Assembly (NCBI RefSeq): GCF_007745175.1
Contig: NZ_CP036271.1
Span: 4,290,314 to 4,354,313, forward strand
Direction of reading: 5' to 3'
Origin: Caulifigura coniformis
GTDB taxonomy: Bacteria > Planctomycetota > Planctomycetia > Planctomycetales > Planctomycetaceae
DNA: 64,000 nt
Of the stretch, positions 1 to 64,000 are shown piece after piece. The position numbers and the translations under genes were made by a program. Each line of letters opens with the position of its first letter. Positions within the stretch are counted from its first letter, which is position 1. The notes under the pieces were generated by a model. The model saw nothing but the letters and a program-made list of their open reading frames with translations, was not told where the DNA came from and made no database searches.

Positions 1-1743
1 CCAATCTTGACTGCCCTGAATGCACGGCTGGTCATCATCGTTGAGGACTTAGATCGAAACCAAAGCCAAGATTTCGATCGTCAGGCTGTTCTTGCGATGC
101 TTCAACGAATCAAAGACATCCCTTCGCTGTCATTTGTCCTCACCGGCGGTCGCGAGAGTACCGGAGACTCGCTCGCATTTACAAAGCTCTGCGATCACGT
201 CGAGCCGATGCCCACTCTGCCATTGGTCGACGTCGCGAAATCCCTGCTGGCGGCGCGAGAGGCAGCATCGAAGGCGTACGGCGACGTCGATCCCACTCCT
301 GACCCGCGCCGTAGCGACTTTGGCCAACTGCTTCGCTGGGATGGCCCATCACTCATACCGAAGTACGATTCGATCGAGCGACGTCTGCTTATGCTGCTCA
401 GAACCCCTAGGAACCTGAAGCACACAATAGAACGGTCAGCGGATCTTTGGGAATCGCTGCATGGGGAAGTGGACTTTGATGAGTTGCTCTGCGTTTCAGC
501 GCTCCATGTCGCTGCACCGTCCGCTCTGGATTTTATAATTCGTAACATCGACGACTTCCGCAAAACAGCCAGCCGCATTGAAAGCCAAGACCGAAGTGAC
601 GGTGCGATAAATGCACCCTGGTATGACCGGTGGCAAGAGGTTGTGCCAAAAGCCGACTTCGACGTCGATTCTGTCACGACAATTATTGACTACCTTTTGC
701 CTGGAATGGTGACTTCAAAGATCGCAAGAAGCTATGGGAGTCCTGGTCCGCAAGCGCTTTGCCGGGTGAAGCCGACGGATTACTTCAGGCGAATCATGGA
801 AGGTGAAGTCCCGGCGGACGAACTTACCGATCAGGAAGTGTTGAGGTTGATCGAAGAGGCTCGCAAGGGCGGCAGCTTGACGACGCTCGCAGACAAAATG
901 GTGTCGAGCTTCGCCTTTATTGCGAAGTGGGAGCAGTTCGCGGATCGATTTCCGCGAGATCGATTGCTGGAACTGATTAGCTTGACGTTGAAGGAGGCCG
1001 TGACACCCGCGCTCTTTAAGCGCCAGCCCGGCTCGGAAGCATGGCTGGTCCCGCTCCGGGCCACATACCGCTGCAAGCCGATGCCCGCAGATCAGTATGT
1101 GGATTGGATGTGGCGAGAAATGGAAAAGGCGCTTCCGAAGAACATTGGTCTCGCGAACAGCATCTACGACCAGTTCGCGCTAGGTGAGCCCCGCCTGATT
1201 GAATGGGACCAACGTGAATACTGTCGAGACCGCCTTCGTGAGCGGGTTTATGCGTGGTGCAAAGAGCACTGGCCAAAGCTAACCCCAGCAGAATTTGCCA
1301 AGGCAGTCGATGGTCCAGCAGGGTCGCGTGGATGGGAACTGTGTCAGTTAATGTTCCCTGGCTCATCGCGTGGATTCAAAGTGAAACACTCCGAACGCAG
1401 CGATTGGGCATGGGCAGGCCCACTGATTCAAGCGGCGGCCGTTGCCTGCCCTGACATCATGATTCGCCAAGTCGCGAATCTCGTTTTCAAACAGGTTCAG
1501 TTCACTGTTGGCCCGGTGGACGGCAAGTCGCTGCGGGCTCTTTTCGGAGAAAATGGTCGGAATGTTGTGAAGTGGATCGCCGACAATTCCCATCGCTTGC
1601 CTCCGGTCGAAGGGATGGATGGAAAAGTTGTCGACGATCTAGCCGAACGATGGCTCCTGCATGGTGACGAGCCGGAAGATGGCAAAGCCACTGACCCAGT
1701 CACTGATAACCAAGACGGGACTGCGCCGCCTAGCGATTCATGA
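1..1743 (+). CDS. KAP-family P-loop NTPase, 5'-truncated by window edge
   Basis: The frame is open to base 1, so the true start and the Walker A loop lie to the left of the window. Within the first 20 visible residues there is a hydrophobic strand ending in EDLDRN, the Walker B form (hhhhDLDR) typical of KAP P-loop NTPases. About 30 residues later comes LSFVLTGGR, resembling the sensor strand of these proteins. The remaining ~450 residues are soluble, mixed helical and charged, with no membrane span visible; I recognise no further domain. KAP NTPases are known from plasmids, prophages and defence islands, which fits the position inside the element that ends at 10187. The 1 kb downstream holds no gene, so this is probably the last gene of its transcript. 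The family call is moderately firm; the biological role is unknown. Confidence 0.6.
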   Translation, partial: PILTALNARLVIIVEDLDRNQSQDFDRQAVLAMLQRIKDIPSLSFVLTGGRESTGDSLAFTKLCDHVEPMPTLPLVDVAKSLLAAREAASKAYGDVDPTPDPRRSDFGQLLRWDGPSLIPKYDSIERRLLMLLRTPRNLKHTIERSADLWESLHGEVDFDELLCVSALHVAAPSALDFIIRNIDDFRKTASRIESQDRSDGAINAPWYDRWQEVVPKADFDVDSVTTIIDYLLPGMVTSKIARSYGSPGPQALCRVKPTDYFRRIMEGEVPADELTDQEVLRLIEEARKGGSLTTLADKMVSSFAFIAKWEQFADRFPRDRLLELISLTLKEAVTPALFKRQPGSEAWLVPLRATYRCKPMPADQYVDWMWREMEKALPKNIGLANSIYDQFALGEPRLIEWDQREYCRDRLRERVYAWCKEHWPKLTPAEFAKAVDGPAGSRGWELCQLMFPGSSRGFKVKHSERSDWAWAGPLIQAAAVACPDIMIRQVANLVFKQVQFTVGPVDGKSLRALFGENGRNVVKWIADNSHRLPPVEGMDGKVVDDLAERWLLHGDEPEDGKATDPVTDNQDGTAPPSDS

Positions 1744-1834
1744 GGCTCACGGTCCAACACGACCACAGAGACAATCGCGAGACTCTGAGGTGATTGCGCG
1801 CGCAATACACGGGCCGCCACAAGCCCGCCAGCGG

Positions 1835-1957
1835 CCTGGAATCATCCTGGACGGGTTCCGGTAGCCTGGAGCACTGAAGACGTCTACGGGCGGCCTGGAG
1901 GCCGCTGCGGGCGTATCACAATGTGATACGAATCAGACGACCTGGAATGAGCCTGGA
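1835..1957 (+). repeat. Cluster of six CCTGGA hexamers
   Basis: CCTGGA occurs at 1835, 1846, 1865, 1894, 1941 and 1952, all on the plus strand and all in non-coding DNA; five of the six are preceded by G or A. The spacing is irregular (11, 19, 29, 47, 11). The same hexamer is frequent on the plus strand across the rest of the element. What it does is unknown. Confidence 0.55.
1912..1930. promoter_or_regulatory. 19-bp perfect dyad, operator-like
   Basis: The sequence CGTATCACAATGTGATACG has 9-bp arms around one central base. It has no T-run after it, so it looks like a repressor operator and not a terminator. A related imperfect dyad with the TGTGAT half-site lies 46 bp downstream at 1976-1987. 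No promoter hexamers could be assigned. Confidence 0.5.
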
Positions 1958-1975
1958 AAGGCATTCTAACAGTCT

Positions 1976-1987
1976 GTGATATGTCAC
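1976..1987. promoter_or_regulatory. Imperfect dyad GTGATATGTCAC
   Basis: Ten of 12 positions are symmetric, and the half-site GTGAT is shared with the dyad at 1912-1930. The two sites could bind the same dimeric regulator, but this is inferred from sequence symmetry alone. Confidence 0.35.
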
Positions 1988-2074
1988 GGATTGATATCGA
2001 ATCTTGAGATGCCCAGCGCGATTACGGAGTTACGTCGAGATTCACCGCGTGCCGGCCAGTTTTCTCCGCCGATC

Positions 2075-2317
2075 GTGCCGATCGCTCAGAAATCGGCACC
2101 GCTTACCACGTAAGGACTTAGGTGCGTTTTTGGGGTAAATTCACAAAACCTCCTATCTATCGCCATATGCAAAATCAATTCTTATAGTAATAACAATATA
2201 AAAGATGACACACGTATAAGGAGTAGATGGCCGGTTCCCTGTTTTACCCTGAAAATCGACCTTAACTCCTTACGTGGCAACGGGTGCCGATTATTTTACG
2301 ATCGGCGACATCGGCAC
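2075..2317. repeat. Large inverted repeat flanking an AT-rich core
   Basis: Bases 2091-2120 and 2263-2292 are inverted copies, 26 of 30 positions matching, with the shared core TCCTTACGTGG. The octamer GTGCCGAT occurs four times: plus strand at 2075 and 2284, minus strand at 2092 and 2310. Each arm therefore carries an inverted pair of octamers (2075-2099 and 2284-2317). The 140 bp between the arms are markedly AT-rich around 2150-2220. Paired iterons around an AT-rich stretch recall a replication origin or partition site; a miniature inverted-repeat transposon is the main alternative. No target-site duplication was recognised. Confidence 0.6.
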
Positions 2318-2778
2318 GCCGCGGCAGCGATCCCTGATGACCGCTCGCGCGGTTGAGATGCGCGCCCTGGGCCGGCGACCTGACTCCCGCACGACCGCTA
2401 CGACCGTCGCAATCCGTACAACCGTCACAGCCTGCCCGCTCCTGGCCGCTCGCTTGCATCGCAGGCAAGAGGTCACACGCCGTAAGTCTCGCTGCATCAC
2501 TGACGTGCAACATCCTGACTGCACCTCATAGCGTAGTGATGTGGACCAATCTTGACTCCACGGGACCGGGAGGGGGTCAGATTCGGGCCGGCAGGCGGCG
2601 GCCGAAGGGCACGTTTGCGCCCAGCACTTTGGCGTGATTTCCCGGCGGCGACCCAGTCGACGACGCGGCGAACGACGATTTCGCACCGGAGCGCCGAGAT
2701 TCCCGACACTTTCCGATCAAAACGATCGTTTTGGCCTAAATGAGGGTTAGGAGCACCTCATATCAACCAGCCAACGCA

Positions 2779-2976
2779 ATGAACATCGTATCAACCCTCT
2801 TGACCCCGGCCGCAGGCACCCTGACGCCAGTGGCAGACATCGTCGCCGCCGTGCGAAAGGCCATTCCTCACGCTCACCTGAAGCGTGGTGAGGTCGTCGC
2901 CTGGATTTCTGAGGCCGGCCACAGGCTCACGTTTGCCGGCGGCCAGCTTCAGGCCGCTGACGTGAAGCTCAACTGA
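2779..2976 (+). CDS. Small helix-turn-helix-like element protein (65 aa)
   Basis: I chose ATG 2779; an in-frame upstream ATG at 2740 would add an unlikely basic leader. Residues ~14-45 form a helical stretch with the pattern I-x-AV-x-x-AIP...R...WI-x-x-x-x-HR. This is shared almost position for position with the 66-residue protein at 3519-3719, so the two are paralogues. The pattern (two helices, a tryptophan core and a following strand) looks like a small winged helix, but no named family was recognised. It is the first gene of a plus-strand cassette that runs to the tape-measure gene. Function unknown. Confidence 0.6.
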   Translation: MNIVSTLLTPAAGTLTPVADIVAAVRKAIPHAHLKRGEVVAWISEAGHRLTFAGGQLQAADVKLN

Positions 2977-3032
2977 TTCCACTGCCGCCCGTCAGTCCTG
3001 GTCAACTTCCTGGCGGGCAGCACTTCTCACAC

Positions 3033-3109
3033 GCGGCCGGCGTAGGCCGCGGTCAGCCGTTGTCTTGGCGGCTGCCCAACACCGGCGGTGCTGCTTCGAC
3101 ACCGCCGGT
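3033..3109 (+). repeat. Two strong hairpins between small genes
   Basis: Hairpin 1 pairs GCGGCC (3033-3038) with GGCCGC (3045-3050). Hairpin 2 pairs ACCGGCGGTG (3081-3090) with CACCGCCGGT (3100-3109), a perfect 10-bp stem with a 9-nt loop that ends 20 nt before the next start codon. Neither is followed by a T-run, so simple rho-independent termination is unlikely. Confidence 0.6.
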
Positions 3110-3129
3110 CCTTACACCGAAGGTCTCTG

Positions 3130-3393
3130 ATGATTTCCGACGAACAACTCGACCAGTTCATCAAAGAACGATGCCAGCCTGGAAAGTCGTCCCCGGCGGA
3201 GTTCGCGGACAGCGTTGCGACCTTCTTCGGCTTTCCTGGCTCATGCCACCGTGACAGCGTCCTTTGGATGCTCAAAGAGCGCGGCCTGTATTCGCCGAAG
3301 CGGTCTCCGTCCGACGATGAAGCCGTCTGGCTCATCTTCAGAACTGGCAAAGCCCCGAACGGCCTCGCCGGAATCACGGGCAAACCTCTCTGA
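3130..3393 (+). CDS. Small element protein, possible winged-helix (87 aa)
   Basis: ATG 3130 begins the protein at ISDEQLDQF; the frame is open further upstream, but that part overlaps the hairpin region and lacks a sensible start. The sequence is helical and acidic at first. A stretch around residues 20-45 (F-x-DSV...FPG...DSV-x-WML-x-x-RGLY) roughly echoes the paralogues at 2779 and 3519. The C-terminal third contains a DDEAVWLIF motif that resembles nothing I know. It is part of the same closely spaced plus-strand cassette. Confidence 0.55.
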   Translation: MISDEQLDQFIKERCQPGKSSPAEFADSVATFFGFPGSCHRDSVLWMLKERGLYSPKRSPSDDEAVWLIFRTGKAPNGLAGITGKPL

Positions 3394-3400
3394 CTCTTGC

Positions 3401-3451
3401 CCGCCGGTGAAATACGGCGGCCCGGCCGCGCCTTGAGAAAGCCCGGCCGGG
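3401..3451 (+). repeat. Two hairpins in the next intergenic gap
   Basis: CCGCCG (3401-3406) pairs with CGGCGG (3415-3420), and CCCGGCCG (3421-3428) pairs with CGGCCGGG (3444-3451). They repeat the theme of the gap at 2977-3129: GC-only stems with short loops and no T-run. Confidence 0.55.
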
Positions 3452-3490
3452 AGGGACACACCGGACTCGTTTGACAATGGGCGAGTCCGT

Positions 3491-3510
3491 GCCCGTGGTC
3501 GACCACGGGC
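3491..3510. promoter_or_regulatory. Perfect 20-bp palindrome
   Basis: GCCCGTGGTCGACCACGGGC is fully self-complementary with no loop, centred on GTCGAC, and lies 8 bp before the chosen start codon at 3519. A dyad without a central loop suits a dimeric protein site better than an RNA hairpin. Its position also argues against the upstream start codons (3471, 3477) for the next gene. Confidence 0.6.
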
Positions 3511-3518
3511 GAATACAA

Positions 3519-3719
3519 ATGATGATTGAAGCGGCCTTCAAACGTGTCACCGCTCCTGGACACGGCGTGAATCTTCCCACCGCGATCCGCGCCGTGTGGG
3601 ACGCCATTCCGCGCGACTCTCGCGTCAGCCGGAAGGCCATTCAGCGCTGGATTCGCGCGAATCATCGCATTGTCGAATCCGCCTACGGACCGGTTCTGGC
3701 CGGCTTCCGCCTCATCTAA
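3519..3719 (+). CDS. Small helix-turn-helix-like element protein (66 aa), paralogue of 2779-2976
   Basis: ATG ATG at 3519 was chosen because upstream in-frame starts (3471, 3477) would place a perfect 20-bp palindrome inside the gene. Residues ~18-50 show AIRAVWDAIP...SRKAIQRWIR...HR, matching the 65-residue protein at 2779 in spacing and key residues (AIP, R, W-I, HR). Both end in a hydrophobic L/V-x-L/I tail. A nucleic-acid-binding role is inferred only from the helical pattern and the basic charge. A hairpin starts immediately after the stop codon. Confidence 0.6.
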   Translation: MMIEAAFKRVTAPGHGVNLPTAIRAVWDAIPRDSRVSRKAIQRWIRANHRIVESAYGPVLAGFRLI

Positions 3720-3767
3720 ACGAGCGCCCTGGAGAGCTTGGAACGGGTTCGTATCCGGGGCGCTCGT
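3720..3767 (+). repeat. Hairpin directly after a stop codon
   Basis: ACGAGCGCC (3720-3728) pairs with GGCGCTCGT (3759-3767), a perfect 9-bp stem with a 30-nt loop. The right arm ends 29 nt before the next start. No T-run follows. It could protect mRNA ends or mark a processing site. Confidence 0.5.
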
Positions 3768-3796
3768 AATCCGTTCACTGAACCCCGACAAAGATC

Positions 3797-4717
3797 ATGA
3801 AACGCATCTCAAGTCTCAGATTCAAACTGTGGGCCGCCGAACAGGGCCTCAACCTGGACGATCAACAGGCCGAAGCCTTGCGGTCGGACCTGGAGCAGCG
3901 CTCCGGTCGGGAATTGCTTCACACCGACTTCTATCCGTCGAATCATCACGAGCGATTCGGCCTGAAGCGTGGCGACTCGCGCAACTCCCTGGAGCGAGTT
4001 CAGGACATGGAGTTCCGGAAGTCGCAGTTCAAACAGCCGGAGCAATTGCCGGTCTCGGAACAGATCGCGCGCTCCTTTGAGGCCGAAGCCAAACAAGCGC
4101 GGATTGATGCGCTGCCCGATGCCGAGCGTCGCGCAGTTCAGTATCGAGAGAAAGCGGACGCCGAAGCCCGCGCCCAGTCGGATGCCGCTGTCCTGGCTGA
4201 ACAGCGCGGGAAGATCGCCGACGTTTTGACGGCCGCCAAGCTGAACGCGATTCGCGCCGCCTTCGATGCCGACCTGACCACGCGAGAGGTTGAGTTCGCT
4301 TTCCACAATGCCGCGCTCCTGGAGCACAACCTGGACGCCGGCCAGTACGCGAAGAATCACACCGACTGGGCGCGGCCGATCGCGGCTCGGAAATCAGCGA
4401 GCTACGAAGAGTTTCGGCAGAAGCTCGCGGCCGAAACCGCTCAGCGCCAGTCACAGATCGCCGAGTTCCTGCCGCCGCCTGCCGCTCCGGCCTCTGACAA
4501 GCCGTTCGCGTGGGACAAACCGCCGGAAGTTGCGCAGAGCCAAACGAAACGCGGCATGGTCCGCATCTTTCACGATGGAAAGGCCACCGTCGTTCCGCAG
4601 TGGGCATACGACGACAACATCGACAACCCGGCATGGCTCGCGAAGTACGCGACGGAGCACGGGTCAGTTGATGACGCTGTTTTGCAAGACGGCGACTCCC
4701 CGCATGGACAGTGGTGA
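3797..4717 (+). CDS. Uncharacterised helical element protein (306 aa)
   Basis: The N-terminal 80 residues are mixed and begin with a basic stretch. Residues ~95-240 are strongly charged and helical (many A, E, Q, R), probably coiled coil. A proline-rich linker near 225-245 leads to a small C-terminal globular part with MVRIFHDGKA and a WAYDDNIDNPAW segment. I recognise no family. In phages, a helical protein a few genes ahead of the tape measure could be a scaffold or tail chaperone, but nothing in the sequence shows this. Its stop codon overlaps the next start (TGATG at 4715-4719), suggesting coupled translation. Confidence 0.6.
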   Translation: MKRISSLRFKLWAAEQGLNLDDQQAEALRSDLEQRSGRELLHTDFYPSNHHERFGLKRGDSRNSLERVQDMEFRKSQFKQPEQLPVSEQIARSFEAEAKQARIDALPDAERRAVQYREKADAEARAQSDAAVLAEQRGKIADVLTAAKLNAIRAAFDADLTTREVEFAFHNAALLEHNLDAGQYAKNHTDWARPIAARKSASYEEFRQKLAAETAQRQSQIAEFLPPPAAPASDKPFAWDKPPEVAQSQTKRGMVRIFHDGKATVVPQWAYDDNIDNPAWLAKYATEHGSVDDAVLQDGDSPHGQW

Positions 4718-4878
4718 TGATGATTTCCATGCGCAACCTGGACGGCCGCTGGCTGGGCATCGTCACCGATCAATCGGGGCGATGCTTCGCGCGTTGGTAC
4801 GGCGACAAGCCAACCGAACGTGCCATTGCGATCGACTGGCGCGACCGTCGTTCCGAGTTCTTCCGTTACTTCTACTGA
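4717..4878 (+). CDS. Short protein (53 aa), translationally coupled
   Basis: The ATG at 4717 shares its A with the stop codon of the preceding gene. The frame reads MMISMRNLDGRWLGIV, then a stretch rich in Trp, Arg and aromatic residues, and ends FFRYFY. The internal ATG at 4729 is an alternative start. The sequence looks like a small beta-rich domain, and the tight coupling and 7-nt gap to the next gene support a real gene. No family recognised. Confidence 0.5.
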   Translation: MMISMRNLDGRWLGIVTDQSGRCFARWYGDKPTERAIAIDWRDRRSEFFRYFY

Positions 4879-4885
4879 GGTTCTG

Positions 4886-5122
4886 ATGCAGCGAGAGTTC
4901 CGCGACTTCCTTACACGAACAGTTCCGGGGCAATCGTCGCCCTACCTGTTCTTCCGCATGTTTTGCCGCCAGACAAACTTCACACCTGACCGCCGCAACG
5001 AGATGGCTTTCGAGCGGCTGTTAGAGACGGAAGGGCTGATTGAAGACGGGTTGGTGACCCGTGGCGCGGGTGCCGCTCGCATGAAGTGGCCGATTGTCAC
5101 TCGCAACGAGGTGGACGAATGA
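4886..5122 (+). CDS. Small element protein (78 aa)
   Basis: ATG 4886 starts 7 nt after the previous stop, and the last codons overlap the next gene as ATGA (5119-5122). The protein begins MQREFRDFL and has a helical first half. Its second half (FERLLETEGLIEDGLV...) has the shape of a wing after a recognition helix. It resembles the 87-residue protein at 3130 in outline (PG-x-SSP near the start, a helix, then a GL turn) more than any named family. Probably a further distant member of the small cassette family; function unknown. Confidence 0.55.
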   Translation: MQREFRDFLTRTVPGQSSPYLFFRMFCRQTNFTPDRRNEMAFERLLETEGLIEDGLVTRGAGAARMKWPIVTRNEVDE

Positions 5123-5514
5123 GCTTTTGGGAATCCTTCACCTGTTGCTTCCCCTGGCCTGGCGCACGCAGAGGTTCTACACCGGTTGTGAAGTTCAAGG
5201 GCAAGGTGACGAGTCCCCGGCGGGTCGCGTGGGAACAAGTACGCGGTCCGATTCCTCCTGGCTGCGACGTCGTCACCACCTGCGGCAACTCGCTGTGTTG
5301 CAACCCGAATCACCTCACGCTGTCGTCCCCGAAGCTGAGTGATGACGACGTGCGAGCGATTCGGGAATCGTCGCTGCCGTCTCGCGTCCTGGCGGCCGTT
5401 CACGGCATCAACAAGCGGAACGTCGACCGCATTCGCACCCGCGAACTACGGGCCGGAGTTGAACAATGGAAGAAATCAAACAGGTTCTCGGCTTTGAAGT
5501 CGGAACCGCCCTGA
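5119..5514 (+). CDS. HNH-like protein with the first catalytic His missing (131 aa)
   Basis: Residues ~28-68 carry the phage HNH signature: RRVAWE, then GPIPPG, then CGN-x-x-CCNPNHL. In active members the residue just before the first zinc-like cysteine pair is His (usually DH or CH); here that position reads TT, while the later N and H and the paired cysteines remain. The C-terminal half contains DDDVRAIRE followed by a helix-turn-helix-like stretch (LAAVHGINKRNVDRI), the usual DNA-binding tail of phage HNH proteins. The start overlaps the previous stop by 4 nt, and the end overlaps the tape-measure gene by 49 nt in another frame. Likely a non-cleaving DNA-binding relative, though a substituted metal ligand cannot be excluded. 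Confidence 0.65.
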   Translation: MSFWESFTCCFPWPGARRGSTPVVKFKGKVTSPRRVAWEQVRGPIPPGCDVVTTCGNSLCCNPNHLTLSSPKLSDDDVRAIRESSLPSRVLAAVHGINKRNVDRIRTRELRAGVEQWKKSNRFSALKSEPP

Positions 5515-8500
5515 AGAACATCAGTGACCTTGGCGGCGCTGTCTCCAATCTCTCGGGACGCCTGAACCGCTTCGGAACGTCCGTTGATCGGTTCAACTCC
5601 CGCTTCGGCGCGACCAGCAGCGCAATGACAAGCACCGGCAATGCGGCCGGCCAACTCGACAGCCGGCTCGGTCGTCTGACCACGTCGGCGGAACTTCTGT
5701 CGCGGATCGTCTACACGCAATTGGTCATCAAAGGCTTGCGCCTGACCGAAAAGGCGATGACTGACGCTGCCAGCGAGGCCGCCCGATTGCAAATCGAGCT
5801 TGCCAAGGTGTCGACAGTCGCGGACGGGATGTTCACCGGCCTGCCGGACATTGGTGCGGCCGTTCGTCAGCAGTCGGCGGCGCTGGGCATCGACCAACTG
5901 GAGATCGCGGGCGGCCTGTATCAGGCGCTTCAGAATCAGATTGGCGGGAGCAAGGCCGAACTCCTGGACTTCAACCGGGTCGCGAGCCAGTTCGCAGTCG
6001 GCACGGTCACCAGCCAGAACAACGCCATCGAACTGCTGTCGGGAACGCTCAACGCTTATGGACTGGATGTGAGCCGTGCCGAAGAACTGGCGTCGAAGTT
6101 CAACAAGACGATCGAAATCGGCAACATCGAAGGCAGCCAGCTTGCGACTGTCTTCGGTCGCGTGTCGACGCGCGGGTCTGAACTTGGCGTCACGTTCGAA
6201 GAACTCAACGGCCTGTTCGCCACGTTGACCATCCGCGGTGTGAAGGCCAGTGAGGCCGCGACGCAAATCAGCGGCGTCCTGTCGGCCTTCACGAAGCCGT
6301 CTGAGGCGATGAAACGCGCCCTGGATCAACTGAACGCGCCGTCCGGCGAATTCCTCATCCGTTCTGTCGGCCTGTCGGAAGCACTCAAGCAAGTGCGGGA
6401 CACGACGGACGGGTCATCGTCGTCACTCGCGAAGCTGTTCCCGAATGTCCGCGCCCTGAACGGTGCGAGCATTGCCGCACGGGACAACCTGGAGTTGCTG
6501 AACCGGAACATCGCGGCCGTTCGTGACACGGCTCTGAGCCTGAACAAGGAACGCTTTGAAACGATCTTCCAGACGGATGCCAAGAATCTCGAAAACGAGT
6601 TGAACAAGGCTCGAATCGAACTCACGAAGTTCGGTGAAGAGCTTCTTCACGTCACCGCGGAAGGGCTCAAGTTCGTCGGCGGGATGGACGGCATCATTTC
6701 AGTGTCGAAGAACGCTGCGCCGGCCATTGCGGCCGTGGCCGCTGCGACTGCTGTCTACGTCGCCAATACGCGGCTGGCCGTCCTTCAGGGGACTGCCCTG
6801 GCTGGAGTGCTCACTAAACTGTCGCAGATTGGCCTTGGTCTGGGAGTCGCCAGCAGCATCGGCAACTTTCTCGGATCGTCGCTTGATTCGTCTCGCCTGG
6901 AGAACCTGCGAAAGCTGGAAGCCGCGAATAACCAGCTTGTCAGCAAGTTCGTCCAAGGCGAACAGACACGGCTGACGGAAGCCCGGACCACTGACGCCGC
7001 CATCGTTCAGAGTTCGCTGAACGCGAGCCGTCAGCAGATTGCCGACTTCAACCGCACAACCGACGAACTGATCGCAGGTGAGAAAAGATTGGTCTCGGTC
7101 GCGACCGATCAACTGAACCGGTTCATCGGCACGCGGGAATCGCTCGTTCGCGAGTTGGAAACGTCCGCGAAGGACTCGGCAAAGGCAATTGAGGATTCGC
7201 AGGCGCGTGTCCGGTCCCTGACTCAGACCAAAGCTGACCGTCAGTTCGATGCGTCCCTGCGGGATGCGGCCGACCCCGAACGGATCAGTCGGACACTGTC
7301 GCAGGCGACGTCTGAAGCCCGGAAGGCCGCTTCCGCTCTCGGCAAAGCGCAGACCGATCAACAAATCAGCGAAGCGCTGCGGTTGTTCGATTCGGCGGAG
7401 CGCCGGGCCGAATCGGCCCGCGCCCTGGCTCAGCAGACCGGCAACCGTGGGGCGGAGAACTCCGCCCTTTCGACGATCAATCGTCTGACCGATCAGCGCA
7501 TTGCGGCAGAGAAGCAACTCCAGAAGATTCAGGAGTCGCGAGCCAACACGCTGACCGCCGAAGCGGCCAAGCAACGGCAGATTCTCGACAGCGTGAAGGC
7601 CAATGCGAAAGAACTCCTGGACAACCCGCCAACTGTCGGCCTTGATCCGCAACAACAGGCACAGCGGGCGGCCAACCGTCAGAAGGCACTCGGCAACATC
7701 CTGAAGGCCGGCTTCAGCTCCAGCGACCTGAAGCTGACGGACGCGCTCGGTTTGACTCAGCTTGCCGCCGACATGGAACGGCAGCCGCTTCCGATCAGCT
7801 TCAACATCGAAGGGGCCGTAAACCAACTCACGGCCGGCGTCCAGACCGCGCTGAACAACTTCAAGTTCAACGCGAAGTTCGACGTGACCGGCCTGGAGCG
7901 GGCTCTTGGCACAACCTTCAGGTCACCGGATGAGGCCGCGGCCGGCCTGTCGCAGGCCGTAACCGAAGCCGATGCGCTGCGCACGAAACTGTCCGGCATC
8001 GAACAGCAGCGGGCGTCAGCACTGACCGGGGTGAAGGCCGAAGTTCAGGAACTCCTGAAGTCGACGGACAGTTTCGCGAACTGGTTGAGCCGATCGCTGA
8101 CCGTGGCGCAGCCGGACGCCCAAAAGGCGCTGGCATTGATGGATCAGTTCAAAGCGAAAGCCAATTCGCTCCTGGACTCGCCCAATGTCAGCGTCGACCA
8201 AGTCAGGCAGTTGTTCACGTCCGTTGAACAGCTTGCCACGCTTCAGAACAAGATCAGCGGCCCCGTTTTTGGAAACGGAGCCGGGTTGAACCCCGACATC
8301 GACGTTCTTTCGCGAGCGACGGACAAGTTGTTGCAGGTCGCACGCCTGCCAACTGCTGATCCGGCGCAGTCGGCCCGCCTGGAGGAATTGAACCGGCTGA
8401 TTCAGGGGAGCAACAGCGCCGCCACGAACATCGAAACGGCGCTGACTCGCGGCGCAACGGCGCTGACGAATGCGGCCACCCGAATCGAGTCGGCGTTGAC

Positions 8501-8819
8501 AAAGCCCATCAACCGGGCGTTCGGCGGACTGGCTTACCACGCGGGCGGAGGACTGGCCCGCGGATCAGACACGGTTCCCGCCATGCTTACACGTGGCGAA
8601 ACCGTGATGACCAAGAGTGCCACGCAACGGTTCTTCAGCGACTTCCAGCGAATGAACGCCGGGATGCAGCCTCAGTATCGGAATGCTGGCGGCACGGTCA
8701 CCAACGTCGGCGACATCAGCATCAACGTGAATGAGTCGAAGACGCCCCAACAGACGGGCCGGGAAATTGCCCGGACGTTGCAGCGCGAGTTCCGTAAGGG
8801 AACGATCCAACGGTTTTGA
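5466..8819 (+). CDS. Phage tail tape-measure protein (1117 aa)
   Basis: Tape-measure proteins line the tail tube, set its length and enter the host envelope with the DNA. Residues ~75-300 match the conserved family core: SRIVYTQLVIKGL, then a long helical block (EIAGGLYQAL, TLNAYGLD, LATVFGRVS, FATLTIRGVKASEAATQ). A hydrophobic segment lies near 415-455. Long low-complexity helical and coiled-coil regions fill 480-1010. The C-terminal ~100 residues contain GGLARGSDTVPAMLTRGETV, the typical end of these proteins. The length would correspond to a medium-long siphovirus-type tail. The start has a GGAG ten bases upstream, inside the preceding overlapping gene. Oddly, no other tail or head gene lies beside it. 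Confidence 0.9.
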   Translation: MEEIKQVLGFEVGTALKNISDLGGAVSNLSGRLNRFGTSVDRFNSRFGATSSAMTSTGNAAGQLDSRLGRLTTSAELLSRIVYTQLVIKGLRLTEKAMTDAASEAARLQIELAKVSTVADGMFTGLPDIGAAVRQQSAALGIDQLEIAGGLYQALQNQIGGSKAELLDFNRVASQFAVGTVTSQNNAIELLSGTLNAYGLDVSRAEELASKFNKTIEIGNIEGSQLATVFGRVSTRGSELGVTFEELNGLFATLTIRGVKASEAATQISGVLSAFTKPSEAMKRALDQLNAPSGEFLIRSVGLSEALKQVRDTTDGSSSSLAKLFPNVRALNGASIAARDNLELLNRNIAAVRDTALSLNKERFETIFQTDAKNLENELNKARIELTKFGEELLHVTAEGLKFVGGMDGIISVSKNAAPAIAAVAAATAVYVANTRLAVLQGTALAGVLTKLSQIGLGLGVASSIGNFLGSSLDSSRLENLRKLEAANNQLVSKFVQGEQTRLTEARTTDAAIVQSSLNASRQQIADFNRTTDELIAGEKRLVSVATDQLNRFIGTRESLVRELETSAKDSAKAIEDSQARVRSLTQTKADRQFDASLRDAADPERISRTLSQATSEARKAASALGKAQTDQQISEALRLFDSAERRAESARALAQQTGNRGAENSALSTINRLTDQRIAAEKQLQKIQESRANTLTAEAAKQRQILDSVKANAKELLDNPPTVGLDPQQQAQRAANRQKALGNILKAGFSSSDLKLTDALGLTQLAADMERQPLPISFNIEGAVNQLTAGVQTALNNFKFNAKFDVTGLERALGTTFRSPDEAAAGLSQAVTEADALRTKLSGIEQQRASALTGVKAEVQELLKSTDSFANWLSRSLTVAQPDAQKALALMDQFKAKANSLLDSPNVSVDQVRQLFTSVEQLATLQNKISGPVFGNGAGLNPDIDVLSRATDKLLQVARLPTADPAQSARLEELNRLIQGSNSAATNIETALTRGATALTNAATRIESALTKPINRAFGGLAYHAGGGLARGSDTVPAMLTRGETVMTKSATQRFFSDFQRMNAGMQPQYRNAGGTVTNVGDISINVNESKTPQQTGREIARTLQREFRKGTIQRF

Positions 8820-8825
8820 AACTCG

Positions 8826-8855
8826 AAAGCCCGGCCCGCAAGGGACCGGGCTTTT
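8826..8855. terminator. Rho-independent terminator between convergent genes
   Basis: AAAGCCCGG (8826-8834) pairs with CCGGGCTTT (8846-8854) and is followed by TTTTCTG. It sits 6 nt after the tape-measure stop and just before the end of the minus-strand gene, and can serve both strands. Confidence 0.85.
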
Positions 8856-8859
8856 CTGT

Positions 8860-9192
8860 TTAGACCACTGCCTTCAACTTCTCCACCGTCGCCAACACCG
8901 ACTTTGCTTGCTCCAGTCCGCCGCACGCCTGAATGAAACTCAGAGCCGCCGTAAAGCCGTTGTCGATGATTCCGCCACCGGCCGCGGACCGGCTGGCCTT
9001 CTTAACCCGCACCTTCCGTCCCTTGCCGCTCGATTTGCTCAGGTTGTATTTGACAATCGACACATAGGCCGGGGTGACCTTGAATCCCTGTTCATTGACC
9101 TTCTCCGCAACTTCCTTCGGAGAGGCGTCCGGATTCGCCTGGAGAGCTTCACGGATCGCTTGGGACTTGTTGCCAGATGACTTCTTTGCCAC
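8860..9192 (-). CDS. HTH-like basic protein of a planctomycete-type family (110 aa)
   Basis: Residues 1-60 are lysine-rich and fold-like: QAIREALQANPDASPKEVAEKV, then VTPAYVSIVKYNL, a helix-turn-helix pattern in which ASPKEV and TPAYVS mark the two core helices. A basic linker (GKGRKVRVKK) leads to a C-terminal helix pair containing CGGLEQAKSVL. From memory, similar short proteins with the NPDA-PKEV and VSPAYVS patterns recur in planctomycete genomes, often near phage-like genes; their function is not established. It is convergent with the tape-measure gene and divergent from 9491. A DNA-binding regulator of the element is plausible. Confidence 0.6.
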   Translation of the reverse strand: MAKKSSGNKSQAIREALQANPDASPKEVAEKVNEQGFKVTPAYVSIVKYNLSKSSGKGRKVRVKKASRSAAGGGIIDNGFTAALSFIQACGGLEQAKSVLATVEKLKAVV

Positions 9193-9490
9193 GGTGCTGA
9201 TTCTCGCTGATAGGACGGCCCACGACCGAACTTTAGCTTAATAGACTGGCGACACAAGTGCGCCCAGTCCGTCCTACAAGAGTCCACCGGTTAATTTTTT
9301 CTGAGGTTTTCGGCGCAATCGTCACCCGGCGAAATGGCCTGTTTTCCTATATGTCAGACAAAAGTCATCACATGAGCGTAAGCTATAGCATGCCGCGTAG
9401 GGCATTGCTCCAGAAGAAGTTAATGCACGCCGTCAAGCCGTATGGCAGAGTTGTCTGCGTTGACAGACACTTCACCACGGATCAACACCT
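9193..9490. other. Divergent intergenic region with a structured dyad
   Basis: No gene seen. It must contain promoters for the minus-strand HTH-like gene and the plus-strand pair at 9491. A nested inverted repeat (9211-9276) lies close to the start of the HTH-like gene. The local base composition is less GC-rich than the flanks. Confidence 0.5.
9211..9276. repeat. Nested inverted repeat
   Basis: TAGGACGG (9211-9218) is inverted at 9269-9276 as CCGTCCTA. Inside it GACTGG (9244-9249) pairs with CCAGTC (9264-9269). It lies 18 bp upstream of the HTH-like gene start, a natural place for an autoregulatory site. Confidence 0.45.
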
Positions 9491-9724
9491 ATGAAAGCCG
9501 TACCACCCCGCCGGTTCTACGTCGAAACGCTCACGCCGATTTTCGACTTCCACAAAGTGCCAAAACGAATTCGACCGGCACTTATCCGGTTCTACTGCGA
9601 GGTCCGGCCGCTCACGCCGGCGCTGGAGCGGTTCAGCCGCCTGCGGGGATGGAATCGCCTGTTTCGCGAATGCAACATCGCAGCAAACGCCGGATGGCTG
9701 GCTCTTCGCGCGAGGTGCGCGTAA
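9491..9724 (+). CDS. Uncharacterised small protein (77 aa)
   Basis: Starts MKAVPPRRFYVETLTP at ATG 9491, preceded by a weak GGAT. It is basic and rich in Arg, Phe and Leu, with amphipathic helices in residues 25-60. Nothing identifies a family. Its stop overlaps the next start (TAATG at 9722-9726), so the two small proteins are probably made together. Confidence 0.5.
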   Translation: MKAVPPRRFYVETLTPIFDFHKVPKRIRPALIRFYCEVRPLTPALERFSRLRGWNRLFRECNIAANAGWLALRARCA

Positions 9725-9978
9725 TGACCGACGAACAATTGAACGACTCGCGCGACTTCGACGGCCTTTACGTTCGCCACTCTGACCGGGCTCGCACATT
9801 CGTGCGCCGGTTCATTGGGAAACGGTTCGAGCACTTGAATGAGGAGATTGTGCAGTCGATCTTTCAGCGGCTGCGCGATCAGCCGTTCGCTCCTGGAATC
9901 GCTTTCTTGCCGCACTTCTATGCTCTGTCGCTAGAGTTGATTGCTGAGTCAGCACATTTGGCGACCGATAGCCGGTGA
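9724..9978 (+). CDS. Sigma-70 region 2-like small protein (84 aa)
   Basis: Residues ~14-50 read LYVRHSDRARTFVRR, then HLNEEIVQSIFQRL. ECF sigma factors begin with the same arrangement: LY-x-RH/Y...L-x-x-FV-R, then an acidic helix with D-(I/L)-V-Q-E-V-F-x-R-L. The protein stops after this segment: there is no DNA-reading part of region 2.4 and no region 4. Either it is a remnant of a sigma gene, or a small protein that binds core RNA polymerase without directing it. It overlaps the stop of the 77-residue gene by one base and is the last gene before the tRNA scar. Confidence 0.5.
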   Translation: MTDEQLNDSRDFDGLYVRHSDRARTFVRRFIGKRFEHLNEEIVQSIFQRLRDQPFAPGIAFLPHFYALSLELIAESAHLATDSR

Positions 9979-10143
9979 CCTCTTGCATTCGGGTTCACTG
10001 CGACCTATGCTTCTGAATCGCTGGTGCACATGCACCAGCCTGTCTTCCTGAGAAGCGTTTACGACGCCTTGGGAGGCAGGCGAGAACTACTAATCCCATA
10101 CAAACACTATCAACAGGGCCTCATATAGTATTCCCAGAAGCGA
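9979..10143. other. Right end of the element, non-coding
   Basis: No gene seen. It holds the dyad CTGGTGCA (10021-10028) / TGCACCAG (10031-10038), then a looser inverted pair at 10039-10048 and 10071-10080. Integrase arm sites or excisionase sites are often found in this position beside an attachment core, but none can be assigned from sequence alone. Confidence 0.45.
10021..10038. repeat. Dyad next to the attachment site
   Basis: Perfect 8-bp arms with a 2-bp centre (CTGGTGCACATGCACCAG). Not followed by T residues. Possible protein site near the integration core. Confidence 0.45.
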
Positions 10144-10187
10144 TTGACATGCATGAGGTCACAGGTTCGAGTCCTGTCAGGCGCACA
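10144..10187 (+). other. Attachment scar: 3' half of tRNA-Val(GAC)
   Basis: Homology to a tRNA begins in the anticodon loop (TTGACAT, with U33 and anticodon GAC) and runs to the discriminator base. There is a 3' anticodon strand GCATG, variable loop AGGTC, T-stem ACAGG/CCTGT around TTCGAGT, acceptor strand CAGGCGC, then A; no CCA is encoded. The preceding bases do not form the 5' half (the anticodon stem would need CATGC and shows AGCGA). A cut in the anticodon loop is the usual crossover site of tyrosine recombinases at tRNA genes. The complete tRNA gene should stand at the other end of the element, to the left of the window. Confidence 0.8.
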
Positions 10188-10192
10188 TCCGA

Positions 10193-10225
10193 AACCCGTA
10201 AGTGGCAATCACTTACGGGTTTTTT
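10193..10225 (+). terminator. Terminator of the original tRNA transcript
   Basis: AACCCGTAAGTG (10193-10204) pairs perfectly with CACTTACGGGTT (10210-10221) around a 5-nt loop, followed by TTTT. It lies 6 nt after the tRNA 3' end, as expected for the native gene end left behind after integration. Confidence 0.85.
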
Positions 10226-10264
10226 CGTACCCTGAGCTTTGTAGCCCTTTTTAGCTTTCTGAAT

Positions 10265-10297
10265 CTGTACCCCTTTTTTGAGAAACCGGGGGTACAG
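10265..10297. repeat. Inverted repeat CTGTACCCC / GGGGTACAG
   Basis: Nine-bp arms at 10265-10273 and 10289-10297 with a T-rich loop. It lies 14 nt past the stop of the minus-strand P27-like gene and may end its transcript, though no T-run follows on that strand. Confidence 0.4.
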
Positions 10298-10310
10298 TCC
10301 GCTTCACCTT

Positions 10311-10763
10311 CTATTGCGGGATGATAACGGCCAGCCGTTGCCAAGTCGCTTCAGGCCCGAATTCGATCAGTGATTGCAGTATCTGCTGACGCTGCTTCTC
10401 GTTGTCCGCTTGCTCGCCAAGCTCGCTGACCATGTGGGCAATCAGCCGCTCAAGCTCTGTCTTTTCGATGTTTGATTTGACCCTTTTCAGCGTCTCTTCA
10501 AAGCCGTTCTTTGCCAATGACTGAAGCATGATCGAACGGGTTTCGGGAGTGTCGATTGCCGTCTGATCCGTTGCGGACAGCAGCCCCATTTGGTCAAGTT
10601 GAGCCGTGGAGCGGTGCCACTCTTCGGCGGCAACTGCGTCTAACCAGTCCGGGCAAATGGGTTGATTCTGGCTCGCCTTTGGTTCAGCCAGCTTGCGTCG
10701 TCTTTTGTGCATGTCGCCCCGTAGTTTGTTGATCTGCTTTGGTTTAGGTATTCGTCCCTGCAT
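10311..10763 (-). CDS. P27-type small-terminase-like protein (150 aa)
   Basis: From the Met at 10763 the protein reads MQGRIPKPKQINKLRG, then a basic stretch, PICPDWLDAVAAEEWHR and LDQMGLLSATDQTAI. This matches phage P27 small terminase subunits (GRPPKP...LRGN...P-x-CP-x-WL...A-x-x-EW...L-x-x-x-GLLT-x-x-D). Beyond residue ~75 the sequence departs from the family into a helical, glutamine-rich tail. Small terminases bind DNA and load the large subunit, which is not found here. Its start lies 11 bp from the divergent gene, leaving no room for two promoters. A start at the inner Met (10715) would relieve this but would cut into the conserved N-terminus. Confidence 0.65.
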   Translation of the reverse strand: MQGRIPKPKQINKLRGDMHKRRRKLAEPKASQNQPICPDWLDAVAAEEWHRSTAQLDQMGLLSATDQTAIDTPETRSIMLQSLAKNGFEETLKRVKSNIEKTELERLIAHMVSELGEQADNEKQRQQILQSLIEFGPEATWQRLAVIIPQ

Positions 10764-10774
10764 TCCGTATCTAG

Positions 10775-12034
10775 ATGTCCAACACGCCGAATCAGCTAAC
10801 GATTGGTGGTGGAACCACAAACGTGTGGGATGTGTTCCTTGGCTCGCCGAGCGATGCACTCCCGCTGAAAAAGGCACTCTCGGACGCCATCACCGAAATG
10901 AACGGTGCGTTGCCGAGCAAGCTGCTTCAGTTGAAACCGATCAACTACGAAATTGCCGTCACGGCTCAAGTCGGAACCCCCGGACAACGTTGGATCAACG
11001 AAGAGCGAGTTCAGTCCGCACAAATCCTGTTCGCAGTGTTCAATCGCAATCTTGGAACACCGGTCGACGACGCTGTCAGCGGAACTGTGAGCGAGATTCA
11101 AACATTCGTTGCCAACGACAACGGAATGAACGCCGTCATCTTCTTTAAGCAGGGAAGCGACAAGACGACCGAGCTTGCAGATTGGCAGAACGACATCGGC
11201 GGCCGGTGCATCTACGTCCCATTCAGGACTGCCGATCAACTTAAGAACTTGGTGAAGCACCAGTTATTTCACCGGATCTTCGCAGCGATGCACAACAAGG
11301 CGGATGACAGTGAAATTGTCCGAAAGGCGATGAATGAAGCCAGCATGTGGCAGACAGCACACCAAGGGATGAAGGAACAATCGGAGAAGTGGGAGGTTGC
11401 TTTCGCTATCACGCTATTCATTTCAATCTTTGCCGTGATCGGATTGATCGTATGGTCTATCTACCTGTGGAACAGTCGGTTCGGTTGGCAATTGGAACAC
11501 AACAAGGTCAAGCAGCAATTGACGAAGGAAGTCAAAGCGGAACGAGACAAGTATTTCGCAGCTAATTACCAAGCGACGGTGGCGAAGAGTGAACTGAATA
11601 GGTCCAAGAAACCGTGGACAGCCGAAGAGTTCGCCGCCGCAATCGGGTTCTTTCGATTTAAGCCAACAGAAGAGATTATCTACATAAAGACGCCGGAAGG
11701 TGAGCTTGGTCTGAACACGCCTGAAGCCGACATCTCAATTTCCATCGACAAAGTTGCTCCGATAATGCGATTCAACGTCGCAATCAAACCGGTCGAGCCG
11801 GGATCGGATGGGAAGCTCCATCCTTCGTCTGCCTCCCTACTGGTCTCGAATGAGGACGGACGCCCTTTCGTAATCGACATGACATTTGACGATGTCTTCA
11901 AACCTAAAACTGACAAAATCACGTCTCAGCTAGAGGCGGTATTGTCGCACATGACGTCGCCAGCCTACGTCAATGCGATCCAGCGGCGGCTGGATCAGTT
12001 CAAACGTGCAGACGACTCCTCATTCTTGAAGTAG
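10775..12034 (+). CDS. Membrane protein with DUF4062/TIR-like N-terminal domain (419 aa)
   Basis: Residues ~15-115 resemble the DUF4062/TIR-like module found in front of STAND NTPases and other defence proteins. The features are DVFLGSPSDALPLKKA, then QRWINEERVQSAQILFAVF, then GTP..SGTVSEI (the SPSD-x-x-x-E/K, Q-x-x-I-N-x-x-I, and GTP-x-x-x-x-SGT-x-E-I pattern). A single membrane span lies at about 208-230 (FAITLFISIFAVIGLIVW), followed by a helical stretch and a soluble C-terminal domain of ~130 residues that I do not recognise. A sensor-plus-membrane layout beside mobile DNA suggests an abortive-infection effector, but this is inference. The start ATG 10775 has no clear ribosome site. Confidence 0.55.
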   Translation: MSNTPNQLTIGGGTTNVWDVFLGSPSDALPLKKALSDAITEMNGALPSKLLQLKPINYEIAVTAQVGTPGQRWINEERVQSAQILFAVFNRNLGTPVDDAVSGTVSEIQTFVANDNGMNAVIFFKQGSDKTTELADWQNDIGGRCIYVPFRTADQLKNLVKHQLFHRIFAAMHNKADDSEIVRKAMNEASMWQTAHQGMKEQSEKWEVAFAITLFISIFAVIGLIVWSIYLWNSRFGWQLEHNKVKQQLTKEVKAERDKYFAANYQATVAKSELNRSKKPWTAEEFAAAIGFFRFKPTEEIIYIKTPEGELGLNTPEADISISIDKVAPIMRFNVAIKPVEPGSDGKLHPSSASLLVSNEDGRPFVIDMTFDDVFKPKTDKITSQLEAVLSHMTSPAYVNAIQRRLDQFKRADDSSFLK

Positions 12035-12105
12035 GTCGTGCCGAACTTGCAGAGATGCTGGTTCGCGTCACCTCATTGAAGGGCCTCAAGCGTTGGCGTA
12101 ACCGT

Positions 12106-12543
12106 TCAAAAGAATCCCTGTCCTCCCATGCCCCCCATCCCTCCGCGCGATTTCCGAAACTCGGCCTCTGGAAACCGGGCCGCCAGCTGATCGAGAACAT
12201 CCGCCGAGAGCGGCCTCTCGAGGTGGATGAGCACCCCGCGAGGTTCACCTCCCGGGGCAAAAAGCAGTCGGCGTCCTTCCGAGTCCCGCCACAATTGAAC
12301 GTGCGTCCTTGGAATCTTCAGCCAGGTTCGGAACCTGCCGAGTGGTGAAGAATCCAACGGGTCGATCCTGGCTTCCGCGGCAACTTCCAGATGCTGGACC
12401 GCTGCGATCCAGGTTTCCCGTCGCTGGCGCTCAACCGTCGTCCAGACAAGCAGCCACAGCCCCGTGGCCGCAATAGCCAGGGCCCCGGCGATGATGGCGA
12501 GCCGGTGCAGGCGGCGTTTCGGACCTGGCGAACGGAAACTCAT
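12106..12543 (-). CDS. Small membrane-anchored protein (145 aa)
   Basis: The start at 12543 overlaps the stop of the upstream gene (12540-12542), giving ATGA coupling. Basic residues (GPKRRLHR) precede one hydrophobic helix at about 14-34 (LAIIAGALAIAATGLWLLV), so it is probably a type II membrane protein with a periplasmic domain. That domain contains a WIAAVQHLE helix and the end is glycine-methionine rich (GGMGGMGG). No family recognised. Together with the upstream gene it forms a two-gene operon. Confidence 0.7.
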   Translation of the reverse strand: MSFRSPGPKRRLHRLAIIAGALAIAATGLWLLVWTTVERQRRETWIAAVQHLEVAAEARIDPLDSSPLGRFRTWLKIPRTHVQLWRDSEGRRLLFAPGGEPRGVLIHLERPLSADVLDQLAARFPEAEFRKSRGGMGGMGGQGFF

Positions 12544-13004
12544 TCGGGGACACGGGTCAGTACATATGTGGGAGCCGGCCAGCGACGGACGCCGACATAC
12601 TCCAGCGTCAGCGTCTTCTCCGTGATCGACACGATCCTGAACGCATCGGGAGGTGGCGGCGCGGGCGCGCCCGACCAGTTCTCCTGTGCCCACTGGAGGA
12701 ATTGCCCTGGCAGTGTGGAGGCGGTCATCACGCGATCCGGCCGGATGACGATCGAGTCGCGTTCGACGGTCCAGAAATTCCGGGTCTTGCCGGCGATTCC
12801 GGAGTCCTCGATCACCACGCCGTCGCGACCAAAGTCGAAGGTCACGACATGCGGCCAGGGAAAGGTCTGCGGGGCCGTCTGCCAGCGACCGACGAGGCGC
12901 GGATCGACCTGGGAACTGCTCCAGAACACCGTTGCGACGGCAGCGCCGAGGAACACCGCCACCGGCCATCGCCAGCGTTTCGGAGCCGACGGAGTGTCGA
13001 TCAT
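12540..13004 (-). CDS. Membrane-anchored protein with lipocalin-like domain (154 aa)
   Basis: ATG 13004 is preceded by GAGGA eight bases upstream; a GTG at 13031 in the same frame is possible but has no ribosome site. One hydrophobic helix (WPVAVFLGAAVATVFW) near the N-terminus is followed by DPRLVGRWQ, HVVTFDFGRDG and NFWTVERDSIVIRP. This pattern (an LVGRW opening, then beta strands) is common in small lipocalin-like beta-barrel proteins of planctomycetes. Substrate unknown. It is translationally coupled to 12106-12543. Confidence 0.7.
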   Translation of the reverse strand: MIDTPSAPKRWRWPVAVFLGAAVATVFWSSSQVDPRLVGRWQTAPQTFPWPHVVTFDFGRDGVVIEDSGIAGKTRNFWTVERDSIVIRPDRVMTASTLPGQFLQWAQENWSGAPAPPPPDAFRIVSITEKTLTLEYVGVRRWPAPTYVLTRVPE

Positions 13005-13027
13005 GGGATCGTTCCTCAACCGGACAG

Positions 13028-13261
13028 TCACTTCACTGGCATGACGGGGGGAATCTTCCAGCTGCCATCAATGATCGATGGCGGCGTCTCCTTCGGCAAG
13101 GAAGGAAAGACGACGCATGAAACTTCCTCCGTCATGAACGTGGATTCATCGAAATGGCCGTTGTGCCGGTCATCGCTCAGCGGTGTGCCGACGCCCAAGT
13201 CTCCCGACGAGCGTCGCAGGTCAGCAACAAAAAGGGGCCGGGCCGCGTCCGTGACGAACGG
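13028..13261 (-). other. Coding-like frame in phase with the esterase stop (77 codons)
   Basis: Directly after the esterase TGA (13262-13264), the same frame stays open for 77 codons to a TGA at 13028-13030. The translation starts PFVTDAARPLFVADLRR and ends SWKIPPVMPVK, with a clear preference for G/C in third positions. No ATG or GTG occurs before codon ~40 (MTEEVSC). It could be the 3' remnant of a lost gene, a gene starting at a rare codon, or a readthrough extension of the esterase. Confidence 0.35.
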
Positions 13262-14164
13262 TCATTTCATGGAATGACGCTCGAAGAATTCCCACATCAG
13301 GTCGTTCGCGGAGATGTCCAGCGTCGACTTGCCGAGGGTGGGAAGCAGCGATTTCTGGCCTGGCCAGGTATGGCCTCCGTTCTGAACCGCGTAGAGGACG
13401 ACCTCCGCGGCGTCATTGCCCGGCGGGTACTGCGTCCTGCGGACCGTCGTTCCGTCGCTCCTGTCGCGATCCGGAAGGTCGGAGACGACCGGCTTCGCTG
13501 CACAACCGTTGACGATCCTCCAGTACTCGATCGAATCGCTCACCGATTTCAGTGGCTGAAGCGCGCCCGAGTTCCTGCCGTTGTATTGCACCACGTTGTC
13601 GGCCGTGCCGTGGAAATGCAGCACCGACACCGGCCGTCCTGGCCGGGCGGTGGGAATGGCCATCGTTCCGGCCACGGGCGCAATGGCTGCGATGCGATCC
13701 GAGAGTTCCGCGGCCAGGCGATAACACATCATCCCGCCATTCGACATGCCGGCGGCGAAGACCCGCTTCTGGTCGACGTTCAGGACCGCTCCCAGGTCGT
13801 CGAGCAACAGGCGGATGAACTTCACGTCGTCGGGATTCTCGCGCACGATCTGCGACGAACGCTGGCCGGCGTTCCAGTACAGGAACGGGTCCGATCCGGT
13901 CCCGTTGGGATAAACGGCAATGAACCCGGCCTGATCGGACTTGGCGTTCATCCCGGTCACCGCGATGGTGATCAGCCCGTTTGTTCTCGCTCCATGCAGG
14001 ACAAGCACCACCGGCGTCGCGCGCTCCCGCGAATACGCTTCGGGAACGTGAACAAGATACGACCGCTCCCGGCCGTCGACGGAGAGTTTGCGCGCATGGT
14101 CACCCGGGCCGAGCGGCGCGGCGACGAGCGCTCCGAGGAGGACGGCGATGGGCAGTGACGTCAT
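13262..14164 (-). CDS. Secreted PHB depolymerase / feruloyl-esterase-like hydrolase (LpqC family, 300 aa)
   Basis: An alpha/beta hydrolase of the COG3509 type that cleaves ester bonds in polyesters or plant phenolics. A short hydrophobic leader (residues ~1-18) suggests export. The sequence shows VVLVLHGARTNG (oxyanion region), a GMSNGG nucleophile elbow with Ser near residue 146, an AIAPVAG strand and NGGHTWPG with the catalytic His near residue 271. The ATG at 14164 is the natural start. It is monocistronic or the first gene of a transcript towards 12106. The reading frame continues beyond the stop codon (see 13028-13261). Confidence 0.85.
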   Translation of the reverse strand: MTSLPIAVLLGALVAAPLGPGDHARKLSVDGRERSYLVHVPEAYSRERATPVVLVLHGARTNGLITIAVTGMNAKSDQAGFIAVYPNGTGSDPFLYWNAGQRSSQIVRENPDDVKFIRLLLDDLGAVLNVDQKRVFAAGMSNGGMMCYRLAAELSDRIAAIAPVAGTMAIPTARPGRPVSVLHFHGTADNVVQYNGRNSGALQPLKSVSDSIEYWRIVNGCAAKPVVSDLPDRDRSDGTTVRRTQYPPGNDAAEVVLYAVQNGGHTWPGQKSLLPTLGKSTLDISANDLMWEFFERHSMK

Positions 14165-14611
14165 GCGGAAACTCGCGTGCTTTCAGGGAGCACGAATTCT
14201 AGCGGGGAACCGCTCAGATGGCCTGATGGGGGAATCTGTTTCGTTCCCCGGCTGAGCCGCACTCCTGCAGTGCCGCGCAACCGCTCCCGTTGGGTGGAGG
14301 CGCCATGCAAACGAACACACCCACCCCGACACACCCAAGTCCCTCGCACACAGGCGATGCGCGCAGCGTTCCGACGCAACGACCGTCTGGCAAAGACGGC
14401 GCAGCACCTGCGCCGATTCGCCAGCGGAGGAACGGCATCGATACCACACCGCCCCCCGGCCCTGTACTTCTTGCTCGGTTGCCAGCCTTGGTGGGCGACT
14501 TGACCGTGAACTTCCCCGTGGCGGCCGCTATTCTGAAGCCGGATTCGGTCGCCGCTCCATCGGAATCCGCCCGCCCCCCGCCCCTGCCCTCCCGACCCGG
14601 GAAACTCCGGC
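14165..14611. other. Divergent intergenic region, no gene seen
   Basis: Separates the minus-strand esterase from the plus-strand cytochrome/DUF1549 gene. Several frames are open because of the high GC content, but none has a start signal or a family match. Promoters for both flanking genes should lie here; I could not place them. Confidence 0.4.
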
Positions 14612-16753
14612 ATGACTCGCATTTGCGTCGCGGTGTTGCTGCTGGCCACTTGCGCTCCCACTCTCTTGTGGGCGGAAGAAACTCCGGACGAGTTCTTCGA
14701 GCGGAAGATCCGGCCGGTCCTCGTTCAACATTGCTATCGCTGCCATTCTGCTGATGGAGATTCGCTCAAGGCGAACCTGTTTCTCGATTCACGCGACGGC
14801 ATGCGTCGTGGCGGCGATTCCGGTCCGGCCGTTGTTCCAGGCGATCTCAAGAAGAGCCTGCTGATTGATGCGCTGCGGTATGAATCGATCGAGATGCCTC
14901 CCTCGGGAAAGCTCCCTGAGAATGTGATTGCCGACTTCGTGACGTGGGTCGAGATGGGAGCGCCCGATCCGCGGAAGGACGGGCCGGCGGCCGCCGCCAT
15001 GCCAGTCACGGCGTCCACGATCGACTGGACCACGGCACGGGAGTTCTGGTCGTTCCGGAAGCCGGAAGCACATCCCCAGCCCAGGGTGTCCGCCCCGGAC
15101 TGGGTCTCGCGTCCGCTGGATGGATTCATCCTCGAGAAACTCGATCGGGCCGGTCTGAAACCGGCCGAAGAGGCCGACCGGCGGATGCTCATCCGCCGCG
15201 TGACATTCGACCTGACTGGTCTTTCGCCGACTCCCGCGGACGTTGACGCATTTGTGGCCGATGACTCGCCTGAGGCGTACGAGAACGTCGTCGACCGGCT
15301 GCTGGCGGCGCCGCAGTACGGCGAGCGTTGGGCCCGGCTGTGGCTCGACATCGCCCGCTACGCCGAAGACCAGGCGCATATCGTCGGCTCCAACCGCGAA
15401 CTCTGTTATCCGAACGCGTATCGCTACCGGGACTGGGTGATCGCCGCCCTGAACAGCGACCTCCCCTATGACGAGTTCATCCGCCGCCAACTGGCGGCCG
15501 ACCTGATCGCGCCCGACGATCAGGAAAGCCACGTCGCCCTCGGGTTCATCGGCCTCGGACCGAAATACTATCGCCGCGGCTCACCTGAGGTGATGGCTGA
15601 GGAATGGGAGGACCGTGTCGATACCGTGACCCGCGGATTGCTCGGTCTGACGGTTGCCTGCGCCCGCTGTCACCACCACAAGTACGACCCCATTCCAACG
15701 GAAGACTACTACGCGCTCGCGGGCGTCTTCGCGAGCACGGAGATGTTCAACAGGCCGCTGACTGAGGCCGCGGAAACGACCAAGGGAGGACAGTCGAAAA
15801 AGGCGGACGAGGCGCTGCATATCGTGCGCGACCTCAAGCCTCATGATATCGAGGTGATGATCCGCGGCGACGTGTCGAAGAAGGGGCCGAAAGTCGAACG
15901 GCACTTCCTGACCGCGCTCAGCAACGACGTCCCCTCCCCGCTTCAGAACGGAAGCGGCCGGCTCGATCTCGCGAAGGCGATCGCCAGTCGTGAAAACCCG
16001 CTGACGGCGCGGGTGATCGTGAACCGGGTCTGGGCTCAGTTCTTCAAGACGGTCCTGGTGAAAACGATGAGTAATTTCGGCGCCCTTGGCGATGCGCCGA
16101 CGCACCCCGAGCTTCTGGACGACATCGCTGTCCGGTTTATGGACAACGGCTGGTCTTTGAAATGGCTGGTGCGCGAGATCGCGCTCTCTTCGACGTATCG
16201 CCAGTCGAGCCACGCCGCCCCGGAAAGCCTCCAAGCCGATCCGGAAAACCGGCTCCTGAGCCGGATGCCGCGTCGGCGACTCAGCGTGGAAGCGTGGCGG
16301 GACGCCGTGATGGCGGCCTCGGGGGAACTCGACCCGAGCGTGTACGGCGTTTCGATCGATCCGATGAACGTCGAGGCGCGCCGTCGCACGGTATATGCCG
16401 AGATCAGTCGTCTGGAACTGAATAAGCTCCTGGCCCTGTTCGACTTCCCCGATCCGAACACGCACAACCCGCAACGCAACGCGACGACCACGCCGCTTCA
16501 GAAGCTCTTCGTGTTGAACAATCCGTTCATGCTCCGGCATGCGGAGAAGCTTCGCGACCGGGTCGCCGTTCAGGCCGGCGACGACGCCCCGTTGAGGGTG
16601 GTGCTCGCTTATCGCCTGGTCTTCGGCCGGATGCCGACGGCCGACGAACAGCAGCTCGCATCCGAGTTTCTCGGCGACATGCCGAGCGCGGAACGCTGGA
16701 CGGAATACACCCATGCCCTGCTCGCATCGAACGAATTCCTGATCCTCGACTGA
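14612..16753 (+). CDS. Planctomycete cytochrome-c/DUF1549/DUF1553 protein (713 aa)
   Basis: Residues 1-21 are a signal peptide. A haem-binding site CYRCH (residues 41-45) lies in the PSCyt1 domain, with the family motifs DGDSLKANLFLDSR and MPPSGKLP. DUF1549 follows (RPLDGFILEKLDRAGLKPA, LTGLSPTPADVDAF, YGERWARLWLDIARY), with CARCHHHK near residue 352. The C-terminal DUF1553 carries TARVIVNRVWAQFF, HPELLDDIA and STYRQSS. Such proteins are periplasmic and abundant in planctomycetes, usually paired with a DUF1501 partner as here, and are thought to act in extracellular polysaccharide or sulfated-sugar oxidation. At 713 residues it is shorter than many relatives (about 900-1100). The partner gene starts 20 bp downstream. 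Confidence 0.92.
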   Translation: MTRICVAVLLLATCAPTLLWAEETPDEFFERKIRPVLVQHCYRCHSADGDSLKANLFLDSRDGMRRGGDSGPAVVPGDLKKSLLIDALRYESIEMPPSGKLPENVIADFVTWVEMGAPDPRKDGPAAAAMPVTASTIDWTTAREFWSFRKPEAHPQPRVSAPDWVSRPLDGFILEKLDRAGLKPAEEADRRMLIRRVTFDLTGLSPTPADVDAFVADDSPEAYENVVDRLLAAPQYGERWARLWLDIARYAEDQAHIVGSNRELCYPNAYRYRDWVIAALNSDLPYDEFIRRQLAADLIAPDDQESHVALGFIGLGPKYYRRGSPEVMAEEWEDRVDTVTRGLLGLTVACARCHHHKYDPIPTEDYYALAGVFASTEMFNRPLTEAAETTKGGQSKKADEALHIVRDLKPHDIEVMIRGDVSKKGPKVERHFLTALSNDVPSPLQNGSGRLDLAKAIASRENPLTARVIVNRVWAQFFKTVLVKTMSNFGALGDAPTHPELLDDIAVRFMDNGWSLKWLVREIALSSTYRQSSHAAPESLQADPENRLLSRMPRRRLSVEAWRDAVMAASGELDPSVYGVSIDPMNVEARRRTVYAEISRLELNKLLALFDFPDPNTHNPQRNATTTPLQKLFVLNNPFMLRHAEKLRDRVAVQAGDDAPLRVVLAYRLVFGRMPTADEQQLASEFLGDMPSAERWTEYTHALLASNEFLILD

Positions 16754-16773
16754 CCTCGACCGCTGGAATCGCC

Positions 16774-18204
16774 ATGACGTTTCCGCTTCCTGCTGCTGTT
16801 TCCCGTCGACAGGCCCTTCGCCAGGCCGGCGCCGGCTTCGGAATGCTCGGGCTCACTGGAGCGCTCAGCGCGGCCGGGATGCTTCAGGCCGCGACGGGAC
16901 CGGCGTCCGGTTCATCGGTGGCGGCCGCGTTCCCGAATCACGCGCCTCGTGCCAAACGCGTGATCTTCCTGTTCATGAACGGCGCGCCGTCGCATGTCGA
17001 CACCTTCGACCCCAAGCCGGCGCTCGCCAGATACGAAGGGCAGCAACCCGAAGGGATCAAGTCGAAGGGAAGCGGCTTCATGCCGTCACCGTTCACGTTC
17101 GCGCCTTATGGCGACAGCGGCGTCGTGATGTCCGAACTTTTCCCGAATCTGGCCCAGCACGCGGATGACGTCTGCGTGATCCGGTCGATGCACACAGACG
17201 TTCCCAATCATGAGCCTGGACTACTGCTGATGAACTGCGGCCATCAGCAGCCCGTACGGCCATGCCTCGGGTCGTGGGCGTCGTATGGCCTGGGAAGCGA
17301 AAACCGGAATCTTCCGGGTTTTGTCGTGCTGACGCCCGGGATGCCGGTCGTCGGTCCGCAGCTCTGGTCGAATTCTTTCCTCCCTGGCCAGCACCAGGCG
17401 ACTTCGGTCAATACATCGGACCTCGACATCGAACGCCTGGTGGCCAACATCCGGCATCCTTCGCTGAGCCGCCCGGAGCAGCGGCGCCAACTCAACCTCG
17501 TGCTCGAAATCAATCGCCGGCACCTGCGCGAGCGGGAGAACGACGCCGTGCTGGAGGAGCAGATTCGCGCCATGGAGCTGGCGTTCGAAATGCAGCGTGA
17601 GGCCGCCGAGGCGTTCGACGTCTCCCGGGAACCGAAGCATGTGCGCGAGCTCTATGGACCGAGCGATTTCGGCCAGGGTTGCCTGCTTGCCCGGCGGCTG
17701 GCGGAGCGTGGCGTGCGGTTCATCCAGGTCTACTACGTCACGAAGAAGAACAAGCAGCCCTGGGACACGCATTCCAACAACAACGCCGGGCACCGGACGC
17801 TTTGTGCCGACAGCGACCGCGCGACGGCGGCGCTGCTCTCCGACCTTCAGGCTCGCGGGCTGCTCGAAGACACGCTCGTCGTCTGGGGGGGCGAATTCGG
17901 GCGGACTCCCTATTCGCAAATGGACCTGTCCAAGATGGATGCCGCGAAGGCCGGCCGCGACCACCACAACACCGGCTTCAGCATGCTCCTGGCTGGCGGC
18001 GGGGTGAAGGGGGGCTACACGCACGGAGCCACGGACGAGCTGGGGATGCACGCCACGGAAAAACGCGTTCACGTGCACGACCTGCACGCGACGATCCTGC
18101 ACCTGATGGGGATCGACCACGAAAAGCTCACCTACCACTACTCGGGACGCGATTTCCGGCTGACGGATGTGCACGGCACGGTCGTCCACGACATCATCGC
18201 CTGA
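16774..18204 (+). CDS. Tat-exported DUF1501 sulfatase-like protein (476 aa)
   Basis: The N-terminus has a twin-arginine signal (SRRQALRQAG, then a hydrophobic stretch). DUF1501 motifs follow: RVIFLFMNGAPSHVDTFDPKP, DGAP-type metal-loop residues, HEPGLLLMNCG, and near the C-terminus GGEFGRTP, GRDHH and HDLHATILHLMG. The fold is of the alkaline-phosphatase/sulfatase superfamily; the true substrate of the group is unsettled. It is cotranscribed with the upstream cytochrome/DUF1549 gene (20 bp gap), the standard pairing in this phylum. The two probably work together outside the cytoplasmic membrane. Confidence 0.92.
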   Translation: MTFPLPAAVSRRQALRQAGAGFGMLGLTGALSAAGMLQAATGPASGSSVAAAFPNHAPRAKRVIFLFMNGAPSHVDTFDPKPALARYEGQQPEGIKSKGSGFMPSPFTFAPYGDSGVVMSELFPNLAQHADDVCVIRSMHTDVPNHEPGLLLMNCGHQQPVRPCLGSWASYGLGSENRNLPGFVVLTPGMPVVGPQLWSNSFLPGQHQATSVNTSDLDIERLVANIRHPSLSRPEQRRQLNLVLEINRRHLRERENDAVLEEQIRAMELAFEMQREAAEAFDVSREPKHVRELYGPSDFGQGCLLARRLAERGVRFIQVYYVTKKNKQPWDTHSNNNAGHRTLCADSDRATAALLSDLQARGLLEDTLVVWGGEFGRTPYSQMDLSKMDAAKAGRDHHNTGFSMLLAGGGVKGGYTHGATDELGMHATEKRVHVHDLHATILHLMGIDHEKLTYHYSGRDFRLTDVHGTVVHDIIA

Positions 18205-18361
18205 AAGGCCAGGGAACGCCGGGGCCCTGCCCCTGCGGGCGTTGTACTGCCGAAGCTGATCTTGCCCTGTTCGGCGATCTCGGCGATTCTTTCGACCTTC
18301 CCCATTCACCTTTTCGCCGTCGGTCCGGTTCCCATCTTGCCGGCGGCCTCCCCTCCGCGCC

Positions 18362-18955
18362 ATGTCTTTTCGCACGTCGAGTGTGCGATTCGCCCGGCCG
18401 GCGATCCTGATCGCCGTGCTGTTGAACGGCTGCGCAGCGATGGGCCCCCGGCTTGGCTTCGCTCCTCCCGCGGCCAACCCGTTGTACGTCGCGAGTCACA
18501 ACGAGAACGCCGTGTGGGAAGCGACGGTCGACGTCCTCCACGAGTTCCACTTTGACATCGCCCGCGAGAACAGGCTGTCACACGTCATCGAGACGGCGTA
18601 TCTGACAGGCTCCGGCGTCCTTGAGCCGTGGCACTCCGATTCGGTCGGACTCGAAAACCGGCTCGAGAGCACGCTGCAATCGATCCGTCGACGGGTCATC
18701 GTCAACGTGATTCCCGATGAACGGGGACAGGGCTTCCTTGTTTCGGTCGAGGCGTTCAAAGAACTGGAAGATCTCGACGGGCTGGCGGCGAATTCCGCGG
18801 GCGCTTCGACGTTCAATGAAAACGAGCCCCTGCGTCGCGACCTCAATCCCGTCGTCGGCCAGACAGCGGCTTCGGGCTGGCTACCGCAGGGACGCGACCT
18901 GGCGTTGGAATCAGCGATCCTGACGCGGATGCAGCAGGTCTACACGTCGCGCTGA
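18362..18955 (+). CDS. Planctomycete lipoprotein (197 aa)
   Basis: The N-terminal basic stretch and hydrophobic helix end in LLNGCA, a lipobox, with the lipidated Cys near residue 24. The mature part contains NENAVWEATVDVLHEFHFDIARENRLSH-type sequence, VIETAYLTGSG and repeated strands, and resembles a small alpha/beta domain found in planctomycete lipoproteins of unknown role. It ends in the helix ALESAILTRMQQVY. It follows the DUF1501 gene by 157 bp and may have its own promoter. Confidence 0.75.
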   Translation: MSFRTSSVRFARPAILIAVLLNGCAAMGPRLGFAPPAANPLYVASHNENAVWEATVDVLHEFHFDIARENRLSHVIETAYLTGSGVLEPWHSDSVGLENRLESTLQSIRRRVIVNVIPDERGQGFLVSVEAFKELEDLDGLAANSAGASTFNENEPLRRDLNPVVGQTAASGWLPQGRDLALESAILTRMQQVYTSR

Positions 18956-18970
18956 GGCCGAACGCCACGA

Positions 18971-20944
18971 TTACATTCGTTCGCATACCGGGATGCCGAG
19001 GAGCTCCAGTCCCTGGCGGATGATGCGACCGGTGAGGTCGACGAGCTTGAGCCGGCTGGCCCGCAGTTTCGCGTCCGGTTCCTTCATCACCGGGCAGGCG
19101 TCGTAGAACGAACTGAAGCCATTCGCGAGGTCGAAGAGGTAGCTCGTCAGCAGGTTCGGGCGATAGTCGTTGACCATCGCGGCGATCGCCTCGGGGAAGC
19201 GTGCGATGTGCAGTCCCAGATGGCGTTCCGCTGGAAGTGTCAGCACCAGTTCGGCGTCGCCAACAGCCGTTCCGGCCGCTTCGGCGCGGCGGAGGATGCC
19301 GCGCGTCCGAGCGTAGGCATACTGCATGTACGTGGCGGTATCGCCGGTCTTGGCGAGCATCTTCGACCAGCTGAAGATGTAATCGCTTTCCCGGTTGTGG
19401 TGCAGATCAGCGTACTTGATTCCGCCGAGTCCGACGGCCTCCGCCACCGCTGCCCGGGTGGCCTCGTCGAGTTCCGGGGCCGGCTGCTCGTTGTCGTCGC
19501 GCTTCGCGTCGTCATTCTCGTCGACGATCTTGCGGGCCTCGCGGATCGCCTCGTCGAGAAGGCTTTCCAGGCCGACAGTGTCGCCGGCGCGGGTCTTGAA
19601 CGGCTTGCCGTCTTCGCCCATCACCGTGCCAAACTTCACGTGGCGCAGATCAACAGCCGTGTTGCCGAGGAGACGCGTCGTTTCGAACAGCATCTCGAAA
19701 TGGTCGCTCTGGCGGTCGTCGACGACATAGAGAATGGCGTCGGCCTGGAATTGCCGCAGGCGGTAGTTGATCGTCGCCAGGTCGGTCGTGGCGTAGGTGA
19801 ACGCGCCGTCCGCCTTCTGGACGATGAACGGCGCGGCCCTGCCGTCGAGAAACACGCACTGGGCGCCGTCGCTCTCCCGGGCAAGCCCTTTGGCCTTCAG
19901 GTCTTTGACGACTTCTTCGAGGAATGGATCGTAAAAGCTCTCGCCGAGGACCTTATCGAAGCGGACTCCCAGGCGGTCGTAGATCTTGTTGAGTGCGGTG
20001 ATACAAGCCGGGAGGAACTCATTCCAGAGCTTGCGGTTCTCAGAATCGCCAGCGTGAAGCTTCGCCGTTTCATCGCGGGCAGCGCGGGCGATGTTGGAAT
20101 GCTTCTCGGCAAGATCCCTGATCACCGGATCGGCGTCACCGGCGGCGACTTTCTTTTCGGCCGACTTGAGGTCGTCCGTGGCGACTGTGACTTCGGTCCG
20201 CAGTTTCTTGAGCGCGGCCTGGGCCGCCTTGTCCTTCGCGTTTTCGGCCTCGGCGGCGGCGACGCGATCTTTGGCCGAGTTCAGATCGGCAGCAAGACGA
20301 GGCAGCGACGCCTTTGCCGTAAGATAATCCGAGACTGTGTTGACCAGCCGGTAGAGTCGGGCGAGTTCGTCGACGGCGTTCTTCTGGTAGGCCGCCTGGT
20401 CGAGGAAGTTCTTGTAGCCATAAAGGATCATCCCGAACTGGGTGCCCCAGTCGCCGAGATGGTTATCGCTGACGACGTTGTGGCCCAGGAAACGCAGGGT
20501 GCGGTCGATGGCGGCGCCGATCACGGTGCTGCGGAGGTGGCCGACGTGCATCGGCTTGGCGACGTTGGGGCCTGAGAAGTCGACGATGATTGAGCGCGGT
20601 GTGGGCACCGTTTCCACGCCGAGCCGCGGATCGCCGTCCACCTTGTTGACGATGGCCTGGAGGACGTCGTCACGGACTTTGAGGTTGATGAATCCGGGGC
20701 CCGCGATTTCGGCGGGATGGCAGAGGTCCGAAAGGTCGAGTTTGCCGATGATCTGCGTCGCCAGGTCGCGTGGATTCATGCCCGCCTGCTTGGCGAGCGG
20801 CATCGCGCAGTTGGCCTGATAGTCGCCGAATCGGGCGTCCTGGGCCGGGCGGACCATTGCGGCGAACTGGGCGACCTGATCGGGCGTGGTGTAATCGGTC
20901 AGCACGCGCGCAAAGCGGGACTGCAGCTCGGCAAGGATGTTCAT
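18971..20944 (-). CDS. argS: Arginyl-tRNA synthetase (657 aa)
   Basis: Class I synthetase charging tRNA-Arg. The N-terminal Add-1 domain (residues ~1-95) leads into FSGPNVAKPMHVGHLRST, the HIGH-equivalent ATP site. Further motifs are NHLGDWGTQFG, an insertion rich in Lys and Ala coils (residues ~215-265, longer than usual) and GDGAQCVFLDG-type sequence. GKPFKTRAGDTVGLESLLDEA replaces KMSKS, as usual for ArgRS. The C-terminal helical DALR domain contains YMQYAYARTRGILRRA. The start ATG at 20944 lies just before the terminator of the upstream gene. Confidence 0.97.
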   Translation of the reverse strand: MNILAELQSRFARVLTDYTTPDQVAQFAAMVRPAQDARFGDYQANCAMPLAKQAGMNPRDLATQIIGKLDLSDLCHPAEIAGPGFINLKVRDDVLQAIVNKVDGDPRLGVETVPTPRSIIVDFSGPNVAKPMHVGHLRSTVIGAAIDRTLRFLGHNVVSDNHLGDWGTQFGMILYGYKNFLDQAAYQKNAVDELARLYRLVNTVSDYLTAKASLPRLAADLNSAKDRVAAAEAENAKDKAAQAALKKLRTEVTVATDDLKSAEKKVAAGDADPVIRDLAEKHSNIARAARDETAKLHAGDSENRKLWNEFLPACITALNKIYDRLGVRFDKVLGESFYDPFLEEVVKDLKAKGLARESDGAQCVFLDGRAAPFIVQKADGAFTYATTDLATINYRLRQFQADAILYVVDDRQSDHFEMLFETTRLLGNTAVDLRHVKFGTVMGEDGKPFKTRAGDTVGLESLLDEAIREARKIVDENDDAKRDDNEQPAPELDEATRAAVAEAVGLGGIKYADLHHNRESDYIFSWSKMLAKTGDTATYMQYAYARTRGILRRAEAAGTAVGDAELVLTLPAERHLGLHIARFPEAIAAMVNDYRPNLLTSYLFDLANGFSSFYDACPVMKEPDAKLRASRLKLVDLTGRIIRQGLELLGIPVCERM

Positions 20945-20950
20945 GGCGGA

Positions 20951-20989
20951 AAAGTAAAAGAAAGCCCGAGGGTTGCAACCCCCGGGCTT
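20951..20989 (-). terminator. Terminator of the ABC-permease transcript
   Basis: On the minus strand AAGCCCG and CGGGCTT (20962-20968 and 20983-20989) enclose a second stem GGGTT/AACCC, followed by TTTCTTTTACTTTTCC. It separates the permease gene from argS, so argS must have its own promoter within or just past this element. Confidence 0.8.
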
Positions 20990-21016
20990 CGTCGGACACA
21001 GGTTCGAGGACCGGGT

Positions 21017-22369
21017 TCAAGTATGCCGCAGGGCTTCGATCGGATCGAGCTTGGCGGCGGCCTGGGCCGGGTAGACGCCGAAAACGAGTCCCGTCAGCAC
21101 CGAGAATCCGAAGGCCACAGGGAGGCTCCAGACGGCGATGCTGGGGGTCATATCGAGGAACATCTTGCCGACATCGGACATGTTGGCCGTCGACTCGATG
21201 ACATAGTTCCGCACGATGAACTTGACGCCCATGAAGACGATCGGCGTGCAAAGTCCGAGGGCCATGCCGATGAGTCCGCCGGTGCCTGACAGCACGACGG
21301 TTTCGGAGATGAACTGCTGGATGATGTCCGCCCGCCGGGCGCCGAGTGCCCGGCGGATGCCGATTTCGCGCGTCCGCTCGGTGACGGTCGCGAGCATGAT
21401 ATTCATGATGCCGATGCCCCCGACCAGCAGCGAGATTCCGGCAATCGACCCCAGCACGATGTTGAAGATGTTCCGGAGCTGGTCGGCCTGCTTGAGCAGT
21501 TCGAGTGGCACGACGACGGAATAGTCCTGCTTCCCGCCGTGGGTGCGCTCGAGCGTTTCGCGAACGACGTCGGCGGTGGGGATCACATCATCGGGGCTGG
21601 CGACCTGAAAGGTGATCTGGTTGAAGATGACTGATTCCGCACTGAAGCTTCCTGAGGTGCGGCGCATGATCACGCCCCCGGTGTTGATTCGGGACTGGAA
21701 CGTATCGAGCGGGATGTAGACGTCTTCGTTGTAGTTCTGGCCGGACAGGCTTCCGCCGATCGCTGCCGAGGAGCCGCGTTCCTGCATCACGCCGACCACG
21801 ATGTAGGCCCGCGCGGAGATCTGGAGGGGCTTTCCGATGGGGTCGTCAACAGGAAACAGCGCCCGGGCGACACCGGAGGCGATGACGGCGACGTTCGACA
21901 TTCGGCTAACGTCTTCGTCGGTGAGGAATCGTCCGCGTGCGACCGTGAGATGGTTCATGGCCATGTAGCCGGGCGTACAGCCGACGACGCGGGCATTCAT
22001 GTTCCGTTCGAGGTGGCGGACATCGAGCGTCGTTTCGCGGATGGCGACCTGTCCGGTGACGGACGGCAGAGTCCGCGACAGGATGCGGTGATCGTCGCGG
22101 GTCAGTCCGTAACGGAGGACGTCGGTCCGGCCGCTCGAGGAGGAGGAGGTCGTCTCGTCAGGCGGTTTCTTGCTGACGACGATGATGTTCGTGGCTCCGA
22201 GGGCGAGCACCTGCTGCTGGGCCTGGCTGCTCGCTCCTTCGCCGATCGCGAGCATGGCGATCACGGAGAACACGCCGAAGACGATGCCCAGCATGGTGAG
22301 GCCCGACCGCAGCTTGTGCAGCAGCAGGCTCTTCATCGCGAGCTGAACAGTACGGATAAAGCGCGTCAT
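21017..22369 (-). CDS. MacB/FtsX-type ABC transporter permease (450 aa)
   Basis: The layout is that of MacB-like permeases: one membrane helix after an amphipathic start ([29 protein letters not shown]), a large periplasmic MacB core domain (residues ~50-270) and three C-terminal helices of the FtsX domain. The conserved cytoplasmic loop [20 protein letters not shown] is present at ~335-355. A serine-rich loop (TSSSSSG) is unusual. The partner ATPase and the membrane-fusion protein are not adjacent on either side, so the complex must be completed from elsewhere. Substrate unknown. Confidence 0.9.
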
Positions 22370-22708
22370 GGAGATTACGAGGCGGGCATTCTGCGGACAG
22401 GCCGCGGCGGGAAGTCTCGTTTATCTTCAATGGTTCGCCGGTTTCGGGCAAGTCCGTCTCCGTTCACGCGGGCTCCAGAGTGGTTGCCGGGTCGCGAGGA
22501 ACAAGGAGGGCGCGTGTACGTGTGGTGCATCCTTCTGGCCCGATTTCCCCTGGAACTCCCGATTCAGGCGTTTCGGAGCTTCCCTGCACTGGCAAGGAAG
22601 ACCGGATCGCCGACGTTTATCGCGTTGTTGCGTCCATGTTCAATGTTCCTCCATCTTTTGTGAGCGGTTGCGCACGAAGGGATGGGGGGACTGGGGCGTG
22701 GACGAACT
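22370..22708. other. Intergenic, no gene seen
   Basis: Lies between two minus-strand genes. No frame is convincing on either strand. It is presumably the leader of the ABC-permease gene; no promoter or hairpin stands out. Confidence 0.35.
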
Positions 22709-24274
22709 TCAGGCGGTCGCCCCAAAGGCGAGCAGCGACCTCACGGCGGCCGCCAGCCGCACCTGATCGACCGCTCCCGATGTCTCGCAGCGGTGCGTCC
22801 GCGGAATCTCGGTCGCGGACAGTGGGGCGGCCGACGATCGCTGCAGCCGGAGGACTTCGAGGGTGGCGTCCGAGGGGTCGCCTCCCTCGGACCGGCGTTT
22901 CTGGACGCGTTGCTCCAGCACCGATTCGGGTGCTTCGCAGGTGACCAACGCCCAGGGGACGCCGAGTTCATCCGCCAGTCGCTGGAATTGCAGGCGATGC
23001 GACATCTCAAGAAATGTGGCGTCGACAATCACCGGCAGGCCCGCCCTGAGGATCGCCGCGGCCGGATCGAGCATGCGACGGTAGACATCGGAGATTGCAG
23101 CGCCGGAATAGAGTTCCGACACGCCGGCGGTCGCCCGAGATGCGAGATTCCGTTTTCGCTCGACATCTGAACGGATGCAGACCGCGCCGAGTTCCAGGGA
23201 GAGGGTGCGGGCGACGCACGACTTGCCGCTTCCCGACAGGCCATGCATGAGGATGAGGCCGTGGCCGGTCGTCCGCGACTGACGATCGGCCAGTTCGAGG
23301 TAGCCGGCGAGCAGCTTTCGCGTGTCGGCGATGTCATTCGGGGTCAGGCCGGCCTGCGTCAGGCGAATCGCGGCGACCTTCGCTCGGACGAGTGCGCGAT
23401 ACACCACGTAGTAGCGAAGCGCAGCCAGCCCGGAGAAATCGCCGGTGGTCGTCAGCCAGCCGTTGAGAAGCTGCCACGCGGATCCCGGCCGTTCGTGGTC
23501 GACAAGATCCATGAAGATGAAGGCAAGGTCGCTCACGACATCTATGAACCGCAGTTCCGCGTTGAACTCGATGCAGTCGAACGGTTGCGGAACTCCGTCG
23601 ACCAGGACGATGTTGCCGAGGTGGAGATCGCCGTGGCATTCGCGGATGAAGCCGGCCTGTCGTCGGTCGGCGAAGTGCTGGTCGAGTCGCGTCGCCTCCT
23701 CCTGCACCCAGCGGGTGAGGGAGTCGAGTTTGGGGGCCTGGTCGGGACTGATGGCAGCAGCGACCGGAGGGAGGCAGCCTTCGGTGTAGCGGCGGACGGT
23801 CGCCGGCTTTCCAAACGGGGAGTTTTCCGGGGCGACGGCGGCGGAGGCGTGCATCGCGGCGATGGAATGGGCCAGTTGCTCGATCTGCGATGGCGTCAGT
23901 CGTCCGGAGTCGGTGATGCTCAGGAGGACATCCGACTGCGGGAACTGATGCATCCTGACGGCGTATTCGAGGACGTCGCCCTGTTTATCGAATCGCGGCC
24001 CGGAGCCGGTCTGGACGAGTGTGACGACATCATCGTAGATGCCGGGCACGGTTCGTCGATTCAGGCGAAGCTCTTCTTCACAGCAGGCCTTGCGCTTGTC
24101 GAGGGTGGAGAAATCGACGAAACCGAGAGCGATGGGCTTCTTGAGCTTGTAGGCCCAATCGCCCGTCAGGACGACCCACGACAGGTGAGTTTCAACGAGC
24201 CTGATGGCCGCCGTGGGGTGAGGATAGGCGTCCGGGCGATGCAGGGCTTCGAGCCATGAAGGAGGGCCGGGCAT
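22709..24274 (-). CDS. Fused aminoglycoside-phosphotransferase-like and AAA kinase protein (521 aa)
   Basis: Residues ~1-335 form an APH/choline-kinase-like domain: YKLKKPIALGFVDFSTLDKR near the start, ECHGDLHLGNIV (catalytic Brenner motif, HGD) near residue 215 and IEFNAELRFIDVVSDLAFIFMDL with the metal-binding D. Residues ~345-521 are a zeta-toxin/gluconate-kinase-like P-loop domain with GLSGSGKSCVA (Walker A). The fusion is known in many bacteria (COG2187 plus COG0645) but its substrate is not established. It is a single gene with clear spacing on both sides. Confidence 0.85.
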   Translation of the reverse strand: MPGPPSWLEALHRPDAYPHPTAAIRLVETHLSWVVLTGDWAYKLKKPIALGFVDFSTLDKRKACCEEELRLNRRTVPGIYDDVVTLVQTGSGPRFDKQGDVLEYAVRMHQFPQSDVLLSITDSGRLTPSQIEQLAHSIAAMHASAAVAPENSPFGKPATVRRYTEGCLPPVAAAISPDQAPKLDSLTRWVQEEATRLDQHFADRRQAGFIRECHGDLHLGNIVLVDGVPQPFDCIEFNAELRFIDVVSDLAFIFMDLVDHERPGSAWQLLNGWLTTTGDFSGLAALRYYVVYRALVRAKVAAIRLTQAGLTPNDIADTRKLLAGYLELADRQSRTTGHGLILMHGLSGSGKSCVARTLSLELGAVCIRSDVERKRNLASRATAGVSELYSGAAISDVYRRMLDPAAAILRAGLPVIVDATFLEMSHRLQFQRLADELGVPWALVTCEAPESVLEQRVQKRRSEGGDPSDATLEVLRLQRSSAAPLSATEIPRTHRCETSGAVDQVRLAAAVRSLLAFGATA

Positions 24275-24386
24275 AAGGACTGAGGTTCGGGGTGAATCGT
24301 GATCGAATCTGGGTCGAGGTCGTTGAAAGCGAGTGTCGACCGGGATTCAATGGATGTCGACCGGTTTTCCCACCCGAGGTTTGATC

Positions 24387-24968
24387 ATGTTGGACATCAT
24401 TTCCAGCGGCTGGTGGATGTTGCTGATCCGGGGTCTGGGGGCAATCGCCTTCGGACTCCTCGCATTGATGTGGCCAGGTCTCACGCTGTTCGTGCTGGTG
24501 TTGCTGTTTGCGGCCCACGCAGTCGTCGACGGCGTCATGGCAATTGCCCTCGGCTGGCAATTGCGCAAGCGACCCGGGGAAGCACCGTGGCTGTTGATCA
24601 TCCTGATGGGATTGGTGAGCGTTGCTGCCGGAATCGCGGCGTTCACCTGGCCCGGACTGACGGCCGTTGTCCTGCTGTACATGATGGCGGGGTGGGCCAT
24701 CGCGAGGGGCGTGTTCGAAGTGATTGCCGCCGTTCACCTGCGAAAGGTGATCGAGAACGAATGGTTCCTTGTCCTGGCGGGAGTCCTGTCGGTGCTGTTT
24801 GGCGTGAGTCTGATTGCCTGGCCGGCTGCGGGGCTGATGAGCCTGATGTGGCTGGTGGGTTCATTCTCGATCGCGTTCGGGATCCTGCAATGCGTTCTGG
24901 CATTTCGGCTGAAAGCCGTCGGGCGGGAGATCCGGTCTGCCGGGGGGGCGAAGGACGCCGGCCAGTGA
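24387..24968 (+). CDS. HdeD-family membrane protein (193 aa)
   Basis: ATG 24387 is preceded by GAGG eight bases upstream; the frame is open earlier, but the family starts at this Met. Six hydrophobic helices are visible, with the DUF308 pattern in tandem: WWMLLIRGLGAIAFGLLALMWPG, then three repeats ending in (F/A)WPG(L/A). HdeD proteins are inner-membrane proteins linked to acid stress in enterobacteria; their molecular role is not known. The gene is divergent from 22709-24274. Confidence 0.88.
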   Translation: MLDIISSGWWMLLIRGLGAIAFGLLALMWPGLTLFVLVLLFAAHAVVDGVMAIALGWQLRKRPGEAPWLLIILMGLVSVAAGIAAFTWPGLTAVVLLYMMAGWAIARGVFEVIAAVHLRKVIENEWFLVLAGVLSVLFGVSLIAWPAAGLMSLMWLVGSFSIAFGILQCVLAFRLKAVGREIRSAGGAKDAGQ

Positions 24969-24994
24969 TTCGCGTTGCCGCTCCGAGAAAACGA

Positions 24995-25021
24995 CGCAGC
25001 CCGCCAGGAAGGCGGGCTGCG
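24995..25021. terminator. Hairpin terminator between convergent genes
   Basis: CGCAGCCCGCC (24995-25005) pairs perfectly with GGCGGGCTGCG (25011-25021) around a 5-nt loop. On the minus strand TCGTTTTCT follows, so it chiefly serves the HNH gene and may also stop the HdeD transcript. Confidence 0.75.
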
Positions 25022-25090
25022 CGATTGATCAGGGCCTGACCAGCGATCGGATGTGGCTGGCGTTGTCAGGTCGCTGGATTGCGTCGCGTT

Positions 25091-25717
25091 TTATTCATCC
25101 AACTCGACGTTCCAGTACGCCTCGCTGACGAACTTGGACCAGCTTTCGATGCGCACGGCATGCCAGGCGTACATCGGCTTCCAGGCGGGACGCGCGGGCT
25201 TGCGCGCCAGCGGCATGTGCGCCTGCTCCGGAGTGCGGTTGGCCTTGCGCTTGTTGCATGACACGCAAGCCAGCACGCAGTTTTCCCAGGACGACCCCCC
25301 CCCCTGCGCACGCGGGAGGACGTGATCGATCGTGAGTTCTTCGGAACCGGGCTGGGCGAAGCAGTACTGGCAGGTGTAGCGATCGCGCTTATAAATGTTG
25401 CGCCGGCTGAATGTGACCACGCTCGTGTGCACGCGGTCATAGTGCCTGAGCACAATCACCTCGGGTACGCGCAGCCGCTGGGACACGGCCTGGATGAATG
25501 GTTCATCCCCGCCGGGCGCCATCCGTGACCAGTCAGCCCAGGAATACTGCCGGAAATCGTGCGGATCGACGACGCGGGCCGTGTCGTTCCACACCAGCGT
25601 CAAAGAACGAGAGACCGTCGCCACTCCAACCGGTTGCCAGTTCCGGTTAAGGACGAGAGTCGGACGATTGAGAACCGGGGAGACCATCGCATCCTTCTTG
25701 AAGGAACGAACGATCAT
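25091..25717 (-). CDS. HNH endonuclease (McrA-like, 208 aa)
   Basis: The C-terminal half contains the HNH core: CQYCFAQPGSEELTIDHVLPRAQGG, then NCVLACVSCNKRKANR. The metal and catalytic His is in IDHV, with the zinc cysteines CxxC and CxxC. The N-terminal half (LVLNRNWQPVGVATVSRSLTLVW) is typical of the widespread housekeeping HNH group in cyanobacteria and planctomycetes and not of phage HNH proteins. Substrate and role are unknown. Alternative start MVSPVLNR lies ten codons in. Confidence 0.88.
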   Translation of the reverse strand: MIVRSFKKDAMVSPVLNRPTLVLNRNWQPVGVATVSRSLTLVWNDTARVVDPHDFRQYSWADWSRMAPGGDEPFIQAVSQRLRVPEVIVLRHYDRVHTSVVTFSRRNIYKRDRYTCQYCFAQPGSEELTIDHVLPRAQGGGSSWENCVLACVSCNKRKANRTPEQAHMPLARKPARPAWKPMYAWHAVRIESWSKFVSEAYWNVELDE

Positions 25718-25980
25718 CTAGCCCGAGAGAGTTCCCCCTCCGATGGGGGACCATCAGGGCACCGAATGATAGCGGTTCCACTTGCGCACAACAGTCCACC
25801 ACGGGCTGTTCGCGAATTCTTCAAGAAGTCCGCCGGTCGTTCCTGCGTCAGGAAAGAGACAGGGAATCGGCCGCCGAGTTCGCTTCAAAGACGGGGCCAT
25901 TCCAATCATTCGCGGTGCAGTGGAATGGGGCAAGGTGCAGGCCCTGCCCGTTCTCCCGAAGCGAGTCCTTTCCAGCGCGG

Positions 25981-26730
25981 TCAGATTCCGGCCGCGGCCG
26001 CGTGAACAAGAGTGCCGACCTTCTCTCCCATGACAGCCCGGAGCATGTTTCCCTCGCGCTGGAAGTTGAAGACGAGGATCGGGATCTTCGCTTCCATGCA
26101 GTGATGCACGGCCTGGGCGTCCATCACCTGCAGGCCCTTCTGAAGGACGTCCTTGTAGGAGATTTCCGAGTAGCGAACTGCGTGGGGATTGCGCTCGGGA
26201 TCCTCGGAATAAATGCCGTCAACGCGGGTCGCCTTCAGGACGACGTCGGCTTCCAGCTCGCGGGCGCGGAGAGCCGCCGCGGTGTCGGTCGTCACAAAGG
26301 GGCTGCCGGTGCCGGCGGCGAGGATCACCACGCGCTTCTTTTCCAGGTGCCGGAGGCAGCGACGGCGGATGAACGGTTCGGCGACATTCTCCATGCGAAT
26401 CGCCGTCTGGAGCCGCGTCGGGACCTGTGCGTTCTCGAGGGCGTCCTGGAGGGCGAGTCCGTTGATGCAGGTCGCGAGCATTCCCATGTAGTGGGCGGTT
26501 GGCGTCTTGATTGCTTCGCTGACCGCGGCGAACTGCTTGCCGCGGAGGATATTCCCGCCGCCGCAGACGATGGCCAGTTCGACGCCCTGATCGACGATGG
26601 TCTTGATCTGTTTCGAGGTGGCCTCAACTTCGGCCATCGAGATGCCCCCTTCCCGGCTGCGGCAGAAGCTCTCGCCGCTGAGCTTGAGGACGACGCGTCG
26701 GTAAGGAAGGGAGGAACTGGAACTCGGCAT
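25981..26730 (-). CDS. pyrH: Uridylate kinase (249 aa)
   Basis: Converts UMP to UDP. It belongs to the amino-acid-kinase fold with KLSGESF near the start, [10 protein letters not shown] for nucleotide binding, a glycine-rich [19 protein letters not shown] and the C-terminal [18 protein letters not shown] ribosome site precedes the ATG at 26730. In many bacteria pyrH follows tsf and precedes frr; neither is next to it here. Confidence 0.96.
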
Positions 26731-27071
26731 TGATTTCTCCAGGAGACGTGGCGGCCGCTCGGGCGGGAGGTCTCCGGTGTTGACGGGCGACGAACGACGG
26801 CCCGGAAGATAATGGCTGAGGAGTGAAAATCGAACGGAGAAAAGCGTGGGCGAGCGGCGGCGACGGGCTGGAGGTCGATGCGATGAAGGCGCGCAGGGGC
26901 GGCGGTTTTGTGTCGACCGCGCAGGGTTTCCGTCAGGCGTGGCCGGGTGTCATTGACCCGCAGGAGGAACGGATGGAACCTTGTGGGGATATCGTACTGC
27001 GGTCGGTTCCAGGGCGCAGTGAGTCGTTTGGCCGCGAGCGAGCGGTCCGCAAATCGCAAGGAATTTCAGTC
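26731..27071. other. Divergent intergenic region, no gene seen
   Basis: Lies between pyrH (minus) and the oxidoreductase gene (plus). The plus-strand frame stays open upstream of 27072 for 83 codons, but that part has no family match and the Tat signal begins at 27072. Promoters not assigned. Confidence 0.4.
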
Positions 27072-28364
27072 ATGTCCGAGAAGTCCTCACGCCGCGCCTG
27101 GATGGCCGGTGTCGGCGGCGCCACCGCCGCCGCCACGTTTGGCGCTCCCCTGTTGCAACTGAACGGCGCCGACGCGGCTCCGGGACGGACCGTGACCGTT
27201 GGGGTGATGGGACTCAACCGCGGACTGGCGCTGGCCAAGGTGTTCGGGAAGACTCCGGGTGTGGTGCTCAAGTACGTCGCCGAGACCGATGCCGAGCGCG
27301 GCGAAGCGGGCAAGGCGGCGATCGAAAAGGCGACGGAACAGACGCCCACTGTGGTGAAGGACTTCCGCAAGATCCTGGATGACAAGGACGTCGACGCGAT
27401 CATTGTCGCCGCACCGAATCACTGGCACGCTCCGGCCACGATTCTGGGATGTGCGGCTGGCAAGCATGTGTACGTTGAAAAGCCGTGCAGCCATAACCCC
27501 TGGGAAGGGGAGACGATGGTAGAGGCGGCGCGGAAGCATCAACGGGTGGTCCAGATGGGGAACCAGCGCCGCAGCGCCGAATCGTTCCAGAAGGCGATTC
27601 AGATGCTGAAGGAAGGCGCGATCGGCCGGGTCTACCTGTCGCGTTCGTGGTACGACAATGCCCGCGGGACGATCAAGACGGGCGTGAAGGTCGATCCGCC
27701 GGCAGGACTGGACTGGGATCTGTGGCAGGGCCCGGCGCCGCGCACGGCCTACTACGACAATCGGACGCCCTATAACTGGCACTGGTTCTGGAACTGGGGC
27801 AACGGGGAACTGGGCAACAACGGCGTCCACTCGATCGACATTTCCCGGTGGGGGATGGGAGTGGATTATCCGGTGCGGGTCACTTCGGCCGGCGGCCGTT
27901 ATGCCTTCAAGGACGATCAGGAGACGCCCGACACGAACGTGGTGACCTTCGAATTCGAAGGGGATCGGGCGATCGTGTGGGACGGCAAGAGCTGCAACAA
28001 GCACGCCAGCGAAGCGTTCGTGGCGTTCTATGGCACGGAAGGAACGATGACGCTCACCGAAGGGGGCGGATTCAAGCTGTACGACGCCAAGGACAAACTG
28101 GTGAAGGAAGAGGCAGGCAAGTGGGACCTGGGCCTCCACATCAGTAATTTCGTGGATGCGATCCGCAACGGCGATCCCCAGCGCCTGAACTCAGAGATCC
28201 TGGAAGGCCACAAGAGCACCATGCTCTGCCACCTGGGCAACATCGCATACCGCATGGGCCGCACGATGAACTGCCGTCCTTCGGACGGGCACATCATTGC
28301 CGACGACAAGGCGATGGGGCTGTGGAAGCGGAGCTATGAACCGGGGTGGGAACCGAAGGTCTGA
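27072..28364 (+). CDS. Tat-exported Gfo/Idh/MocA oxidoreductase (430 aa)
   Basis: Start ATG 27072 gives a twin-arginine leader (SSRRAWMAGVGGATAAA). The Rossmann core follows (TVGVMGLNRGLALAKVF), then the family motifs DAIIVAAPNHWHAPATI and KHVYVEKPCSHNPWEG (EKP is the NAD-site signature with the catalytic Lys), and YNWHWFWNWGNGELGNNGVH in the C-terminal domain. Planctomycetes hold dozens of such secreted oxidoreductases, probably acting on sugars or polyols; the substrate cannot be told. A strong terminator follows. Confidence 0.92.
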   Translation: MSEKSSRRAWMAGVGGATAAATFGAPLLQLNGADAAPGRTVTVGVMGLNRGLALAKVFGKTPGVVLKYVAETDAERGEAGKAAIEKATEQTPTVVKDFRKILDDKDVDAIIVAAPNHWHAPATILGCAAGKHVYVEKPCSHNPWEGETMVEAARKHQRVVQMGNQRRSAESFQKAIQMLKEGAIGRVYLSRSWYDNARGTIKTGVKVDPPAGLDWDLWQGPAPRTAYYDNRTPYNWHWFWNWGNGELGNNGVHSIDISRWGMGVDYPVRVTSAGGRYAFKDDQETPDTNVVTFEFEGDRAIVWDGKSCNKHASEAFVAFYGTEGTMTLTEGGGFKLYDAKDKLVKEEAGKWDLGLHISNFVDAIRNGDPQRLNSEILEGHKSTMLCHLGNIAYRMGRTMNCRPSDGHIIADDKAMGLWKRSYEPGWEPKV

Positions 28365-28400
28365 TCCTGTGGTCGCTTCCCTGCGAAAGAAGACTGACCG

Positions 28401-28428
28401 GCCCGCGGATTCGTCCGCGGGCTTTTTT
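28401..28428 (+). terminator. Rho-independent terminator
   Basis: GCCCGCGGA (28401-28409) and TCCGCGGGC (28414-28422) form a perfect 9-bp stem around TTCG, followed by TTTTTT. Ends the oxidoreductase transcript. Confidence 0.93.
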
Positions 28429-28566
28429 CGTGGATGGGGATCAAATCGTCGGCCGGTCTTCGATGGGCGTTGATTTGTCGGGAGGCATCGATCAATAGTC
28501 GGGGCTCATTCGGGATCTGCAGCGGATGCCTTCCCGGACACTTCAGGCCCCGACGACGGTTTGCCC

Positions 28567-29097
28567 ATGACCAATCCCGCTCCCTCGCCGCTGGCCTCCT
28601 TCCGGGTCCGTGTGACGAAAGACCACCTGGTGTTTTCGGCCGCGCACTTCATCACGATCGGCGACTGGTGCGAACGACTCCACGGGCATAACTGGCGGGT
28701 CGCGGCGGAAGTCGCCGGCCCCCTCGATGGGAACCATTTCGTGGTGGATTTCATCGCCCTGCGGGACCAGTTGCAGAAGCTGGTCGACGAGCTCGATCAT
28801 TCGCTGCTCGTGCCGATGAAGCATCCCGACATTCAGGTGAATGTCGCCGGGGAGGAAGTGGAAATCCGGTTCCAGAAGCGGCGATGGGTGATCCCGACGG
28901 ATGAATGCCGGCTGCTGCCGATCGCCCAGACGACCGCGGAACTGCTCGCGCAGTACCTCGCCCAGACTCTGTGCGAACGGATGGGGGCCGCCCTCAAGGG
29001 CCAGACTTCGCTTCGACTCGACGTGGAAGAGAACTTCGGCCAATGGGCGATCTGCGAGTTACCGCTGGCGGGGCCGGTCCCGGACCGCCTGGAGTGA
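28567..29097 (+). CDS. 6-pyruvoyl-tetrahydropterin synthase / QueD family protein (176 aa)
   Basis: ATG 28567 chosen over the TTG at 28561. The zinc-binding histidines appear in FSAAHF and LHGHNW, with the family Cys just before the second site (WCERLHGH). LDHSLL follows in the middle, and the usual catalytic acid region lies at the C-terminus (DVEENFGQWA). The insertion of ~25 residues after the DHSLLVP segment makes it longer than QueD (~120 residues). Substrate (dihydroneopterin triphosphate) is inferred; it may serve queuosine or pterin synthesis. Confidence 0.85.
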   Translation: MTNPAPSPLASFRVRVTKDHLVFSAAHFITIGDWCERLHGHNWRVAAEVAGPLDGNHFVVDFIALRDQLQKLVDELDHSLLVPMKHPDIQVNVAGEEVEIRFQKRRWVIPTDECRLLPIAQTTAELLAQYLAQTLCERMGAALKGQTSLRLDVEENFGQWAICELPLAGPVPDRLE

Positions 29098-29293
29098 CTC
29101 GACGTTTCTCGCGGAATTCCCGGCAGGGCGTGAGGACGCTTATCGAGGGGGGAGGCCCTTGCTCTTCCGGACGCAGATTTTTCGACTCTCGGACGTAACC
29201 CCTGCGGGGACGTTCCATTCCGTCTGATCGCTGTTAGACTCGGACTGCATCAACGCCTGTCGATCGACACCATCCGGCCACCTCCAGACCACA

Positions 29294-30484
29294 ATGTCCG
29301 CGACGCTGATTACGACTCAGCGGGAATTCGACGAATTGTGCTCCGCCCTGCGCAGTGCCCCCGCCGTCGCGTTTGACACCGAATTCGTTTCGGAAAAGTA
29401 CTACAAGCCGAAGCTCTGCCTGATGCAGTTCGCGACCGACGAGGTCGCGGCGGTCGTCGATCCGCTGGCCGTGCCCGATCTTTCGGCGTGGTGGACGATC
29501 ATGGCTGAGGCGGAAACGCCGATCATCGTCCATGGCGGCCGGGAAGAAATCCGCTTCTGTTTCCGGTACGCCGGGGCGCGACCGAAGAATTTGATCGATG
29601 TCCAGATCTCCGAAGGCCTGCTGACCCGAACGTTCCCCGCGTCTTACAAGAACCTCGTCCAGCGGGTGATGGGGAAGTCGGTCGACTCGCTGCAGACCCG
29701 GACCGACTGGGAACACCGCCCGTTGTCGGACGACCAGATCGAATATGCCCTCGAGGACGTCCAGTACCTGCCCAGGATCTGGGAAAGGCAGCGGGAACAG
29801 CTCACCCACCTGGGACGCACCGACTGGGCGATGGGTGAGTTCGAACACCTCGTCGACGCTGTGGCTGCTGAGAGCGACCGGGAAGGCTGGAGGCGGCTGC
29901 CACAGGCGAACCGGTTTTCGCCCCGTGAGCTGGCCGTCGCGCGCGAGCTGTGGAATTGGCGCGAACACTATGCCCAGACCATTGACCGCCCTGCCCGGGT
30001 CGCGTTTCGCGATGACCTGATGACTGAAGTGGCGCGGCGGCGGCCACGAACGGTTCGCGACCTCAATTCGACGCGAGGCCTGCAGCGCCGGGACTACCAG
30101 CGGGTGGCGGATGAGATTGTGGCGGCTGTCGCGGCCGGCCTGGAGCTTCCGGACGACCTGCTGCCGCCGCGTCAGAACGGCGGAAAGACGACGCAACATG
30201 ATGATGTGCTGACGAAGTTGACGTCCTTGGTCCTGGCGGATCGCTGCGCCCAGATGAACATCGCGCTGAGCCTCGTCGGCACCACGTCGGACGTGCAGGA
30301 CTTTGTCCACTGGCACGTGACCGAACGACGTCGGCCGCCCGCGCCGGAACTGATGCAGGGCTGGCGGGCCACCGTCTGTGGCGACCTGCTGCACGAGATT
30401 CTTGACGGCCGGGTCACCTTTCGCGTCCACAACCCAAAGAGCGGCAATCCGCTGCGTTATGAGCGTCAGGAGGCCCCGGGCTGA
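29294..30484 (+). CDS. rnd: Ribonuclease D (396 aa)
   Basis: A 3'-5' exonuclease of the DnaQ fold that trims tRNA and other small RNAs. The catalytic acids are in AFDTEFVSE (DEDDy motif I) and VHGGREEIRFC, and in EYALEDVQYLPRIW with the Tyr-containing motif III. The C-terminal half carries two HRDC-like helical domains (residues ~215-290 and ~305-385). Length matches E. coli RNase D (375). It follows the PTPS gene by 196 bp and may have its own promoter. Confidence 0.94.
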   Translation: MSATLITTQREFDELCSALRSAPAVAFDTEFVSEKYYKPKLCLMQFATDEVAAVVDPLAVPDLSAWWTIMAEAETPIIVHGGREEIRFCFRYAGARPKNLIDVQISEGLLTRTFPASYKNLVQRVMGKSVDSLQTRTDWEHRPLSDDQIEYALEDVQYLPRIWERQREQLTHLGRTDWAMGEFEHLVDAVAAESDREGWRRLPQANRFSPRELAVARELWNWREHYAQTIDRPARVAFRDDLMTEVARRRPRTVRDLNSTRGLQRRDYQRVADEIVAAVAAGLELPDDLLPPRQNGGKTTQHDDVLTKLTSLVLADRCAQMNIALSLVGTTSDVQDFVHWHVTERRRPPAPELMQGWRATVCGDLLHEILDGRVTFRVHNPKSGNPLRYERQEAPG

Positions 30485-30524
30485 ACTGCGGCTTCGGCCG
30501 GTTCCAATCGGGGAGCGATCGCGG

Positions 30525-31061
30525 TCAGTCGGGGAGGAAGCCGCGTTCTTTCAGCTCCTGGATGTTGTCGGACGCACTGCGGGCGATTCGCTCGGCGGCA
30601 TAGCGGAGCACGGCGAGGCTTCCAAGGCCACTCGGGGCGGTGAGAATCGCGACACGGTCTTCGTCTTCGGAATCGAGCTGCCGGTTGAGTCGGGCGACGG
30701 CTTCTTCGACGCTGTCGCTGACGATCTGCTGCGGCCCCTGCTTTTTGTTGAATCGCAGGTGGGAGAAGGCGGCCGAGCGGGCGAGGAGAAATTCGGCCAT
30801 GCCGGCGGTTTCATCGTCCTCGAAGAAGTTCTGGAACTCGGGCTGTGCGTTGTCGGGCGTGATGATCAGCGGCCGGGTGACCCGGACCTCTCCCCGTGCG
30901 ATGCGGACCGGTGTTTTCTCGCGGTCGGAGTCCTGCACCAGCCAATAGAGGAGCTCGGATTCACCGAAGGTGAACAGCGAATAGTGGACGGGCCTGACGA
31001 TGGAGACAGCGTCCCAAAGCCGGCGCCAGCGTTCGGAGTGACGGAAGTAATCGTTCGACAT
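30525..31061 (-). CDS. Conserved planctomycete protein of unknown function (178 aa)
   Basis: Start set at the Met at 31061 (MSNDYFRHSERWRRLWDAV); the open frame beyond it has no coding character. It contains HYSLFTFGESELLYWLV, RVTRPLIITPDN and EDRVAILTAPSGLGSL. This looks like a soluble alpha/beta protein and has no signal peptide. I recognise no domain. It is convergent with rnd (40 bp gap) and divergent from the vWA gene. Confidence 0.7.
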   Translation of the reverse strand: MSNDYFRHSERWRRLWDAVSIVRPVHYSLFTFGESELLYWLVQDSDREKTPVRIARGEVRVTRPLIITPDNAQPEFQNFFEDDETAGMAEFLLARSAAFSHLRFNKKQGPQQIVSDSVEEAVARLNRQLDSEDEDRVAILTAPSGLGSLAVLRYAAERIARSASDNIQELKERGFLPD

Positions 31062-31325
31062 CGGATTTCGACAATGATTCAGAGACGGCCTATGGTCACG
31101 GCCCGTTCGAGTTCTGGCAACTCCGGAACTCACTCCGGAGGCGATCGACGCGGGTGCAGGTCTGCTTCGGGAGGCGACTCCATTGTGAGGCCGGGCAATT
31201 GCCGCCATAGTGAATTGCGTCCGCGCGGGGGGCGACTTCGGATGGCAGGCGTGATGCGCGGCTCGCGCCTGGAACGGAGCGACTGAAGCCGGGCGGTTGT
31301 GGCTCTGGCAGGAACGGAATGGCTT

Positions 31326-33743
31326 ATGGGGCGATTCTGGGCGGGAATCTTCGGGCTGGAACCGCCGGACTGGACGGCTGGCGGCGACTGGTCCCTGGAA
31401 TGGCTTGCGCTCCCGAAGGGAGACAAGGCGTTGCTGCTGCTGGGCGGCATTCTCGCCGTGGCGACTGCGACCTGGTTTCTGTACCGGCTTGAAGGACGCC
31501 TGCTTTCGACCCGCTGGCGGCTCGCGCTCTCAGCCCTGCGGGTCGCTGCGCTCGGCGTCGCGCTGGCGATGCTGCTGGAACCGGTGATCGTGTTGAGCAA
31601 AGAAGAACAGGTCGCTTCACACCTGATCGTGCTGGTGGACGTCTCAGGTTCGATGGGCTTGCAGGACGCCTGGCGCGATGAGGCAGCGGCAACACGCGTG
31701 GCGCAACACTTCGGAATACCGGAGGGGCCGAACGGGCTACGGACGCTGTCCCGGGCCGAACTGGCGAGGCGAGTTCTCGGGGAAGGGACTCTGAAGCGGC
31801 TCGAAGGTGACGGGGCAAGGATTGTCCATGTGCACCCGTTCAACGATCGCCTGCAGGAACCGGTGAACGACTACGTCACCCAGCCTGCGAAATCGACCGG
31901 GGAGACAACGGCCCTCGGCGCGGCGATCCGCCAGGCCCTGGCAACGTACTCCGGCTCTCCTCTGGCGGGGATTCTTGTCCTGAGTGATGGCCAGTCGAAC
32001 TCCGGGGAGCCGCCTGCCTCTGCAGCTCAACTCGCGGTGGAAGCCAAACTTCCGATTGCCTGCATTGCGCTGGGGACGGCCGATGGCCCGCGCAACGCCC
32101 AGATCACGAAGATTGAAGTCAGCCCGATGGCGTTCGTGCGGGACGACAATACGCTCGCCGTCCACATCCAGTCCCGTGGGATGCAGGATCTGACGTCGAC
32201 TTTGACGGTCGAGAAGCGGGTTGATGGGGGACCGTGGCAGGAATTGTCACAGGAGTCCCTGATCCTGCAGCTCGAGGGGGCCGTGCAGACGGTGACAGTC
32301 CCTTTTCGCGAAGGGCGCCCCGGAAAGGTGGAGTTCAAAGCGACCCTGACCGGTTCCGGTCCGGAGCTGACGGATGACGATAACGTCGCCCATGCCGAGA
32401 CGCAGATGATCCGCCAGAAGCTGCAGGCGCTGCTCATCGCCGGAGCGACATTTCCCGAGATCCAGTTCCTGAGAAACTCGCTCATCCGCGACCGCGGAAT
32501 CGAACTCTCCAGCTGGCTGATGGCGGCCGACAAGGATTTCGAGCATCCGGCAGACATCCCGATCCAGCGGCTGCCGATCACGCAGGAGGAACTCGATGAA
32601 TACGACTGCGTGATCCTGTACGACCCGGACCCGAACGGCTTTCCCCCCAACTTTGGCGAGCTGCTGACGAACTTCGTCACCAAGGCGGGGGGAGGTCTCG
32701 TCTATATCGCTGGGGAACTGCAGACGTCGCAGATGTTCGATTCGCAGCTCGATCCGGCGCTCAGCTGGCTGCATCTGCTTCCCGTGGTACGTGAGCCGGG
32801 GCTGTTTCGCTCGGCCGTGCAGACGCAGTTGAGCTCACGCCAGCCGTGGCGGCTGCAGATGACGGAGGAAGGGAAACACGATCCGGTGCTCGCGTTCTCC
32901 GAGGACTCCGAGGCGAACATCCGCATCATCGAAAACCTGCCAGGGATGTTCTGGCATTTTCCTGTAACCCGCGCGAAGCCAGGGGCCACGGTTCTGGCTG
33001 TCCACGGCGACCCGCGGATGCGCAACGAATTCGGACCGGAAGTGCTGCTGGCGACGCAGCTTGTCGGCCCCGGGCGGTCGATGTTCATTGGCTTCGACAG
33101 CACGTACCGCTGGCGGTTTCTGGATGACCAGTTCTTCGACGGCTTCTGGGCGCGGGTTGTCGATCGGGCCGGGAGGAACAAGCGTCTGGGAGGTTCTTAT
33201 CCTTTCCGGCTGGCGACGCCGCGGTCCGAATACAAGCCGGGGGCGACGGTGAAAGTGATCGCCCGTTTCCATAACCCCGATGACGTCGAGCAGACGATGA
33301 CCTCCCTGCCCGGCCAGGTGGAACATGGCGACGACGAGCCGCAGGCGATCACGCTCAGTCCGGAGCCGGAACCGGGTGTCTTCTCGGGGACGTTCGTGGC
33401 GGCGAAGGCGGGGCCGCATTTCGTCAAAGTGTGGATGGGAGACGATGCAATCGCGGGCGGCGTGAAGGCGGCGACTCTGCCTCTCGACATCGCCCTTCCC
33501 AACCTGGAGTTCGAGAATCCGGTTGTCGACCGTGCTTCGCTCGATGCCGTCTCGATCTGCACGGGAGGGAGGACGTTCGACGTCACCCAGGGGAAGGAAG
33601 CGGCCGACCTGTTCAAGATCGGCCGCGTGAAGCATCTGCTCGAACATCGCCACGAGATCTGGGATGCCCCGATCCTGTGGATTTCGCTGTTCGTGATCCT
33701 GTGCGTGGAATGGGTGCTGCGGAAGCGCGCCCGACTGATCTGA
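31326..33743 (+). CDS. Membrane-anchored vWA-domain protein (805 aa)
   Basis: ATG 31326 follows AGGAACGGA; a GTG at 31299 is possible. Two membrane helices (residues ~36-54 and ~68-92) precede a von Willebrand A domain with the MIDAS motif DVSGSMG (105-111) and the later SDGQSNSGE metal-site loop. The middle carries beta-rich repeats and a class-I amidotransferase-like segment (YDCVILYDPDPNG). The C-terminal end is another helix (ILWISLFVILCVEWVL). The group is typical of planctomycete MoxR-vWA clusters. With the next gene, 16 bp downstream, it forms a pair that probably acts as a membrane chaperone or envelope-stress complex; exact role unknown. Confidence 0.85.
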   Translation: MGRFWAGIFGLEPPDWTAGGDWSLEWLALPKGDKALLLLGGILAVATATWFLYRLEGRLLSTRWRLALSALRVAALGVALAMLLEPVIVLSKEEQVASHLIVLVDVSGSMGLQDAWRDEAAATRVAQHFGIPEGPNGLRTLSRAELARRVLGEGTLKRLEGDGARIVHVHPFNDRLQEPVNDYVTQPAKSTGETTALGAAIRQALATYSGSPLAGILVLSDGQSNSGEPPASAAQLAVEAKLPIACIALGTADGPRNAQITKIEVSPMAFVRDDNTLAVHIQSRGMQDLTSTLTVEKRVDGGPWQELSQESLILQLEGAVQTVTVPFREGRPGKVEFKATLTGSGPELTDDDNVAHAETQMIRQKLQALLIAGATFPEIQFLRNSLIRDRGIELSSWLMAADKDFEHPADIPIQRLPITQEELDEYDCVILYDPDPNGFPPNFGELLTNFVTKAGGGLVYIAGELQTSQMFDSQLDPALSWLHLLPVVREPGLFRSAVQTQLSSRQPWRLQMTEEGKHDPVLAFSEDSEANIRIIENLPGMFWHFPVTRAKPGATVLAVHGDPRMRNEFGPEVLLATQLVGPGRSMFIGFDSTYRWRFLDDQFFDGFWARVVDRAGRNKRLGGSYPFRLATPRSEYKPGATVKVIARFHNPDDVEQTMTSLPGQVEHGDDEPQAITLSPEPEPGVFSGTFVAAKAGPHFVKVWMGDDAIAGGVKAATLPLDIALPNLEFENPVVDRASLDAVSICTGGRTFDVTQGKEAADLFKIGRVKHLLEHRHEIWDAPILWISLFVILCVEWVLRKRARLI

Positions 33744-33759
33744 TCTCGGCCGATTGTGA

Positions 33760-36015
33760 ATGGAGCGATTGATGCCTCCTGAGGCACACCGCGAGCTGAG
33801 TGAACTCCGAGACCGCCTTGCCCAGCGGCTGATCGCCGTTCGTCGGGCCATGCGCGGCCATTTCCTGGCGGAGGGACTGGCGTGGTTCGCGGCCGCTCTC
33901 GTTCTTGTCGCGGCGATCACGCTCGTTCTCGACTGGCGGCTGGAGCTTTCACGACCGGCGCGCATCGGCATGCTTCTACTAGCGGCCACAGGATGCGCGT
34001 GGCTGCTGTATCGCCGTCTCCTGCAGCCGCTGCTTCTTCCGATGTCTCCCCTGGACGTGGCAGCCGCGATCGACCGGACTCACTCCGGTCCAGCGAGCGG
34101 CCGACTGGCATCGCGCGTCGCCTCAGTGCTCGAACTCCCGGACGCGCGGGTAGACCCCAGTTCGATGTCGCCGGAACTGGTCGTTCATGCAGTGCGGAAG
34201 AATTCCCAGGAACTGGAGAACGTTTCGTTCTCGCGCCATCTCAATTCGCGTCATCTGTGGCTGAGCCTGGCTGCGGTGGCCGTGGCGGTCGCGATCCCGG
34301 CCGGGTTTGCCGCGGCCGCTCCTTCGGTGGCGAAGCTGTGGCGGGACCGCTGGCTCCTCGGGTCGGATCGCCCGTGGCCGCATACGACAGCGATCGAAGT
34401 CGTTGGAGTGCGGGACGGCCGGCTGATTGTGCCGCGCGGGGAATCGACCGGGCTGCAGATCAAGGTGACGGATACGGCCGAGGAAACGGAAACGGTCTGG
34501 ATGCGAATGCAGTCGGATGATGGAGGGGACCAGACGGTCACGTTGAACCGGTTCGCCGCCGGAGACTTCCGGTTCGACCTCCCCCCTCTGCAACAGCCGG
34601 CGAATGTGACGATGTGGGGGGGCGACGGCAGGGCCGAGCCGTTCCGCATCGAACCGCTCGACCGACCGAAGTTCACATCACTGAAGCTGACGGCAACTCA
34701 CCCGCGCGAGAAGGAGGTCCAGGCGTTTGACTTCACGGCCGGCGAAGGGAACGTCCGCCTGCTGCCGAAAACGGTCGCCCGGCTGGAATTTGAAACGAAC
34801 GTGCCTGTTGCAGAAGTCCGCGTGAAAGGGGACGGAACCGGGCCAGAGGGGTTCGTGGCGATCGACGATCGACATTTCGCCGCCGACTGGACTCATGAGG
34901 GGCAGGTGCGCCTGGAGACGGTGCTTGTCGCCCGGGACTCGGGCCTCGAATCGTTTCCCAGACCGGTTTCGATCGGCGAGAAGGCCGATCGTCCTCCGAC
35001 GGTGACGCTCCGGCACTCGGGGGTGCGGCTGCGAGTGACAGCCCAGGCCACGATTCCCGTGACGCTGACGGTTCGCGACGACTATGGGCTGAGGAATGCG
35101 TCGCTTAACGTGGACGTCGACGGACCATCCACCCCGCCGCCGGTCGATGACGAGGACCCCGCGAAGGCCGGGGCGAAACCGGAACCGGCGTCACCCGTCC
35201 CCTCGCCAGTCGATCCGGAGCCAGCGTCGGCCGAAGCGTCAACAGAGCCGTCCACGAGTGCACCGCCCAAGCGAGGAGAGTTAACCACTCCGATGTTTGG
35301 GCCGGCCGAGCCGGCGATTGAGCTTTCCGTCGAGCAGCAGACGTCGGTGGAGATCGGGGCGTTGGCAGTGTCGCCCGGGCAAGCGGTGTCGGTTTGGGCC
35401 GTCGCGGACGATGACTGTTACACCGGGCGTCAGTCGGCGACTTCACGGAAGATCACGTTCAAGATCGTGAAAGATGAAGAGCTGTTCCGGGAGATCCTGC
35501 TCCGGCAACAGCAGCTGCGGGCGCGGCTGCAGAAGGCCTACGAGCAGATGCTTGATCTGCGCGAAAGAATGAAAGTCGCGGAGATCGCCTCCGACGGCGC
35601 GAACCTTCTGCGCTCGTACCTGCTGACGAGGCGGGAAATCGCCGCCGTCTCACGGGAGATCGGCGCCTCTCTGCTCGAGATGCGGCTCAACAAGCTTGGA
35701 GGGGAAGAGTCGTGGCGGCTGATCGAGTCGACCGTGACGAAGCCCCTGGCCCGGCTCCAGGAACAGGAACTCGAGCGGCAGAAGCAGGGACTCGAAACGC
35801 TGGTCACGTCGGAGCCTGAGTCGATGGATTCTCTGATCGAGCGTCAGCAGGCGATCACCGATGCACTGAAAATCATCCTGGCGAACATGTCGCAGTGGGA
35901 CAGCTTCATCGACATCATCAACCAGGTGAACTCGATCATCAAAATCCAGGAGGGGGCGCGGCGGATGACCGAGGACCTGAAATCGAAACAGGTGGAATCG
36001 ATCTTCGACAACTGA
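33760..36015 (+). CDS. Large DUF4175-like membrane protein (751 aa)
   Basis: Membrane helices lie at ~35-58, ~68-88 and ~165-187, with the start of the protein charged and helical. A long periplasmic part of beta-rich repeats follows, then a low-complexity Pro/Ala/Glu linker (~450-510), a short beta segment and a C-terminal coiled coil (~570-751) full of Leu, Glu, Gln and Arg. The pattern matches DUF4175-type proteins that accompany vWA genes. ATG 33760 starts 16 bp after the vWA stop. Binding partner of the vWA protein is the best guess. Confidence 0.75.
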   Translation: MERLMPPEAHRELSELRDRLAQRLIAVRRAMRGHFLAEGLAWFAAALVLVAAITLVLDWRLELSRPARIGMLLLAATGCAWLLYRRLLQPLLLPMSPLDVAAAIDRTHSGPASGRLASRVASVLELPDARVDPSSMSPELVVHAVRKNSQELENVSFSRHLNSRHLWLSLAAVAVAVAIPAGFAAAAPSVAKLWRDRWLLGSDRPWPHTTAIEVVGVRDGRLIVPRGESTGLQIKVTDTAEETETVWMRMQSDDGGDQTVTLNRFAAGDFRFDLPPLQQPANVTMWGGDGRAEPFRIEPLDRPKFTSLKLTATHPREKEVQAFDFTAGEGNVRLLPKTVARLEFETNVPVAEVRVKGDGTGPEGFVAIDDRHFAADWTHEGQVRLETVLVARDSGLESFPRPVSIGEKADRPPTVTLRHSGVRLRVTAQATIPVTLTVRDDYGLRNASLNVDVDGPSTPPPVDDEDPAKAGAKPEPASPVPSPVDPEPASAEASTEPSTSAPPKRGELTTPMFGPAEPAIELSVEQQTSVEIGALAVSPGQAVSVWAVADDDCYTGRQSATSRKITFKIVKDEELFREILLRQQQLRARLQKAYEQMLDLRERMKVAEIASDGANLLRSYLLTRREIAAVSREIGASLLEMRLNKLGGEESWRLIESTVTKPLARLQEQELERQKQGLETLVTSEPESMDSLIERQQAITDALKIILANMSQWDSFIDIINQVNSIIKIQEGARRMTEDLKSKQVESIFDN

Positions 36016-36072
36016 AATAGCGGACTTCGGTCGAGCCGCGGAGGCGTCCCCGACGCTCCGTTTCGGGCGCCG

Positions 36073-39000
36073 CTATTTGTGCCGATCCCCGGTCTCGCGT
36101 TTCGTCAGAGTGGAGAGGTACTCGACGACATCGCGCAGCTCGCGCCGCGAGATCTGCTTCATCAAGTCAGCCGGCATGCCGGACTGTCCTTTGGCACGGT
36201 CGTCGATCTCCGACTTTTCGACCGTCAGCGTTTCGCCGGCGGGGGTGACGATCCGGAAGGACTTTTCATCCTCGCCGCGGACGACGCCGGACAACACCCG
36301 TCCATCTTCCATGGCGAAGACGGCGGTCTCGAAGCCCTCGGCGATCTTTGCATTCGGATCGACGATCGCTTCGAGCAGGTAGTCTCGGGCTTTCGTCTTG
36401 CCGATTTCGGAAAGGTCGGGACCGACATCGCTGCCCTCGCCGTTGATCTTGTGACAGCGGCGGCAGGAAGCGGCCGCGTTTCCGAAGAAGACTTCCTTCC
36501 CGCGCGCGGCGTTGCCGCCGCTCAGGGAGTCGCCATACGCCGCCACCGTCCCCGCCCGGGCGAGGGTGTCACGAACCTTGCCGGCGGCCTCCGCCAGTTT
36601 CCCGCCGCGCAGTGCGGCGGCTTCGAGAATGTCGAGCTGCACCGCGGCTGCAGCCGGTGATCCGGCCAGCCAGGCGTCAAGCGTCGCCTGCAGGGCCTGA
36701 TCGGCTTCGGCGGTTTTGAGCGAGCCGAGGCCTTCGGCGGCCTGTTGCAATTCGATCACTGTGGAGGCTGCCGAGTTTAGCGCGGTTGCCAGTTCCCTGA
36801 CGGCCCGCCCAGGTGCAAGAATGACCAGCGACCTGCGGGTGGCCGCCCGGACGGCGGGTTCGCTGTCGGTGAGCAGTACATCAACGAGCTTCGGCAGTTC
36901 GCTGTCGCGCAGGGTCGAGAGCGCATCGATTGCTTCGACGCGCGTCTGGGCGGGAGAGGTGGGACTGGTCGCCAGTTCGCGGAGGATCGGGCCAACATCC
37001 TTGATTCCATAGCGCGCGGCCAGTTTCACCGCCGAGTCGCGGAGCTTGTCGGACCCCTGAAGCAGCCCGCCGATGGAGCTGCGCACGGCCGCTTCGGCTT
37101 CCGCGGCCGGACGGGACTCGATCGGCCGGAATTCGCCCGTGACGCGATCGAGGCGGGACGCGTCGGACCATTTGAGGAGGTCTTCCGTGGCTTCGAGCCG
37201 AACGGTTTCCGGCATGCTTTGGTCGGCGGCGATGGCGGCAACGGTTGTCGCCGCCTGTGGACCACCGACGCGGTAGTTGGCGTTCAGGACACGACGGACG
37301 AATTCCAACCCGGCGGGCGACTGCGCCCGCTGTGTGAAGCCAGGTCGGCCAGCGTACGCGGCCAATTCGGTCATCGCTCCGGCGATGCCTTCGTCATGAA
37401 TGGCGCGTGCGGCCTCGTAGGCGACCGAATCTTCGCGGTCGCCAAGAGCGCGCGCCAATTCGGGTTGCTTGAGACGCCTGAGCGCCACCACCGCGGCTAG
37501 GCGGACCGATTTCGAAGGATGATCGGCGGCCGCGACGAGCGTGGGAAGATCGCCGATCATTGCGAGCGCCGCGGCGCCGGCATGGCGAATGAAGGGATCG
37601 ACATCGGCGTTGGCCGCGAGCAGGTCGAGCAAGGCGGGAACGTTCGACGAATCCCCATGTCGTCCCAGCGCCAGTGCGGCCAGCATCCGAACCTGCAGAT
37701 CGTCGGACTTCAGGCCGGCCGCAAGCGAATCGATGCTCCATCCCTGTCGACCGAAGGCGCCTTCCGGAAGATCTCCCGCGATGCGGCAGGCCTGTTTTTG
37801 CAGATCGGCCCCCGAGGTGGCGAGTTCATCGAAGCTGCCGACGGATTTACCGCTGCGGCGGACGGCGGCTCCCCAGGCCCACGCGGCGTGGCGGCTCTTG
37901 TGGGAACTGGAGGAAATCAGCGCGGTCTGATGGAGTTTCGTGGCGAGCGTTTCGGTTCCCTTGGCGAGTTGTTCGACGGCCCTCTCGGTGAGGACGAACT
38001 GTGCTTCCAGCCGGACACGTCGGTCGGGGTGGCCGAGCAGCGTCAGCAGTTCCGCTTCGCTCCGTTTCTCGAAGCCATCGCGAAAGAGTCGGGCCGTCTC
38101 CTGGTTGGCCTGGCCCGCCGAGACGAACCTGAATCGATAGATGCGTCCCTTTCCGGCGCCGTTCCAGCCGTCGACCCAGTCGGTCGCGTAGATCGAGCCG
38201 TCGTAGCCGAACTCGACGTCGGTCGAGAGCATCGACTTCACGAGCCAGTCGGAATCGACGACTTCGAAACCTGCTCCCTTCGGCTTCACGCGGAAGGCGC
38301 GGATGCCGCTGTTTGCGGCGGAGCCCCGGAAGTCGACGAGGAAGAACTTTCCGGCGAGTTCCGGGGGGAGACCGACGCCGGGATCGAACGCCAGGCCGGA
38401 AGGACCGTCGGCGAGGTTCAGGATCGGCGGAACGACATAGGCGGGCTGGACTGCGGCCGACTGCTCGTCGTCGCGGTAGGGATGCCAGATCCGCTCACGG
38501 TTCCACGGACCGCGATCCTTGAGGTACTGGTAATACATCCTCCAGCCGGTATCGCCGTGCGGGACCACGTAGACCCAGCGGGCCTTGTCCCCGCCGTCGG
38601 AGTTGTTGTCGCCGGTGAAGAGGTCGCCTTCGTCGTTGAACGCCAGTTCCTGGGGATTCCGAAGTCCGTACGCGAAGACTTCCAGTTTCGAGCCATCGGG
38701 CTCGCAGCGGAACACGGCGCCGGTCTCGGGACGCTTCAGGCGTTCGCCTTCCTGATTGACGACGTTGTAGCCGCGGTCGCCAATGCTGAAATAGAGTCGG
38801 CCATCGTAGCCCCACACGAGGCCGTGCATATCGTGGCCGCGGAAGGCGGTGCGGACTCCGTACCCGGTGTGCAGGGTCGTCTTCTGGTCGGCGACGCCGT
38901 CGCCGTTGTAGTCCTGCAGGCGGTAGAGCGACGGGATGTTGGTGTAATAGACATTCCCGCGATGCGCGAGGACGCCGGCCCCGGTGCCATCGACGAGGGC

Positions 39001-39492
39001 GTTGTAGCCGGTCGAAAAAATGGTGGCCGATTCGAAACGGCCGTCTCCGTCCCTGTCTTCAAGACGCCGGATGCGATCGGGGAACTTCGTCCACTCCGTG
39101 ACCTTCTTGTCGCCGCCGAACTTGCGATAGAGCGCGTCCCGTTCTTCGACGGTCTGGAGGGCGAGGTCTTCCTCGAGCCAGTTCATGTGGCCGCGGTTGT
39201 CTTCCACTCCCTTGCTCTGGCGGAAGGTCTCGGCGACGTAGATCCGCCCCTGCTCATCGAAGCAAAAGGCGACGGGATTGGCGACGTCGGGCTCGGCGGC
39301 GACGAGTTCCACCGTGCCGCCGGCAGGCGTCTTGAATCCCTTGATCGCCAGTTCGGCCTCTTTCGAGGCGGGGGCGATGTCGAGCGGGAGGTCGTCACCG
39401 GAGGCCGCCGTGGCGACGACGGTGAGAGACAAGAGGGAAGCGGCCAGCAGGCGCGCGACTCGGGCGCGGCGAGAGAACGTCATGAACGGCAT
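36073..39492 (-). CDS. PVC-type membrane-bound dehydrogenase / HEAT / haem-binding protein (1139 aa)
   Basis: Signal peptide at residues ~5-33. A six-bladed beta-propeller of the sorbosone-dehydrogenase type fills ~50-450 (PVAFCFDEQGRIYVAE, AFRGHDMHGLVWG, GLRNPQELAFN, FTGDNNSDGGD). HEAT-like repeats follow (~480-960: LLTLLGHPDRRVRLEAQ, ALGRHGDSSNVPALLDLL). The C-terminal cytochrome-c-like domain has ARGKEVFFGNAAASCRRCH, with C-x-x-C-H near residue 1005, and SDVGPDLSEIG. This is the Pirellula/Verrucomicrobium membrane-bound dehydrogenase family; the substrate is likely a sugar or aldehyde. Convergent with the DUF4175 gene. Confidence 0.93.
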   Translation of the reverse strand: MPFMTFSRRARVARLLAASLLSLTVVATAASGDDLPLDIAPASKEAELAIKGFKTPAGGTVELVAAEPDVANPVAFCFDEQGRIYVAETFRQSKGVEDNRGHMNWLEEDLALQTVEERDALYRKFGGDKKVTEWTKFPDRIRRLEDRDGDGRFESATIFSTGYNALVDGTGAGVLAHRGNVYYTNIPSLYRLQDYNGDGVADQKTTLHTGYGVRTAFRGHDMHGLVWGYDGRLYFSIGDRGYNVVNQEGERLKRPETGAVFRCEPDGSKLEVFAYGLRNPQELAFNDEGDLFTGDNNSDGGDKARWVYVVPHGDTGWRMYYQYLKDRGPWNRERIWHPYRDDEQSAAVQPAYVVPPILNLADGPSGLAFDPGVGLPPELAGKFFLVDFRGSAANSGIRAFRVKPKGAGFEVVDSDWLVKSMLSTDVEFGYDGSIYATDWVDGWNGAGKGRIYRFRFVSAGQANQETARLFRDGFEKRSEAELLTLLGHPDRRVRLEAQFVLTERAVEQLAKGTETLATKLHQTALISSSSHKSRHAAWAWGAAVRRSGKSVGSFDELATSGADLQKQACRIAGDLPEGAFGRQGWSIDSLAAGLKSDDLQVRMLAALALGRHGDSSNVPALLDLLAANADVDPFIRHAGAAALAMIGDLPTLVAAADHPSKSVRLAAVVALRRLKQPELARALGDREDSVAYEAARAIHDEGIAGAMTELAAYAGRPGFTQRAQSPAGLEFVRRVLNANYRVGGPQAATTVAAIAADQSMPETVRLEATEDLLKWSDASRLDRVTGEFRPIESRPAAEAEAAVRSSIGGLLQGSDKLRDSAVKLAARYGIKDVGPILRELATSPTSPAQTRVEAIDALSTLRDSELPKLVDVLLTDSEPAVRAATRRSLVILAPGRAVRELATALNSAASTVIELQQAAEGLGSLKTAEADQALQATLDAWLAGSPAAAAVQLDILEAAALRGGKLAEAAGKVRDTLARAGTVAAYGDSLSGGNAARGKEVFFGNAAASCRRCHKINGEGSDVGPDLSEIGKTKARDYLLEAIVDPNAKIAEGFETAVFAMEDGRVLSGVVRGEDEKSFRIVTPAGETLTVEKSEIDDRAKGQSGMPADLMKQISRRELRDVVEYLSTLTKRETGDRHK

Positions 39493-39572
39493 CGGCGGGA
39501 ACTTCAGCAGGAGGGAACGCGGACCGACCTGTCAGTGTCCGCAGAACACCCTCACGGGGCAAGCCCCTGACG

Positions 39573-40295
39573 TCACGCGGACGGCCAGTCGACCGTCGCC
39601 TCGACGCCCCCTTCAGGGCGGACGGCCACTCGAAGGCTCGCCCCGTGCGACTGCGCGATGCGCCAGCATTTACACAGGCCAAAGCCCAGTCCGCGCCCCG
39701 CCTGGCGGCCGCTATAGAACGGATCGAACAGATGCTGGAGGTCCGCCTCGGAGAGGCCCGGGCCATTGTCGGAAATGGTGAGGCGGACCGGCGAGGCCCC
39801 GTCGCCGACGAGGTTTGAGGTGGAGACTTCGACCCGGCCTCCCGAAGGCACTGCCTGGACGGCATTTCGAAGGAGCTCGGAAACGACGACGGACAATTGC
39901 GCGTGGTCCGCAAGGACGGGGCGGTTTCTTGTCAGCCGAGTCTGGATCTCGACCTGGTGAGACCTGGCTGTCGCGTGCACGGCAGCAATTGTCGACTCGA
40001 CGACGGCGTTGAGTTCACAGGGGGCGAGTCGCGGGACTGGCGGCCGCGCGAAGAGCATCAGGTCGCCGATCATCTCGCGGATGCGCTGGACCTGGCCGGC
40101 GATGACGTTGAGGTCGCGAGTGGCCTCGGCCGCTTCGCCGGTGGGGACGACGCGGCCGATGCGTCGAAGGAGGAGTTCGGTGCGTCCCAGGATCGTGGCG
40201 AGCGGGTTATTGATCTCGTGCCCTGCCCCGGCGGCGAATTCCGCGAGGGCTTCGAGTTTTGCCCGTTGAAGTTCGTCTTCGAATTCGCGAATCAC
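39573..40295 (-). CDS. Soluble histidine kinase (240 aa)
   Basis: Begins at GTG 40295 with a short helix (REFEDELQRAKLEALAEFA), then the H-box GAGHEINNPLATILG (phospho-His near residue 26), and the ATP-binding HATPase_c domain: N-box ELLRNAVQAV, G1 ISDNGPGL and G2 GRGLGFGLCKC. There is no membrane helix and no sensor domain, so the signal must arrive by protein contact. It precedes and shares orientation with a receiver-containing gene 124 bp upstream at 40420-41004, the natural partner. Confidence 0.9.
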   Translation of the reverse strand: MIREFEDELQRAKLEALAEFAAGAGHEINNPLATILGRTELLLRRIGRVVPTGEAAEATRDLNVIAGQVQRIREMIGDLMLFARPPVPRLAPCELNAVVESTIAAVHATARSHQVEIQTRLTRNRPVLADHAQLSVVVSELLRNAVQAVPSGGRVEVSTSNLVGDGASPVRLTISDNGPGLSEADLQHLFDPFYSGRQAGRGLGFGLCKCWRIAQSHGASLRVAVRPEGGVEATVDWPSA

Positions 40296-40419
40296 GATTC
40301 GTCCCGGGCCAGGAGTTCGTCTTGGACGACGTGCAACAACAAAGACGCGGATGGCCGAACGTGTCGACGCATCCGCGGCGTATTCCAGTGCGTCCCTGAC
40401 GGGGCGCGGTTGAACCTTT

Positions 40420-41004
40420 TCAGCGAACCATCTCGGCCGATTCCATCTCCAGGAGTCCGCAGATGCGGTTCAGGAGCGTTTCGACCTCGAAAGGCTTCTG
40501 GAGGAAGTCGTTTGCACCGGCGGCCTTGAGATCTTCGATGCGATCGGCTTCGACCATGCCAGAAATGCAGATGATCTTCGTGCCGTCGAGCGTCGAATCG
40601 CTGCGAACCCGCTGGCAGACTTCCTTGCCGTTGATGTCCGGCAGCATCACGTCGAGGACGATGACATCCGGACGGTATTCCTTGACCATCATTCCTGCGT
40701 CGAAACCGTTGTTGACGGTTCGGACTTCGAAGCGGCCGTCGTTTTCGAGGACGTCCCGCATGAGCTCGGTGAGCTCGCGGTCGTCGTCAACGATCAGGGC
40801 CTTCCGTTTTCCGGACTCCAGTGCGTCCGTGGGGATACCGTTCTCTTTCATGAACTTGTAGAGAACGTCGCGCGGAATGCGGCGAAAGCGGGATCCGGGA
40901 ACCCGAAAGCCCTTCAGCTGTCCCGAATCGAAACAGCGGATAATGGTTTGCTGGCTGACCTTACAGATTTTGGCAGCCTCGCCGGTGGTGTAGACGGTCT
41001 TCAT
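40420..41004 (-). CDS. Excisionase-type HTH fused to a receiver domain (194 aa)
   Basis: ATG 41004 starts MKTVYTTGEAAKICKVSQQT, an excisionase/MerR-like HTH (residues ~5-55, with QQTIIRCFDSGQLKGFRVPGSRFRRI). After a short linker comes a response-regulator receiver (~68-185) with ALIVDDDRELTELM, the phospho-acceptor Asp in VIVLDVMLP and a Lys in FLQKPF. DNA-binding part first and receiver last is the reverse of most regulators. The gene has a good promoter of its own at 41249-41276. Confidence 0.92.
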   Translation of the reverse strand: MKTVYTTGEAAKICKVSQQTIIRCFDSGQLKGFRVPGSRFRRIPRDVLYKFMKENGIPTDALESGKRKALIVDDDRELTELMRDVLENDGRFEVRTVNNGFDAGMMVKEYRPDVIVLDVMLPDINGKEVCQRVRSDSTLDGTKIICISGMVEADRIEDLKAAGANDFLQKPFEVETLLNRICGLLEMESAEMVR

Positions 41005-41400
41005 GTGCTGATCTGTCCCTCGGTTCGGCCGGCCGATATCGCGATCCACCGCGCCTAAGCACCTGTTCGTCCGTGGATGAAAACCAAGAACGACGCGATC
41101 CTCCGTGACGCACGACCCGCCGACCCGGTAGCGACGGCGGGGAACCTCTTCCGTAATGGTCTTTGCCGGGGCCGCGAATCCTGCGGCCGGCACATCCTTC
41201 GTCGAACACCGATCTTCTCAGGATTAGCAGTGTTATCGACTCTTCCGATTGTATTCGTTCTGGGAATCTGGTCAATCTGTGTTTCCGGACGTTGAAGGGG
41301 CAGGACGCGGGGTCTGATATGACCGCGGTGCTCCCCTTAACTCCTTGATCCTGAACAGATTCAGACTGCTTCAGGGGGCATCATCCGCCCGTCGGCACGC
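41005..41400. other. Leader region of the receiver gene
   Basis: No gene seen. Contains a minus-strand promoter at 41249-41276, which would give a leader of about 240 nt; no riboswitch or obvious hairpin was recognised in it. Confidence 0.45.
41249..41276 (-). promoter_or_regulatory. Sigma-70-type promoter
   Basis: On the minus strand TTGACC (41271-41276) and TACAAT (41249-41254) are separated by 16 bp. Both are close to consensus, and the direction fits the receiver gene at 40420-41004. Confidence 0.5.
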
Positions 41401-42108
41401 TTAACCCGCCTCAAATGCCGTATCGGCAGCCGACAAAATCCCAAAAACCTCGCGGGCATCGGCCGCATTCCGTAAGTCATCGAGCAGCCCGGGTTTCTGG
41501 ATGACGCGACCGAGCCTGGCGAGGATCCGCAGGTGGGTGCGGGTGTCGCGGCTGGCGACCAGAAAGAAGAGGTCGGTTCCCGAGTTGTCGGGGGCGCCGA
41601 ATGGAATCGGAGAGTTGGTCCGCCCAAACGCGATAACGGCATCTTCCAGGGACGAGGGAAGCGGCTGGCGGGGGTGCGGAATCGCCACCCCCTTCTCAAA
41701 GGCGGTCGACATCAGCGACTCGCGCTCGATGACCGCCTGCAGAAGAACCGCGGGTTCCCAGACCTTCCAGGTTTTTCCCGCGGCCTCGACCAGGCCTTCG
41801 AGAACGGAGCGTTTCGTCCGTCCCTCAAGCGGCACCTGCACCTGCTCTTCCGAGAGGTACGTCGAGAGGAGCGTGTCGGCCAGCGGCACTGATTCCGATT
41901 GGGACTGCTCGAACGACGCGAGTTCGGCGTCGGTGAAGCCTCGCAGTTCCTGCTCGATCCATCCGCGGATTTCGGAAGTGTGGTATTGCCACTCAGTGCC
42001 CCGTTTGTGGGCCGGAATCCGGCCACGGAGCGTCAAACGTTCGAGTTCGCGCTGGTCGCGGCCCGTTTCACGGGCCAGGTCGGCGAGAGTCAGCCAGTCA
42101 TGATCCAT
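41401..42108 (-). CDS. HTH plus PTS EIIA (fructose/Ntr-type) domain protein (235 aa)
   Basis: The N-terminal ~65 residues form an excisionase-like HTH (LTLADLARETGRDQRELERLTLRGRIPAHKRG, then YHTSEIRGWIEQEL). The rest is a PTS EIIA-2 domain: VLEGLVEAAGKTWKV, then STAFEKGVAIPHPRQP with the phosphorylated His (in IPHP), and DLFFLVASRDTRTHLRILARL. A DNA-binding domain with EIIA suggests phosphorylation-controlled binding, similar in spirit to PtsN. The next gene upstream (42115-43080) is only 6 bp away. Confidence 0.9.
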   Translation of the reverse strand: MDHDWLTLADLARETGRDQRELERLTLRGRIPAHKRGTEWQYHTSEIRGWIEQELRGFTDAELASFEQSQSESVPLADTLLSTYLSEEQVQVPLEGRTKRSVLEGLVEAAGKTWKVWEPAVLLQAVIERESLMSTAFEKGVAIPHPRQPLPSSLEDAVIAFGRTNSPIPFGAPDNSGTDLFFLVASRDTRTHLRILARLGRVIQKPGLLDDLRNAADAREVFGILSAADTAFEAG

Positions 42109-42114
42109 AGCGGA

Positions 42115-43080
42115 TTATGAGGCGTCGTCGACCGATTGGGCAACTGGATTGGTGGCAAAGCAGTCGTTGAGCAGGCCTCCGGACCGCATCAGGCAGGCGC
42201 GAACAAGGTCGTGGTGTTCGAGTTTCCACAAGTCGCGCGACCAGACCTCGATCTCGTACATTCCCTTGTATCCGGATTGCTCCAGCGTGGTGACGATCTG
42301 GCGCAGCGGAATGACGCCATCTCCCGGAAGGAGTCGATCGTTCTCGGAACGCGGGGGCTCGCGCCAGTCGCTGAGCTGCACGACCGCAATCCGGTGAATG
42401 ATTTCGGGCAGCCGTTCGAGCAGCCTGGGCTCACGCCAGAGGTGATAGGTTCCGAAGCAGAACCGGGCCGCCGGGCAATTCACGCGATCGAGAATGTCGA
42501 GGGTTTCCTCGAGCCGGTTCAGGAACGACCAGTTCTTGCCGAACAGTGGCGCCATCGGCTGCAGTGCGATGTGCACCGTCGAATCGGCTGCGGCGTCGCA
42601 GAGTTCTTTGACCGCCTGCATCGCCAGGCGCATGGCATGGCTGCGGATGTGGGTGAACTGGACGCCTGGAATCACGACCAGGGCGCCGGCGCGAAGTCGC
42701 CGCGCGATTCGCAGCTTGCGACGCGCATCGCACATGGCGTCCGGAAACGAAAGGCCGCCCGCGCCGGTAAAGCCGCCACACCAGCCGAGAGACGACACTT
42801 TCAATCCGGACAGGCGGATCCGATCGACGTCGGCGGCGAGCGCTTCGTCGTTGAGCTTCTGCCAGTTCAGACCGATGGCGGTCAGCCCAGCGTCTGCGTA
42901 GTTCTCGAGATCTTCCTCGAGGCACCAGCGCGGCGTCGTCATCTGGTTGAGAGACAGTCGCGACATGACCTGTCGCGGCAGTTTCACCCGAGCGACGTCG
43001 GTATATGAGCCGGGCCCTGTCGGGTCCGGACTCACTTCCTGCGCCTCGTCCGGCGCGGGGATAAACGATGCATCCATCAT
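42115..43080 (-). CDS. Sugar phosphate isomerase/epimerase-like TIM-barrel protein (322 aa)
   Basis: Start set at ATG 43080 (MMDASFIPAP); an in-frame GTG lies at 43113. It shows the xylose-isomerase-like AP endonuclease family-2 pattern: DAGLTAIGLNWQKLND, GALVVIPGVQF, VQLSDWREPP and YEIEVWSRDLW, with acidic and histidine metal ligands. The gene ends 6 bp before the HTH-EIIA gene, so the two are probably in one operon, hinting at carbon-source control. Substrate not deducible. Confidence 0.85.
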   Translation of the reverse strand: MMDASFIPAPDEAQEVSPDPTGPGSYTDVARVKLPRQVMSRLSLNQMTTPRWCLEEDLENYADAGLTAIGLNWQKLNDEALAADVDRIRLSGLKVSSLGWCGGFTGAGGLSFPDAMCDARRKLRIARRLRAGALVVIPGVQFTHIRSHAMRLAMQAVKELCDAAADSTVHIALQPMAPLFGKNWSFLNRLEETLDILDRVNCPAARFCFGTYHLWREPRLLERLPEIIHRIAVVQLSDWREPPRSENDRLLPGDGVIPLRQIVTTLEQSGYKGMYEIEVWSRDLWKLEHHDLVRACLMRSGGLLNDCFATNPVAQSVDDAS

Positions 43081-43211
43081 CAACTCAGAGTTCCGAGAAT
43101 TTGCCCGCGCCACTTCGACAGTCCATCACGTCTCAGCAAGCTGACCCGCGGGATGGACGCCCGCAGAATTTCAGCGGCCGGACGAATTCCGGCCGCCTGC
43201 CCCACTGCCCT

Positions 43212-44309
43212 TCAGCCCACGGCGTTCAAGACCGGCGACGGATCGTCGGCCACGTTGACCCACACATGGACGTGCGGTGAGCCCCGGAAGTGCCACACGA
43301 AAGAGGGCCCTTCGAGTCGCCAGATATCCCACACTCCGTCCTCTCCAATGTCGTCCGACTGATAAAATGCAAGCGAGCACTTCTCCAGGCCTCCCTGCTT
43401 TTCGAGGCACTTCTTCGCCTCGTCCTGGTCCGAAACCCGGTATGGCTCAATCAGGCTGTCGAGCACGCCTTTGACCACCCCTACTTGATCGCTGGAAAGC
43501 TCCGCGATCCGGATGCCCGGGAGCGAGCCCTTCGCACCCTGGAATTTCACTTCGGATTCATCGGGGGCCTCTTTGACCAGCGCCTGCTTCTGCTGCTTGC
43601 CGTCGAGCATCTTGTACAGCGAGTTGGCCTTCAAGGCTTGCGGCCAGAAGACGTTTCCAACGTGGTCCTTCTGCTCGTCGAATTCCTTCGACGCCTGGTG
43701 CCCGTAGAAAATCGGGCCGCCGAAGGCGACGTGATCGGTCGAGTTGCCATCGCAACGGATGGTCAGGTGACGACCAGTCATCACGAATTCGAACTTGCCT
43801 TTACCGGGCTCGCCGAAGAGCGCGATCGTCTGCGCCTTTCCGTATCCGCCGGCGTCGTCCTGCAGTTGTTTCTTGACCCGGCCGTGCCATTCCGGGTTAT
43901 AGAGGCCGTAGAAGATGGCCTCGATCATGTCCCGCTGGTCGGCGGTGAAGAAACTGCCGCCGACGTTCATCGTCTTTGCGTCGGTGATGCTCCAGTTGTT
44001 GGACACGTGCGTCCGGAGCAGGCCGCGCTTGTCGGTGTGGTCCCAGGCGAAGCAGATTTTCGACCGCTGGGTGTCCGTGAGTGATTCGTAAAGCTTCTCG
44101 ACGAGGTTTTCGGGTTCCGGCCTGGAAGGGGTGTCGGAGAATGCCGATTTGGGGAGCACCGTGATGGCAGCGCCGGCGGCGGCCGTCGACATGAACAGGC
44201 GGCGATCGACGTGCTTGATTTCCACCGATTCGCTGCGATCGGTCACCGGGCTGGAAGAATCGACGTTCAAAGACTCGACACAGTCAGGACACGACTTTCG
44301 AGGCTGCAT
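43212..44309 (-). CDS. Tat-exported DUF3500 protein (365 aa)
   Basis: Start ATG 44309 gives a cysteine-containing N-terminus (PRKSCPDCVESL) and, at residue ~35, a Tat-like DRRLFMSTAAAGAAI. The mature protein matches DUF3500: LYESLTDTQRSKICFAWDH near residue 75, IFYGLYNPEW, GPIFYGHQA and WHFRGSPHVHVWVNV at the end. The family is widespread in planctomycetes; no catalytic function is known, though it is a candidate metal-binding periplasmic protein. Confidence 0.85.
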   Translation of the reverse strand: MQPRKSCPDCVESLNVDSSSPVTDRSESVEIKHVDRRLFMSTAAAGAAITVLPKSAFSDTPSRPEPENLVEKLYESLTDTQRSKICFAWDHTDKRGLLRTHVSNNWSITDAKTMNVGGSFFTADQRDMIEAIFYGLYNPEWHGRVKKQLQDDAGGYGKAQTIALFGEPGKGKFEFVMTGRHLTIRCDGNSTDHVAFGGPIFYGHQASKEFDEQKDHVGNVFWPQALKANSLYKMLDGKQQKQALVKEAPDESEVKFQGAKGSLPGIRIAELSSDQVGVVKGVLDSLIEPYRVSDQDEAKKCLEKQGGLEKCSLAFYQSDDIGEDGVWDIWRLEGPSFVWHFRGSPHVHVWVNVADDPSPVLNAVG

Positions 44310-44613
44310 CACGACTCTCCCCGGGAAGAAGGACGAAGCGGCACCGACCGCGCCGCGGGCAGTATGCGCGTGGTCACGCCCGATGTGCAATTTGCAGTAG
44401 GCGGTGATTTGACTGAAATCTGATTTCGACAATGTCTGGCGCATCCTGCCTTGACAGAATCCTCTTGCGACGGCGATTCGAAACGTCCTACGCTCAAAGT
44501 CGAGGTTCGCCCACATGACGCTCCGTGGACGACCGGGGGGCGATGCTCCACTGCGTAGAATCGCTCGCCGTCGAGACTCCACCGAAGTCCACGTCACAGC
44601 CGGGGAAAGACCG
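44310..44613. other. Divergent intergenic region, no gene seen
   Basis: Between the DUF3500 gene (minus) and the exported protein gene (plus). A plus-strand TTGACA at 44453 lacks a good -10 element. Promoters probably lie here. Confidence 0.35.
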
Positions 44614-45801
44614 ATGCCATCTGGAAGAAATGCCCTGGCCTGCGTTGGCGTGGTGGCGCTGTGCCTGGTCGAGTCGGCACCGGCTGCGGACCCGCCGTCG
44701 CAACCGCCCAATCCGCCGCGTCCGGAACGCGTCTTCCCCGCGCCGAAGCCGGAGCCTTCTCCCGAGTCGCGTCTCGGAGAGCGGAGTGCGGTAAAGGCCG
44801 AACCGACATCGACGACCCTGCACATCGATCTGCTGATGAACGACGCCACGGAGGCCTTGCAGTCGCAGACGTGGGGACGGGTGTTTGATGCGCTTGGCCA
44901 CCGCGTACGCGTGCGGACCGCCGGCGTGGATGACGAGGCGGCCATCGAAGAGAGCCGGCGGGGGCCCCTGCGGACCGTCCAACTGACCGGTCGCCTCGAC
45001 CGGCGCGGCACACTGACGTTTCCCGGACGGACGTTCAAGACGGGTGATGAACGCGCACTTAAAGAATGGCTGGAAGAACTCGAAGCGTATGGTGCCCAGG
45101 GAAGTCCCGCAGGACAACCTCGCTGGGGCCTGAACACGGAGCAGTTTCAAGGTCTGTTCAGATCCCTGGCGGAGGACGTTTCGACCGATCTTCAGGGACA
45201 GCCGCTGATCGATGCGGCGCGGAGCCTGGGATTTGGAATCGACATTCCCCTGAGAGTTCACGATTCCGTCGCCGGAAAATGGAATTCGACCGAGTCGCCG
45301 CTGGTGGTCGCGCAGGACGTCCGGGCCCTGAGTCGCGGCTCTGCGTTCGCGGTGTTGCTCAACGACGCGGGCCTCTGCTTTCGCCCGTTGCGCACCCCAT
45401 CCGGCTCGATTGACCTCGTTGTGCTGAACCGGGCGGAGACGCCAGACCCGTGGCCGATCGGCTGGGCGCCCCGGCCGGATGTGCAGCGCAGTGACTACGC
45501 TCCGTCGTTGTTCGCGTTTGGCCCGATCGGCTTCCTCGATCGGCCGGTGACCGAAATGCTTCAGGACGCGCGCGATCAGACGGGATGCGCGATCGTGATC
45601 GATCATCCGGGGATCGCAAAGAAAGAGGTGGACCTGGTGAAGAAGACCTTTGGCTTGCCTCAGAAGAAGACAGCCTGGGTGCTGGTGCTTCAGTCTGCGC
45701 TGGCCGGCACGGGCCTGGTCCCGCATATCCGCGTGGATGAAGCGGGCCGTGGATTCATTTTCATCGCGCCGTTCGAGTCCCGCGCCATCAGCAACCAATA
45801 G
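44614..45801 (+). CDS. Exported protein of unknown function (395 aa)
   Basis: ATG 44614 begins a signal peptide (NALACVGVVALCLVESAPA) cut near residue 25. A proline-rich linker (~28-60) follows. The remainder (~65-395) has repeated segments of the form L-x-x-DA...G-x-x-I (for instance LIDAARSLGFGIDIPLRV and MLQDARDQTGCAIVIDHPG), reminiscent of secretin/TonB short N-terminal repeats. No family can be named with confidence. Convergent with the YgfZ-like gene. Confidence 0.6.
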   Translation: MPSGRNALACVGVVALCLVESAPAADPPSQPPNPPRPERVFPAPKPEPSPESRLGERSAVKAEPTSTTLHIDLLMNDATEALQSQTWGRVFDALGHRVRVRTAGVDDEAAIEESRRGPLRTVQLTGRLDRRGTLTFPGRTFKTGDERALKEWLEELEAYGAQGSPAGQPRWGLNTEQFQGLFRSLAEDVSTDLQGQPLIDAARSLGFGIDIPLRVHDSVAGKWNSTESPLVVAQDVRALSRGSAFAVLLNDAGLCFRPLRTPSGSIDLVVLNRAETPDPWPIGWAPRPDVQRSDYAPSLFAFGPIGFLDRPVTEMLQDARDQTGCAIVIDHPGIAKKEVDLVKKTFGLPQKKTAWVLVLQSALAGTGLVPHIRVDEAGRGFIFIAPFESRAISNQ

Positions 45802-45814
45802 GCGGAGGGACGGT

Positions 45815-46834
45815 TTACGTCTCCGCTCGGGCCCCGTCAGCCAAAGCCGGCGTAACGACTTCCCCCATGAACTCCCCGGCTTCTCCGACGGCACGAATAG
45901 CAGAGCCCAGAGTCGCCGTTGTTCTGAGCATTCCGATCGCGACCGTCGCACTGCCGTCGACGCGCCCCACGGACGAGAGCGTGCCGACGTCTGCCTGCGT
46001 TGAGGCAAGAACGACTTTCACGGGCGCTTTCAGCCCGGCCGAGTTCTCGAACGCGACGAGCCTCGACTCGCGGTTGACGTGCCCGAGGGCGTCAATGCGG
46101 GCAATCGGCTCCTGCCCGAGGTAGCAGCCCTTGGTGAAGCTGATCGCCTTCTGGGTTCGGGCGGCTTCCTGGGCGAGATGCTCGTCGCTCAGGTCGACTC
46201 CGTACATCGGGAAGCCCGCATCGATCCGCCAGGCCTCGAAATCGGTGGCCGACACCTGGACCGGCCGGGGCCGTTCGGGATCGGGGAACTCGAACGCACT
46301 CACGACCGATTCGACGGCTTCATGCGGGATCACAAGTTCAAAACCCTGGGCGGCCGTGACGTCGAAACGTCGCACCGTGACCGGCCGGGACTTCGCGGTG
46401 ACATGTCCGAACGGACCGAGGGGGGCGAGGTCGAGCCCCAGCCCGGCCTGCAGTAGTGCCGGCCAGTCGCGACCGAACAGATACACACAGCGTGACCGTT
46501 CGGTGATGACCTCGATCTGGACATCTTCCGTGATGAGAAAGCGATCAAGATGATCGCGGATCTTCACGTCTTCGCCCGGGACCGTGTCGATCACGAGGTC
46601 ATCGCTTCCAGCGAAGACGAAGATGTGGCCCAGGATTCGTCCCTTGATGCTTGTCAGGAACGCTTCGCAGCCCTGGCCGGGTTGCAGCTTCTTGATGTCG
46701 TTCGTGCAGAAGTTATGGAGAAACTTCGCGCGATCCGCCCCGGTGAGGCGGACCTGGGATCGCCCAGGCCACGCGATCCAGCCTGCGGCGGGCAGGAATG
46801 CGGATGGGCGGTTCAGGGACAGTTCAGACGACAT
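45815..46834 (-). CDS. ygfZ: YgfZ/GcvT-like folate-binding protein (339 aa)
   Basis: Start ATG 46834 chosen; in-frame codons to 46873 add only an unstructured leader. The protein has the tripartite GcvT-like fold and the signature KGCYLGQE (the K-G-C-Y-x-G-Q motif with the functionally critical Cys) near residue 240, preceded by WRIDAGFPMYGVDL. YgfZ assists iron-sulfur cluster enzymes such as MiaB, using folate. Name assignment is by motif. Confidence 0.88.
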   Translation of the reverse strand: MSSELSLNRPSAFLPAAGWIAWPGRSQVRLTGADRAKFLHNFCTNDIKKLQPGQGCEAFLTSIKGRILGHIFVFAGSDDLVIDTVPGEDVKIRDHLDRFLITEDVQIEVITERSRCVYLFGRDWPALLQAGLGLDLAPLGPFGHVTAKSRPVTVRRFDVTAAQGFELVIPHEAVESVVSAFEFPDPERPRPVQVSATDFEAWRIDAGFPMYGVDLSDEHLAQEAARTQKAISFTKGCYLGQEPIARIDALGHVNRESRLVAFENSAGLKAPVKVVLASTQADVGTLSSVGRVDGSATVAIGMLRTTATLGSAIRAVGEAGEFMGEVVTPALADGARAET

Positions 46835-47033
46835 CGCAGTGCTCGACGGGACCGAGGGAGCTCGCCCCATCATAGGCGGCCCGCTCGTGATCAGCCCGCG
46901 GAAGGTCCGGAGTGAAAACAGGAGTGGGCCCGGTGGCCAGACCCGCCAGCAGGCCGCGTGGCCTGCCCCCGCCTGAAGACGGCTGGCAGCCTCACGGCCT
47001 GCGAAGACTTCCTTGAGCGGAGATTTCGGCGAA

Positions 47034-47471
47034 TCAGACGAACTTTTCCATCAGGCCCTGAGCCGGACGCGGGATGACGTGGCTGCCGACGAGTTCGCCA
47101 ACCTTCGAGGCGGCCGCGGCACCGGCATCGACGGCGGCGCGGACGGAGCCGACGTCTCCCTTGATCACGACGGTGATGAGGGCGTTGCCAATCTGAATCG
47201 CCTTCACGATCGAGACGTTCGCGGCCTTGAGCATCGCGTCGGTCGCTTCGACGTGAGCGATCAGGCCCTTGGTTTCAATCAGTCCGATGGCTTCGTTCAT
47301 GGTCGCAGTCGCTTTCGGGAGTTCTTTGACTTCAATGATGGGCGGCGGAGTGGTGACGACCGTTTCAACGCGGTCGCGGGCGGCCACGGTGTTGCGGCCC
47401 GCGGGGAGTGCCCGGGGCCGACGCTCTGGAGGCTTCGGGCGAGTTCGGGACGGAGATCGTTTGGCGGCCAT
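47034..47471 (-). CDS. Microcompartment shell protein BMC-H with N-terminal extension (145 aa)
   Basis: The BMC domain occupies residues ~58-145 ([29 protein letters not shown], then [24 protein letters not shown]). It forms hexagonal tiles in a protein shell that encloses aldehyde-producing enzymes. The ~57-residue extension is basic and proline-rich at first, then [20 protein letters not shown]. The frame has third-position bias throughout, so the extension is probably translated, although an ATG at 47300 would give a standard 88-residue protein. It is the last gene of the DeoR-PduL-BMC-BMC group. Confidence 0.92.
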
Positions 47472-47544
47472 CCGTCAGAAATCGCTGGGGAACAGGGAGA
47501 GTTGTCTGGGGTCGTCCGAAGGCCGGGCCGGCGGTTCAACCGGC

Positions 47545-47829
47545 TTAGCTTTTGGACTTCGGCAGGATCGAGCCGAGTTCTTCGTGCGGGCGCGGGATGA
47601 CCTGCACGCTGACGACTTCGCCCAGCTTGCTGGCCGCGCTCGCACCGGCGTCAACGGCCGCCTTCACCGCGGCGACGTCCCCCGTGACGAACGCCGTCAC
47701 GAGTCCGCTGCCGATCTTTTCCCAGCCGACCATCTGCACGTTGGCCGCCTTGAGCATGGCATCGGACGCTTCGATCAGGGCGATCAGCCCTTTGCATTCC
47801 ACCATGCCGAGGGCTTGTCGTTCGGCCAT
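47545..47829 (-). CDS. Microcompartment shell protein BMC-H (94 aa)
   Basis: Standard-length BMC protein: [70 protein letters not shown]. It is close in sequence to the longer one at 47034 and, with it, could provide the flat facets of a shell. Spacing to its neighbours (73 and 81 bp) and same strand support an operon with pduL. Confidence 0.96.
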
Positions 47830-47910
47830 GAAACTCTCCAGGTCAGTTCGAGTGACTTAAAAGGGGGCCTCAGCATTCCGCCAGCTGGATCGCTGACGGC
47901 CTGCATGATT

Positions 47911-48615
47911 TCAATGTTTGCAGCCGCAGGTTCCCTGCGACGTCAGCTTCACAAGTTCGACTTTCGTCGCCCGTTCGAGGTTCACCGCGTTGCCTTCATC
48001 GGTATCGAGGTGAACTTCGAGGCGAATCCTGTCGTCGCCGCCTCGGACGGCCAGGTCTTCGAGGACCGTCGTGCATCCGGGAGATTCGATGCGGAGGGCC
48101 ATGCGTTCTCCGTTCTTCACTCCATGATGCACCATGTCGGCCGGCGACATGTGGACATGCCGCATGGCGCGGATGACACCCTGTGACAGTTCCAAGACTC
48201 CGGCGGGGCCGACCAGCACGCAGCCGGGCGTCCCCTTGATGTCTCCACTGATTCTCACCGGGGCGTCGATCCCAAGCGAGATCGCGTCGGTGAACGCCAG
48301 TTCGACCTGTGTGTCGCCGCGACATGGTCCCAGGACGCGGACATTGGGGATCATGCGCCGACGTGGTCCGAAGATCGTGACAGTTTCTTCGGCGGCGAAG
48401 TATCCGGTCTGGTAGAGGTCCTTGACCGGGGTGAGGGTCTTCCCCTTCCCGAACAGGACTTCCACGTGCTCCGGAGTCAGGTGGCAGTGCCGCGCCGAAA
48501 TGTTGACGACCAGCGGATTCGGCTTCGCCGTCGAGGCTGCCGCCCCGCCAGAGTGCTTCGAAAGCGCCTCGCGGACCAGGCGTTCGACAGTCGCTCGATC
48601 GATGGTCGCTGACAT
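47911..48615 (-). CDS. pduL: PduL-type phosphotransacylase (234 aa)
   Basis: Converts propionyl- or acetyl-CoA and phosphate into the acyl phosphate inside microcompartments, recycling CoA. Two copies of the PF06130 fold are visible, with the zinc histidines in [14 protein letters not shown] and [13 protein letters not shown]. The N-terminal helix ([17 protein letters not shown]), followed by a Gly/Ala linker, looks like an encapsulation peptide that targets the enzyme into the shell (inference). It ends GCKH. The spacing to the first BMC gene is 81 bp. Confidence 0.95.
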
Positions 48616-48693
48616 TCCGTTTGTTCGCCAGTTGTCTTCGTTGCTCCAGGACGAAATCGCCCCGGGGAGGTTCCGGTCCCGGGGGACCGCTGA

Positions 48694-49455
48694 TTATTTC
48701 GTCGTCAGTTCGACGGCCACGCCGTGGTCGTCGAACACGTTTCGCCATTCGGGCGGCGGGGCCCCGTCCACCACGATGCGGTCGACCGCGTCCCAGCCGC
48801 ACAGGAACGCCAGTTCGGAATGCCCGAACTTGGTTCCATCCGCCAGGACGACGATTTCGTCGGCCGCTTCGATCATCTTCCGTTCTGCGTCCACCAGCAG
48901 CGAGTTGCTGTTGAACAAACCTTCAGGCGTCATTCCGCCGGCGCTGAGCACGAGTCTCCGCGCCTTGATCCGTTCGAGCGCCGCCGTGGTCAACGGACCG
49001 AGCGTCACGCCCGTCTTCGGGTACAGGTAGCCGCCGAGGAAGATCAATTCGATCTCCGGAGCGCCGGCCAGTATGGACACGATCGGCAGCGAGTTCGTCA
49101 CAACTTGCAGAGACTTCCCCGCGAGGTTGCGAGCGACCTCCAACGTTGTTGTTCCCCCATCCAGCAGAACCGTCTCTCCCGGCTGAATCAGATCAGCCGC
49201 TCGTAGGCCGAGTCTTTGTTTCTCGGCGGAAGCCCGTTCGCGACGGACTTCAAACGGCGTCAACGACTCACCGACGTACGCGGCCCCACCCCGGGCTCGT
49301 CGAATCTGACCGTTTCGGTCAAGAAGCTCCAAGTCCCGTCGCAGAGTCGACTCGCTCGCTCCAGTCGCTTCTGAAAGCGACTGGAGTGATGCAAAGCCTT
49401 GACTTTCAATTAGTTGCAGGATGATATCCCGGCGTTGGTCGAGGAGCACTGCCAT
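48694..49455 (-). CDS. DeoR-family sugar-phosphate regulator (253 aa)
   Basis: Start ATG 49455. The N-terminal HTH (residues ~20-40: [32 protein letters not shown]) and the C-terminal sugar-phosphate binding domain with [26 protein letters not shown] and [17 protein letters not shown] are typical of DeoR repressors. Placed as first gene of the microcompartment group and in the same direction, it most likely represses it until a deoxysugar (fucose or rhamnose) breakdown product is present; the inducer is inferred from similar loci. Confidence 0.95.
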
Positions 49456-49765
49456 TCCCCTTCGAACTGGATTCCGGAACTGTCGGCAACAATAGGTCCG
49501 AAAACGAGCAGAAGCAATCAAGAGCCGCCAGAACCGGTCATTGACCGCGACGCGGGCCGGGCAGCCCGAGCAATGGAATGACCTCGCGCAACCTGGCGGC
49601 AGGTTATGATGGGCCCGTATTCGCGAGAGACGGAGGTCAGCGTCGACGGTGTTGAAATGGTCGGCTTTCCGAAAGGAAGAGCGGCGTTCCAGCCACGGCC
49701 CCACACGGCAAACACGGGAAGAAGCCACCCTTTTTTGAACCTGAAGTCCGGTTCTGAGGATCGAA
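49456..49765. other. Divergent intergenic region
   Basis: Lies between the DeoR gene (minus) and an exported protein gene (plus). It should hold the DeoR operator; no clear repeat or dyad could be singled out by eye. Confidence 0.35.
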
Positions 49766-50218
49766 ATGGAATCGTTGGCGAACCGCATGGAGCGACGCGA
49801 GGCTCTCTGGAACTCGGTGGTCTTAGCGGTCACCGTTTTGGGGATCACAACGACCAACGCGTTTGCGCAAACTGCCGCTCCCGTTCCGAAATCCATCGCT
49901 GCCGACCAGGCCCGGAAGCACGTCGGAGACCGGGTCACGGTGCAGTTCAAGGTTCTGCATACGAAAGCAGCCAAAGAGCCGGACCGCGTGTACCTCGATT
50001 CGGAGAAGGACTACCGGGATCCCAGAAACCTCGGCGTGCTGATCGAGGCCGATGCCCTGCCCTCCTTTGCGAAGGTCGGCATCAAGAATCCGGCCGCGCA
50101 CTACGACGGCAAAACCATCCGGATCACCGGAAACCTGTTCTTGCGGGACGACAACGTTTTCATCAGGGCAAAGGCGCCGGGGGACATCAAGATCGTTGAC
50201 GACAAATCGGGCGGATAG
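49766..50218 (+). CDS. Exported OB-fold-like protein (150 aa)
   Basis: Residues ~14-35 form a signal peptide ([19 protein letters not shown]). The mature part shows a beta-barrel pattern: [58 protein letters not shown]. This resembles the OB-fold used by small secreted nucleic-acid-binding-like proteins in planctomycetes. It has no enzyme motif. Divergent from the microcompartment group, with no evidence of a link to it. Confidence 0.7.
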
Positions 50219-50250
50219 GCCAATGGGGTGGCGGGGCACGCCAGATCGCG

Positions 50251-51441
50251 TCAATCGGCCACGAGCAGCTCGGAGACCACGCTGTCCGCGACGAAGACGC
50301 CTTCCCTCGTCAGCCGGAGGCAGTCGGCCGCCCGTTCCAGCCACCCGGATGCTTCGAGCTTCGCAATGGACGCCCCGGCCAACTCGTCGAGTGCGACGTC
50401 GAAACGTCCCTCGAATTGCCGGACATCGATTCCATCGAGCTGCCGGAGGCCAAGCATCAACGCTTCACGCGCCCGGTCTTCGGGGGAGAGTGTCTCGGTG
50501 AAACCCGGCTTCGTCACGCCGCGGGCCGCCCGCGTGTTATCGATCCAGTGCGTGGTGCTGCGATGATTGGTCCGCCGAATGCCGTCGATGTACGACGCGG
50601 CTCCCGGGCCGATGGCGTAATAGCTTTCGGCATTCCAGTAGACCTGGTTGTGGCGACATTCGAAGCCTGGGCGGGCGAAGTTCGACAGCTCGTAGTGGCG
50701 GTACCCGGCAGAGGTCAGCGTGTCGATGGCCAGCGCGTACATCTCCCGTTCAAGTTCTTCCGGTTGCTGCCGAAGCTGGCCTTTGGCGCGTCGCGACCAG
50801 AAGGCCGTCCCCTTCTCGAAGGTGAGGCCGTACGTCGACAGGTGAGTCGGTTCGATCGCGAGCGCCGCATCGAGATTCCGCCGCCAGTCGTCCAGCGTTT
50901 GCGCGGGGACTCCGAAGATCAGGTCGACTCCGACATTGGGGATCTTGGCCTTCAGCCGATTGACCAGCGAAACGGCCTCCGCCGGGGAGTGGTCGCGTTC
51001 CAGGATGGCCAGTTCCTGCGATTGAAAGCTCTGCACGCCGACGCTGACCCGATTCACACCGACTGCCGCGAGGGCTTCGATCCGGGCGTCGGTGAGATCC
51101 AGTGGATTCGCCTCAACGGAGAACTCCGCGCCGGTTTCGAGGCGGACATGATCCAGGACGCCGCGTAAGAGACACGTGAGCTGGCCGGCCGAAAGATGGG
51201 TCGGAGTCCCACCGCCGAAGAAGAGCGTTTTCAGTTCCGCGCGATGCGGGACGGCGGCGCCCAGTTCCAGATGGAGAGCTTCGAGGTAGCGGTCGATCAG
51301 GTCGTCGCGGCCTGCAACGAGCGTGAAATCGCAATATCCGCAGCGGTGACGGCAGAACGGAACATGCACATACAGTGCGCGAGGAGCGCCCCAGGGGGCG
51401 ACGGCGACTGCTCCAGAAGTGGCGGCCGGATCGGGCATCAT
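50251..51441 (-). CDS. hemW: HemW-like radical SAM protein (396 aa)
   Basis: ATG 51441 shares a base with the stop codon of the upstream kinase gene (TGATG). The radical SAM cluster is CRHRCGYC (Cys 30, 34 and 37, in VPFCRHRCGYCDF). HemW motifs follow: LFFGGGTPTHLSA, VEANPLDLTDARIEAL and NQVYWNAESYYAIGPGAASY. HemW is a haem chaperone related to oxygen-independent coproporphyrinogen oxidase but lacks the extra Cys of HemN, consistent with CDF here. Confidence 0.92.
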   Translation of the reverse strand: MMPDPAATSGAVAVAPWGAPRALYVHVPFCRHRCGYCDFTLVAGRDDLIDRYLEALHLELGAAVPHRAELKTLFFGGGTPTHLSAGQLTCLLRGVLDHVRLETGAEFSVEANPLDLTDARIEALAAVGVNRVSVGVQSFQSQELAILERDHSPAEAVSLVNRLKAKIPNVGVDLIFGVPAQTLDDWRRNLDAALAIEPTHLSTYGLTFEKGTAFWSRRAKGQLRQQPEELEREMYALAIDTLTSAGYRHYELSNFARPGFECRHNQVYWNAESYYAIGPGAASYIDGIRRTNHRSTTHWIDNTRAARGVTKPGFTETLSPEDRAREALMLGLRQLDGIDVRQFEGRFDVALDELAGASIAKLEASGWLERAADCLRLTREGVFVADSVVSELLVAD

Positions 51442-52238
51442 CACCACCGGGCGGTCCGCACCGCCGGGAACGACAGCGTGAACCGTGTCCCGCGGCCTGC
51501 TTCGCTGTCGCATTCGATCGTCGCATGGTGGGCTTCGACGATCTTGCGGACCGTGGGAAGCCCGAGACCGGTTCCCTTGGGCTTCGTGCTGAAGAAGACA
51601 TCGAACAGTCTCCTTCTCACCGCCTCTGGCATCCCCTGCCCACTATCGATTACCTCCAGGATGACGCGGCCGTCGCGGGCGAACGTCTGGATTTCGAGCT
51701 GTCCTCCCTGCGGCATCGCCTGTTCGGCGTTGCGGGCGAGGTTCATCAGGGCGATCCGCAGCAGCGTCGGATCGACTTTTACCGGAGGCAGGCTTGCAGA
51801 CAGATGCGGGCTGATTTCGATCTGGTGTCCCTTTGCCTCCGCCTGGAAGAAGTCGACAAACTCGGCCACCAGCGTGCTCAGATCCCTCTCCTGGAGGTCC
51901 GGCTCGCCGGCACGGGCGAACTGCAGAAAGGCACTCAGCAATTCGTCGAGCCGGCCGCACTCGCGGCCGATCGTGTCGAGCTTCCTGGCGATCCGCTGGT
52001 GGCGCGGGTCGTCTCCCAGCTGCAGGTCTTCGCCCAGAAGCTGCAGGTTCATGCGGATCGTCGAGAGTGGATTCCTGATCTCGTGGGCCAGCCCGCCAGC
52101 AAGCGAGGCAATCTCCGCGTATTGACGCCGAAATCGTTCTGACGACTGGTCCGCCGTCCGGACAGCGTCCTGCAGTTCCCTCTCGGCGGGAGTGGGCGTC
52201 GCCAGATTGAACTCCGGTTGATGGTTGATTTCGGACAT
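51441..52238 (-). CDS. Soluble histidine kinase (265 aa)
   Basis: Start ATG 52238. A coiled helix (QDAVRTADQSSERFRRQYAEI) precedes the H-box GGLAHEIRNPLSTIRM with the phospho-His near residue 56. The catalytic domain has LMNLARNAEQAM (N-box), VIDSGQGMP (G1) and KGTGLGLPTVRKI (G2). No transmembrane helix and no sensory domain were found. It is translationally coupled to hemW, an unusual pairing; no receiver gene is adjacent. Confidence 0.9.
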   Translation of the reverse strand: MSEINHQPEFNLATPTPAERELQDAVRTADQSSERFRRQYAEIASLAGGLAHEIRNPLSTIRMNLQLLGEDLQLGDDPRHQRIARKLDTIGRECGRLDELLSAFLQFARAGEPDLQERDLSTLVAEFVDFFQAEAKGHQIEISPHLSASLPPVKVDPTLLRIALMNLARNAEQAMPQGGQLEIQTFARDGRVILEVIDSGQGMPEAVRRRLFDVFFSTKPKGTGLGLPTVRKIVEAHHATIECDSEAGRGTRFTLSFPAVRTARW

Positions 52239-52395
52239 GCGGCAGCTGCAAACGAACTCGGAATCGCGGGGTCTCAACGCAGTGTAGCGGACGGTTGTGG
52301 CGGGGCACGGTGCAAGATCCGCGGGGCGGTCGCAGTCCCGCCGCTTCAAACCTAGACTTCCGCACGTCCACGTTCCTTCCTGTCTGACGCGCACC

Positions 52396-53955
52396 ATGTC
52401 TGTCCGCACCCGTTTTGCTCCCTCCCCCACTGGCTACATGCACATCGGCGGCATGCGGACCGCGCTGTTCAACTGGCTGTGGGCCAGGCACAACGGCGGC
52501 CAGTTCATCCTGCGGATTGACGACACCGACCGGGAACGAAACGTCGAGGCCGCGCTGCAGCCGATCCTCGATGCCTTCCGCTGGATGAATCTTCCCTGGG
52601 ACGAAGGCCCGGAGATTGGGGGTCCGCACGCGCCGTATTACCAGTCGCAGCGCAACGACCGCTATCGCGAGGTCGTTCGGCAGCTTGTGGATTCGGGCAA
52701 GGCGTATCGCGACTACGAAACGGCGGAACAGACCAAGGCCGACCGCGATGCCGCGGAAAAGGAGAAGCGGCCGTACGTCAGCAGTCGGCGTTCGCTGGGG
52801 CTCTCGGACGAAACACGGGCCGAGTATGAAGCGACGCAGGTCCCGTACGTCGTCCGGCTGCTCGTTCCGCGCGAACGAAAGGTCAGCATCAACGATCACG
52901 TCCGGGGATTTGTCGAATGGGACTGCTCGTTGATTCCCGACCCCGTGATCCAGCGGAGCGACGGCAGCCCGCTCTATAACTTCGCCACGGTGGTGGACGA
53001 CGTCGACTTCGAGATCACGCACGTCATCCGTGCCGAAGAACATCTGACGAACACCGCGGTTCAGCACCTGATTTACGAAGCGATCGGCGCGAAGCCGCCA
53101 GAGTTCGCCCACATTCCGTTCGTGGCTGCGCCGGGGACGACGAAGAAGCTGAGCAAGCGCGAAATCGGCAAGTACCGGAACAATCCGCAGTTCAAGCGGA
53201 TGTTCGAGATCGCCGACACCGTCCTGCCGAAGCTGGGGATGAAGTCGGATGACTCGATGAATCCCGTGATGGTCGCCTTCTATGAACAGGTGGGCTTCCT
53301 GCCTGAGGCGGTGTTCAATGCCCTCGCGCGGCTGGGCTGGTCGCTGGATGACAAGACGGAATACATGTCGCGGGAGTTCGTCATCGAGAACTTCACTCTC
53401 GAGCGGGTCGTCAAAGGGGCCGCCGGGCTCGATTGCGACAAGCTGATGTCGTACCAGGAACACTGGATGGCGAAGCTGAGCGTCGAGGAGAAGGTGACGC
53501 GCTGCCTGCCCTTTCTCGAACGCGCCGGCTACGTCGCCTCTCCGGCCGACTCCGTTGCAACGGAGCTTGCGACGCGGCTCGTTGTCGCGCTGGGAGAGCG
53601 GATCAAGCTGTTCTCAGACATCCTCTCCTACGAAGAGTATTTCGTCGCTGACGACGCCCTCGCCTACGATGAGAAGGCATTCGAGAAACGCATCCGCAAG
53701 GCGGACGGCGCGGTGGAACTGCTGAAGGGGTACGGCGAAATGCTGGCGACGCAGGACGACTTTTCCGCGGCGACTCTGGAGCAGGCCACGCATTCGTTCG
53801 TCGAGTTTCGAGGTCTGGGCCTTGGTGACATCGTTCATGCCGTTCGCGTCGCGACGACCGGCAAGCCGGCAGGACCGGGATTGTACGACTGCCTGGCGCT
53901 GCTCGGCCGCGACAAGTGCCTCAAGCGGATCGAGCGGGCGCTCGCCCGCGCGTGA
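52396..53955 (+). CDS. gltX: Glutamyl-tRNA synthetase (519 aa)
   Basis: Class I enzyme. Start ATG 52396. [27 protein letters not shown] carries the HIGH-type motif (HIGG), followed by [14 protein letters not shown] and later [35 protein letters not shown] stands for KMSKS. The C-terminal third ([24 protein letters not shown]) is the anticodon-binding part. Whether it charges tRNA-Gln as well cannot be read from the sequence. The gene ends 6 bp from the convergent neighbour. Confidence 0.95.
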
Positions 53956-53961
53956 CATCGG

Positions 53962-55731
53962 TCAGAGACGCGGTTTGGGCGGCGTGATCGGCGTTTCCCA
54001 GGTCATGAGGCCTTTGGCATTCACCTTCCGGCGGAAGACCTTGTCGCCGCACATGAGGTAGACGGTGTCGCGCGCGGGGCCGCCGATGACGACGTTGGCC
54101 GGCTTCTTTCCGAGGTTGGGGCTCGGAAGAATCAGGTGGACCCGGCCTGGCTGATCGAGGATCTGCAGCCCGAGTTTCGTCGTCACATACAGCCGGCCTT
54201 CGGTGTCGGCAATCATGCCGTCAGCGCCGGACTGCGTTGTTTCATCCGGCGTATGGAGCCAGCCGTACTGCTGCTTGTGGAGGAGTTTGCCGTCCTCGCG
54301 GATCTGGAAACTCCAGACGAACCGCCCGAGCGAATCGGAAACGTGGAGGAGCGTCTGGTCTGGTGAGAGGGCGATTCCATTCGGACGTTCGATTCCGTCA
54401 TCGACCGATTGTTTCTGACCGTTCTGATCGAACCGCCAGACCTTTTTGCTGGCTGGATCGGTGAAATACCCCGTTCCGTTTTGCAGGACGACGATGTCGT
54501 TGGAACTCACATCCTGGACAAACGATTCGACCTTGCCCGACTCGTCGAACCGGCCGATCTGCCGGAGAGCGTTCTGGCAGGCGTAGAGCTTGCCATCAGG
54601 GCCGAATTCGAGTCCGTTGGCTGAGCCGGTCTGTTCGGCGAAAACCGAGACCTGCCCGTCGACGCCGATCTTGTGGATGCGATTGTTGGGGATGTCGGTG
54701 AAGAAGACCTCCCCTTTGTCGTTCACGGCCCCGCCTTCGGTGAACTTGTAGCCCTCGCCGACGAGTTCCCAAGTCTGGCCGGGAACCAGAATGTCAATCC
54801 GGTGATGTTTTCCGACGCCGGGCTCGATCGGTTTGGGATAGTCGCGCCACAGCCAGCGGAGGGCGTCGGCCGAGATGGAAGCCATGTGTTTTCCATTGTG
54901 GCCCCCTTTACCCCACGCGTGTTTTACGTCGTATCCGGCCCATTCGAGGCTGCGGAGCATCTCCTGATTCGCCAGCCACCAGCTGCCGGCATAGAGATCG
55001 TTGTCGTTCTCCCCGTCCTGCAGAAAGACGCGGATCGGCTTGGGTTCCGTCTTGCGGACAAGGACCGGGTAAGCATCGCCGCCACGCAGGCCGACGTAGG
55101 TGCCGATACCGCTGAGGACGCGTCGAAACGCATCGGGCCGCTCCCAGGCGACGGTGAACGCGGCGATGGCGCCGGAGCTCGAGCCGGCGATGGCCCGGTC
55201 GTTCGGATCGCTACTGAGCGCGTAGGAATCGCCGACCTTCGGGAGGATCTCGTTGATCAGAAAACGGGCGTAGCGATCGCCCATTCCGTCGTACTCGAAG
55301 CTGCGGTTGTAGCGGGCCTCGGCCTTTCCATCGGGAGTCGCAGCTTTCGGCGCGGGGACGACGCCAGGGGTGATGAAGATGCCGATCGTCACCGGCATCG
55401 CCTTCTCATGGATCAGGTTGTCCATGACGGCCGGCAGCTTCCAGTTGTTGGCGAGACCCAGGCCGTCCTGGCAGACGAGCACACAGGCCGGTTTCGACTT
55501 GTCGTACTGGGCGGGGACGTAGATCCAGTACTGCCGCGTGGTACCGGGAAAGGTCTGCCGGTTCTTGCAGACGTACTCAAACGGCCCCTCGATCTTTCCT
55601 TCCGGAACGCCGGGTTTCTTTACAGCGTCGGGATGCTCGGGGTAGGACTCCTGCTGCGCGAGGGCGACCGGGGAGAAGACCAGGAGTGCGAGCACGCAGC
55701 ACATCAGGCGGAGCATCGGAGCGGCCTTCAT
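53962..55731 (-). CDS. Secreted esterase plus SMP-30/gluconolactonase-like fusion (589 aa)
   Basis: A signal peptide (LRLMCCVLALLVFSPVALAQ) precedes an esterase-D/feruloyl-esterase-like alpha/beta hydrolase (~45-305), with AIAGSSSGAIAAF as the nucleophile elbow (GSSSG) and HNGKHMASI as the possible catalytic His. A beta-propeller of the SMP-30 type follows (~325-589: SANGLEFGPDGKLYACQNA, PNGIALSPDQTLLHVSDS, GADGMIADTEGRLYVTT). Such fusions are common in planctomycetes and are thought to cut plant or algal esters outside the cell. Its upstream region carries TGTGACG iterons. Confidence 0.9.
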   Translation of the reverse strand: MKAAPMLRLMCCVLALLVFSPVALAQQESYPEHPDAVKKPGVPEGKIEGPFEYVCKNRQTFPGTTRQYWIYVPAQYDKSKPACVLVCQDGLGLANNWKLPAVMDNLIHEKAMPVTIGIFITPGVVPAPKAATPDGKAEARYNRSFEYDGMGDRYARFLINEILPKVGDSYALSSDPNDRAIAGSSSGAIAAFTVAWERPDAFRRVLSGIGTYVGLRGGDAYPVLVRKTEPKPIRVFLQDGENDNDLYAGSWWLANQEMLRSLEWAGYDVKHAWGKGGHNGKHMASISADALRWLWRDYPKPIEPGVGKHHRIDILVPGQTWELVGEGYKFTEGGAVNDKGEVFFTDIPNNRIHKIGVDGQVSVFAEQTGSANGLEFGPDGKLYACQNALRQIGRFDESGKVESFVQDVSSNDIVVLQNGTGYFTDPASKKVWRFDQNGQKQSVDDGIERPNGIALSPDQTLLHVSDSLGRFVWSFQIREDGKLLHKQQYGWLHTPDETTQSGADGMIADTEGRLYVTTKLGLQILDQPGRVHLILPSPNLGKKPANVVIGGPARDTVYLMCGDKVFRRKVNAKGLMTWETPITPPKPRL

Positions 55732-56075
55732 CGGAGATTGAGCGGATTGTTGTGGCCCAGTTTATCGCTACGGCGACGGTGCGCCGAACTGACCGTTCCG
55801 GCATCGCCTTCCACCTGTGACGTTGTGTGACGACCTGTGACGCCCGGTGTTCCTGCGGAGACGCTGATGAAACGCGGTCGATTGGGCTGGTGTGACACGT
55901 GTGACGCCATTTCGGTCGCCTACTGGTGGAACGGAGCTTGCGGATCGGACGTTGCGGTGTAACTTCTTCCTCTGCTTTTACTGACGTGGTTGCGCGCGGG
56001 AGTTCGGCGTGAAGCGGGGCCCGACGGGGAACATCTGACCGGAGGCGTGCACCTTCCGCTGGCTGGCGGGGGCGG
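55732..56075. other. Intergenic region with iterons
   Basis: No gene seen. It holds the five TGTGAC-type boxes at 55816-55906 and must contain the promoter of the minus-strand esterase gene. Confidence 0.5.
55816..55906. promoter_or_regulatory. TGTGACG iterons upstream of the esterase gene
   Basis: TGTGACG occurs at 55816, 55826 and 55836, exactly 10 bp apart, and again at 55900; TGTGACA is at 55891. The 10-bp steps put the sites on one face of the helix. The block lies 85-175 bp upstream of the minus-strand esterase start at 55731, suitable for an activator. Confidence 0.6.
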
Positions 56076-56426
56076 TCAGGTAGCGATTGACGCGCCGCTG
56101 GCGGGGGGGGCGGGGATCCGGACCTGGATTTCCTCTCCGGCGACCCGCACTTCGTAGGTCTCGGCGCGGACCTTGGACTTCGGGGCATCGAGCCACGAAC
56201 CATCGCAGATGGAGAATCGCCAGGCGTGCCAGGGGCACATGACGGCCTTGTCTTCCACTGGGCCGGCCGACAGTGAAGCGCCCATGTGGGGGCAGAGATC
56301 GTTGATGGCGTAGTATTCGCCTTCGACGAAGAACACGCCGACCATGCGGCCGTTTACGCAGTAGGAGCGACCTTCTCCCGGGGGGATGTCGCCGATGCGG
56401 GCGACGGTCTGAAACTCGGGCATCAA
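56076..56426 (-). CDS. Rieske [2Fe-2S] ferredoxin-like protein (116 aa)
   Basis: Carries both Rieske cluster motifs, CPHMG and CPWHAW, about 18 residues apart. The flanks match biphenyl-type Rieske ferredoxins (FQTVARIGDIPPGEGRSY, VNGRMVGVFFVEGEYYAINDLCPH). It has no signal peptide and no membrane helix, so it is a soluble electron carrier, probably for an oxygenase encoded elsewhere. Start at ATG 56426 (MMPEFQ). Confidence 0.93.
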   Translation of the reverse strand: MMPEFQTVARIGDIPPGEGRSYCVNGRMVGVFFVEGEYYAINDLCPHMGASLSAGPVEDKAVMCPWHAWRFSICDGSWLDAPKSKVRAETYEVRVAGEEIQVRIPAPPASGASIAT

Positions 56427-56464
56427 GAATGTTCGGAGGGTGCTGCTGGATGGGGAGATCGACA

Positions 56465-56540
56465 GATCACCGGCGGGCGAGCGCCCTGCGGCCCACGCCT
56501 TTCAAATGACCGGGGGGGACTCCCCCGGTCGCCGGTGATC
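56465..56540. repeat. Nested hairpin element
   Basis: Outer arms GATCACCGGCG (56465-56475) and CGCCGGTGATC (56530-56540) are a perfect 11-bp pair. Within them GACCGGGGG (56508-56516) pairs with CCCCCGGTC (56522-56530). The element lies between two minus-strand genes, has no T-run, and looks like an intergenic repeat or a processing signal. Confidence 0.6.
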
Positions 56541-56552
56541 GGCATAGAACGA

Positions 56553-57335
56553 TTATTTCCTGGCGAAGACCTGCGGGAAGTTGTCTTTGATCGCCTTGAT
56601 GCCGGCGTTCACGATCCGCATGTCGGACGCGGGAGTGATCAGGCTGCACCCCTTTTCGAGCAGCATCTCGCAGTGCTCGGGGGTGGTGGTGAGCGCGGCC
56701 CACTTCTTTCCGGCCTTCTTGCAGGCCGCGGCCACTTTATCGATCGCGGCCAGGCACTTCGGGTGGAAGAAGTCGCCTGTGACCCCCATAGCCTGACTGA
56801 GGTCGAACGGGCCGATGAAGAGCATGTCGACACCGTCGACGGCGGCGATCGCTTCGGCTTCTTCGACGGCCTGGGCCGTTTCGATCTGGATGATAACCAG
56901 CGACTCGCGGTTGGCGGTTTCGCAGAAGTCCTTGGCGCTCATGTTGCCGAATCGGCCGTCGACGCCGCCGTTGTTGAGGCCGCGCGTTCCACGAGGAGCA
57001 AACTTGGCCCACTGGACGATCTGCTCCGTCTCGGCCGCGTTTTTCACCATGGCGGCCATGATTCCCCCTGCGCCGGCTTCGAGGCACTGGGTGACGACGG
57101 CATAACTCGTCGGGGCGATGCGGACGAAGCTATCGAGTCCGGCAGCGCGACAGGTGACGCAGGCGACTTCCAGTTCCCGCATCGTCAGGCCGCAGTGCTC
57201 CTGATCGATCCAGACGCCGTGGAAACCGCCGGTGACGCCGATGCACTGGACGAAATTGGTGTGGAAGACGCGGCCGATGCCGCAGACGACGACGCGTTCA
57301 CCTTTGACGAGGCGGGAGCGGAGGGTTTGGAACAT
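56553..57335 (-). CDS. HpcH/HpaI-type aldolase (260 aa)
   Basis: Start ATG 57335 (MFQTLRSRLVKGERVV). The TIM-barrel lyase shows GFHGVWIDQEHCGL (metal and substrate loop, with H and E), RIAPTSYAVVTQCLEAGAGGIMAAMV (catalytic Arg) and VIIQIETAQAVEEAEAI with the metal-binding Glu, plus DMLFIGPFDLSQAMG. Typical products are pyruvate and an aldehyde from a 2-keto-3-deoxy acid or 4-hydroxy-2-oxo acid. The substrate cannot be fixed from sequence. Confidence 0.92.
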   Translation of the reverse strand: MFQTLRSRLVKGERVVVCGIGRVFHTNFVQCIGVTGGFHGVWIDQEHCGLTMRELEVACVTCRAAGLDSFVRIAPTSYAVVTQCLEAGAGGIMAAMVKNAAETEQIVQWAKFAPRGTRGLNNGGVDGRFGNMSAKDFCETANRESLVIIQIETAQAVEEAEAIAAVDGVDMLFIGPFDLSQAMGVTGDFFHPKCLAAIDKVAAACKKAGKKWAALTTTPEHCEMLLEKGCSLITPASDMRIVNAGIKAIKDNFPQVFARK

Positions 57336-57391
57336 GGGGGAAGGAAGGATGAGGGCGGAAGGATGAAGGATGAAAACTGGGAGTGCTGGGG

Positions 57392-57470
57392 CCATGAAGC
57401 GGAGCTTCATGGCGGGGTGTTCCCAAGCGGGAGCTTGGGAACGAGGGTGGACCGGCGGCTAGCGCCTCGC
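57392..57470. repeat. Twin REP-like hairpins
   Basis: CCATGAAGC (57392-57400) pairs with GCTTCATGG (57404-57412), and TTCCCAAGC (57420-57428) with GCTTGGGAA (57433-57441). Each loop begins GG and precedes a GCTT arm. The following bases (57450-57470, CCGGCGGCTAGCGCCTCGCC) form a loose third element. The whole block lies between the aldolase and the next minus-strand gene, ending just before its stop codon. Confidence 0.6.
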
Positions 57471-57473
57471 CGC

Positions 57474-58175
57474 TCACTGCACTGGCTTTTCGACTTTATT
57501 GCCTTTGAGGACGAGGTTATCGAATCGGCCGGTGTCGTCGAAGGAGCCGATGCCGATCTGTCCCCAGGTGAAGGACTTGTCGACGGCGGTCATGACGGGC
57601 GTTTTCATGTCATCGAAATAGACGTCGATTTTTCCGTCGTCGACCGTGCGGATGATCCGCGCGTGATGCCAGTTGTCGTCCCAGGGGGTGCCGGCGGTGG
57701 TTTTCGTCGAGATCTTCACACGGTCCTTGTCGTTGACGATGAAGATCTGGTTGGCATGGTCGTCCGTCTTCTGGCCGAAGTGGACGTAGTACATGTGGGC
57801 CGGGTCCTGGTAGCCGAAGAACAGGCAGAGACTGCGGTGGGGGTAGTCGCGCGCGGTGGTCTGGAAATCGACGTCGAGCTGCAAGTCGCCGACGACCACG
57901 TCCTTCAGGCAGTTCCGGTTGAAGGGGGAGCGGACGGGCGTCTTGACGCGGACGTCTTTGAACTGGTGGAAGACTTTGGAATGGTCCGTGTCTTCGTGCT
58001 TCCAGGCCGATTTGTCGGCCGGTTCCCAGCGCGGGAAGGGATCAGTTTCGAAGTCGTCCTGGAAGACGACCGGCCAGTCGCGGGACGAGTCGTCTTTGGC
58101 CTGTTGTGCGGCTGCCGGAGTGCTGAAGAACGCGATGGCGATCGCGGCCAGGATTCGCTGAAAGCTGTTCTGCAT
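57474..58175 (-). CDS. Exported DUF1080-like (LamG-type) protein (233 aa)
   Basis: Start ATG 58175 (MQNSFQRILAAIAIAFF, signal peptide). The mature part shows the concanavalin-like jelly roll: VVFQDDFETDPFPRW, LDVDFQTTARDYPHRSLCLFFGYQD, DDNWHHARIIRTVDDGKIDVYFDD and IGIGSFDDTGRFDNLVLKG. Close to 3-keto-disaccharide-hydrolase-type (DUF1080) domains, which are numerous in planctomycetes. Probably binds or cuts a polysaccharide outside the cell. Confidence 0.88.
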   Translation of the reverse strand: MQNSFQRILAAIAIAFFSTPAAAQQAKDDSSRDWPVVFQDDFETDPFPRWEPADKSAWKHEDTDHSKVFHQFKDVRVKTPVRSPFNRNCLKDVVVGDLQLDVDFQTTARDYPHRSLCLFFGYQDPAHMYYVHFGQKTDDHANQIFIVNDKDRVKISTKTTAGTPWDDNWHHARIIRTVDDGKIDVYFDDMKTPVMTAVDKSFTWGQIGIGSFDDTGRFDNLVLKGNKVEKPVQ

Positions 58176-58216
58176 CGTTCGTCCTCGCGAGAGCACTCCG
58201 GGTTTTCCGGAAGGGA

Positions 58217-60856
58217 TCAGATCAGTGGTTTGTCAGCCGACTCGAGCACATTGTCTGGGTCGTCGGGATCTTCCATCGCGTCGGCGATCGGGGTGTGGGG
58301 CGGCAGTCCTTTCGGCTTGCCGAGAATCCTGCCCAGGGGGCCGAAGCGATCGCTGTAGAGCAGGATGAGGTAGGCCGGCACGAGGATGGGCCGGACCACG
58401 AAGGTGTCGAGGAGGACGCCGAAGGCGAGGGCGAAGCCCATCTGCACCATTCCGCCGAGCGTGCCGGTCAGGAGGGAGCAGAAGGTGCCGGCCATGATGA
58501 TGCCGCAGCTCGAAATGATGCCTCCAGTCCGGGTGAGGGCGATCAGCACGCCGGGAATGAGCCCGTGCTTGCGTTGCTCCTCAGTCACGCGGGCCATGAG
58601 GAGGATGTTGTAGTCCTCGCCGAGAGCGGTCAGCAGGGTGAAGGTGAAGATGGGCACCTTCCAGTCGAGTCCCGCGAAGTCGGCCCCTTCCTTGATCCGC
58701 CAGACGAGGAACGTGACGCCGATGGTGACGAGGTAGCTGAAGACGACGGTGACGATCAGATAGGCCGAGACGGCCGGCTGACGGAGGAGCGCGACGAGAA
58801 CGAGGTAGACCGCGAGCATGACGAGCAAGTCGATGCGGATCTGGTCGCGGTCGGTGGTCGTCTTGAGATCGCGGATGCCGGCGGTCGGACCGAGGGTATA
58901 GATCTCGGTCTTACCGAGGAGGTCGGCGGGGACGGTCGGCGGCTCGGCCTTCGCTTCTTCCGCGAGGGCCTCTTCCATCGCCTTGCGAACCCCTTCTTCG
59001 GCGACGCCCAGCTGGGAAATGCTGCTGCGTTCGAAGGGATCGATATTGAAGACAAGATCGACGCGCATCACGGTGCCGGCGAGCGGGCCACTCGTACTGA
59101 CATAGGCGCGCTGGGCGACCGTCTGGCTGTTCCGGCGAATGATCCGGTTCTGTTCCCGCATGTGCTTCTGGGCATGCGGCATCAGCCCCAGGGGGGCATG
59201 AAGGACTCGGACATCCTTGATGCCGAGTTCGTCAAATCTCGGCCTCAGTTTCTCGATGAGAATTCTGGAGATTCCGACGCGGTGACTGAGCCCCTCGGTG
59301 GAGATCTTGCCAGCAGGGAGCTCGCGCTCGTCGGGGCTTCGAAAGGCTTCATTCTTCAGCAGGACGATGGCGGTCCCGGTCACGCCGGCGGGGAAATGCT
59401 GCTGGATGGCCCGGGCGCCGCGGACGCTGGCGTCGTCCTGGGGAAGGTCGGTCAGCAGGCCGTAGCGGAGGTGATCGTGCCAGGAGATCGCGAGGGCGGC
59501 GAACGGCAGCATGAGGCCGATCGTGACGACGAAAATCGTGCCTGGGCGGGCCGCGAGAGCACGGGCGACGACGCCCCACAAGCGGTCGAACAAGCCCTTC
59601 TCGTGGAGCGATTCGATGAGGCCGGGCGAGGGAATCCAGCCGGCTTCCCGGGCGACGTGTTCCTTGCGGACATCGGGCCAGAAGGCCCAGCGGGCGACGA
59701 TCCGCAGCAGCGCGGGGGTGAGCGTGAGCGAGCAGAGCAGCACGATCAGCATGCCGAAGGAGATCGCGAAACCTGCCTGCTGGAACTTCACGAACTCCGC
59801 GAAGGTCATCATGTAGATGCCGCAGATGCTCGTCGCGGCGCTGGCGGTCAGGGCGGCGCCGACGAAGCCGACGGCCTTTCGAATCGATTCCGAGTAATCG
59901 GACCCGTGGTCGAGCTGCTCACGGAACCGGGCGATCAGGAAGAGGCAGTAGTCAACGCCGGCGCCGTAGGCGACGACGGTGACATAGACGTTCATTCCGG
60001 CAAAGAAACCGACCCACCCTTCGGAGGCCATCCAGGTGAGCGTGCGGAGGGCGACCGTGACGGCGATGCCGACAGTCAACAGCGGGATCAGCGCGACGAT
60101 CGGAGCGCGGTAGATCAACAGCAGCAGCGCGATGACGAGCAGCTTGGTCCAGTGATCGGTGCTGCGGGCGCTGTTGGCCTCAGCCAGAAGCATGTCGCGC
60201 CCGACGGTCGCCGAGCCGCTGATCGCCATCTGGAGGCCGGCCGGCATCTGTTTCTGGACGTCGGACGACGCAAGCACTTCCTCGATGCGGGCGATGGCCA
60301 GCATGTTTCCGTAGTCGAGGAATTCGCCTCGGAGCGTAATGCGGATCAGCGTCGCTTTGCCGTCCTCGCTGTCGAGGAGGGGCGAAATGCGGGAGTCGGT
60401 GCGGCTGGAGATCTTCTTGATCCGCTGCTTGTCGTCCGGCACTGGTGCGAAGGCCATCGACGGATCAAAGGACCGTCCTTCCGGGGTGGTTTCCTTAAGC
60501 TGGAGCAGCCGGGGTTCGAGGACGCGCTCGACGAATTCCTTGTCGGCGTCCGTCAGCCCGGAGGCGATGTCGGTCCTGCGGATGACGATGACGACCGAGC
60601 TGCCGGCGGGATCTTCCTGGTCCTTCTGAACCTCTTCCGCCTGTTCGTTGTCTTCTCCCTGGGGGAAGAACGCTTTGCGGTAGACGCCATCGGCGATGAG
60701 CGACTGGGAATACGGCGGCAGGAAAGAGAAAACGCCGTCCTTTGAGACCTGGTCCTTGCGCGGCGCTTTCCAGAGCAGCAGGCCGAGGATCAGAGCCCAG
60801 GCCACCACCACAACCCAAGGGTAACGGCTGACCTTATCGCCGAGACGGTCGTACAT
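58217..60856 (-). CDS. MMPL-type RND transporter (879 aa)
   Basis: A two-times-six-helix transporter of the MMPL group. Residues ~10-30 are the first helix, then a periplasmic domain, and the conserved TM4 region reads VVAYGAGVDYCLFLIARFREQLDHGSD. The second half repeats this as ALGEDYNILLMARVTEEQRKHG. Both carry the acidic residue (D or E in VDY/EDY) expected for proton coupling. No outer-membrane or fusion-protein genes are adjacent. The substrate is unknown. Confidence 0.92.
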   Translation of the reverse strand: MYDRLGDKVSRYPWVVVVAWALILGLLLWKAPRKDQVSKDGVFSFLPPYSQSLIADGVYRKAFFPQGEDNEQAEEVQKDQEDPAGSSVVIVIRRTDIASGLTDADKEFVERVLEPRLLQLKETTPEGRSFDPSMAFAPVPDDKQRIKKISSRTDSRISPLLDSEDGKATLIRITLRGEFLDYGNMLAIARIEEVLASSDVQKQMPAGLQMAISGSATVGRDMLLAEANSARSTDHWTKLLVIALLLLIYRAPIVALIPLLTVGIAVTVALRTLTWMASEGWVGFFAGMNVYVTVVAYGAGVDYCLFLIARFREQLDHGSDYSESIRKAVGFVGAALTASAATSICGIYMMTFAEFVKFQQAGFAISFGMLIVLLCSLTLTPALLRIVARWAFWPDVRKEHVAREAGWIPSPGLIESLHEKGLFDRLWGVVARALAARPGTIFVVTIGLMLPFAALAISWHDHLRYGLLTDLPQDDASVRGARAIQQHFPAGVTGTAIVLLKNEAFRSPDERELPAGKISTEGLSHRVGISRILIEKLRPRFDELGIKDVRVLHAPLGLMPHAQKHMREQNRIIRRNSQTVAQRAYVSTSGPLAGTVMRVDLVFNIDPFERSSISQLGVAEEGVRKAMEEALAEEAKAEPPTVPADLLGKTEIYTLGPTAGIRDLKTTTDRDQIRIDLLVMLAVYLVLVALLRQPAVSAYLIVTVVFSYLVTIGVTFLVWRIKEGADFAGLDWKVPIFTFTLLTALGEDYNILLMARVTEEQRKHGLIPGVLIALTRTGGIISSCGIIMAGTFCSLLTGTLGGMVQMGFALAFGVLLDTFVVRPILVPAYLILLYSDRFGPLGRILGKPKGLPPHTPIADAMEDPDDPDNVLESADKPLI

Positions 60857-61009
60857 CCGGATTCCATGAAGCGGCCGAGGAGCGTGACACGAACGTGCCG
60901 ACGTTGCGCACCTCTCCTCCCGATCTGCTTCAAACGCAAGGCGATGCGCCGCTACAAGCTAGAGAGAAATGCCCCGCTGGAAAAGCGTCCGAAACGGGTG
61001 CGGGCCGTC

Positions 61010-61492
61010 CTAGGGAGCTTTGGACGTGTCGTGGTCGGCAGAGTCGACGGCGTTCGCGGGAATTGCCGGGAGTTCGGCGGCGCTCGGGGGGCGCTTTTCC
61101 GACGGGACGAGCTTGTCGAGCACGCCGTTGACGAACTGGGCCGACTGGTCGGTTCCGAACTTGCGGGCGAGGTCGAGGGCCTCGTTGATGACGACCTTGA
61201 GGGGGCAGTCGGTCTGGATGAGTTCGAAGGCGCCGAGCCTGAGGACATTCCGGTCGGTCGCCGCCATCCTGGAGAGCTTCCAGTGAGGGGCGATCGTCTG
61301 GATCTTCTCATCGAGCATCGACTGGAATTTCAGGACGCCTGCGAAGAGGCCCCAGGCGAATTCCACGAGGTCGGCCTCTTCGAGGCGTTCGTGCATCTGT
61401 GACCGGATCGTCGAGGACGACACATCCGGATTCAGGTCGACCTGAAACAGCATCTGAAGCACGACTTCGCGCGCTTTACTACGGCGTGACAT
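61010..61492 (-). CDS. nusB: Transcription antitermination factor NusB (160 aa)
   Basis: All-helical RNA-binding factor of rRNA antitermination. Start ATG 61492 (MSRRSKAREVVLQMLFQVDLN). Further family segments are MAATDRNVLRLGAFEL and KVVINEALDLARKFGTDQSAQFVNGVLDKL. The C-terminal 20 residues (PPSAAELPAIPANAVDS) are an unusual flexible tail. It follows ribH by 31 bp, the common ribH-nusB arrangement. Confidence 0.96.
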   Translation of the reverse strand: MSRRSKAREVVLQMLFQVDLNPDVSSSTIRSQMHERLEEADLVEFAWGLFAGVLKFQSMLDEKIQTIAPHWKLSRMAATDRNVLRLGAFELIQTDCPLKVVINEALDLARKFGTDQSAQFVNGVLDKLVPSEKRPPSAAELPAIPANAVDSADHDTSKAP

Positions 61493-61523
61493 AAACACTC
61501 TTGGAGGTCGCGAGACTGACGAA

Positions 61524-62021
61524 TCAGGAGGATTTCGTCCTCGGCGACGCCGGCTGCGCACATTGCCGAAGCAGGTTGACCGTCTCGATCGCTGCCAACG
61601 CGGCCTCGACCCCCTTGTTCCCGGCCTTCCCCCCTGCCCGATCCAATGCCTGCTCCATGCTATGGCAGGTGAGGACTCCAAACAAGACGGGGCGGCCATA
61701 CTTGAGGCCAATCTGCATCAAGGCGCTGGCCATGGGCGCGTTGATGTACTCGTGATGCGACGTCTCCCCCTGAATGACGGCCCCGAGGGTAATGACGGCG
61801 GCATACTTTCCCGAGGAGGCGAGGCGATCGGCGACGACGGGGATTTCGAACGAGCCAGGGACCCAGGCGGTCGTGATCTGGTCGTCCTTTGCACCGTGCC
61901 GCTTGAGAGTGGCGACCGCCCCTTCCAGCAGGCGGGTTGTGACCAGATCGTTGAAGCGCGAGACGACGACGGCGAAATGATCGTCGGGCGAAATCAGGAG
62001 GTTGGCTTCGAGGGCGGGCAT
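61524..62021 (-). CDS. ribH: 6,7-dimethyl-8-ribityllumazine synthase (165 aa)
   Basis: Penultimate step of riboflavin synthesis. [13 protein letters not shown] near the start, [24 protein letters not shown] with the catalytic His, and [31 protein letters not shown] are the family motifs. Same-strand neighbour of nusB; ribA/ribB are not in the window. Confidence 0.97.
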
Positions 62022-62149
62022 TGAGCGAACAGTCAGGAGCGAGGATTCAGGATTCAGTGGCGCGAAGCGGCGAAGTGATTTGTCGACTGGCGGGCGATTT
62101 CATCATGAAACCGCGGCGTGGATGTCCAGACCGGTTCGCCCACACGATT

Positions 62150-62941
62150 TCAGGCCTTCGACGCGTCGAAGCCCTTCTCCAGTTCGGAGTCCCACTCGTC
62201 CAGGAGCGGCCAGTCGACGGCGCAGGTTCCGAAATCGGGCAGGTGGAGATACGACTCGAGGCGGTCGATTGTTTTCTGGATGTGCTTCGGATCGCGGCGG
62301 AAGATCGGGCCGTGGCTGGGGAGGAGCCAGGTGACATCGCTGTCGCGGATCCGCTCCAGCGACTGGAGGAACGCAGGGAGGTCGGAGCCATGATGCGCAT
62401 CGATATTGCCGACGCCGCCATCGCGATAGATGTTGTCGCCCGAGAGCAGGAGGTCGCCCATGCGGAACGACAGCTGCGCCGGCGCGTGTCCGGGGGTGTG
62501 CCAGACTTCGAGCTTGCGTTTGCCGATCTTGAGGACGTCGCCTTCGTCAATGAACTCGTCGAACTTGACGGCAGGAAGGTCGATCGAAATTCCCTGCGCG
62601 GTGATTTCGGCGTAGGTTTCGATGCGTTCTCCGGCTTCGAGGAGCCTCCCGGCCTGGGCGTGCCCGACGATCTTCGCCTGGGGCATGATTTCTTTGGCCC
62701 GCTTGAGGCCCTGGACGTGATCGACGTCGGCATGGGTGGCGACGAGGTATTTGCAGTCGGCGAGGCGGAAATCCATCTGCCGGATGAGTCCGACGATGTC
62801 CTCCAGGGTGTCCTGGTAGCCGATGTCGATCAGTGCCCACTCGGGGCCGTCAAAGACCAGATAAACACAGCACCCCAGCCGCCGCCGGGCCTGGTAGTTC
62901 ATCTCGATAACGCCTGGGAAAACTTCACGGCGGGGAAGCAT
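62150..62941 (-). CDS. MBL-fold metallo-hydrolase (263 aa)
   Basis: The zinc-binding motif ATHADVDHV (HxDxDH, a variant of HxHxDH) lies near residue 70, with later ligands in [31 protein letters not shown]. The fold resembles glyoxalase II-like hydrolases. The Asp in place of the first-loop His is worth noting. Substrate unknown; it is divergent from ugd. Confidence 0.88.
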
Positions 62942-63280
62942 CAGTCACGCTTTCTCTGGAACCTGGTCGTCGACAAAACTTCGCCAAACACCCTGCTGTC
63001 GACAGCTGGTGACATTTGGCAACACCGCATTGTACCCGGCTCAACCGATTCGTGTCGCCTGAGCGTCGCTGAAAGCAGCACCGTTTTCGGACGAGGGAAT
63101 TGCAGGGACGATCGTCGCGGCGAGGCGCATGCATGTTCTAGAATGCCTGCATCAGCACTTGCCCCCGCACCGATTCTTCGTCGTCGAGCCAGTGACCCCA
63201 GTTTGGCAGACGTCGCTCGGGACCAGACGTCCGAATCGGCCCAGAATGCTTCGCGAACAGATCGACTTGGAGAAAACGCC
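62942..63280. other. Divergent intergenic region, no gene seen
   Basis: Between the MBL hydrolase (minus) and ugd (plus). No clear promoter pair was found; a plus-strand TAGAAT at 63136 lacks a good -35. Frames open here on the minus strand are shadows. Confidence 0.35.

Positions 63281-64000
<720 letters not shown>

Follow-up and report, generated by a model that had tools for sequence, protein, structure and literature searches.

Two islands in tandem at a planctomycete tRNA-Val(GAC) gene, and a candidate RNA motif ahead of related integrases

Introduction

Islands lodged in tRNA genes have been catalogued by Islander, and the part of that paper drawn on here (PMC4383910) counts 3919 islands, 3760 of them with a 3' fragment of the tRNA, 2083 centred on the anticodon, and 125 tandems of two or more. 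The locus described here, in the planctomycete Caulifigura coniformis, adds another case to these catalogued tandems. As in the islands presented in that part of the paper, a complete tRNA stands at one end and a displaced 3' fragment at the other, each island has its integrase, and the edge falls in the anticodon loop; unlike them, the locus has a planctomycete host and a cargo that in part resembles the relic of a phage, whereas its structure is no different.

Two further systems bear on the integrases of this locus and of its relatives. One is the prophage KplE1, together with other integrase genes that neighbour their tRNA, for which the portion of PMC2951348 consulted describes an int gene beside its tRNA and discusses a possible transcriptional coupling. 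KplE1, as presented there, is alike in that int lies beside the tRNA when integrated, with an int promoter region that overlaps the attachment site; however, the intervening DNA in KplE1 holds protein binding sites and a promoter, whereas in the sister-species integrase family a three-way-junction motif matches there at 20 of 35 loci (E up to 0.1). The other is int-alpA RNA (RF02996), a structured RNA tied to integrase modules, but one that follows the integrase gene rather than preceding it.

The starting point was a stretch of 64,000 nucleotides, hereafter the window (G000:C1:4290314-4354313, in a genome that is a single contig of 6.76 Mb), in which a preliminary description had read half a tRNA-Val(GAC) as the integration scar at the right end of an element.

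Results

The half tRNA is there, and its sequence is identical to that of the genome's complete tRNA-Val(GAC). It starts with the first base of the anticodon loop and ends on the discriminator base (window 10144-10185); the length had been put at 44 bases, and although the 3' half itself holds, the count does not, for it is 42 bases, or 43 with the next base (to 10186). ARAGORN found no complete tRNA in the window and Rfam nothing there at gathering scores, and the tRNA model recognizes the scar weakly (18.2 bits, the gathering score being 29). The hairpin beyond it (Table 1), which starts six positions past the discriminator base and has a T-run at its end, folds at -21.0 kcal/mol (z -6.2), a value equalled by 0 of 200 shuffles. 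It is absent from the list of a simple terminator scan, and my guess is that its pairing takes up part of the T-run; a terminator and promoter scan at all three tRNA copies described below listed nothing, though two of the three precede strong hairpins with T-runs.

Table 1. Features of the window around the displaced tRNA half (window positions)
Feature	Position	Strand	Evidence
Right part of island E2	1..10143	+	copy positions, GC
End of 900-aa KAP P-loop NTPase gene, E2	1..1743	+	PF07693 E 9e-07; PADLOC PifA model 1.1e-14 over 65 residues
ORF of E2, 254 aa, no family match	3027..3791	-	
ORF of E2, 306 aa, no family match	3797..4717	+	
Phage tail tape-measure-like protein of E2, 1117 aa	5466..8819	+	PF10145 E 3.3e-24; PHROG tape measure 1.6e-20; TIGR01760 4.4e-20
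Small ORF of E2, weak winged-helix match	8860..9192	-	PF13412 E 0.0085, below cut-off
Last listed ORF of E2, 178 aa, no family match	9442..9978	+	
Displaced tRNA-Val(GAC) 3' half; right attachment site, distal end of E2	10144..10186	+	43 bases = complete tRNA G000:C1:4268837-4268911
Hairpin then T-run, terminator-like; by geometry, former 3' flank of the tRNA or of an older insertion	10191..10223	+	folding
ORF with terminase small-subunit stretch; possible relic of an older insertion	10311..10877	-	phrog_83 E 9.9e-13, residues 35-108; Pfam, NCBIfam: no match
419-aa ORF, N-terminal stretch like defence candidate PDC-S60	10775..12034	+	PADLOC E 2.5e-08, residues 16-126

A 30-base probe allowing up to three mismatches hits the genome at three sites (G000:C1:4268881, 4284312 and 4300469), all on the plus strand; a control pattern gave none. 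The left copy belongs to the complete tRNA-Val(GAC), which is ARAGORN's only complete tRNA in the 39 kb around and to the left of the window start, while the middle copy matches it over 45 bases and the right copy over 43, both as bare 3' halves. Alignment of 300 bases around each copy revealed nothing common beyond those 43-45 bases. The copies delimit two head-to-tail segments, island E1 (15,431 bp) and island E2 (16,157 bp; G000:C1:4284343-4300499, its start 5,971 bp to the left of the window). Just inside the left end of each lies a tyrosine integrase gene, 210 bp in for E1 and 245 bp for E2. GC content is 0.592 in E1 and 0.590 in E2, against 0.647 in the left flank and 0.634 in window positions 12035-64000. 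The genome has 47 tRNA matches, and among the 30 of these 47 loci read with ARAGORN, Val(GAC) occurs once, here; Val(CAC) and Val(TAC) also occur. The locus has what marks a tRNA-targeted island, namely a complete tRNA and an identical 3' fragment in the same orientation at opposite ends with a tyrosine integrase within.

Extension of the sequence to the left turned up both things that the preliminary description had predicted there. The complete tRNA-Val(GAC), its bases identical to those of the scar, stands 21.5 kb before the window begins, and the integrase genes lie beside the left ends; the outcomes it had named as refuting (no integrase or second copy within about 100 kb on the left, or the same half in relatives without the element) did not occur. 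Its further claim, that the scar is the right end of an element, stands in so far as the scar ends E2, but the single element has become two tandem islands.

A subset of the island ORFs, 23 from E1 and E2, was scanned against Pfam, PHROGs or NCBIfam. E1 contains its integrase (L004:7122-8210, PF00589 1.5e-10), a DNA methyltransferase (PF01555 1.5e-34), a primase-like protein (DUF5906 2.6e-13), a ParB-like protein (1.6e-16) and an HNH-like nuclease (phrog_1872 5.9e-35). In E2 the integrase (L005:3588-4994, PF00589 2.1e-14) is followed by, among others, a truncated integrase-like ORF, the KAP NTPase and the tape-measure-like protein. Besides the integrases, the phage-type matches among the 23 are this last protein in E2 and the primase-like, ParB-like and HNH-like proteins in E1; a search for phage relatives of the primase-like protein found none. 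A complete prophage was considered and rejected, as the 23 ORFs include no capsid, portal, large terminase or tail modules.

The E2 integrase (468 aa) joins two sources. Its residues 14-146 are similar to residues 20-168 of the E1 enzyme (36% over 149 positions, E 1e-18 to 2e-19), whereas for residues 138-468 the match is with the integrase that the sister species G001 has beside its tRNA-Val(GAC) (38% over 371 positions, E about 1e-66); integrases of the sister-species type have a different and shorter N-terminal part. What I take to be the catalytic motifs of this enzyme class are visible in the E2 sequence. A search by short peptide patterns gave no close relatives of the whole fusion, which could have arisen by deletion between neighbouring integrases in a tandem array. 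The truncated integrase-like ORF inside E2 (L005:7298-8125) is 27% identical to the catalytic part of the E1 integrase over 127 positions.

The same tRNA is occupied in several relatives. Among 170 genomes of the family, the exact 3'-half pattern occurs at 23 places in 16 genomes, and the full-tRNA pattern (up to two mismatches) in 17, once in each. Extra halves number two in C. coniformis (G000) and one each in G001, G022, G016, G108 and G176, with a further one in G174, where the full tRNA is lacking; the one in G176 lies on the opposite strand, 28 kb away, and is not placed as an island end. In the sister species an integrase comes after the complete tRNA-Val(GAC), with a half copy 13.4 kb on. 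An integrase of the E2 type comes directly after the complete tRNA in G001, G005 (where it is cut short), G016 and G022, and after a half copy in G022 and probably G174.

In two genomes of a different genus within the family, G172 and G176, the tRNA stands between a left-hand gene and a right-hand gene that the two have in common (87% and 77-85% identical, respectively); with no integrase found in the 1.5 kb read to the right of the tRNA, this is an empty site. G175, a relative of both, shares their left gene (67-69%), but to the right of the tRNA it shows an integrase-type leader, after which the contig breaks off. The tRNA flanks that were compared between C. coniformis and the sister species differ, so genus-wide synteny gives no test; a BatA-like flank protein has a 57% match in the sister species some 565 kb from the tRNA-Val there, and a second flank protein, when searched in the relatives, turned out to belong to a large paralogous family.

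When named genomes were scanned with the integrase family of the sister species, 35 loci came up, picked by similarity to three integrases that follow tRNA-Val(GAC) and including some near-duplicates. At 27 of them the same strand carries an intact tRNA, of one of many kinds, whose end precedes the integrase match by 98-199 bp. The gap between tRNA and integrase repeatedly shows a three-way junction, a strict descriptor of which matches 12 of the 27 leaders as against 1.1% of letter-shuffled leaders, and a covariance model built from seven leaders found a match before the integrase at 20 of the 35 loci (E up to 0.1). Matches from this search and the wider ones below include L116:2897-2949, L121:2907-2958, L151:1501-1552 and L198:1678-1728. 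Two loci, L117 and L141, fit the strict descriptor and are not listed by the covariance model.

Covariation is pronounced. In a first alignment, fitted to a model and consisting of 24 matches taken as non-redundant, the seven model leaders among them, 97.9% of cells pair, 13 of 15 pairs have changed on both sides, and 0 of 500 shuffles were as good on any of five measures. With 52 matches to a second model, again in a fitted alignment, 97.4% of cells pair and 12 of 15 pairs have changed on both sides; here four of the five measures were equalled by 0 of 500 shuffles, and the fifth, the count of such pairs, by one of 500. When 24 trailers were aligned without fitting to a model, three helices of the same shape still emerged, the middle one reduced to two pairs, and 10 of 12 pairs had changed on both sides. 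Across three fitted alignments, G-U pairs outnumber A-C pairs by 54 to 7 (12:1, 17:1 and 25:5), an excess that the model scoring may favour somewhat and in which some places are counted in more than one alignment, yet such as would be expected of an RNA read in the sense of the tRNA and int. The one example folded, L198, is no more stable than its shuffles (z 0.16), so that the case rests on covariation and position rather than on folding energy.

Between the junction and the integrase start, ACTACC/GGTAGT boxes, repeated or palindromic, are seen by eye at L116, L121, L123, L119 and others, and may be protein binding sites.

With the second model, matches occur in 95 of the 170 family genomes (E up to 0.01) and in 31 of 294 genomes drawn across the phylum (E up to 0.001). 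I examined 83 matches, which represent 82 places (L109 and L198 being the same) and include some places that also built the models; they comprise the loci for 30 family genomes, 38 picked by hand further down the list (mostly passing over matches at contig ends), 13 from the phylum search (excluding L183, L185, L187 and L189, loci that lie in family genomes) and the match in C. coniformis itself. In 59 of the 83 the end of an intact tRNA is no more than 60 nt upstream of the motif, and in 42 of those 59 it is 8-12 nt away, with 20 anticodons represented; an integrase match starts within 600 nt after the motif in 69. Neither tRNA, integrase nor T-loop-like stretch accompanies five of the 83. 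Some of the misses lie at contig ends.

The single match in C. coniformis stands 10 nt after tRNA-Gln(CTG) and before an integrase, in an island (G000:C1:3395596-3405546, L198:1596-11546) where an exact 44-base copy of the 3' part of that tRNA and the first bases following it recurs 9.9 kb downstream. E1 and E2 have no match to the motif, and the window as a whole gives a single hit, at 13619, that is no better than chance (E 0.41). The leader of the E2 integrase is without the three-way junction.

At gathering scores, Rfam left the leader motif unmatched at the 20 loci searched, and one example stayed unmatched up to E 10. In these searches the motif itself does not match RF02996 (int-alpA RNA); that RNA occurs after the integrase gene at two of the 20 loci (L119:4177-4248, L131:4061-4129). 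The literature searched, including the accessible parts of PMC11109978 and PMC2864571, contains no description of the motif and offers one item for comparison, 'Rhodopirellula-1', a planctomycete candidate motif that a table of PMC2864571 gives without an Rfam number. The leader motif could be the same as 'Rhodopirellula-1', and it could also act as DNA instead of RNA.

Discussion

Almost certainly the scar is a distal copy of the attachment site, produced when an element integrated site-specifically at tRNA-Val(GAC), an event that would have happened at least twice. On this account a tyrosine integrase would cross over at a point that probably lies in the anticodon loop, and the incoming element would supply an identical 3' half, so that the left end again has a whole tRNA and the former 3' half is moved away. 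Two rounds would give the order seen, complete tRNA, E1, half copy, E2, half copy. Since new islands would enter at the intact tRNA, E2 should be older than E1; both may be mobile at present.

Half tRNAs can also arise by decay, and a decayed pseudogene, or a segmental duplication, would need no integration at all. That origin was rejected and seems exceedingly improbable, given the perfect identity over 43-45 bases, the abrupt limits at the anticodon loop and at the end of the tRNA, the lack of further similarity in the aligned stretches and the integrase beside each left copy. A better candidate, though still an unlikely one, is a single island of 31.6 kb whose middle half copy came from a later internal event such as capture of an attachment site. 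The outermost pair of copies alone would suffice to bound it, and the hybrid E2 integrase may not have integrated by itself; yet in both segments an integrase stands where one is usually found, 210-245 bp in from the left copy, and a half copy followed by a further integrase of the same family recurs in G022 and probably G174. Two successive integrations explain the locus best.

The array may once have been longer. The preliminary description took the hairpin for the native terminator of the tRNA, and a strong hairpin with a T-run is indeed present six bases on, but 'native' goes too far, as the DNA right of the scar looks foreign too: GC is 0.518 in 10187-12034 against 0.634 beyond, and the stretch holds the terminase small-subunit stretch and the defence-like gene of Table 1. 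A third and oldest island may accordingly once have stood there, of which 10187-12034, terminator included, would be the relic. This is a reading that I hold to be slightly less probable than its converse. Against it, no third half copy was found in 10187-14600, the best match being 23 of 43 bases, where 40 shuffles reach 20-24; and in G110 a terminator-like hairpin, judged by eye, lies directly 3' of the complete tRNA, as a native one would.

When the old tRNA half is displaced, its 3' flank goes with it, which raises the question of how the restored tRNA gene obtains a proper 3' end. E1 carries a strong hairpin with a T-run of its own; many relatives have instead the conserved three-way-junction motif, with no obvious T-run in the leaders inspected. 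If the leader is an RNA transcribed with the tRNA, it would presumably act in cis, on read-through into int or on the 3' end of the tRNA. The observations may be read as follows: in islands of the integrase family that relatives have beside this tRNA, an RNA of about 46 nt with a three-way junction, previously unlisted and typically 8-12 nt past the regenerated tRNA, would stand just before int and be read out with the tRNA as a cis replacement for the displaced terminator, governing read-through into int, and E2 would be a variant that has lost both this RNA and the matching integrase N-terminus, the latter swapped for an E1-like part. I put this forward tentatively, as a proposal somewhat short of an even chance.

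Conclusions

The scar itself is the product of an ordinary kind of event. What the locus offers is a clear view of stepwise island accretion at one planctomycete tRNA, a site that occurs filled, doubly filled and empty within a single family. If the leader is confirmed as an RNA, it may link the transcription of a host tRNA to the expression of the integrase in a widespread class of mobile elements.
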